Below, one piece after another: positions 1 to 29,510 of a DNA stretch of 29,510 nucleotides. How positions within the stretch are numbered: the first letter of the stretch is position 1; each line of letters starts with the position of its first letter. Source of the DNA: a virus. The notes under the pieces are model-generated. The model was not told where the DNA came from, searched no databases, and saw only the letters and a list, made by a program, of their open reading frames with translations. Both the position numbers and the translations under genes were made by a program. The stretch spans positions 1-29,510 of the IMG/VR virus record IMGVR_UViG_3300027974_002422, one strand, 5' to 3'.

Positions 1-1
1 T

Positions 2-1732
2 ATCCAATCTAACAGCTTGAAAGGTTCGACCAGTCTCTCTACCATGGGAACTTTGGACTTATTAGGGGCTAATTCAAACGCTACTACAACTTATGTCATG
101 AACCAATATCAAGGTAATAACATGAACTTTACCAATCATGGTGGGAATAAGACATTGCTTCAATTTACTAATGCTGCAAGTACACTCACTACTTCGGCAG
201 GTACCAGTGGTGGTAGAAGGCTGTTTAACAACAGTACCAATCTAACTGTGCAGTTTGATGGTACTTTGGACATTGGAGGCACCACAGCAGATAACAGTCT
301 TGTAGGTGGTGTAGGTGATTTTATTTTCAAAGGTTCACTATTTAACACAGCTGCTGCACTCAGAGGTTTAACTAAGTCAGGAACTGGAACAGCAACCTTT
401 CAAGCAGTCAATGCTTACAATGGAGATACTACCATACAAGATGGTACATTTATAGTTGATACTGCTGGTTCTATTGCCTCTAGTGCTGCTGTAGTGTCAG
501 GCGGTACTTTGAGAGTCAAAGGCATTGCAGGTAATGTAGCCGCTAACAGTGGAAGACTAATAGTTGATAGCACTGGAACCATTGGTAATTTTTCCATTGG
601 AGTTACCACTACTGTATCGGTAGATGGTACAACAGGCACAATAACACAAGGAGGAGGCACTTTGGACTTAAGAGGAACTGGCAGTACATTCTCCATGTCT
701 GCAGGAACAGCTACTGTATATAGTGGAGCGTTTCTTGGTAACTCAACTCTCACAGGAGGAAGCTTGCTTAATAGCGGTACAGTAGGCGATACAACTATTG
801 CTACAGGCAGTACGTTTGATGTGAAGACAGGTGGTACCTCTTCTCAGGCTACTGTTAATGGCGGTACCTTGTTGGTATCAGGATCTGTGGCACAAACTGT
901 TGTTAATTCTGGTACAGCCACAGTAAATTCTGGTGGCAATTCTGGTACTACAACTGTTAATGGCAGCATATTGGATGTGTATGGAAGAACTGGTGTATCC
1001 ACAGTTAATACAGGTGGCACACTCAATGTAAAAACGGGTGGCAGCCTCTTGGGTACAAGCACTGTAGGAGGTGGCACATTGCTAGTAGATGGAACTGCTG
1101 GTACAGTTATAGTTAACTCTGGAACTGCTACAGTAAATGCAGGGGGTTCCATTGGTAGCACTACAGTTAACAGTGGTCTGCTAGCTGTGAATGGATCTGC
1201 AGGAGACATATTAGTTAATACAGGTGGTACTTTTGGTGGTTCTGGTAGCGTGCAAGGCCTAACACTCAATGGTGGTACTGTGGCCCCAGGCAACAGCCCG
1301 GGTCTGCTAACTGCCTATGAGTTGAATGGAAGCAATGGAACATTCCAATTCCAGTTAGGTGCACCTACCACCAGAGGGGTAACATATGATGCTATCAATG
1401 TAACTAGCCTATTAACATTAGGTGCCAATACAGCATGGACATTTGAAACCTTAGACAATTATGCATATGTAGATGGTAACACATATGACTTGTTTGATTG
1501 GGGTACAGCTGACATGAGCACATTTGATGTAGCAGTATTACAAGCAGCTCTACCTGATCTCAACACTGCCAGTACAGATCTGAAATGGAATGTTAGTAAC
1601 TTTACTTTGGACGGTACAGTAGGTGTTATTCCTGAACCTTCTACCGGTTCACTCATGGTGTTTGGTATTGTTAGCTTGATAACACTCAAAGCTATAAGGA
1701 GAAGAAAATGCCAACACCAAATACATTCCTAA
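2..1732 (+). CDS. PEP-CTERM surface protein with autotransporter-type beta-strand repeats (5' partial)
   Basis: The frame is open to the left edge with no stop, and the first internal start codon is only a TTG at 17, so the gene very likely begins outside the window. The product is almost entirely Gly/Thr/Ser/Asn/Val-rich beta-solenoid sequence. One unit around residues 119-150 (GLTKSGTGTATF ... NAYNGDTTIQDGTFIVD) matches the autotransporter-associated beta-strand repeat, and many degenerate TVNSGGT units follow. A closing GGSGSVQGLTLNGG-VAPGNSPG block is typical of this class. The last ~33 residues form a PEP-CTERM sorting signal: Pro-Glu-Pro, one hydrophobic span, then RRRK. In bacteria, exosortase cleaves this signal and the protein goes to the surface or matrix. 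No exosortase is visible here, so host machinery would be needed. There is no autotransporter beta-barrel. The 3' end overlaps the next gene by 25 nt. Confidence 0.85.
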   Translation: MQSNSLKGSTSLSTMGTLDLLGANSNATTTYVMNQYQGNNMNFTNHGGNKTLLQFTNAASTLTTSAGTSGGRRLFNNSTNLTVQFDGTLDIGGTTADNSLVGGVGDFIFKGSLFNTAAALRGLTKSGTGTATFQAVNAYNGDTTIQDGTFIVDTAGSIASSAAVVSGGTLRVKGIAGNVAANSGRLIVDSTGTIGNFSIGVTTTVSVDGTTGTITQGGGTLDLRGTGSTFSMSAGTATVYSGAFLGNSTLTGGSLLNSGTVGDTTIATGSTFDVKTGGTSSQATVNGGTLLVSGSVAQTVVNSGTATVNSGGNSGTTTVNGSILDVYGRTGVSTVNTGGTLNVKTGGSLLGTSTVGGGTLLVDGTAGTVIVNSGTATVNAGGSIGSTTVNSGLLAVNGSAGDILVNTGGTFGGSGSVQGLTLNGGTVAPGNSPGLLTAYELNGSNGTFQFQLGAPTTRGVTYDAINVTSLLTLGANTAWTFETLDNYAYVDGNTYDLFDWGTADMSTFDVAVLQAALPDLNTASTDLKWNVSNFTLDGTVGVIPEPSTGSLMVFGIVSLITLKAIRRRKCQHQIHS

Positions 1733-2376
1733 GACATTTAAGACTATTAAGACTTACACATTTTGGCTTTACATTAGTTGAAATGGCAGTTGTAATAGTT
1801 ATAATGGGATTATTAATGGCCATTTTATTTCCAGGGTATGCTGCTGTTAAACGCAAGTCATCTCAAGCTGCTTGTGCATCCAACATGAAACAAGTAGGCA
1901 CATCAATTGTGTTGTTTGCAGCAGAAAATGATGGATGGCTCCCTCCAGGTCCTTCTGGTCAAACAATTAATTCGTTTATTAGCGATTCTAGATTTGGTAG
2001 CGATACATCAAATGTTGTAGATACATCTAATCTGGAGTATTATCTTACAAATTATATATCAACTAAATCTCTAGGGAAAAAAAAGAGAAAAGGCAATCCT
2101 GTCTTTTCATGCCCAGCTCATGGTGAAAAGCGACCTTTGATTTGGAAGAGAGGATCTTGTTTTGGTGGAGCAGGAGGGCAATATGGTACACAAAATTCAG
2201 AAAAATTAATTGCAGTAGATACAAATGATTATTTTTTAGTTGACTTCACTAAAGCTTTCACCAATCATTCTGGTGCATCTTTAGATAGAACAATGAAAAA
2301 TCCACATGGCGTAACCAGAAACTTATTAAGAACAGATGGTAGCGTGACAACAGAACTGGATAACAAGGCAAGGTAA
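1708..2376 (+). CDS. Prepilin-type protein with H-X9-DG motif (type II secretion/type IV pilin-like)
   Basis: A 222-residue protein. A short basic leader ends at Gly20, followed by FTLVE (Glu25 is the conserved E5 of the mature pilin) and a ~20-residue hydrophobic helix. This is the classic prepilin peptidase cleavage and N-methylation signal. The C-terminus carries His200-X9-Asp210-Gly211, the H-X9-DG signature of pseudopilin-like proteins that are abundant in Planctomycetota, Verrucomicrobiota and Lentisphaerota. The start is supported by AAGGAG at 1696-1701, six bases upstream and inside the preceding gene, so the two are translationally linked. The next gene overlaps its stop in a TAATG. 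The role is inferred: a structural pilin or pseudopilin displayed on the envelope. No pilus ATPase or secretin is present in the window. Confidence 0.85.
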   Translation: MPTPNTFLRHLRLLRLTHFGFTLVEMAVVIVIMGLLMAILFPGYAAVKRKSSQAACASNMKQVGTSIVLFAAENDGWLPPGPSGQTINSFISDSRFGSDTSNVVDTSNLEYYLTNYISTKSLGKKKRKGNPVFSCPAHGEKRPLIWKRGSCFGGAGGQYGTQNSEKLIAVDTNDYFLVDFTKAFTNHSGASLDRTMKNPHGVTRNLLRTDGSVTTELDNKAR

Positions 2377-2840
2377 TGGAGTATGTGTCTATATCACAAG
2401 CTATTAAGGCTGCTGCAGATCTTAATACGCCTTCCACTGAGTATCTTAATAATTTCTTGCCTGCTTATAGAAAGTACCATAAGAGGCAGAATGTCAGAAG
2501 AGCAGTTTGCAAAATTGGTTCAGGTCTTGCAGTCTTTGTAGTTGCATGTCTCTGTTATTCATCTATAAATAATAGTAACAAGCTGGATATTAATACAGCT
2601 TCAGGAGGCGAAATGGCACAAAACAATACACATGGCAAACAAGTGGTATTTGAAGGGGATGTAAGAGAAGTTACAGACTTTATAAGAAAACATGTCAAAG
2701 AAAAAACTCAAACCATAGGCTTAAAAGAACATTTTGATGCAGATGTTTGGGGAGTGTATGTAGAGGGTGAAGAGAAGTTTAGGTTTTATTATCAATGTCT
2801 AGGCCATGGGAGGTACTCAGTCTTTGTTATCAATGATTAG
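2376..2840 (+). CDS. Single-span membrane protein, function unknown
   Basis: A 154-residue protein I do not recognise. A soluble, basic N-terminal part (residues 1-44) precedes one hydrophobic segment around residues 47-64, and a ~90-residue domain follows on the other side of the membrane. The layout resembles bacterial anti-sigma or secretion accessory proteins with a short cytoplasmic region, but no family motif is visible. The start codon overlaps the pilin stop (TAATG), which indicates translational coupling and a shared transcript with the surface-protein operon. Confidence 0.65.
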   Translation: MEYVSISQAIKAAADLNTPSTEYLNNFLPAYRKYHKRQNVRRAVCKIGSGLAVFVVACLCYSSINNSNKLDINTASGGEMAQNNTHGKQVVFEGDVREVTDFIRKHVKEKTQTIGLKEHFDADVWGVYVEGEEKFRFYYQCLGHGRYSVFVIND

Positions 2841-3075
2841 AATTGAACTATTCATTTGCACTTTCTTCACTGCAATAGCCTTGTGGATGCTAAGTCTTTA
2901 CTTTAAAGATAACACAATTGACGACAAAATGCGCATGGCATTAAATGAAGAGAAGAGTAAAGCAGAAGATTTATATTATAATGAATTGGCGGTCAACCAT
3001 CCTCTTGTTATTATGAATACCAATAGCTCTCTTATTCAGTTAAAAAAGAAAACAAATAAACTTGTTTTCAAATGA
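2833..3075 (+). CDS. Small N-terminally anchored membrane protein
   Basis: An unrecognised protein of 80 residues from this ATG, which overlaps the preceding stop by eight bases. An in-frame ATG at 2806 would add nine residues. The downstream start is preferred because the product then begins directly with a hydrophobic anchor (MIRIELFICTFF...). A charged, probably helical region and a lysine-rich C-terminus follow. It sits in the middle of a chain of coupled small membrane-protein genes between the pilin and the FecR protein, so an accessory or assembly role for that operon is a reasonable guess. Confidence 0.55.
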   Translation: MIRIELFICTFFTAIALWMLSLYFKDNTIDDKMRMALNEEKSKAEDLYYNELAVNHPLVIMNTNSSLIQLKKKTNKLVFK

Positions 3076-3392
3076 ATAATTTTATTCCATATGTAGTTGG
3101 ATTGTGCCTTGCAGGTAGCATTTTTTATACAGTTTATAGCCCTCATTCATCCATGGTAAAGCAACATATAGACTCATATGGCATGGATTTTGAATACGTG
3201 ACACCTGAAGGTTCTTGTTTTACACAAAATATAGAACCCATTGGTCATGATAGCCACAAATACATTTTAAGCTTGGGCAAACCTGCAAAACCTACAAATA
3301 CAGAAGAGCCTTTGTATGTGATGGTCGGGTATACCATGAAACAAGTAAGAGTTAGATACAGATCTAATGCATTAACATCTAATAATCTATAA
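3072..3392 (+). CDS. Small N-terminally anchored membrane protein
   Basis: A 106-residue protein with no recognised family. A hydrophobic helix near residues 5-24 is followed by a ~80-residue soluble domain that ends in Ser/Asn-rich sequence. The start overlaps the preceding stop in an ATGA junction, so it is almost certainly co-translated with the upstream gene. The soluble part would lie outside the inner membrane if the anchor is an uncleaved signal. Confidence 0.55.
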   Translation: MNNFIPYVVGLCLAGSIFYTVYSPHSSMVKQHIDSYGMDFEYVTPEGSCFTQNIEPIGHDSHKYILSLGKPAKPTNTEEPLYVMVGYTMKQVRVRYRSNALTSNNL

Positions 3393-3393
3393 T

Positions 3394-3576
3394 ATGCCAT
3401 TCAATTTTTTAGACAAAGACAAGTGCAAAAGAAGCTACTATTATCAGGTGGCCGATATTTGGCATAGATTAAGTAGTGATCATCCCATAAAGCAGGTTTT
3501 AACGTCTCTAATATTCATTGGCATACTAGGCTTAATAATTCATTTTATTTTTAAACTCTTTTCTAATGATTTTTAG
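3394..3576 (+). CDS. Very small C-terminally anchored membrane protein
   Basis: A 60-residue protein. A charged N-terminal half (basic and aromatic residues) is followed by one strong hydrophobic segment at about residues 37-56, giving a tail-anchored or holin-like topology. It starts one base after the preceding stop, which supports membership of the same operon. No homologous family is evident from the sequence. It is short enough that coding status rests mainly on context. Confidence 0.5.
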   Translation: MPFNFLDKDKCKRSYYYQVADIWHRLSSDHPIKQVLTSLIFIGILGLIIHFIFKLFSNDF

Positions 3577-3596
3577 TTTCAACTGTCTAATACTAT

Positions 3597-4505
3597 ATGA
3601 AAACGTTAATTTGCTTAGCCTTAATAGCAGTAGCAAGTCATAGTGCATCTGCTACCACAGTATCCTTCTTAAAGAATAGCGTATATAGAATAGACAATAC
3701 AAACAAAGTCACAGCTGTATTAAATGATAAGGTAGAATCTAATACACAAGTAGGTACTGGTGAGCAGAGCATGTGTGAATTATCATTAGATGATAAGTCA
3801 GTAACACGCGTTGGAGCTAATGCTGTCTTCTCATTTGTAGAACAAGAGCGTTTGGTTAAATGCGACGAAGGAACATTTCTGGTTTCTAAAGATCCTGTAA
3901 CAGAAACTATGACAGTTACCACCGGTAGTGTTACTGCTGCTGTTAATGGCAGTACTGTAATGTTTGATGTTAGAGGAGATGCAACACATGTTGCTGTGGC
4001 CGAAACAACTACTGGAGTTGTTGTGACAGATAAGAATGGTAAATCTGTCACATTGCAATCTGGTGAAGGTATCTCTGCAACACCTGCAGGCATGGCATCT
4101 GCCACTCCCAGATCTGTGGACGTTAAAGATCTAACATCTTCACCTCTGTTTACAGAAGCAGGGTTGGCTCCTCTGGCTAATAATGCTTTAATTAAAGGTG
4201 TTGTAAGCGCTCAAGAATCTGCAAAAGCTGCAGGCATATCTTTTACAAGTGAAATTAATGATGTGGTAGCTGGTAGAATTGATAGCGCTACTGCTTTGGC
4301 TAGAGCAGGAGGTATGGATGTACCTGGTGTTGATGTACCTGATATTGATACTGCTGCAGGAGGTGAAGCTGCAGGTAATAATGCACCAGCGGGTAGTGGG
4401 GCAGGAGCAATTTCTGGATCGCAACAGTTTAATCCTTTAATGAACCCTAATCTTGTTCCTCCAGTTAACTCCAAACCCAACCCATTTGAAGCTACTCCCA
4501 TTTAA
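3597..4505 (+). CDS. Secreted FecR-domain protein
   Basis: A 302-residue protein with a clear Sec signal peptide (residues 1-19, likely cleaved after SASA). A FecR-type beta domain follows at about residues 25-165. Its hallmarks are VGTGEQSMCELSL-DDKSVTRVG, then E-x-L-VKCDEGTFLV, then VTTGSVTAAVNGSTVMFDV and VVVTDKNGKSVTLQSGEG. The C-terminal third is low-complexity Ala/Gly/Asn/Pro-rich and ends with several Asn-Pro motifs. Classical FecR proteins are anti-sigma regulators, but stand-alone secreted FecR domains are common in PVC bacteria and are thought to be envelope structural or adhesive modules. It is last in the PEP-CTERM/pilin operon. No Shine-Dalgarno sequence precedes the ATG. Confidence 0.75.
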   Translation: MKTLICLALIAVASHSASATTVSFLKNSVYRIDNTNKVTAVLNDKVESNTQVGTGEQSMCELSLDDKSVTRVGANAVFSFVEQERLVKCDEGTFLVSKDPVTETMTVTTGSVTAAVNGSTVMFDVRGDATHVAVAETTTGVVVTDKNGKSVTLQSGEGISATPAGMASATPRSVDVKDLTSSPLFTEAGLAPLANNALIKGVVSAQESAKAAGISFTSEINDVVAGRIDSATALARAGGMDVPGVDVPDIDTAAGGEAAGNNAPAGSGAGAISGSQQFNPLMNPNLVPPVNSKPNPFEATPI

Positions 4506-4622
4506 GCTTAACTCAACTTAATTACACACATTTGCATAAGTAATATTACCAGACAGGCTTTTATCGCACAAATTGAATTAACAACAGCCAGCCCAGCAAC
4601 CATTGCAGGCATAAGAAATGCA
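4506..4622 (+). other. Open upstream reading frame of the beta-helix gene without a usual start codon
   Basis: The frame of the following gene is open from 4512 (TAA at 4509) to its TTG at 4623 but contains no ATG, GTG or TTG. From about 4560 the translation (AFIAQIELTTASPATIAG ...) looks like genuine protein rather than leader. Either the real start is a rare codon, or the gene has lost its original 5' end or suffered a frameshift here. Confidence 0.4.
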
Positions 4623-5621
4623 TTGAGTGCTGCTCCTATTGGAGTGCCAGTGACCAGTCAATATTTTGTTGATGCCAACAGAACTGATGATTACACACAA
4701 GATGGCAACATACTAACACCATACAAAACATTGAGTGCAGCATATGCAGCTGCAAAAATTGGAGCTGCCATGCTCAATCCCAAGTACATCAACTTGCTCA
4801 GTAGCATCACAGAAAATCTCACCATGGACACAGGTTATGTAGGGTTGCAAGGGTTCACCAATTCTGGTGTAAGAGCTCCATTGTATTTGAATGGTACCAT
4901 CACCATTGCTCCTACTGCAGGCTTAATCACTGACAATTTTTTTGGCATCACAAATTTGGCCATTCTCAAGCCTGAAGTGACCAGTGGCAATTGCATTGAT
5001 GTGCTGGGTGGTGCTGTTCCCTTGAGAGTATTTTTAGAATCAGTCTGGTTGCAAAATGGAAGCCCCGGTTCTTTTGGAGTAAACATTAATAACACAGGAG
5101 CATCAAGTGTCGTCAATGGGCAGCTGAATCAATTCAGTCCTTTTGCTACAGGCGGAGGAATTCAGGTAATTAATGGCATTTGCAACATGGTGGATTGTGA
5201 TTCAACAGGAGGTTCTGCTTCCTGTGACAGCATGTTTGCTGCAGCTAGTGGAGGCAAATTAAACTTCGCTCGGTGTCAGCTGGAGGGCAATGCAACACAC
5301 ATGATCAAATGTTCAGGGGGTGATTATGGTACTTCTGGTTATAATATCACGCTCGGCCAAACTTTGTTAACCAACAATCGCTCCACTGGACATGGAATAA
5401 CTTTGTCTGCAGGTTCTCTTGCATCCATTGGCACCTGTGGACTCAACATTCTCACTGGATCTGGTGCCAAAGCCATCAACGGAGTGGCTTCAGCAAATCT
5501 GGCTACTTTTCCATATTCACTGGTTCTGTTTGATAGTGTGACTTTCGTGAATGCCGCCGGCATTATTGCCCGGAATACTACTGTTACCACCAACAAAGCA
5601 GCATACTCGGTGATGAGTTAA
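4623..5621 (+). CDS. Beta-helix fibre/adhesin-like protein
   Basis: 332 residues from a TTG start, which is uncertain because the frame continues open upstream. The segment at residues 12-50 (YFVDANRTDDYTQDGNILTPYKTLSAA) is the usual entrance to right-handed parallel beta-helix proteins of the pectate-lyase fold, where a Tyr-hydrophobic-Asp strand leads into G-x-P-(Y/F)-KT-(L/I). The rest is short beta-strand repeats rich in Gly/Asn/Ser/Thr. Such proteins in phages are tail fibres, tailspikes or neck decorations that bind or cut surface glycans. No catalytic residues can be assigned by eye. It ends four bases into the convergent gene at 5618. Confidence 0.65.
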   Translation: MSAAPIGVPVTSQYFVDANRTDDYTQDGNILTPYKTLSAAYAAAKIGAAMLNPKYINLLSSITENLTMDTGYVGLQGFTNSGVRAPLYLNGTITIAPTAGLITDNFFGITNLAILKPEVTSGNCIDVLGGAVPLRVFLESVWLQNGSPGSFGVNINNTGASSVVNGQLNQFSPFATGGGIQVINGICNMVDCDSTGGSASCDSMFAAASGGKLNFARCQLEGNATHMIKCSGGDYGTSGYNITLGQTLLTNNRSTGHGITLSAGSLASIGTCGLNILTGSGAKAINGVASANLATFPYSLVLFDSVTFVNAAGIIARNTTVTTNKAAYSVMS

Positions 5622-5881
5622 ACATTGTAAGTCAAATTATCACCTTCAAAGGTGATGTCTTCATTCAAAAAAGTCAATTCATTTGCATAACTAAATTGAA
5701 CTCCACCACCATCATATCCTCCTGTGGCATTGTCTGCTGAATGTGCATGCAGCATGTTTTCTTCTTCAAGCATGCGCTCATAAATGATCTTTTTTTGCAG
5801 TTGCCTTTTATTGCATGCAATCACAACAGGTTGCACAGGCCTCTTGTCATGTTGCTGCAATGCATGCACATACATGTTCAT
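5618..5881 (-). CDS. Small hypothetical protein
   Basis: An 87-residue protein with no recognised domain. The N-terminal half is basic and rich in His/Gln/Lys with a helical KRQLQKKIIYERMLEEEN stretch. The C-terminal half is acidic and ends FEGDNLTYNV. An AT-rich TTAAATAATA motif lies just upstream of its ATG, as for several other late-type genes here. It is preferred over the antisense frame at 5741-5941 because of that motif, the neat convergent four-base overlap with the beta-helix gene, and its strand agreement with the lysis region. Confidence 0.55.
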   Translation of the reverse strand: MNMYVHALQQHDKRPVQPVVIACNKRQLQKKIIYERMLEEENMLHAHSADNATGGYDGGGVQFSYANELTFLNEDITFEGDNLTYNV

Positions 5882-5885
5882 ATGT

Positions 5886-5895
5886 TATTATTTAA
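5886..5895 (-). promoter_or_regulatory. Late-promoter-like TTAAATAATA motif
   Basis: Read on the minus strand, TTAAATAATA lies a few bases before the ATG at 5881. It resembles the T4 late promoter core TATAAATA and recurs in front of other genes in this window. Confidence 0.35.
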
Positions 5896-5937
5896 GCTTG
5901 ACACATCAGATAAAGCCTGCATAATGACAGGATGCAG

Positions 5938-6420
5938 CTAATCAGTGAAGCTTGAAGGCACAGACCAATCATCCACAACAAAGCTTCTTTTAATTTTATA
6001 CCGATAGCATTTTTCAATAAACTCTGTACACATTCTCTCATATTGACTTCTGGCAGTAGCCTTGCCCACAAGCATGGTACCCCATACTGGATCATATATC
6101 CATAATTTGTTTTTATATTCAAATATGGACACTGCATGTCCAAATATCTGCTTGTTATTAGTATCATCTCCCAGGTAGTAAGTGAATCCATATATTGATG
6201 AATATGCTTCAACATCACTCTTTAAAACTAAGCTTGCACGTGAAGAATGTATCAGTGCTTCAATAAAACAAGAATTGGGTAGATCTGTATAAAACTTAGA
6301 AGATGTACCATATACACGTTTACCTTCTAATATACCGAAAATAAAAGTAACATAGGTTATAGCACTAAAAACACCCAGTAAAACAAGTGGTTTAATTAAT
6401 CTCTTACAGAAGCTATACAA
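5938..6420 (-). CDS. Membrane-anchored papain/transglutaminase-like protein
   Basis: A 160-residue protein read from TTG; no ATG or GTG is available upstream in frame before a stop. An N-terminal hydrophobic segment (about residues 10-31) acts as signal or anchor. The remainder has the order Cys51 (in NSCFIEA), His95 (in FGHAVSIFEY) and Asp110 (in IYDPVWGT). These match the Cys-His-Asp triad spacing of the transglutaminase/NlpC-like papain fold, where GHA-V and YDP are typical neighbours. It follows the endolysin by 19 bases, so it may act on the envelope during lysis or entry, for example as a peptidase or amidase. The catalytic assignment is by eye. Confidence 0.6.
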   Translation of the reverse strand: MYSFCKRLIKPLVLLGVFSAITYVTFIFGILEGKRVYGTSSKFYTDLPNSCFIEALIHSSRASLVLKSDVEAYSSIYGFTYYLGDDTNNKQIFGHAVSIFEYKNKLWIYDPVWGTMLVGKATARSQYERMCTEFIEKCYRYKIKRSFVVDDWSVPSSFTD

Positions 6421-6439
6421 GCTTTTCGTATGATATTAC

Positions 6440-6928
6440 TTAGGCAATATATTTACGAAGATTGTCGTTTCTATTGGTCCAGCCCTTCAAGAACTTCTTC
6501 AAAGGTGGCTTATTTGCTGCTAAATTTTCGTAAAATATTTGACGTTGATCAATGACTTTAAAGGCGAGCTTATAGGCGTCTGCACTATAGACTGCTGCTA
6601 GCGTTTTCGGTCCAACGATGCCATCTGGCTCTGTTCCCACAGCACGTTGAAGAAACTTATTTGATTGCTTTGCTCCAGTGTTCACACAGCAATCAAAATA
6701 CACTTCACCAACCGGTTTATCATATTGTTCACAATTAAATCTAACCCAATACTCTGTAAAATAGATATCTTTTGCTTCTTCAATAGTAAGTTCTTTAATA
6801 TTCACATCTGGATGGCTTCTCTTGTCAATACCATAATTGGTCTCGCCACCTGGGTCAACAGGGTCATTAGTATACCCACCTTCAGCATCCAATACAAATT
6901 TAATTATCCAATCAAAACGATTGTTCAT
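6440..6928 (-). CDS. GH108 endolysin (N-acetylmuramidase)
   Basis: A 162-residue protein of the glycoside hydrolase 108 family, which cuts the glycan backbone of peptidoglycan. The N-terminus has the hallmark AEGGY with catalytic Glu16, then TNDPVDPGGETNYGI, and further on YWVRFNCEQ. The C-terminal portion (about residues 85-155) matches the short peptidoglycan-binding domain of these enzymes: VNTGAKQSNKFLQRAVG ... DGIVGPKTL. The length is standard for the family, and there is no signal peptide, so release should depend on a holin. Its ATG overlaps the stop of the upstream lipoprotein in an ATGA junction. Confidence 0.92.
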   Translation of the reverse strand: MNNRFDWIIKFVLDAEGGYTNDPVDPGGETNYGIDKRSHPDVNIKELTIEEAKDIYFTEYWVRFNCEQYDKPVGEVYFDCCVNTGAKQSNKFLQRAVGTEPDGIVGPKTLAAVYSADAYKLAFKVIDQRQIFYENLAANKPPLKKFLKGWTNRNDNLRKYIA

Positions 6929-7086
6929 TTGTCAAAGGAGCTTTCATCAAATTTTGTTTTTGATGCATCTTCTGCTGCTTGCATTGTTGGGGCATTTGGA
7001 TATTTTGTGGGTTCAGATTTATACCCAGATACAGGTGAGCAACCTGACACAACAAGTAACACAAGCCCCAGTATAATTTTGTTCAT
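6925..7086 (-). CDS. Small lipoprotein, candidate spanin or lysis accessory
   Basis: A 53-residue protein with a lipoprotein signal (MNKIILGLVLLVVSGC) and a short polar mature part. An in-frame upstream start at 7113 is rejected because the ATG at 7086 forms an exact ATGA overlap with the preceding stop. The position directly before the endolysin and the small outer-membrane lipoprotein form resemble an o-spanin, but no matching inner-membrane spanin is obvious. The function is inferred from place only. Confidence 0.65.
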   Translation of the reverse strand: MNKIILGLVLLVVSGCSPVSGYKSEPTKYPNAPTMQAAEDASKTKFDESSFDK

Positions 7087-7502
7087 TTGATCAGATCTTT
7101 TGTCTTGTCCCAAATAGAATCAGGCTCCTTACCATCTTTACGCCACGAGTTTAATATGGCATAATATACCAAGTGTTGCTGATCTATGATATAAAGCTTG
7201 TTGTTTAGCTTGTCAGTGAATTCTGTGACGCCATCGTTTTCATTTAATTCAACACCTTTAAAAGATTTGAATCTTACCTTATACGCTTTAATAAGCGTGT
7301 TGTAGCGGAGCAGACCAAAAGGAGTAATGAGACCCCGGCCGTCGTCAGTAAAGCCAATGAAGCCAGAGTTTTGTACATCGTATCCAGAGGGTGTTGTTGC
7401 ATCATAAGAGGCTATCTCATCCTTTACTTTATCTGGTGTAACTGTTGTACACGAGCATAGTAACAGACTACTCAGAGAGAATATCGCGAATTTTCTTAAC
7501 AT
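7083..7502 (-). CDS. Lipoprotein of the lysis region, unknown function
   Basis: A 139-residue protein with a signal peptide ending in LLLCSC, a plausible lipobox, followed by a ~115-residue soluble domain. No family recognised. Its start overlaps the preceding gene by 35 bases in another frame and its stop overlaps the next ATG, so it is embedded in a translationally coupled chain between the holin-like and endolysin genes. Confidence 0.65.
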   Translation of the reverse strand: MLRKFAIFSLSSLLLCSCTTVTPDKVKDEIASYDATTPSGYDVQNSGFIGFTDDGRGLITPFGLLRYNTLIKAYKVRFKSFKGVELNENDGVTEFTDKLNNKLYIIDQQHLVYYAILNSWRKDGKEPDSIWDKTKDLIK

Positions 7503-7665
7503 TTTTATCCTTTACTGCTCTTTCAATCTCATCATTGAAGTCAGCTTCTTTTTGTTGCAATTGAGCTTTCTTCATCTCTGGTGTATTCTTTGCACCAAAC
7601 ACATTGTTAATAGCTTGAAATATCCCGGAGATCGCACCAATTATTGCTTCAGCTATTCCAGGCAT
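7468..7665 (-). CDS. Small protein with hydrophobic N-terminus and charged helix
   Basis: A 65-residue protein. The N-terminal ~25 residues are hydrophobic and Gly/Ala/Ile-rich (MPGIAEAIIGAISGIFQAI). The remainder is a highly charged, probably coiled-coil helix. An N-terminal hydrophobic helix plus a periplasmic coiled coil is the architecture expected of a small i-spanin, but a virion or holin-like role is equally possible. It begins one base after the upstream gene's stop and overlaps the downstream lipoprotein by 35 bases. Confidence 0.6.
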   Translation of the reverse strand: MPGIAEAIIGAISGIFQAINNVFGAKNTPEMKKAQLQQKEADFNDEIERAVKDKNVKKIRDILSE

Positions 7666-7666
7666 C

Positions 7667-8128
7667 TTAGTTTACGTATTCTTCTGTAGCCGTCCTGCAT
7701 CCCTTGGCAATTGCATTAAGAACATCGATACCAAGTTTTGCGTCACCATTGAGCCTGGCGAATTGTGCTGCATAAATATCTTTAACCGCTACAATATATT
7801 TTGCCCAGTGTGCTTTATCTGCAGGCAAATAATCTGACAAAGCTTTTTGCAATTGATCTGGTGTGGGTGTTGATCCCTGCGTAAGAGCTTCAACTACTGT
7901 AGCAACATGGTTAATTAATTTAGCTTTTTCGACTTTATCGTCGGGTGAGAGAGCCTGCTCAAGTACAACAGTACATGTGAGTGTAACTGCAGGAGCGATA
8001 TATGGTAGCGCTGCTTCAACACCGGATCTAGGATCAACAGTGCCACCCGTGGAATTGCCTCCATTATTAGTTGTAGCACAACTCGTCAACAAGATTGGAA
8101 TTAAGATAAAAGGTAGTAATTTCTTCAT
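7667..8128 (-). CDS. Lipoprotein, unknown function
   Basis: 153 residues from the ATG at 8128. The open frame extends further upstream to 8275, but that extension overlaps the preceding gene, and the signal peptide begins exactly at this ATG (MKKLLPFILIPILLTSC, with LTSC as lipobox). The mature protein starts Thr/Asn/Gly-rich and continues as a mostly helical ~110-residue domain (SPDDKVEKAKLINHVATVVE ...) that ends RTATEEYVN. No family recognised. It is the third lipoprotein in the lysis region. Confidence 0.65.
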   Translation of the reverse strand: MKKLLPFILIPILLTSCATTNNGGNSTGGTVDPRSGVEAALPYIAPAVTLTCTVVLEQALSPDDKVEKAKLINHVATVVEALTQGSTPTPDQLQKALSDYLPADKAHWAKYIVAVKDIYAAQFARLNGDAKLGIDVLNAIAKGCRTATEEYVN

Positions 8129-8132
8129 ACTG

Positions 8133-8408
8133 CTATTTAGTACTTTCCTCTTGCAGTTCAACTTTTTTACTATGCCTTCTCTCCTGTGACGTGCGACTGA
8201 TGGATTGATCAACAAAGGCTCGAACAGCGATAACACCCTGAAAAATACTATTTGCAATAATGATTGTTGCCGCAACAGAAGTTATATCTGTAAATGATTT
8301 ATACTTACCAATTTCTGCAATAAATGGAGGCAGCGATGCTATTAAAAAATAAAGCAAAGCACGGAACCATGCACAATCTTTCATAAAAGTATTTATTCTG
8401 TCGTTCAT
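8133..8408 (-). CDS. Holin-like two-span membrane protein
   Basis: A 91-residue protein with two hydrophobic segments (about residues 15-33 and 43-66) and a strongly charged C-terminal tail (SQERRHSKKVELQEESTK). Size, topology, charged tail and position as first gene of the endolysin cluster all fit a class II-type phage holin, which forms lesions in the inner membrane to release the endolysin. No specific holin family motif was recognised. A CTATAAATC motif at 8419-8427 lies upstream and could be its promoter. Confidence 0.6.
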   Translation of the reverse strand: MNDRINTFMKDCAWFRALLYFLIASLPPFIAEIGKYKSFTDITSVAATIIIANSIFQGVIAVRAFVDQSISRTSQERRHSKKVELQEESTK

Positions 8409-8418
8409 TTTCTATGTT

Positions 8419-8427
8419 GATTTATAG
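8419..8427 (-). promoter_or_regulatory. Late-promoter-like CTATAAATC motif
   Basis: On the minus strand CTATAAATC, nearly the T4-type late core TATAAATA, lies eleven bases before the ATG of the holin-like gene that opens the lysis region. Confidence 0.4.
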
Positions 8428-8453
8428 TACTTATATGTTATTATTAAAAATGA

Positions 8454-8460
8454 AAGGAGG
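8454..8460 (+). promoter_or_regulatory. Strong Shine-Dalgarno sequence AAGGAGG
   Basis: This perfect anti-16S match decides the start of the following gene. The ATG at 8462 is only one base away and the ATG at 8414 is upstream of it, whereas the ATG at 8471 has a workable 10-base spacing. Confidence 0.7.
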
Positions 8461-8470
8461 AATGAAATTT

Positions 8471-8668
8471 ATGTCGATCAATTATAGCAACAAGGATCTT
8501 CGCCCTAAGACGTTCTACGTTAAAATGGAACGTTCTCGTAATGGCGAATTTACCGTCAAGCGTGCGCGCGTGTTGGAGCAGAAGAATCAGTATGCTTCCA
8601 CGATTCGTCGTGTTGATGCCCGTGACCTTACCCGCGCCATTCGTAGGAGCGGATTACAGGTTGCCTAA
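8471..8668 (+). CDS. Small basic protein, possibly nucleic-acid binding
   Basis: A 65-residue protein, very rich in Arg and Lys (VKMERSRNGEFTVKRARV, then RRVDARDLTRAIRRSGLQ). No known family recognised. It has one of the best ribosome-binding sites in the window and is followed within ~30 bases by a strong intrinsic terminator. This suggests a separately transcribed, well-expressed gene. Its GC-richer, CG-containing codons (CGT, CGC) differ from the AT-rich neighbours, another hint of high expression or different origin. Confidence 0.7.
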   Translation: MSINYSNKDLRPKTFYVKMERSRNGEFTVKRARVLEQKNQYASTIRRVDARDLTRAIRRSGLQVA

Positions 8669-8699
8669 TTCCTCCGCCTGCGACGGTTTCGCAGAAACT

Positions 8700-8730
8700 A
8701 AATACCGAGGTAAAACTCGGTATTTTTTTT
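8700..8730 (+). terminator. Intrinsic terminator
   Basis: AATACCGAG and CTCGGTATT form a perfect nine-base-pair stem around a six-base loop, followed directly by a run of T. This is a textbook rho-independent terminator for the small basic gene upstream. Confidence 0.92.
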
Positions 8731-8751
8731 GTTTATAAGCCTATATAATAC

Positions 8752-8979
8752 ATGGGTGCGGCCAAAACAGCTTCAGGTGCAGGCAAGAGAAACTCTCAAA
8801 ACAAGAGAAGAGTTTTGTCTGTTAATGGTGAAAATAAAATTGTCACTCCAATATGGTATGGAGGCTCTCGCATAGGTCATGGCAATTACATGGCCGGTCA
8901 AGTTGATGGGGTAACTGTAGAAGCTGCAAACGGTCGTCCAATTCCATTCAGACAAATTGGTACTGTAGAATTTGTTTGA
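8752..8979 (+). CDS. Small basic protein, function unknown
   Basis: A 75-residue protein. The Gly/Ala/Lys/Arg-rich N-terminus (KTASGAGKRNSQNKRR) is followed by a compact beta-rich segment with Gly turns (PIWYGGSRIGHGNYMAGQV). It may bind nucleic acid, but no family is recognised. TATATAAT at 8742-8749 ends three bases before the ATG and no Shine-Dalgarno sequence is present. It lies between the terminator and the tmRNA. Confidence 0.6.
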   Translation: MGAAKTASGAGKRNSQNKRRVLSVNGENKIVTPIWYGGSRIGHGNYMAGQVDGVTVEAANGRPIPFRQIGTVEFV

Positions 8980-8995
8980 TTTTATAAGAAGTCTC

Positions 8996-9003
8996 TATAT
9001 AAT
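8996..9003 (+). promoter_or_regulatory. Candidate -10 element of the tmRNA
   Basis: TATATAAT lies 23 bases before the mature tmRNA 5' end. That leaves a short leader for RNase P to remove. The same octamer, also preceded by TTTATAAG, stands before the gene at 8752. Confidence 0.4.
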
Positions 9004-9025
9004 TATTATTAGTTCTATAACAACT

Positions 9026-9432
9026 GGGGCTGTAATGGTATCGATTGAACAGTGGAGTTCATGAGAGCAAGTACCGGGGCATGCCGGTTTACCAATAGCA
9101 ATTATATTAAATGCCGAAGATAACTTCGACATGGCTATGAGTCTCGAAGAAGCTGATGCAATTCTTGCAGCAGCAGGCTTTGTAGATGCAGAAGCCGAAC
9201 TCGAGCTAGTTTAAGCTCGATCGTTCTACTGTAGATTAAAGTTTGTAAAGTAGAGCGTGTTACTAACTTTCGTGTAGTTTGGGTTTTAACAATTAATAAA
9301 CTACATGTACAAAATTGTTATGAATAAGGGCTTTTTGTTTGGTTTAATCCTTATGAAATCTTAACTGAAATAAACTTGTAGTGCTTGTGAGTGAATCTAT
9401 TCAAGACGAGAGTTCAATTCTCTCCAGCTCCA
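9026..9432 (+). ncRNA. ssrA: tmRNA (transfer-messenger RNA), one-piece, with long tag
   Basis: The 5' GGGGCTG pairs with 3' CAGCTCC (9425-9431). The third pair is G-U, the alanine identity signal of tmRNA, and A9432 is the discriminator; CCA is not encoded. The T arm is perfect: GAGAG, loop TTCAATT, CTCTC (9408-9424). The 5' part has the conserved AATGGTATCGATTGAACAG. The long P2 stem is visible (CAAGTAC 9068-9074 with GTGCTTG 9381-9387). Pseudoknot pairings include 9271-9280 with 9298-9307 and 9287-9294 with 9313-9320. The RNA rescues stalled ribosomes with SmpB. The resume codon is most likely GCC at 9113 after TTAAAT, and the tag frame runs to TAA at 9212-9214. Confidence 0.95.
9113..9214 (+). 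CDS. tmRNA tag-peptide reading frame (33 codons)
   Basis: From the presumed resume GCC the frame encodes AEDNFDMAM ... and contains EEADAILAAAG; it ends AELELV before TAA. Usual tags have about 8-15 residues, rarely up to about 27, and end LAA or similar. This one is longer, very acidic and lacks the terminal LAA that ClpXP recognises. The start is inferred from the TTAAAT context, which resembles the E. coli TTAGTC before its resume codon. GCA at 9098 is in the same frame and would make the tag longer still. Confidence 0.75.
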   Translation, partial: AEDNFDMAMSLEEADAILAAAGFVDAEAELELV

Positions 9433-10322
9433 GGATTATTAAGCCAATTTTCAATACTTATCTCTGGATTAAACCTCAGCATTTTTTGTATTTTTTGTAT
9501 GTTTGCTAACGTGGTCTTTGCTTCCCCCGGTCTCTCGGGTATATGCATTGTGTTATTTGATATCATGCCCGCTATTTCATTTACACTATAATTCCTCCCA
9601 GTACCCACGTTGAAGACTTGACCTAATATAGGACCTTCGGCCTGCATTCCTAATATATTCGCTTTTACAATATCAGACACGTGTACGTAGTCTCTACGCT
9701 GCGTCCCGCTACCAACTATTGTTAGCGGTGTCCCATCTGCTTTCTGACGTAAGAATATACCAACAACAGGTGCATATTGACCAGCAGTTGGCGAACGCTC
9801 TCCATAAACATTAAAGTACCTAAAGATTAAAGTATCAAGCTTATATAGCTTTGAGTACATTCTGCATAGCTCTTCACCGCAGAATTTTGTTGCTGAGTAT
9901 GGGTTCAAGCAATCTATAAGAGCAGTCTCATCTATCGGTACAGTTTCGTTCAGACCATATACTGATGATGTAGATGAATACATGACTCTTTTCACACCAT
10001 TTAGTCTTGAAGCGTTCAAGATGTTTGCGGTACCAGTTACATTTGTTTTCACTGCATATAGGGGATTAGCTATAGCTGTCTGTATGCGTGATTCTGCTGC
10101 TAAATGAAATACATAATCAACATCACGAAACAACGGTTCAATCAAATCATAATCCTGAATGCTATATTTAAAATACAGTGCTTTATTATTAAAATAAAAT
10201 TGCTCGTTAGAGACTGCTGAACAATCATCTATTACAGTTACATGGTAACCAGTCTCTATGAGTCTGTCGACTATATGACTACCTATAAATCCACATCCAC
10301 CGGTGACTACTATTTTTTTCAT
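9414..10322 (-). CDS. NAD-dependent nucleotide-sugar epimerase/dehydratase
   Basis: A 302-residue extended short-chain dehydrogenase/reductase. The Rossmann motif GGCGFIGSH is at 8-16. HLAAESRIQTA follows, then YSSTSSVYG at 115-123 and the catalytic Tyr142-X3-Lys146 in PYSATK. GERSPTAGQYAPV and the substrate-binding RRDYVHVSDIV are further on. The family includes UDP-glucose 4-epimerase and related NDP-hexose or heptose epimerases; the precise sugar cannot be told. It is the last gene of the glycan run and starts in an ATGA overlap. Its final five codons and stop are antisense to the tmRNA acceptor and T arm. Confidence 0.88.
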   Translation of the reverse strand: MKKIVVTGGCGFIGSHIVDRLIETGYHVTVIDDCSAVSNEQFYFNNKALYFKYSIQDYDLIEPLFRDVDYVFHLAAESRIQTAIANPLYAVKTNVTGTANILNASRLNGVKRVMYSSTSSVYGLNETVPIDETALIDCLNPYSATKFCGEELCRMYSKLYKLDTLIFRYFNVYGERSPTAGQYAPVVGIFLRQKADGTPLTIVGSGTQRRDYVHVSDIVKANILGMQAEGPILGQVFNVGTGRNYSVNEIAGMISNNTMHIPERPGEAKTTLANIQKIQKMLRFNPEISIENWLNNPGAGEN

Positions 10323-11221
10323 AAACTATCCTTAATTAAATTTTTAAATTTCGTTGTAGACCAACCGGAGGATCTATCGTGATACACAATGGGAATATTT
10401 AAATTACCACCAGTAATACGTTGTTCATCATTTATATAATCTGTACCTAAAAATCTCACATCTATTCTCCCTGTACTCAAAATCTTCAACAAATCCTCTT
10501 CAGTTTTGTAAGGTACAACCTCATCAACCTGTTCTAGTGAATTAAGTATATTAAACCTTTCTTCTATCGATAGAACTGGCTTGAGTTTATTGGGTCTATA
10601 CGTTGCATCTTCATGTAACCCTACAATTAGATAATCACAATGCTTCTTTGCAAAATTAAATAACTCAATATAACCAGGGTGGATAACATCAAAACATCCT
10701 GCAACAAATCCAGTTTTTTCTACAGGAAAGGTTACGCTGTGTAGAATAGCCTCGTGTGCACATTCAACTAATCCATAATCATTACTATCAACCCAGAAAT
10801 CTAAATGTGCCGCATCTCCATACAATTGTCTAAGTTTGTTATCAATCTTAAAACCTGTCAATATTATAAATTGTATGCCATGCACAAAGCAATATTTTGC
10901 GGCATTAATTATATTAAGAGATTCGCCTGATGAAGAAATCAAAATTACTGTTGACGAAGGAGAGGCAAAATGTTCTAAAAACTTTTCATAAGCATTCTCC
11001 ATTCCATAATCATTAATATAGCAGGTAAGTCTAGATGCATCGGAAAAAGAAAAACTTTTCTTACCCAAGACCTTTGTATAATCTTGCGATATATGTGAAG
11101 CAATTGCGTTGCTACCACCATTGCCCAATATTATAATTTCCTGAGAATTAGCTATTAAAGCTTTGAGCTTCGACAGACTTTTCGTGTCTATTTTCTGCAA
11201 GATGTCAATATATTTTGTCAT
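10319..11221 (-). CDS. SIS-type phosphoheptose isomerase fused to a cytidylyltransferase-like domain
   Basis: 300 residues from the ATG at 11221 (an upstream TTG at 11245 is less likely). Residues 1-165 are a sugar-isomerase (SIS) domain of GmhA type, with phosphate loops GNGGSN (33-38) and SSSGES (96-101) and a GmhA-like VECAHEAILH (152-161). Residues 170-300 form a nucleotidyltransferase domain of the TagD/HldE-C superfamily: GCFDVIHPGY, YLIVGLHED, EERFNIL, GTDY and a terminal STTKFKNLI. The usual HxGH reads HPGY. It would isomerise sedoheptulose 7-phosphate and couple a sugar or polyol phosphate to a nucleotide. Neighbouring HddA-like kinase fits. Confidence 0.82.
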   Translation of the reverse strand: MTKYIDILQKIDTKSLSKLKALIANSQEIIILGNGGSNAIASHISQDYTKVLGKKSFSFSDASRLTCYINDYGMENAYEKFLEHFASPSSTVILISSSGESLNIINAAKYCFVHGIQFIILTGFKIDNKLRQLYGDAAHLDFWVDSNDYGLVECAHEAILHSVTFPVEKTGFVAGCFDVIHPGYIELFNFAKKHCDYLIVGLHEDATYRPNKLKPVLSIEERFNILNSLEQVDEVVPYKTEEDLLKILSTGRIDVRFLGTDYINDEQRITGGNLNIPIVYHDRSSGWSTTKFKNLIKDSL

Positions 11222-12167
11222 ATATGTTTGTAGCAATTGTACCAACAGTGGATATTGTTATTTTAATATGTAGCTTTGAGGATGCTATACTTGGTATTGT
11301 ATCTTTTGAGGTAATGACAAGAAAAAAACCACCCCCACCTGCTCCGCAGAGCTTATGGCAGAGGACTTTTGCATCTGAATAGAGAGCATTGTCCACGTCA
11401 CTAAGATCACCAGAACAAATGTAGGGTGATGTTTGTTTTTTAGTAATCCAAGAATTTCGAATGACCTTACACATTTCCGCTATATTATTATTGTTAATAA
11501 AATACTCTAATTGATCTACATCTGCAAGGTGGTCATGGCTTTTATCGATATCAATGGTTTTCAGAACATTAGTTGACTCCCGATTTTTTTCCGTAAAAAC
11601 CAAATACATATCAATACTATTAAAGATTTCCGGATTTAAATAGGTAAATGTTGGTGATTTGTCTTTGTAAAATGTAATTTTCTTCAATCCACCTATTCCA
11701 CTTCCATAAAAATCTTGCTGACCCACCAAAGGATTAAATTTTCTCTCTAATTGGTTTGCAATATCACAAATTTGTATATCAGTTAAAGGGAGACTTTTCA
11801 TGACACTAATGGCCTTTATAAGGGATATTAGATAGGATGATGATGAGGCGAGTCCTGACCCAGAGGAAAATATATCCGATGTCATTGAACATGTATTGTA
11901 GGGAACGTTAAAATAAGTAAATGCCTCTCTTATAATATCGTTTTCTATTTCTTCAATACAGCTGCATTCCTCACGCCTTGTATAGTTTGCTATATATTTT
12001 TTATTAATTTGGGTCAATCCCAATTTATCTTGATGCAGAGTGATATATGTTCTAAGATTAGATGTAAAGCTTATAACAGACCCAAAAGGATATTTTTCTA
12101 AAAAATATGGATGATCAGTTGACCCGCCTACTAGAGAGATTCTTAAGGGACAACTTGATACTATCAT
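11205..12167 (-). CDS. GHMP-family sugar kinase, HddA-like (heptose 7-phosphate kinase)
   Basis: A 320-residue protein with all three GHMP signatures: N-terminal PLRISLVGGSTDHP, the ATP loop GSGLASSSS at 103-111, and C-terminal CGAGGGG at 274-280. The GQQDFYGSGIGG at 149-160 (Asp152) corresponds to the GxxDQ-xxxxGG of D-glycero-D-manno-heptose 7-phosphate kinase. The predicted reaction is phosphorylation of C1 of heptose 7-phosphate on the route to a nucleotide-activated heptose. A fucose- or galactose-type kinase is the main alternative. It overlaps the isomerase fusion by 17 bases and the upstream methyltransferase by one base (TAATG). Confidence 0.82.
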   Translation of the reverse strand: MIVSSCPLRISLVGGSTDHPYFLEKYPFGSVISFTSNLRTYITLHQDKLGLTQINKKYIANYTRREECSCIEEIENDIIREAFTYFNVPYNTCSMTSDIFSSGSGLASSSSYLISLIKAISVMKSLPLTDIQICDIANQLERKFNPLVGQQDFYGSGIGGLKKITFYKDKSPTFTYLNPEIFNSIDMYLVFTEKNRESTNVLKTIDIDKSHDHLADVDQLEYFINNNNIAEMCKVIRNSWITKKQTSPYICSGDLSDVDNALYSDAKVLCHKLCGAGGGGFFLVITSKDTIPSIASSKLHIKITISTVGTIATNIYDKIY

Positions 12168-12820
12168 TAGAATCTGCTATTTTTAAAAAATAGACCCCGT
12201 GAAAGAAAGTGTGATATAAAAAACGGTGCTGCAGGGTCTTTTAATCTTTCATCTTTATCCAACAGAGCATTGCCTACAAGTTCAGTAGTTTCATGTTCAA
12301 GATAATAAAAACCATATTGTGTGAAAACATTCTTCCAGTAATCTGGGGTATTTTCATTAACATGATGATGACCGCCTTGACCAGGTGCAGCGTACGTCAT
12401 TGCAATATATTTGCATTGTTGAAAAGTTTTCATAAAGTTTGAAACATATTGCTGCTCAACATGCTCAACAAATTCACATGACCAACCCAGATCAAATACT
12501 ATCTCTTTATTATCTTTATCTGTAACTATACAACTATCAGTAGCATAATCATGCAAAATAAATTCTTCCGGGCTCAATAGCGTCAATTCTTGTGCTTGCT
12601 TACTACCATCTATCCCTCGAACAAAACACCCTAAACTCTTGAAGAACTTTGCAGAATATCCTCTACCACACCCAACATCTAGCACGCTTTTGATATTAAA
12701 TTTGTCTACCAAAGTATTCCACATTATTGGATAATATGTTCCACCATCTCCACCCTTGGCCCATCCTCCAAGATGCCCCTCTGTTACAGATTCACCATGT
12801 GTTTGCTTAATTATTTCCAT
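12167..12820 (-). CDS. SAM-dependent methyltransferase (class I)
   Basis: A 217-residue protein. Motif I SVLDVGCGRGYSAKFF is at 45-60 (DVGCGRG 48-54), the acidic end of beta-2 in VRGIDGSKQA, and WSCEFVEHVEQQY is the post-motif region. GQGGHHHVN follows. It closely resembles the methyltransferase at 16471-17067, sharing TEGHLGG/NEGHLGG at the N-terminus, DVGCGRG, FVEHVE-QY and GHHHVN. It probably methylates a sugar or its attached group in the surface glycan made by the neighbouring enzymes. The exact substrate is unknown. Confidence 0.85.
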   Translation of the reverse strand: MEIIKQTHGESVTEGHLGGWAKGGDGGTYYPIMWNTLVDKFNIKSVLDVGCGRGYSAKFFKSLGCFVRGIDGSKQAQELTLLSPEEFILHDYATDSCIVTDKDNKEIVFDLGWSCEFVEHVEQQYVSNFMKTFQQCKYIAMTYAAPGQGGHHHVNENTPDYWKNVFTQYGFYYLEHETTELVGNALLDKDERLKDPAAPFFISHFLSRGLFFKNSRF

Positions 12821-12823
12821 AAA

Positions 12824-13813
12824 TTATTTTAAAAAGACCTCGTTGAACTGATTCATAATATTTTTTGCAGAATATGCATTACTATACACGTCCCACTCTT
12901 TATCTGTAAAATCTCTTAAAGAAATATTCTTTAATATAGTCTCGAGAGCGGATCCATCCTTATACTTGATACAGGTATCCCCTAATGTAACAAGATGGCC
13001 TGTATCATAATGACCAGGTGCTTGATCTGGAGCCCAAGTAATAATAGGTTTATTTCTTACAGAAAATTCAGCCGTAGATAGCGAAAAAATTTCTCCATCC
13101 CATCTAGCATGAATCATTGCATCACATGTATTGATGAATCTGCACTTCTGTTTTTCATCCATAGTCCATGGTAAATATTTTACCCGCGGGTGGTTGATAA
13201 AGGCATTGGTATTTAGAAAAACGTAATAAAGGTCATCCCTTTGGTCAATGGTATTTCTTATAGCATCTTTAACAAAATCTAGACTAAATGTATCACTACC
13301 ACCATGTCTTCCTAAGACTAATGCATCCTTAGGGATACCTAGTTCTTCCCGGTAGTCCTCATTGTAGTCAGCATGTTCTTTTTCTATAATATGATAGACA
13401 TGCGGGTGTTTAGAGCCGTGCTTATCTGAAATATATTTACACACACCAGCGTAAACATCGCCATGCGGTTGATCCATTCTAAAAATACAATGGGCTAGTC
13501 TTTTTGTATTTCTAGGCATAAAACCATCATCTTCACCACCTTTAATTGCATAAAAATGTGTGACACCGTTTTCTTCGCATACTTTTTCTAGTACTGCCCT
13601 GAGCTCATCGTTTTTACCATCAGGTAGCCATACGTTATTATAGAGAAAAGTTGGAAATTCTTTGAATCGATTCAGACTGGGCGTTGGTCGAGAGGAGGTT
13701 GATATAATAATAGACTCATTCCCTAATATCTCTCTATTATACTTTGCATATTTATATAGACAAATTTCTGTACCTCTCTCCCCGAGCTGGTACGAATGAA
13801 ACGCAATCTTCAT
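12824..13813 (-). CDS. Glycosyltransferase, GT-B type
   Basis: A 329-residue protein. The second half has a GT4/GT1-like donor-binding region: ALVLGRHGGSDTF around 164-176, RVKYLPW at 210-216, and ARWDGEIFSLSTAEF at 236-250. This parallels the E-x7-E loop of these enzymes, followed by KPIITW. The N-terminal half begins MKIAFHSYQLGERGTE, like many retaining glycosyltransferases that open with a Gly-rich acceptor loop. It starts in an ATGA overlap with the dehydrogenase-like gene. Donor and acceptor are unknown. Confidence 0.75.
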   Translation of the reverse strand: MKIAFHSYQLGERGTEICLYKYAKYNREILGNESIIISTSSRPTPSLNRFKEFPTFLYNNVWLPDGKNDELRAVLEKVCEENGVTHFYAIKGGEDDGFMPRNTKRLAHCIFRMDQPHGDVYAGVCKYISDKHGSKHPHVYHIIEKEHADYNEDYREELGIPKDALVLGRHGGSDTFSLDFVKDAIRNTIDQRDDLYYVFLNTNAFINHPRVKYLPWTMDEKQKCRFINTCDAMIHARWDGEIFSLSTAEFSVRNKPIITWAPDQAPGHYDTGHLVTLGDTCIKYKDGSALETILKNISLRDFTDKEWDVYSNAYSAKNIMNQFNEVFLK

Positions 13814-14547
13814 TTAAGTTTTAGTATATAATCAAACGCAAGACTATCAAATATTGTTTTTAATAATTCTGTATTTGGAACTACGCAATGACCACCAATT
13901 TTACCGCTAGGCGGGTATAGAACCGGGCGTGTTACATTTGACATGCCGAGTTTGTCATACCCATCGTTATATGTTGTATTCCATTTCGTTGCAACATCTT
14001 CGAAGCTTACATCATATTTATCACAGAGTTGCTTAACATCATTATGCCAAGCAATACAGACACCATAGTATGTTGTGCAAAGTATTTTAGCTAATTCTGA
14101 TGTTGTGGAACAAGGAAGCTTTTCTACCTTTAAACCTAGTTGATGAAGATGCTCTTCTGCTGCTATGGCTGACCTTTCATTAGTACCACCAACATACTTA
14201 ACAAACGTTTTTAACCCATCGTAAAGCTTGGGATGCACCCCCCTAACAGGGCTATGTACTATGAGTTGACCATCTGGAAGTATGCTTGCTATTGTTTTTG
14301 TTGTCCCAGGAATAATAGTTGAGTGTATTATTGTTAATTTTGCCTTTGTCTGCAATACTGTTGAACTGACAATATCTATAAAATCTTTTGAAAAGGGAAT
14401 GCAGATATTTAGAACATCTAAGTTTTCAAGCCCATCATCCCGGTTCAAATCTTTTATTTTTAAAATAAAATTTTTACCTAGATAGCATTTTTCTAAAGAA
14501 GATCCTATCTCACCGTAACCTAATATGCCAACAGTTTTTTTACTCAT
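13810..14547 (-). CDS. Shortened UDP-sugar (UDP-glucose/GDP-mannose) dehydrogenase-like protein
   Basis: A 245-residue protein. The NAD-binding GILGYGEIGSS is at 7-17, IIHSTIIPGTT (73-83) and HSPVRGVHP (98-106) are typical of UDP-glucose/GDP-mannose dehydrogenases, and the linker helix ELAKILCTTYYGVCIAWHND follows. GKIGGHC at 215-221 matches the GGHC that holds the catalytic cysteine. The protein then ends about 25 residues later, so the C-terminal UDP-binding domain (full enzymes have about 400-450 residues) is absent. It may be a reduced dehydrogenase with another substrate, or need a partner. The start overlaps the epimerase stop in ATGA. Confidence 0.72.
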   Translation of the reverse strand: MSKKTVGILGYGEIGSSLEKCYLGKNFILKIKDLNRDDGLENLDVLNICIPFSKDFIDIVSSTVLQTKAKLTIIHSTIIPGTTKTIASILPDGQLIVHSPVRGVHPKLYDGLKTFVKYVGGTNERSAIAAEEHLHQLGLKVEKLPCSTTSELAKILCTTYYGVCIAWHNDVKQLCDKYDVSFEDVATKWNTTYNDGYDKLGMSNVTRPVLYPPSGKIGGHCVVPNTELLKTIFDSLAFDYILKLK

Positions 14548-15497
14548 ACTTTATAATAATTGTACACATCATCTACTATTTCATCAATATTATATCGAGG
14601 AGACCACCCTAGTAAATTAATAATTTTATTTGCATCTGGAATCTTGTCCCATGCTTCCTCATATAGAGGGCCATGAATAGTCTTTGGGTCAACTAAAGTT
14701 ATTTCTGACTTTGAAGAAGCAACCTTGTGTAAAACTTTTTCTGCGAGTCCCCGGATTGTTGTGATGTTATCCTTATTACCAACATTCCAGACTTCATTCA
14801 TTTTATTAGACACACTTGTAAGATATATACCATCCACAATATCCTTCACATGGGTAAATGCTCTTACCTGATTACCATCACCAAATACTGTTATTGGCTG
14901 ATCATGTAAAGCCTGCAGCATAAATGTAGGGAGCACAAAGCCACCATTCTTCAACTGGCGAGCACCACTTATGTTGAATGGTCTAATAATTTGATATTGA
15001 ATATCGGAAACCTTTGCAGTATTGCTGAGCACTACTTCAGCTGTAAGCTTGGCCATCGCGTATTCATTTCTAACCTTATACTCCCCAACAAGAATTTTAT
15101 AATCATCTTCTTTTAAGAAAACAGCTTTATCACGATAGCCGTATATTTCTGAGGTACTTACAAATATTAACGGACATTTATTTACCTTTGCTCCTTCAAT
15201 TCCCCAATAGATATCTTCTAGTATATATTTGGCCATTTTTCCAGAATGCTTGAGTATGCCTGCAGGTCCAACAGGGCTAGCCAAATGTACTATCAAATCA
15301 AATTCTTTAGTATTCCACTTGTAGCTCAAAACATCTTGCTTTATGAGCTTAACTGATTGTAATAATGTATTAGTATCATCTACCGTGGATGTGGTAAAGT
15401 TATCTATAACGGTTACATCAAACCCCTCAGCAAGATATTTTTCTATTGAATGGGTGCCAAGAAAGCCAGCACCGCCCGTAATAAGAACTTTAGGCAT
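14544..15497 (-). CDS. NAD-dependent nucleotide-sugar epimerase/dehydratase
   Basis: A 317-residue extended SDR enzyme. The Rossmann loop GGAGFLGTH is at 8-16, [10 protein letters not shown] at 71-80, STSEIYG at 114-120, and Tyr146-X3-Lys150 in [19 protein letters not shown] and [11 protein letters not shown] follow, with a closing [14 protein letters not shown]. The S-E-IYG and P-FN-GARQ segments resemble UDP-glucuronate decarboxylase/ArnA-type and dTDP-glucose 4,6-dehydratase branches. The neighbouring dehydrogenase-like gene would fit a UDP-glucuronate-to-UDP-xylose route, but this is inference. It differs clearly from the epimerase at 9414-10322. Confidence 0.87.
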
Positions 15498-15526
15498 ATA
15501 AAAGTTTATACAATATATTCAAGAAA

Positions 15527-16474
15527 TCAAGATATGGATGTTCTAATAGTCTTGACTATTTCAATTGCTCTAGCCTCTGTGGTACCAACATTATAAAGCC
15601 ATTTTCTTTGTTCTGCTAAATAATAAAAATATTCTTCCGTTGGCTTGTTGTCTACTAATAATCTATTAACGATAGCGTCCAATTCATCTCTTGTTGAGTA
15701 AGATAGGCAGGGAAGATTTTGAGGTGAACACAAGATGGGTTTCTTATTATAATCTCGGAAGAGTAAAACTGTGCCTGCTGCTATAATTTCATAGTGTCTC
15801 AAACAGTCCCATCCACCCTTTCTACATGTCAATCCAAACCAAGATTGCTGTAAATCATTGTAATATTCTTCTTCATCTGTAAACCTATGATGAGATGTCC
15901 CGCCACCTAAATCATTCACTTGCTCAAAGATTGCTGCATCAGGTGCAGTTTTTTGAAAAAGTTGATTCTTTATAGACAAATTAACTGGTCGAATTCTATG
16001 AACCGGTATACCAAAGCCTGTTGGAAAAACTTCTTCAATATCTTCAGTTAACTCTCGTTTAAAGCTCTTTTTAAACTGCGCACCTATTACAGTTTCATTA
16101 TTATGAGTAATCATGCGCGGGGCATTGCCATATAGATCGTGTCCGTCTAACACCCATACATTGCTAGAAATAGATTTTAATTCAGATAGCTTATCTTCAC
16201 CATACATGTGGCCATCACCATATAATATTGCATCAATATCTATTAGATTTCTTTCTTTTTCTGATATATCCAATACAGGGTAAGTTAATAGACTAAATCC
16301 TTTTCCATGTAATGTATTTTTTGGTGTAGCACTAAAATCATGATACATAATCTTCTTCTTGGGGTAATCAATACAATTTTGACTTAGTATCGATCTCAGT
16401 CCGTGTAGAATAGATACCTCAAGCAAATCGCCCTGCTTATCAGGGGCGATTGTTGGTACAAACACTAACTTCAT
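15527..16474 (-). CDS. Glycosyltransferase-like protein (GT-B C-terminal half)
   Basis: A 315-residue protein. The best landmark is at about 216-240, TCRKGGWDCLRHYEIIAAG, followed by TVLLFRD. This has the form of the donor-site loop of glycosyl transferase family 1-like and exostosin-like enzymes, where a bulky-acidic helix precedes G-T/A-V. The N-terminal 200 residues show alternating strand-helix sequence without a recognised motif. It lies between a methyltransferase (ATGA overlap) and an epimerase. The role in glycan assembly is inferred mainly from this motif and from context. Confidence 0.6.
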   Translation of the reverse strand: MKLVFVPTIAPDKQGDLLEVSILHGLRSILSQNCIDYPKKKIMYHDFSATPKNTLHGKGFSLLTYPVLDISEKERNLIDIDAILYGDGHMYGEDKLSELKSISSNVWVLDGHDLYGNAPRMITHNNETVIGAQFKKSFKRELTEDIEEVFPTGFGIPVHRIRPVNLSIKNQLFQKTAPDAAIFEQVNDLGGGTSHHRFTDEEEYYNDLQQSWFGLTCRKGGWDCLRHYEIIAAGTVLLFRDYNKKPILCSPQNLPCLSYSTRDELDAIVNRLLVDNKPTEEYFYYLAEQRKWLYNVGTTEARAIEIVKTIRTSIS

Positions 16475-17067
16475 TGTCTTCTGAAAAAAAGACCTCTATG
16501 CTCGAAATGATTACCATCAAACGTTGGGCAAAATTGCATACGATCTAGCTTCGCCTTTTCTTTTAATGTATTGGTATATTCTTCATCAAATATAAATCCT
16601 CTTCTTTCAAATGTATCGACCCAATATTGCTTAGGCTGACAATTTACATGATGGTGACCGGGTTGGTTGGGACCCGCAAATGTCATAATAATATATTTTC
16701 CACTATCAAAACAAGGCAAATAATTCTTCATATACTGCTCTTCAACGTGCTCAACAAACTCAACACTAAAAACTAAGTCATATTTTTTCTCAGGCAATAC
16801 TTGAGATTGTATAAAATCGATTTGTTTTACGCGGTCAGATATTACACTCTGTTGTACGGCTGTGGGGCTGCCGTCGATACCAAGGACTTTGCAGCCAAGA
16901 TCTTGAAATCGTTTTAATGCAAATCCGCGACCACAACCTACATCTAATACAGATGTAATACTTAAGTCTTTAACAACAAATTCATAGAGACATGGGTAAT
17001 CAGTTGCTGGATCTCCCTCATACATAAATCCACCCAAATGGCCTTCGTTTGTTACCATTCCATTCAT
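16471..17067 (-). CDS. SAM-dependent methyltransferase (class I), paralogue of the one at 12167
   Basis: A 198-residue protein with motif I SVLDVGCGRGFALKRF (DVGCGRG 42-48), then VLGIDGSPTA and FSVEFVEHVEEQY. GPNQPGHHHVN follows, and the C-terminus ends HRGLFFRRQ. It matches the other methyltransferase of this run in order and wording of motifs, including the N-terminal EGHLGG and the C-terminal RGLFF. The pair probably arose by duplication and modifies different positions of the same glycan or different glycans. It is coupled to both neighbours by ATGA overlaps. Confidence 0.85.
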   Translation of the reverse strand: MNGMVTNEGHLGGFMYEGDPATDYPCLYEFVVKDLSITSVLDVGCGRGFALKRFQDLGCKVLGIDGSPTAVQQSVISDRVKQIDFIQSQVLPEKKYDLVFSVEFVEHVEEQYMKNYLPCFDSGKYIIMTFAGPNQPGHHHVNCQPKQYWVDTFERRGFIFDEEYTNTLKEKAKLDRMQFCPTFDGNHFEHRGLFFRRQ

Positions 17068-17798
17068 ATAATTTTGCGTATAATTTGCCTATTGTAGAGC
17101 TGTTGTGAGGGTGATAACCCTTTGCCAGGTCCACTATAATTTATATTAAGTTTTGAATTATTCCACTCTAACCAAGACCTGCTAATTTCTGGACGCTCTG
17201 GTCTAAGAAATAAATCCCAATGCTGATACGTTTCTTCAGACAGCAGTCTATAGACACTGTCAGGGTGTGCTTCATATTTTAAATCCCAGTGTTTCTTTGA
17301 ATCGTGGCACCCTGGTACATTTAGAGGTGATTTCCAATCATAGGAATATGTACTGTCGCAGCTCTCATATAAACAAATATTCGCCTCTCTCATCCTCCAA
17401 ACCCAATCTACATCTTCCCATCCACCGTGTTTAAATCTTTCATCCCACCACCCAATTTTTCTGATTAACTCCTTAGCGAACCCCATAAAGCCAACATTGT
17501 ACAGCAAAACACATGCAAAACCATTTTCAAGCAAATGTATCATTTTTTCAACTTCTTCAACTTTTGGAAATGTTCTATCATTTATAAGAATTACCCATTC
17601 TGTAGGAGATGTTGCCACAGAGTGATTAATAAGCTGGGAGTAAGACGGGTACATTAAAGGATATCTATCAATACGATTATTCCAATAGACTTTATATTTT
17701 TCTTCAAGAGGCTCAAGGGATTTTATCTGAGATTCAACAATATCTGTGCTACATCCACAGTGTAAGCAGATTGTAAGGCTATCAATTCTTATAGCCAT
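17064..17798 (-). CDS. Glycosyltransferase family 2-like (GT-A)
   Basis: About 244 residues from the ATG at 17798; an upstream ATG at 17813 would lengthen the overlap with the previous gene. The N-terminus has the beta-alpha start of GT-A enzymes (LTICLHCGCSTDIVESQIKSL), EWVILINDRTFP at 68-78 takes the place of the DxD region, and GGWEDVDWVWRMREA at 125-139 is the typical ED-D-xx-R acceptor motif of family 2. The predicted role is adding a sugar to the surface glycan. The metal-binding DxD is reduced to NDR, so activity cannot be taken for granted. Confidence 0.75.
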   Translation of the reverse strand: MAIRIDSLTICLHCGCSTDIVESQIKSLEPLEEKYKVYWNNRIDRYPLMYPSYSQLINHSVATSPTEWVILINDRTFPKVEEVEKMIHLLENGFACVLLYNVGFMGFAKELIRKIGWWDERFKHGGWEDVDWVWRMREANICLYESCDSTYSYDWKSPLNVPGCHDSKKHWDLKYEAHPDSVYRLLSEETYQHWDLFLRPERPEISRSWLEWNNSKLNINYSGPGKGLSPSQQLYNRQIIRKII

Positions 17799-18547
17799 TT
17801 CTGTACATCCCACGGTTGACCACCCGCATAATGACGAATGACAACATCTTCATCTTTTACTTTATTAATATTAAATCTATCGTCGGAATTGAATTCATGT
17901 GTAGCGTTCCAACTAGCAGGTAGTATCTCCACATGTTCATTTAGTTCATCTAGGGTATAAATGGTATCCTCTGTTTTTGCGGAATGAAATCCATTATTCG
18001 GAAGCTCTACAAACGGTATATCCGAATGGCGTTGAATACCAGCGAGCGAATACCAGGAAGCTTGCTCTCTAAATTGATTCCAAAAACTCGACATATGGTT
18101 ATTAAAAGCAATGTGCGGGGTCTCTATGTCTTTTAGCTTTTGATAACGCTCTTCATTTAAGATATTACTAATCAATTCACGGGACCAACTATTAACTTTG
18201 ATTGAATAGTTACCCATACAATGGGTATTGCCGCTATCGATAGAATATGTAAATGATTTTTTACATGCATAGTCCTTATCTAGCTGTACAATATACATAT
18301 CAGCATCCAAATGGGTTACTACATCCCCATCTACTATTTTATTGCTATTGATAGCATCCTGTAAGATAGTGAACTTCCACCATGTAGGATTATTTCTAAA
18401 AGTTTCAATACAATGCTCATTACGCACCTCAATATATTTGAACTCATGCTTTTCACAATAAGCTTTATTTCGAGGAGAAATCTTTGTATCAAATATCTCT
18501 TGTCGATGATCTTTGTATCTGGCAATAACGAATAAAACCTTCTTCAT
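17789..18547 (-). CDS. GT-A glycosyltransferase, GT34-like (galactosyl/mannosyltransferase type)
   Basis: A 252-residue protein. It begins MKKVLFVIARYKD. PTWWKFTILQDAI (about 54-66) is followed by VVTHLDADMYIV, with DxD as Asp81-Ala-Asp83. A late VIRHYAGGQPWDVQKWL parallels the H-x-x-G motif that ends the catalytic domain of family 34-like enzymes. It probably uses a nucleotide-sugar donor and manganese. It overlaps the upstream exostosin-like gene in ATGA and the downstream family 2 enzyme by 10 bases. Confidence 0.75.
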   Translation of the reverse strand: MKKVLFVIARYKDHRQEIFDTKISPRNKAYCEKHEFKYIEVRNEHCIETFRNNPTWWKFTILQDAINSNKIVDGDVVTHLDADMYIVQLDKDYACKKSFTYSIDSGNTHCMGNYSIKVNSWSRELISNILNEERYQKLKDIETPHIAFNNHMSSFWNQFREQASWYSLAGIQRHSDIPFVELPNNGFHSAKTEDTIYTLDELNEHVEILPASWNATHEFNSDDRFNINKVKDEDVVIRHYAGGQPWDVQKWL

Positions 18548-19413
18548 ACAATGTTTTTAATTTCTTTATATATGCCCTCACACGCACCAGATAGCGAGAA
18601 GTACTCTTTGTATACTTTTCGGCCTGCTGCAAGCATAGCCTGCTGTTTTTCTGGTGTTATTTGTGAAAGTATTTCCTTTAATTTAGGTATCTGATCTATT
18701 TTAACCAGCACGCAAAAACTATGCCAATCTATAAAATTGCTAAACGGAAAAAAATCTTTGTCATAGACAAAGACAGGTATACTGTTTAATTGTAGGGCTT
18801 CATAAAGTCTGAAGCTCTGCAAACCGTATCCTCTCGGACATAGTGTAAAGATTGAGCGTTGTGTTGTTTCAATAAATTCTTTTAATTGATCTTGCTGTAT
18901 AATGTTAGACCACCCTCTTGGTTTTGTAAAGTAGAAATCCGGATCACTCTGAAAATACTCATATAGTTTTAATCTGCATGCATATTTGTCGTTGTTTAAA
19001 ATTGTACCAACGAATGAACAGAGGATATCTCTATCACAAGGCTTGATGTATGCAGACGGCAAAGCTGAGCATATCAGCGGAATTGGTATACCCGGTTTAT
19101 TGCCACCTGCAACAAAATTAATTGTATGGGTCGGTAGAGTCTCCTGGATCCCATCATCGAACTGACATACGGTAAAGTATTTCTTATTCTTTGGTAGAAG
19201 ATTAATATATTGTTGAATAGCATCGCTCGATATCCCATTAAGATAGAGATTGGTCCAGTAAGCTGGAATCAGAGTTACGCCTAGCTTGTCAAAGCGTAAT
19301 TTATTTTTTTTATAAAACGAATAGAAATACTCCTCAAGATACGGACCAACATGATAAGGTGGATATGTGGGGAACAGCGGCGCTGGTCTTAAGGCTTTAA
19401 AATCAACGACCAT
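18544..19413 (-). CDS. Exostosin-like glycosyltransferase (GT47 type)
   Basis: A 289-residue protein. The donor-binding core is clear: ILCSFVGTILNN (130-141), then RSIFTLCPRGYGLQSFRLYE with CPRGYG at 192-197, and EALQLNSIPVFVYD right after it. CPRG-G-x-S-xR-x-E-A-x-x-G-x-I-P-V is the hallmark of exostosin/GT47 enzymes and of related bacterial and phage proteins. The role is to transfer a sugar to a growing glycan. It overlaps the preceding gene by 11 bases, and its stop sits in the next gene's ATGA. Confidence 0.82.
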   Translation of the reverse strand: MVVDFKALRPAPLFPTYPPYHVGPYLEEYFYSFYKKNKLRFDKLGVTLIPAYWTNLYLNGISSDAIQQYINLLPKNKKYFTVCQFDDGIQETLPTHTINFVAGGNKPGIPIPLICSALPSAYIKPCDRDILCSFVGTILNNDKYACRLKLYEYFQSDPDFYFTKPRGWSNIIQQDQLKEFIETTQRSIFTLCPRGYGLQSFRLYEALQLNSIPVFVYDKDFFPFSNFIDWHSFCVLVKIDQIPKLKEILSQITPEKQQAMLAAGRKVYKEYFSLSGACEGIYKEIKNIV

Positions 19414-20104
19414 TTACTTTTTTCTTTACTATGTCAAGTAGCTTTGTTTTATTATCAATACCAGCTGTCCAGTTTGCATGATGCATGATAATATCCTTCG
19501 GCACAGTAAAATCTTCTGATTGTGGTGTCCAGCTACCTCGGCATGCACCGAATTTGTTTGGTGAGGCTGCAATATGCCCGTATGTCCAGTATGCAGCTGG
19601 CATAAACGCCCACCGCACAGCAATGGATGGAAATTGTGCAACGTTCTGCAGCAAGTAATTTGCTAACACCTGCTCTTGACTGAACTGGTTCGAATCGAGA
19701 TTACCGAGAACAGTCTTGAAGAAAGTTCGAGTTTGCTTGTTGTTTCGAACTGCAAAGAAACCTGTGTTTACACCACCAATCACATCATTCTGCCAGAGAA
19801 TATCGAGGTTCGACATACGAGTAACAATATCATCGTAAAAGTCTTTAAAGAATTGAATATCCGGGTCTATGAACATAAAAATCTCATCGTCTTTGCATTC
19901 CTTTATCTTCTCATAAAAGCAAGTAGACTTATCACGCATTGTCTCCTTCCAGCCAGGCGATTCAAAGCTGGCTGTAGCGCAATGTTGCGGTCTATGTAAT
20001 ATAGTAAGCTCTATTTCTTTTCGAAATGGAAATGTAGGCATAAAATAGTCTGTCAAAAACTTTTTATGAGAGTCAGTAAAGAGGGTGTATGCTTTAATAA
20101 TCAC
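19403..20104 (-). CDS. Nucleotide-sugar transferase, GT77-like (GT-A)
   Basis: A 233-residue protein beginning at GTG. Residues 75-83 (IFMFIDPDI) hold the DxD as Asp80-Pro-Asp82. GGVNTGFFAVRNN (110-122) is a signature of family 77/8-like enzymes. A late IIMHHANWTAG provides the His that usually closes the metal site. The substrate is unknown. A 34-base gap to the previous gene contains ATAATAAT just before the start, so an internal promoter is possible. Confidence 0.78.
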   Translation of the reverse strand: MIIKAYTLFTDSHKKFLTDYFMPTFPFRKEIELTILHRPQHCATASFESPGWKETMRDKSTCFYEKIKECKDDEIFMFIDPDIQFFKDFYDDIVTRMSNLDILWQNDVIGGVNTGFFAVRNNKQTRTFFKTVLGNLDSNQFSQEQVLANYLLQNVAQFPSIAVRWAFMPAAYWTYGHIAASPNKFGACRGSWTPQSEDFTVPKDIIMHHANWTAGIDNKTKLLDIVKKKVNGR

Positions 20105-20138
20105 AGTATTATTATATCGATTGTCAGGTGTTTTGCAA

Positions 20139-20966
20139 TCAACGATAAGACCAATAGTTTTGCTTAAACCATTCTTCGCTAAAGTATTGTTTCTCCAAAT
20201 CTAATTCATCTTCATGTGGCATCCAATAATTTTCACCTGGGCGTTGCAACAAGACATGAAACAGGTAGTTATGCCACATATCAGAATCAAATTTGTAGGG
20301 CTTCCAGAATATGCCATTATTATAGTCTAATTCTGGTGATGGCAAATGTGCATCATCACCGTGTATCTGATGAAATGTTGGTGCTGGCCATTTGTTGCAA
20401 AGTGTGGAATTGCCATATTTCATGCATAATGTTGCATAGTGAACATCCCATGGTGGTGTGCCAAGAATATATGTTGGAAATTTATCTCTATTGGCCAACC
20501 ACCATGATGTCTTGATGCAGAATGTATCAAACCCAGCAACCTGATAGTGGCTGGCAACAATTTTATCATCAAAAGACTTTATAGGTTCAATGGCCAAACG
20601 CGATGTTGGATATGTTTCATAATCTGTTGATTCGACGAATTTAAAATATCTATCTGAAATAATAATATCATCATTTGTGAAACAAAAATACTCATAATTT
20701 AAATTTGCAAGACTATCAAAAAGTTCCTTGAGCATCGGTATTGTGCGCTTTGAAATGCCTTTGATGTAGTCGTGATTTGTCTCTTTAAGACAACGCAATG
20801 TTTTAAACTCTTCATGCAATCTGCCCTGTATCCCGTCATCTGCAAATTGTAAATTAAAGAGATCGATATTCGGGAACTGTTTTTTCAGATCTACCATAGA
20901 AGATAGAGCTAGATCTGTGCGGTTACTTTTTCCAAAAATATTTAAACCAAGAGCTATTTTCTTCAT
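20139..20966 (-). CDS. GT-A-like glycosyltransferase, unclassified
   Basis: A 275-residue protein. A GT-A-like start (MKKIALGLNIFGKSNRTDL) is followed by YEYFCFTNDDIIIS at about 91-104. There NDD takes the DxD position and is followed by hydrophobic residues, as in many nucleotide-diphospho-sugar transferases. GTPPWDVHYATLCM and HQIHGDDAHLP are further conserved-looking stretches with possible metal-binding His and Asp. No exact family assigned. Its start is in an ATGA overlap with guaC. Confidence 0.62.
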   Translation of the reverse strand: MKKIALGLNIFGKSNRTDLALSSMVDLKKQFPNIDLFNLQFADDGIQGRLHEEFKTLRCLKETNHDYIKGISKRTIPMLKELFDSLANLNYEYFCFTNDDIIISDRYFKFVESTDYETYPTSRLAIEPIKSFDDKIVASHYQVAGFDTFCIKTSWWLANRDKFPTYILGTPPWDVHYATLCMKYGNSTLCNKWPAPTFHQIHGDDAHLPSPELDYNNGIFWKPYKFDSDMWHNYLFHVLLQRPGENYWMPHEDELDLEKQYFSEEWFKQNYWSYR

Positions 20967-21925
20967 GAAAGTATACAGTGCTCCACATGTCTTAGATCAT
21001 CGAGAGATGTGCCACCGCTATAACTTATTGCGGAAGCCAAATCCTGTCTAATCTCTTCTAACTTCTGTGAGTATGTCATGGTGTTTTGAGGAATTCGCTT
21101 GAGAGTGCCTTCAATATGTACATGCTCTGTCTTGTTATGAGTAGATGCTGAACCATAGTAAAGCTTGTATGTTGTACCATCTTCACCTACAACAATGTCA
21201 GAGGGACTGTCGCTACATTCAGCAAAAATGGAACCACACATGACCATTGTGGCCCCTGCTGTAATAGCTTTGGCAATGTCTCCATTGCAGCGAATACCAC
21301 CATCAGCAATAATAGGAAGCCCCAAATGTGCACCAGCAATTTCTTGTATACATGTGAACATTGGCATGGTAAAGCCAGTTTTATCTTTAGTTGTGCATGC
21401 ATTACCCTGACCTACACCCACCTTGATTGCATCTGCACCGGCATCCTTCAATTCACGTGCACCTTCTGCTGTGGCTATGTTACCAGCAATTAAGAAAGTC
21501 TCTGGTAGTTCACTCTTAATAAACTTCACCATTTCCAAAGCTTGAATAGAATGACCATGAGCTATGTCAATAGTAATATACTCTGGCTTAATATCAGATC
21601 GCTTCATAAGATCAATTAAACGCCTGTCTTCAGCTGTTACACCAACACTAATTGAAATGAAATGTGATCCACTGATAGCGCGTCGCATGAACGCGAGTGT
21701 GTCATCAAATCTGTGCATAATATAAAAGCAATTTTCTTGAGCCAAGCTGTGTGCAAGCTTGGGATCAATTGTGCATCGCATATTGGCTGGAATGATTGGA
21801 AGTCTGAATTTACGCTTTCCTAGAAGCACACCGGTATCTGCAAGTGAGCGTGATTTTAAAATACCCTTCTTCGGTATCAGACAAATATCTGAATATTTGT
21901 AAGCAATCTTAGCTTCGCTTCGCAT
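20963..21925 (-). CDS. guaC: GMP reductase
   Basis: A 320-residue TIM-barrel enzyme that reduces GMP to IMP with NADPH and ammonia release. It follows the Firmicute-type GuaC sequence almost throughout: YSDICLIPKK, SRSLADT, FRLPIIPANM, FYIMHRF, ISISVGV, PEYITIDIAHGHS, IAGNIATAEG, VGVGQGNACTTKDKTGF (catalytic Cys177, Thr179), PIIADGGIRCNGDIAKAI and SGGTSLDDLRHVE. Length and order favour GMP reductase over IMP dehydrogenase, which carries a CBS insert. It overlaps the glycosyltransferase upstream by 17 bases. In a phage this would recycle host GMP toward adenine nucleotides. Confidence 0.9.
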   Translation of the reverse strand: MRSEAKIAYKYSDICLIPKKGILKSRSLADTGVLLGKRKFRLPIIPANMRCTIDPKLAHSLAQENCFYIMHRFDDTLAFMRRAISGSHFISISVGVTAEDRRLIDLMKRSDIKPEYITIDIAHGHSIQALEMVKFIKSELPETFLIAGNIATAEGARELKDAGADAIKVGVGQGNACTTKDKTGFTMPMFTCIQEIAGAHLGLPIIADGGIRCNGDIAKAITAGATMVMCGSIFAECSDSPSDIVVGEDGTTYKLYYGSASTHNKTEHVHIEGTLKRIPQNTMTYSQKLEEIRQDLASAISYSGGTSLDDLRHVEHCILS

Positions 21926-22721
21926 ATTTTTTATAGATGTCTTTCATGATTTTTTTTACTTGATCTGGAGCAGTATCTGGTACCGCACCCTGCCATGCAG
22001 GCAAATAACCATGTTTCTTTTGGAAAATTTCTACACCTTTTTTAATGTTATCCTGCCAATCCTTTCGAGGTCTGATGGCACTGCTATTCTCTGAACATTC
22101 AATTTCATCCAGATAATCCATGCTGTTGGCCAGATCTGGAAAGTTCCAATAGGGTGTACAAAACCCTGCTTTATAGATACTATAATCATGATCCACATGC
22201 TCAAAGGCATTTGTATAGGCTTCATCGATCAGACCTACTTTCTCCAGAACTTCTTTTGTATAGTAACAAAATGCACCAACGCTATGTGCATTGATTGCAA
22301 TCCGTACTGCAGGGTATTCAACAACAAATCTAGGACACGCTGGTCCACCTGAAATGCCATTTTTATTTGCTGGTCCATGGTAGCCAAAGTTAAAATGCTG
22401 TATGCCTGTTTCATTTCTTGCCCGAATATATTCTTTAAATACATCAGGGTTCTTAACAAGAATATCATCCTCAATAACAAAGATATCTGTACATCCCTGA
22501 TCGAGTAAATATTTAAAGATCTTGTTCTTACTCCTACCAACACCAATATTTTTCTGGTTATGAATATACTCGAATTGCTTATTAGCTTTGAGTTTATCTA
22601 TGTCCTCGAAGTCTGCACCATCATTCACCACAACTAACCTGTCAATATAGTCTGGTATTGTGGATATGCATTTGATGAGAAATTTTGGCCTATTGCAAGT
22701 GACTATTCCTACGCCTATCAC
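21909..22721 (-). CDS. Glycosyltransferase family 2-like, first gene of the glycan run
   Basis: A 270-residue protein starting at GTG. It has a GT-A beginning (GVGIVTCNRPKFLIKCISTI), LVVVNDGADF (29-38), NIGVGRSKNKIFKYL, and FVIEDDILV with the acidic cluster Glu84-Asp-Asp86. A later AFEHVDHDYSIYKAG resembles the ED-D-x acceptor site of family 2. It is predicted to transfer a sugar from a nucleotide donor. TTATAATAAT just upstream of the GTG is the likely start of transcription for the whole minus-strand run. Confidence 0.8.
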   Translation of the reverse strand: MIGVGIVTCNRPKFLIKCISTIPDYIDRLVVVNDGADFEDIDKLKANKQFEYIHNQKNIGVGRSKNKIFKYLLDQGCTDIFVIEDDILVKNPDVFKEYIRARNETGIQHFNFGYHGPANKNGISGGPACPRFVVEYPAVRIAINAHSVGAFCYYTKEVLEKVGLIDEAYTNAFEHVDHDYSIYKAGFCTPYWNFPDLANSMDYLDEIECSENSSAIRPRKDWQDNIKKGVEIFQKKHGYLPAWQGAVPDTAPDQVKKIMKDIYKKYAKRS

Positions 22722-22769
22722 GTGAATTATTATAAGTTAAAATAACCATATTGCAACCTATTGTTCTAC

Positions 22770-22777
22770 AATAAATA
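22770..22777 (+). promoter_or_regulatory. Late-promoter-like AATAAATA motif
   Basis: AATAAATA ends six bases before the ATG of the glycine-rich fibre gene. The longer shared string AATAAATAACT also precedes the gene starting at 24033 on the other strand. Confidence 0.45.
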
Positions 22778-22783
22778 ACTCAT

Positions 22784-23797
22784 ATGCCAGCATTTACTAA
22801 TGTAAACATTAAAGACCTTACACAGATTGAAGAAGTAGTAAGTGGTAATTTACTATTAGTTGAGACAGAGACTGGTACAAATACTATTAATTTTGACAAC
22901 TTTGTTGTGGGTCCTGACAATGTCAGCTGGTACACAGCGTTTGAGACTGTTAGTGGACAAGTTGCCACATTGAGTGCCGATTTGGGTAACGTTAATTACA
23001 CAGAAAGATCTGCGGTAACTGCACTCAGCGCAGAAGTGCAACTTCTGGAAACACAATTTTACGCATTAACTGCAAATGTTACTACATTGAGCTCCAACTT
23101 TCTCGCTTTAAGTTCCAATGTAGTCAATCCAACAGCTATTGTAATTACAGCACCAGGTGTGGGATCTACTACATTCCCTTTAAGGTGGAATACAGTAAAG
23201 GTCACTACTGTTGGTGGAGGAGGAGGCGGTGGAGGCGCAAGTAATGCAACAGCTGCACCAGCTGCAGCCGGTGGTGGTGCTGGTCAGCTTTCCATAGGAT
23301 ATTTTTCTGGAGTAGGAGGACGAGTTTATCAATATAAAGTCGGTGTTGGTGGTGCTGGTGGTGCTTCATCTGGCGGCAATGGATTTAACGGGGATGTGAC
23401 ACATGTAACTATTCCCGTGTTTGGTGCAAATTTTGGCGTCTCAGCTAACGGTGGTGTAGCCGGCAATGGTTCAACTTCTAACTCCTCAACACCGGCTGGT
23501 GGTACAGGTGGATCAGGAAGTGGTGGACAAGCACTAATCACCATATCAGGTAACCCTGGTCAACTTGGCATAGGTAGCGCCACTTTTGCATCAGCAGTAG
23601 GCGGCAACGGTGGCCCAGGTTATCTTGGCCTAGGTACAGGGTACGGTAATAATGCATTCACAAACCTTGCTCAAGGTGCCGGTGGCGCTGGTACTTCTGG
23701 AACTGGTGCCGGCGGTGGTGGTGCAAGAGCGAACGGCACTGGCCAGACTGGTGGTCAAGGCGGTAGCGGCATTATAATTATTGAATTTATTGCTTAA
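22784..23797 (+). CDS. Glycine-rich tail fibre/adhesin
   Basis: A 337-residue protein. The N-terminus (1-50) looks like a short attachment region. Residues ~55-115 form heptad-like helical repeats (LSADLGNVNYTERSAVTAL, LETQFYALTANVTTLSSN) typical of trimeric fibre stalks. From about 143 a run of eight glycines opens a glycine-rich domain with GVGGAGGASSGGNGFNGD, TPAGGTGGSGSGG and GAGGGGARANG that ends in a hydrophobic GSGIIIIEFIA. Such domains occur at the tips of phage fibres and adhesins, where glycine helices can pack as in T-even gp38-type tips. It is the only plus-strand gene in this part and ends four bases into the convergent gene. Confidence 0.75.
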   Translation: MPAFTNVNIKDLTQIEEVVSGNLLLVETETGTNTINFDNFVVGPDNVSWYTAFETVSGQVATLSADLGNVNYTERSAVTALSAEVQLLETQFYALTANVTTLSSNFLALSSNVVNPTAIVITAPGVGSTTFPLRWNTVKVTTVGGGGGGGGASNATAAPAAAGGGAGQLSIGYFSGVGGRVYQYKVGVGGAGGASSGGNGFNGDVTHVTIPVFGANFGVSANGGVAGNGSTSNSSTPAGGTGGSGSGGQALITISGNPGQLGIGSATFASAVGGNGGPGYLGLGTGYGNNAFTNLAQGAGGAGTSGTGAGGGGARANGTGQTGGQGGSGIIIIEFIA

Positions 23798-24033
23798 TTA
23801 ACGGTATCTAGATCCGAACCAATTTCATTTTTGTGAAATGGAAGAGCTTTAGATATCTTGTATAGAATGTGTTTGTCCTTGATACCTAAGCCTCTTAGTC
23901 TTGTATACTCTTTACGAAACGCTTGAATAAACTCGTCAGATAGACCAAAATTCCGCGGGTAAAATAACCGACTTACTGTCTTGATTGATTTGTAGTTTTC
24001 TAGTATTGTGTCAGCTTGTTTATTGAATCTCAC
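23794..24033 (-). CDS. Small helical protein with IxE-N N-terminus
   Basis: A 79-residue protein from GTG. Basic and mostly helical, ending SDLDTVN. The beginning MRFNKQADTILENYKSIKTV resembles the start of the neighbouring 166-residue protein (HLIFENYSKI). AATAAATA at 24038-24045 (minus strand) lies just before the start and straddles the stop codon of the next gene upstream. No family recognised; an internal virion protein is possible. Confidence 0.6.
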   Translation of the reverse strand: MRFNKQADTILENYKSIKTVSRLFYPRNFGLSDEFIQAFRKEYTRLRGLGIKDKHILYKISKALPFHKNEIGSDLDTVN

Positions 24034-24037
24034 TAGT

Positions 24038-24045
24038 TATTTATT
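24038..24045 (-). promoter_or_regulatory. Late-promoter-like AATAAATA motif
   Basis: The minus-strand copy reads CTAATAAATAACTA immediately before the GTG at 24033. It is almost identical to the motif before 22784 and overlaps the stop codon of the P-loop kinase gene. Confidence 0.45.
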
Positions 24046-24739
24046 AGAGAACACCCTTTTCTTTGCTGGCCATTTCTCTTTGGTCTCTTATGAGTTGTTC
24101 CATCTTATTGATTTCATCCAGATTAACAAGACTTTGCTCTTCACCAAACATGTCACCTTCTGGTGTAACATACATGGCTATTTGCTCCAATCTTTCTTCT
24201 GTGCTGCCAGATAACTCAATTAATGCAGGGCTATCGTTGGGTGGAAAGAATGGTGACACTTGTTGTGTCTGAATTTGTTTGTGTATTGCTCTGAACATGT
24301 TGTCTGTTTCAATGATAAACTGTGGGTCTGTTTCACGATTGTTATCGGATACAACTGGACCCATTAAATCTCGGGTCATATAAAAGATTATATCCAAGGT
24401 TCTCATGCTCTTCTGAACACCACCAATGCACTTGTTAACAAACTCTTCTGTGAACCCTTTCTTACCCTTCTCATGGGCCCATATGGTGTATACAATATTA
24501 TCGAGCGGGCATCTATCGTAGGCAATCTTATCATGCATGGTGTAAGGTGCTTGCTGTTGAAGCATAAAGTCAAGAATGGCTTGTTGTGTCTTCTTGTCAG
24601 TCTTCTTGCTGTGCTTATCCCCTGCAATAATGCTACGATATGTTTGTGTTGGTGTTTTGTATTGCGGCCATTTAGCAAGAAAAGCCTTTAATGTGGTGGT
24701 TTTGCCTGTGCAAGCCGCGCCGCTGAAAGCTATACGCAT
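24044..24739 (-). CDS. NadR/AAA_28-like P-loop kinase
   Basis: A 231-residue protein. Walker A GAACTGKT (7-14) opens the protein, a layout common to deoxynucleoside-kinase, NadR and Ttd14-like NTPases. AYDRCPLDNIVYTIW (about 93-107) is the usual D-R lid and base-binding stretch of these kinases. A helical C-terminal tail of ~50 residues is Glu/Gln-rich. The substrate could be a nucleoside, nucleotide or NAD precursor. The family is common in T4-like phages but its phage role is unproven. Confidence 0.78.
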   Translation of the reverse strand: MRIAFSGAACTGKTTTLKAFLAKWPQYKTPTQTYRSIIAGDKHSKKTDKKTQQAILDFMLQQQAPYTMHDKIAYDRCPLDNIVYTIWAHEKGKKGFTEEFVNKCIGGVQKSMRTLDIIFYMTRDLMGPVVSDNNRETDPQFIIETDNMFRAIHKQIQTQQVSPFFPPNDSPALIELSGSTEERLEQIAMYVTPEGDMFGEEQSLVNLDEINKMEQLIRDQREMASKEKGVL

Positions 24740-24769
24740 GATAATATTGTATGCTAATTTAGGAGATTA

Positions 24770-25270
24770 TCAACTACCCCTGGTGGGCATTTGAATTGGC
24801 GGCACTGCGGGGGTCTGTGTGGTGGGTGATGGTGCTTGTGCAACAGGCGTTGCAGCAGGCGCTTGAGGCTGTGCAGGTGCAACCATTTTGTCTAAAGCTT
24901 GTACTATTTGTGCAACATCAATGCCTTTGATCTTGTCAGTTATAGCCTTTTTCATTTGCTGTATGTCTTGTGCTGTCTTAACTTCAGTCACAGTAACAAG
25001 ACTCATTAAAAATGCAGCAATGGATCCACCCAACACTTTCTTTGCTTGTGCAGCTTCTTGTTGATTGAAAAAACCTGTCTTCACTGCAGTTTCAATCAAT
25101 GCATTTGTTTTGTCTTCAAAAGCATCAATTGCATTTAAATTTGTATTGAAGGCATTGAGATCTTTGAGACGCTTGGCTGCAGGAGCTGCAGGTGTGGCTT
25201 GAGCTGGGGCTGCTTGGGCTTCTGCTATTTTACTATAATTTTCAAATATTAAATGTGCATCACGCTTCAT
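24770..25270 (-). CDS. Ala/Pro-rich virion-type protein with IxE-N N-terminus
   Basis: A 166-residue protein. The start MKRDAHLIFENYSKIAEAQA is followed by Ala/Pro-rich sequence, a central helical domain (about 35-125, FNTNLNAIDAFEDKTNALIE ...), then a long Ala/Pro/Gln/Thr tail. IFE-N near the N-terminus resembles the (L/I)xE cut site of T4-type prohead protease gp21. This fits an internal or scaffold-associated head protein, but that is an inference. Its upstream TAAATAAATA motif straddles the stop of the next gene. Confidence 0.6.
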   Translation of the reverse strand: MKRDAHLIFENYSKIAEAQAAPAQATPAAPAAKRLKDLNAFNTNLNAIDAFEDKTNALIETAVKTGFFNQQEAAQAKKVLGGSIAAFLMSLVTVTEVKTAQDIQQMKKAITDKIKGIDVAQIVQALDKMVAPAQPQAPAATPVAQAPSPTTQTPAVPPIQMPTRGS

Positions 25271-25280
25271 ATATGTTATA

Positions 25281-25288
25281 TATTTATT
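25281..25288 (-). promoter_or_regulatory. Late-promoter-like AATAAATA motif
   Basis: AATAAATA on the minus strand precedes the ATG at 25270 and touches the stop codon of the 441-residue protein. This is the third example of this arrangement in the window. Confidence 0.4.
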
Positions 25289-26613
25289 TAAACCCCACCC
25301 ATCAATCCAGGTAACATACCTAATAAATTCACGCCTATATTTGCACCTCCACCGCCAGCTAGACCTGGCAGAACGCCAATCAATCCACTGGCCAGGTTCG
25401 CCATGCCTGCAGCCGGTGTACCAGCCATTTGACTGGTTATTCCACCGAGCACATTACCACCATATTGATTATCATTTGGATTGCCGTATTGATTGCCATA
25501 CTGGTTTTGATTGTATGGATTGTATGTTTGTGGCCTGCTGAAGAAGTTTGGCGGGTTATTGAAATTATCAGGTCTCATGAACTGCTGCGGTGCCATATTT
25601 TGTCTTCCAAAAGGATTCTCTTGTGTTGCACCTTGAGGTACATTTTGTGGCATGAGTGTACCAGGTGTGCCTCGTCGACCTGGTTGACCAGGAATACGTG
25701 GTGTTGCGAATTGACCCAAAGCAGCAGCTTGAGCAGGTGTAAGAGCTCTACCACCAAAAGTATAGACTGGTTGTTGTGGTTGATCGAGAGGTGCTATGCC
25801 TGCATCCTGCAAAGCCTGTCTTGTTGTTTGAATTTGTTTACCAGTCTTTGGATCAGTATATGTTACAACTTCTTCACCAGGTTCTGTTTGAGGGGCATAT
25901 GGGTCGCCGCCGCCACCAGTTTGATCTTTTGCCCAGGTATTAATTGCTCCAGTAGTAGCGTTATACATGTCACCGATGGCTGGTGTCAAACGTGCCGCGG
26001 TTTTTAATTTGGTACCTTTTTGAAGCGTGGCGTTTGCCTTCATCCCTGCAGGAATTTGCTTAAGTATATTGCCAGCAACATTGCTTCCTGCGGCCGCGAT
26101 CTCAGGTGCTGTCTTAACAAATGTACCAGCCCCTTTAGCACCTTTTTCTAAAGCTCCTATATCGGCTTTCGTGAGTCTAAAATTTGCTCCTTTTTCTATA
26201 GTACCTAATAGTGCTTTGGCCTGCGTGTTGGTAATAACCTTTTCACCAACCATTTTTGTAACAAGGTTATTTAGAGCTGTTTTTCCTGGCTCTTTGCGTA
26301 ACAACCCAACAACTGATGAACCTGCTTTCTCAAGAAGCTTTGGATTCTTTGCTGCTCCCTTTGCAGCTGCTTTAGCTGCTGCCCACGGCGCACCACCCAC
26401 GCCCGCGGCAAGAAGACCTAGATTTGGCATTGCCGCAAAAGCAGCTAGTGCCCACAAAATTATATTAACTGCGGATGGATTGGTTGCAGCTGTTTGTGTA
26501 GCTTTGATCAAATCTGGCCATGATAAGAGACCTGTCGGATCTATTACTTGGGCAATCGTGTATAACCAATTCTCATTTATCTGCTTTGAATTATGATATT
26601 GTCCAAAGGTCAT
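25288..26613 (-). CDS. Large Ala/Gly-rich and Asn/Gln-rich virion-type protein
   Basis: A 441-residue protein. A QINENW motif sits at residues ~11-16. A hydrophobic stretch follows at about 46-75 (VNIILWALAAFAAMPNLGLLAAG) and then an Ala/Lys-rich helical region to ~215. A Pro/Gln/Gly linker contains PRIPGQPGRRGTPG. An Asn/Tyr/Gln-rich repeat zone (YNPYNQNQYGNQYGN) leads to a second hydrophobic Gly/Leu end (LASGLIGVLPGLAGGGG). The pattern resembles phage proteins carried in the head or ejected into the cell, which must cross membranes. No family identified. Confidence 0.6.
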   Translation of the reverse strand: MTFGQYHNSKQINENWLYTIAQVIDPTGLLSWPDLIKATQTAATNPSAVNIILWALAAFAAMPNLGLLAAGVGGAPWAAAKAAAKGAAKNPKLLEKAGSSVVGLLRKEPGKTALNNLVTKMVGEKVITNTQAKALLGTIEKGANFRLTKADIGALEKGAKGAGTFVKTAPEIAAAGSNVAGNILKQIPAGMKANATLQKGTKLKTAARLTPAIGDMYNATTGAINTWAKDQTGGGGDPYAPQTEPGEEVVTYTDPKTGKQIQTTRQALQDAGIAPLDQPQQPVYTFGGRALTPAQAAALGQFATPRIPGQPGRRGTPGTLMPQNVPQGATQENPFGRQNMAPQQFMRPDNFNNPPNFFSRPQTYNPYNQNQYGNQYGNPNDNQYGGNVLGGITSQMAGTPAAGMANLASGLIGVLPGLAGGGGANIGVNLLGMLPGLMGGV

Positions 26614-26615
26614 TG

Positions 26616-26625
26616 TATTATTTAG
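26616..26625 (-). promoter_or_regulatory. Late-promoter-like CTAAATAATA motif
   Basis: CTAAATAATA on the minus strand ends two bases before the ATG of the 441-residue protein, the same placement as the other AAATA motifs here. Confidence 0.4.
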
Positions 26626-26659
26626 GATATAACCCTCTTGGATTCATATACAAACTGTA

Positions 26660-26683
26660 TACACACGTCTAGTATGGTGTGTA
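26660..26683. repeat. Inverted repeat, 7-bp stem
   Basis: TACACAC (26660-26666) and GTGTGTA (26677-26683) pair around a 10-base loop between two minus-strand genes. No T run follows in the reading direction, so it could be an operator or an RNA processing hairpin. Confidence 0.4.
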
Positions 26684-26696
26684 CCTATGAAAAAAA

Positions 26697-26894
26697 TTAG
26701 CGATTCAGTACTTTGCCGAGTCTCTCTTTAAACTGAAGTACAAACTTTTCAACAAAGCTATCCAATGCTTTGTTACCAGCTTTAACACCTTCAGCTTTAA
26801 TGATATTGGTTAGTTGATCTTGATCGAGTACTACTCGATAAGCTTCACTGCCACCATTTTGACCAGCAATATTAACATCAATGTTTACAATCAT
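26697..26894 (-). CDS. Small helical protein, function unknown
   Basis: 65 residues from the ATG at 26894; an in-frame TTG at 26927 is a weaker start. The N-terminal beta-type segment (MIVNIDVNIAGQNGG) is followed by a helical region with many Glu/Lys/Leu (DSFVEKFVLQFKERLGKVL). No family recognised. TATAAACA lies just before the ATG, another AT-rich start context. Confidence 0.55.
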   Translation of the reverse strand: MIVNIDVNIAGQNGGSEAYRVVLDQDQLTNIIKAEGVKAGNKALDSFVEKFVLQFKERLGKVLNR

Positions 26895-26929
26895 ATCAAT
26901 GTTTATACCTAACAAAGGTATTATCAACT

Positions 26930-27676
26930 CTAAACTTTTAAGGCTTTATCCCAAATAATGAGCTGCAATCTTGGACTAAAATTGAAGTCATGCTCTTTGC
27001 ATAGAGATGCTACTAGTTCTGCTTTTTGAACATGCTCTGCTCTGCTACCACAACATGGCATGAGCCACACCCTGTTGTGCGGGATATTAACCTCTTCCTT
27101 ATGGATATATTTCTCAAAAACTTCATCTAAATCCTCTGGTTCGTTAATAACAAATTTGAACCCAGAACCATTTTCTGCATGCCATTTCAACACAACTGGT
27201 TTGTATCTTTTCTCCTCTGGATCGCCATTATTAGATAGCTTGGGTGAAGTTGTGAAGGTGGCTTTATACACTTTCCATCGTTCATCAGGCATGATTGTTG
27301 CATTAGTTTCAAAGTCAATTCTTGGAATAAATCCAAAACGCTTGACGAAAGCTTGTACTAACTCTAGCAAAGCTTTTTGCTGAATGAGCGGTTCACCACC
27401 AGTAATCTTCCATATGGCGTTATGCTTTAAATGTGTAACATATCCAGAACTTTCCAATAAGTTAAGAACTTCATCCACAGTAAATCTGTTCTTAACAGAC
27501 CAACTCACAAAGCTATCGCAACCATTAGGGGAATCTGCTGAGGCGAACCCCTTACAAGTAAGATTGCACATGGACAGCCTCATGAATACCGATGGTTGAC
27601 CTACATACTCACCTTCACCTTCAATTGTATAAAATATTTTATCGTCGCTTAAGAATATCGTTGTTTCAGCTAGCAT
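26930..27676 (-). CDS. queE: 7-carboxy-7-deazaguanine synthase (radical SAM)
   Basis: A 248-residue radical SAM enzyme that turns 6-carboxytetrahydropterin into 7-carboxy-7-deazaguanine, a step toward preQ0. It has FYTIEGEGEYVGQPSVFMRL at the N-terminus and cluster cysteines Cys37, Cys41 and Cys53 (CNLTCKGFASADSPNGCDS). The spacing CX3CX11C differs from the usual CX3CX2C by a short insertion; variants with longer spacing are known in QueE. ITGGEPLIQ and FETNAT follow, then SPKLS, FKFVINEPED and a late WLMPC. In phages, preQ0 derivatives often replace guanine in DNA to evade restriction. The preQ0-to-DNA transglycosylase is not in the window. Confidence 0.9.
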   Translation of the reverse strand: MLAETTIFLSDDKIFYTIEGEGEYVGQPSVFMRLSMCNLTCKGFASADSPNGCDSFVSWSVKNRFTVDEVLNLLESSGYVTHLKHNAIWKITGGEPLIQQKALLELVQAFVKRFGFIPRIDFETNATIMPDERWKVYKATFTTSPKLSNNGDPEEKRYKPVVLKWHAENGSGFKFVINEPEDLDEVFEKYIHKEEVNIPHNRVWLMPCCGSRAEHVQKAELVASLCKEHDFNFSPRLQLIIWDKALKV

Positions 27677-27679
27677 TCA

Positions 27680-27693
27680 AGTATTATAATACT
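27680..27693. promoter_or_regulatory. 14-bp perfect palindrome with two overlapping TATAAT boxes
   Basis: AGTATTATAATACT lies between the divergent queE and phoH-like genes. TATAAT reads at 27685-27690 on the plus strand and 27688-27683 on the minus strand. It could be a divergent promoter or operator. Confidence 0.4.
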
Positions 27694-27731
27694 ATTAATA
27701 TGGAAATCAATAGGACCGCTTGCTTGTTTTG

Positions 27732-27740
27732 CATAAATAA
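27732..27740 (+). promoter_or_regulatory. Late-promoter-like CATAAATAA motif
   Basis: CATAAATAA ends five bases before the ATG of the PhoH-like gene and resembles T4-type late promoters. Confidence 0.4.
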
Positions 27741-27745
27741 TATAG

Positions 27746-28504
27746 ATGTCAAAAAAAGACAGAGCGGCTAAAAAAGCTGCTAAGTTTCCAAAAGATCAAG
27801 ATGGTATTCTTAGACCCGATATCTTCTTAAACTTTAAAATAGATCAAAAGTTCCACTTCAACGAGAGACACAAAGCCTTTGTGGACAAGGCCATGGATGA
27901 TTCATCTCAAATCATTTTCTGTGATGGTCCAGCAGGCTCTTCAAAAACCTACTGCGCCGTATTTGTTGCATTAACCATGCTAAAGGAGAAGAAGATAGAT
28001 GAAATAGTTTACATCAGGAGCATTGTTGAATCTGCCACAAGAAAATTAGGCAGTCTCCCAGGTGAAGTTGATGAGAAGTTCAAGCCTTGGAGCATTCCAT
28101 TAGTTGAGAAATGCGATGAACTTGTTGGTAAGCAAATCACAAACATGCTTTTTGATAGTAATTATATGAAGTGTATACCTGTTAATTTCCTCAGAGGCTC
28201 TACTTTTACAAACAGTGTTGTGATTGTAGATGAAGCGCAAAATCTAGAACATAGTGAGCTTGTTACCATTTTAACCCGTTTTGGAAAAAACTGCAAGCTA
28301 TTTGTTATTGGTGATACCAGACAATCTGATATCTTTGGCAAATCTGGTTTTGAAAAAATTATGACTGCATTTGATACAGAAGAAAGCCACACGAACGGTA
28401 TATGTGCATTTCATCTTACAGAAGAAGACATTACTAGAAGTAAGTTATTGAAGTTTATCGTGAAGATTATATCCACGATAAAGATTAAAAGCGCTAAAGA
28501 TTAA
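27746..28504 (+). CDS. phoH: PhoH-like ATPase
   Basis: A 252-residue P-loop ATPase. Walker A GPAGSSKT is at 61-68 and Walker B with VVIVDEAQN at about 158-166. SLPGEVDEKFKPW and VNFLRGSTFTNSVVI are typical PhoH stretches, as is FVIGDTRQSD. PhoH is frequent in marine and other large phages and is used as a phage marker gene. Its biochemical role (RNA or nucleotide metabolism) is unsettled. The basic N-terminus (MSKKDRAAKKAAKF) is a phage-type extension. Its last four bases overlap the convergent queD gene. Confidence 0.9.
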   Translation: MSKKDRAAKKAAKFPKDQDGILRPDIFLNFKIDQKFHFNERHKAFVDKAMDDSSQIIFCDGPAGSSKTYCAVFVALTMLKEKKIDEIVYIRSIVESATRKLGSLPGEVDEKFKPWSIPLVEKCDELVGKQITNMLFDSNYMKCIPVNFLRGSTFTNSVVIVDEAQNLEHSELVTILTRFGKNCKLFVIGDTRQSDIFGKSGFEKIMTAFDTEESHTNGICAFHLTEEDITRSKLLKFIVKIISTIKIKSAKD

Positions 28505-29169
28505 GCACCCCAACTGGTGCCACCAAACGGATTGCCCCAACCTGTAGTTGTGTGATTACCTACACGGGCTTCTCGCGGTGCCGGTGCAGCAGGTGCCGGT
28601 GTTGGAGCGGGTGCCGGTGTTGGAGCGGGTGCCAGTTCTTGTTGAACTGGCTTCTCACTAAACTTAAATTCAAATTGTTCAGCTTGAACCTTAGGTTCTT
28701 TATCACATTTACTGCTCTTACAACTACTTTTTTCTATGGCAAAAATAGCTGAATTTTTATCGTGCTCCCATACCTCCACCTTCTCCACCCAGCATCTATT
28801 CTTTGTAATGCCTCTTACATGTGCATCAGCAACATCAAAACACCATTCTGCTGTTCGCTCTATACCAACACCTTTTTCCATAATTCTCAGATCTGCTGCA
28901 CCTAAAGTATGTAGAGCCTTAAAATGATCAAGCAAAGGATCATCACCTGCAATGCATAGTGTGTGATCAAATTGACTCTCGAGAACGCTCTTTAACGCTT
29001 TCAGCCCACCAAAATCAACAACCCAATTCTTTTCATCTAACTGATCACATCCAAACCAAAATTTACCAATTAATCGATAGCCATGAATAAACTTACAATG
29101 ACCATCGGCCCTCCATTGCCTAAATGCGCAGCTTCCAAGTTCAATAGTTTTAGTGCTTTGATAACTCAT
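28501..29169 (-). CDS. queD: QueD/6-pyruvoyl-tetrahydropterin synthase-like enzyme with Pro/Ala-rich tail
   Basis: A 222-residue protein. Residues 1-150 align with QueD/PTPS enzymes, which make 6-carboxytetrahydropterin for preQ0 synthesis: GHCKFIHGY (His24, Cys25, His29), NWVVDFGGLKALK, FDHTLCIAGDDP, TAEWCFDV and WVEKVEVWEHDKNSA. The usual zinc ligands are three His (AAHR and HGH). Here HGH reads HGY, and the first His is replaced by the FRQW context. Sequences of this kind occur in phage QueD-like proteins, so a shifted metal site is possible. Residues ~150-222 form a Lys/Glu linker and an (APAPTP)n tail that are not part of the enzyme. Confidence 0.8.
   Translation of the reverse strand: MSYQSTKTIELGSCAFRQWRADGHCKFIHGYRLIGKFWFGCDQLDEKNWVVDFGGLKALKSVLESQFDHTLCIAGDDPLLDHFKALHTLGAADLRIMEKGVGIERTAEWCFDVADAHVRGITKNRCWVEKVEVWEHDKNSAIFAIEKSSCKSSKCDKEPKVQAEQFEFKFSEKPVQQELAPAPTPAPAPTPAPAAPAPREARVGNHTTTGWGNPFGGTSWGA
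28592..28633. repeat. 18-bp tandem repeat, 2.3 copies
   Basis: GGTGCCGGTGTTGGAGCG repeats twice with a third partial copy inside the queD-like gene and encodes the Ala/Pro/Thr tail. It is likely prone to copy-number change. Confidence 0.8.
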
Positions 29170-29186
29170 ATTAATATTGTAATATG
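29167..29186. repeat. Inverted repeat at the queD start
   Basis: CATATTA (29167-29173) and TAATATG (29180-29186) pair around a six-base loop. The left arm contains the start codon of the minus-strand gene, so an operator or translational hairpin is conceivable. Confidence 0.35.
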
Positions 29187-29206
29187 AGATGCAACGATAT
29201 CAACAA

Positions 29207-29510
29207 TTATTTCTGATTAGCCTTGCAATCGGCACAATCATTGCAATCACAACCGTCGACAGCATAATAACACTTCTCTTCTGTAACCACTTTAAAATCA
29301 TAAAATTTATTTAAAAAGTTATTTACAGTTGCATCAAATCCTTCGTTCTTTGTTTTGCCAGCCTTACTTAGCGCTATTGCCACAGCTTGCTTTTGTGCAG
29401 CCTTTTCACTACCAGGCTTGGATGCACCGATTTTACCTTTTGACTTATAGGCGTGCATTAATTCAGAAACATTTTTACCAACAGTTTTTTGAGACGAACC
29501 AGATTTGAGG
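29207..29510 (-). CDS. DUF6496-like small protein with Cys-rich end (5' partial)
   Basis: The frame stays open past the ATG at 29458 to the window edge (it reads ... SSQKTVGKNVSELMHAYKSK), so the gene starts outside. The central KSKGKIGASKPGSEKAAQKQ and AIALSKAG resemble the basic repeated Ser/Gly/Lys region of DUF6496-type phage proteins. After a helical linker, the end has five closely spaced cysteines in YYAVDGCDCNDCADCKANQK, a possible metal-binding knuckle. The function is unknown; a virion or DNA-associated protein is a guess. Confidence 0.65.
   Translation of the reverse strand, partial: LKSGSSQKTVGKNVSELMHAYKSKGKIGASKPGSEKAAQKQAVAIALSKAGKTKNEGFDATVNNFLNKFYDFKVVTEEKCYYAVDGCDCNDCADCKANQK

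Follow-up and report, generated by a model that had tools for sequence, protein, structure and literature searches.

What does an operon of bacterial-looking surface genes do on a phage-like genome, and does it belong there at all? The window analysed here is an entire IMG/VR record of 29,510 bases. Its left 4.5 kb is a tight operon running in one direction, in which PEPC, PilX, m154, m89, m106, m60 and FecR are joined, in this order, by overlaps of 25, 1, 35 and 4 nt and then by gaps of 1 and 20 nt. A preliminary description had read positions 2-4505 as a PEP-CTERM beta-repeat protein, a prepilin with H-X9-DG, four small membrane proteins and a secreted FecR protein, and all of these parts were found at those coordinates. 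The arrangement is not a chance one, since its order and sequence were met again in 33 further contigs and are under purifying selection (dN/dS 0.04-0.25 for the cassette genes; L007 and L014 were left out for PEPC, due to frame errors).

PEPC (2..1732, plus strand), a predicted secreted beta-repeat protein, is truncated at its 5' end by the left contig edge. Its full-length relatives are mostly ~690-985 aa long, having ~240 residues more than the window copy plus an N-terminal signal peptide, recognized by eye and without a predictor, which is cut off in the window. A PATR repeat was detected (PF12951, 27.7 bits, cut-off 27). The C-terminal tail, VIPEPSTGSLMVFGIVSLITLKAIRRRK, follows the PEP / hydrophobic / basic layout, with every expected element present. 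The curated PEP-CTERM models scored it under their cut-offs (PF07589, 17.8 vs 20.7 bits; TIGR02595, 13.2 vs 16), and therefore we call PEPC PEP-CTERM-like by its layout and not by model. The PEP motif was invariant in 11 relatives, and the tail was found on the PEPC of nearly all relatives with an intact end. In some relatives, PEP-CTERM genes formed tandem arrays of two to four.

PilX (1708..2376, plus strand) passed the prepilin cut-offs (N_methyl PF07963, 23.7 against 21.2; TIGR02532, 24 against 16.3). It carries the prepilin peptidase signal GFTLVE (here GFTLVEM), followed by a hydrophobic helix, and further on HGVTRNLLRTDG, an exact H-X9-DG whose H, D and G were invariant in an alignment of 11 relatives. 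With a mean column identity of 84%, it is the best-conserved cassette member. It is not the Verru_Chthon cassette protein D, because TIGR02596 matched only the N-terminus, with 23.1 bits against a cut-off of 70. No close bacterial relative was found among GTDB species, the best matches having 45-47% identity over 60 residues in the N-terminal part.

The four small proteins, m154 (2376..2840), m89 (2806..3075), m106 (3072..3392) and m60 (3394..3576), all on the plus strand, each have a hydrophobic segment, as judged by eye, and match no family. m154 has a single transmembrane segment, with LDINTASGGE located just outside the membrane, and a further domain at its C-terminus; its structure model was poor (pLDDT 51.6). 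No other contig contained a relative of m89, an 89-aa ORF, which looks like an insertion specific to the window. m106 is conserved in the cassette. m60 is mobile, being located outside the cassette as well in L003, L005 and L006.

The last gene, FecR (3597..4505, plus strand), has a signal peptide, a FecR domain (PF04773, 31.8 bits, cut-off 24), the motif PDIDTAAG and a tail of the form PPV.S...ATPI. It did not meet the criteria for a FecR sigma-factor regulator, a cytoplasmic anti-sigma part and an inner-membrane anchor, as its N-terminus looks like a signal peptide, with the FecR domain coming next. Its position is an exchangeable slot, filled by FecR proteins or, in some relatives, by small secreted proteins unrelated to them. 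Almost every slot protein has PPV-x-S...ATPI at its end, and some carry a short extension. Both PilX and FecR are dispensable, since each was absent from some relatives.

The operon is real and phage-borne. Searches of viral contigs with FecR, PilX and PEPC gave 33 further IMG/VR records with at least one of them, up to 217 kb long, so that cassette parts are found in 34 contigs, the window included. Operons combining PEP-CTERM and FTLVE proteins, for which the preliminary description had proposed to search viral databases, are thus present in many viral records. The order was largely kept: o160 - PEPC - PilX - m88b/m72b or m154 - m106 - (m60) - FecR slot, with m88b and m72b together corresponding to m154 in one of the two phage lineages described below (lineage II). 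Terminase was found on 11 of 25 cassette records, in several of them a few kb from FecR. The 217 kb contig (G009) carries TerL, tail sheath and tail tube, and its cassette is surrounded by endonuclease-like, exonuclease-like and other phage-type ORFs, as assigned by eye. Another contig (G019) has PhoH to the left of the cassette and TerL to the right. In general, the cassette of relatives was bordered at one end by PhoH and further phage genes, and at the other by fibre and lysis genes or the terminase/portal region, which supplies the phage flanks that the preliminary description had asked for.

That description had also considered a chimeric join near 4505-4623. The junction of FecR with the fibre-like gene at this place recurs in L002, L004 and L007, which come from other metagenomes, and a chimera is thereby excluded. 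Its suggested check of codon usage likewise spoke for the phage: third-codon GC of the cassette genes was mostly within the range of their own phage, and that of PilX and FecR in the window was ~2 SD below the mean, meaning more AT-rich and not host-like. The domains do resemble bacterial ones, as host contamination, a chimera or a recent capture of host genes would predict. However, the recurrence of junction and order across independent contigs, the third-codon GC and the lack of a close bacterial relative in GTDB leave such an origin hardly any credibility. Recent host capture as the sole origin was rejected, as PilX is without a close bacterial relative and m154/m88b had no match in 388 Verrucomicrobiota genomes, a search without a positive control, whose empty answer shows little.

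The fibre-like gene (4512..5621, plus strand, apparent ATC start at 4563) adjoins the cassette, also in relatives, and is not counted as a member. A toxin B-subunit match of the ORF 4623-5621 was taken as chance (19 bits, with cut-offs above 160). Fibre-like genes next to the cassette in several contexts could mean that its products are virion components, for example fibres or decoration. The signal peptides, the PEP-CTERM tail and the prepilin signal point instead to export through the host membrane, and we regard a place in the virion as very improbable.

The cassette is common to unrelated phage lineages, which the preliminary description had missed. By ORF comparison, the larger contigs fell into lineage I (G000, G006, G009) and lineage II (G013, G019, G022, G023). 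Only 22-25 non-cassette ORFs of the 293 ORFs in G009 matched G013 or G019, with a median identity of 41-43%, and five or six of them reached at least 60%. TerL, present in both lineages, was hardly alignable between them, whereas PEPC, PilX and FecR were 74-80% identical. This is horizontal sharing. The PilX proteins of lineage I formed one group. PEPC bases 1-1050 were not sorted by lineage: L007, of lineage I, grouped with lineage II, and the first part of the window PEPC was nearer to lineage II, its last part nearer to G009. Judged from these sequence groupings, recombination across lineages has taken place in the body of PEPC.

Other genes common to both lineages include o202, o65 and o139 of the lysis region, and in the window endolysin and lipoprotein genes come after the cassette. 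The cassette could accordingly prepare lysis and egress, weakening or reorganizing a verrucomicrobial envelope for virion release. Against this, the lysis genes are ~12 kb away in G019 and not adjacent in L010, and the cassette looks like a set for surface display. A role in egress is quite unlikely on this evidence.

A further gene, o160, had escaped the preliminary description. It encodes a membrane-anchored, cysteine-protease-like (tentatively papain/transglutaminase-like) protein and is often part of the cassette. In many lineage II contigs it immediately precedes PEPC, or a tandem PEP-CTERM gene located in front of PEPC; in the window it is displaced to 5938..6420 on the minus strand. The protein has an N-terminal helix and a Cys, a His and an Asp (C51, H95, D110) that were invariant in 14 sequences and are assumed, from spacing and fold, to be catalytic. 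No Pfam protease matched it. Its structure model (pLDDT 69, core 80-90) was closest to vasohibins (Foldseek probability 1.00, E 0.004, TM 0.4) and more weakly similar to other papain-like proteases. LapG cleaves an adhesin at [T/A/P]AAG (PMC13090378), and in Caulobacter the LapG relative HvyA influences the capsule and the sensitivity to phages (PMC4241560). Like these proteins, o160 has a C-H-D triad, and a place on the periplasmic side and a connection with surface layers and phage sensitivity are inferred for it. Unlike them, it is membrane-anchored, lacks a sequence match to the family, on which ground membership in the LapG family was rejected, and is structurally nearer to vasohibins.

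A possible target for o160 is a D-x-x-TA[AS]G-type motif, which occurs in two unrelated cassette proteins, m154/m88b and the FecR-type slot protein. It had the same position just outside the membrane in 23 of the 23 m88b/m154 proteins collected, and was found in every FecR-type slot protein having that region. Together with the invariant triad, the vasohibin-like model and the known LapG site, this constancy would suit a surface-release switch, in which o160 cuts both proteins in a manner resembling LapG. However, the variant TASG is common in place of TAAG, a different type of slot protein has LDVNAESG at most or lacks the motif, and no o160 was found in G009 and G006, both of which retain the motif. 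The missing Pfam match and the values of the Foldseek match also weaken the proposal. Given the TASG variants and the contigs without detectable o160, we treat cleavage of the motif as a lead, and the switch itself as doubtful.

All recognizable parts of the operon had been said to need host exosortase or prepilin peptidase. This dependence fits the records, as neither enzyme was found in any of 25 phage records (fragments could hide some). PepA of Aquincola and other bacterial PEP-CTERM proteins share with PEPC the signal peptide and the PEP / hydrophobic / basic C-terminus, and need exosortase (PMC9850573). In contrast to these systems, PEPC is phage-encoded, has no exosortase on its records, shares its operon with a prepilin and FecR, and is exchanged between phage lineages.

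The likely hosts are Verrucomicrobiota. A PEPC profile matched 7 of 388 Verrucomicrobiota genomes (best E-values 1e-50 and 2e-38; 32-35% identity), FecR relatives were present in 13 of the 388, and exosortase was found in all 10 candidate genomes. A prepilin gene adjoined a PEP-CTERM gene in G289, G114 and G351. Among 18 prepilin-selected loci the pairing was seen in three (L123, L125, L128; the prepilin ORF of L125 was not called by the motif filter), which is recurrent but too few for statistics. The H-X9-DG prepilin / PEP-CTERM pairs of Verrucomicrobiota (L135, L128, L123) resemble the cassette in this adjacency and in PEPC relatives 32-35% identical; the phage version differs by the added FecR-slot and small membrane proteins, and by a PilX without a close bacterial relative. 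On the strength of the PEPC and FecR relatives, the exosortases and the gene pairs, the assignment is inferred from distant homology only, and the true host is not proven. Armatimonadota were rejected as a source, as the PEPC profile had no match in 201 genomes; this search had no positive control, and its empty answer shows little. The profile was not run on other PEP-CTERM-rich phyla, which bears on the host call.

The presence of the same host-sorted surface gene set in two otherwise unrelated phage groups suggests a re-coating of the infected bacterium. We consider it about an even bet (probability roughly 0.5) that this is a phage-resident envelope cassette which spreads between phages and re-coats the infected host, probably against superinfection. 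Within this reading, residence in phages and exchange between lineages are shown by the sequences, whereas the function is an inference. The infecting phage would make and export a set of host-type surface proteins; export, its timing and the surface location are all inferred. PEPC would enter Sec via its signal peptide, and host exosortase would recognize the PEP-CTERM tail and sort PEPC to the surface. Host prepilin peptidase would mature PilX, which may be inserted as a pseudopilin-type helper, with the FecR-slot and small membrane proteins as putative periplasmic or membrane partners. Many lineage II phages would supply o160, predicted to be membrane-anchored and cysteine-protease-like, along with the set. 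The likely benefit, also an inference, is that competing phages could not adsorb to a re-coated cell and that released progeny would not be wasted on debris.

Superinfection exclusion is the weak point of re-coating: it has no direct evidence and no experiment behind it, and adhesion or a matrix function fits known PEP-CTERM biology equally well. Known PEP-CTERM proteins keep exopolysaccharide on the cell surface and bring about flocculation or adhesion (PMC9850573, PMC12188702), and PEPC is a long beta-repeat protein. An exported PEP-CTERM protein might thus retain exopolysaccharide or aggregate infected cells, keeping progeny near new hosts. The phages appear to be lytic, because no integrase was found on 18 contigs, although fragments could hide one, and lytic growth would leave little time for such a benefit. 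We hold adhesion to be possible, with only tentative support. Re-coating remains the leading reading and adhesion its nearest rival, both inferred and untested. The roles named in the preliminary description, remodelling of the host surface, a block to superinfection, and matrix or adhesion, thus all stay possible as inferences.

A comparison with 50,697 deposited phage records gave no match for PilX, PEPC or FecR, and the lineage II terminase shared only ~24-27% identity with the terminases of deposited phages. We found no account of phages encoding PEP-CTERM proteins in the open-access literature, most subscription papers being outside the scope of the search. Phages alter host surfaces through single genes, and morons and superinfection-exclusion genes form small exchangeable modules, usually of one or two genes, that act on the host envelope. 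The cassette differs from these in that several genes are conserved together as a set, which depends on the exosortase and prepilin peptidase of the host.

A more far-reaching proposal, unlikely in its full extent, is that lytic phages own a portable, self-contained surface programme. It would consist of exosortase-dependent coats, a pseudopilin as helper, periplasmic partners that are exchangeable and end in the same kind of tail, and often a membrane-anchored protease of its own that releases or activates them at D-x-x-TA[AS]G-type sites, and would be traded like a receptor-masking coat among unrelated phages of the same host.

A conserved multi-gene set that would hijack host exosortase and prepilin machinery was found neither in the 50,697 deposited phages nor in the literature searched. 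The cassette points to Verrucomicrobiota as the likely host of two large-phage lineages, and it offers a way to ask what surface role is played by the PEP-CTERM and H-X9-DG proteins that this phylum has in very large numbers.

Within the cassette, the m89 gene (2806-3075) corresponds to an insertion of ~0.2 kb and was not found in any other contig. Tandem PEP-CTERM genes, two to four per phage, were present in the relatives L058, L064, L079 and L081. At the last cassette position, small secreted proteins took the place of the FecR domain in L030, L032, L034, L060, L072-L075 and L079, and these proteins kept the C-terminal tail PPV.S...ATPI.

The fibre-like gene adjoining the cassette (4512-5621) lacked an ATG, as it did in the related contigs L002, L004, L005 and L007. 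Its start position was occupied by ATG in L003 and L006 and by ATC in five contigs, the apparent start in the window being the ATC at 4563. In four of the five ATC contigs this codon was preceded by the same stretch, CAGACAGG. The ATC is possibly a rare start codon, or the start may have been lost.

Further along, three genes of the lysis region, o139, o65 and o202 (7083-8275, minus strand), were likewise common to both otherwise dissimilar phage lineages. Genes for sugars and glycans formed an extended island (9414-22721, minus strand), which contained epimerases, a SIS-cytidylyltransferase fusion, a GHMP kinase and a methyltransferase, together with glycosyltransferase-like ORFs, recognized by eye only.

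Variable genes were located 3' of the cassette in L034 (8692-11550), L060 (4015-4755) and L072 (12963-14795). They frequently started with the N-terminal sequence MAFIVKRD, and BspA-type leucine-rich repeats occurred among them. Possibly, these genes encode fast-changing receptor-binding proteins.
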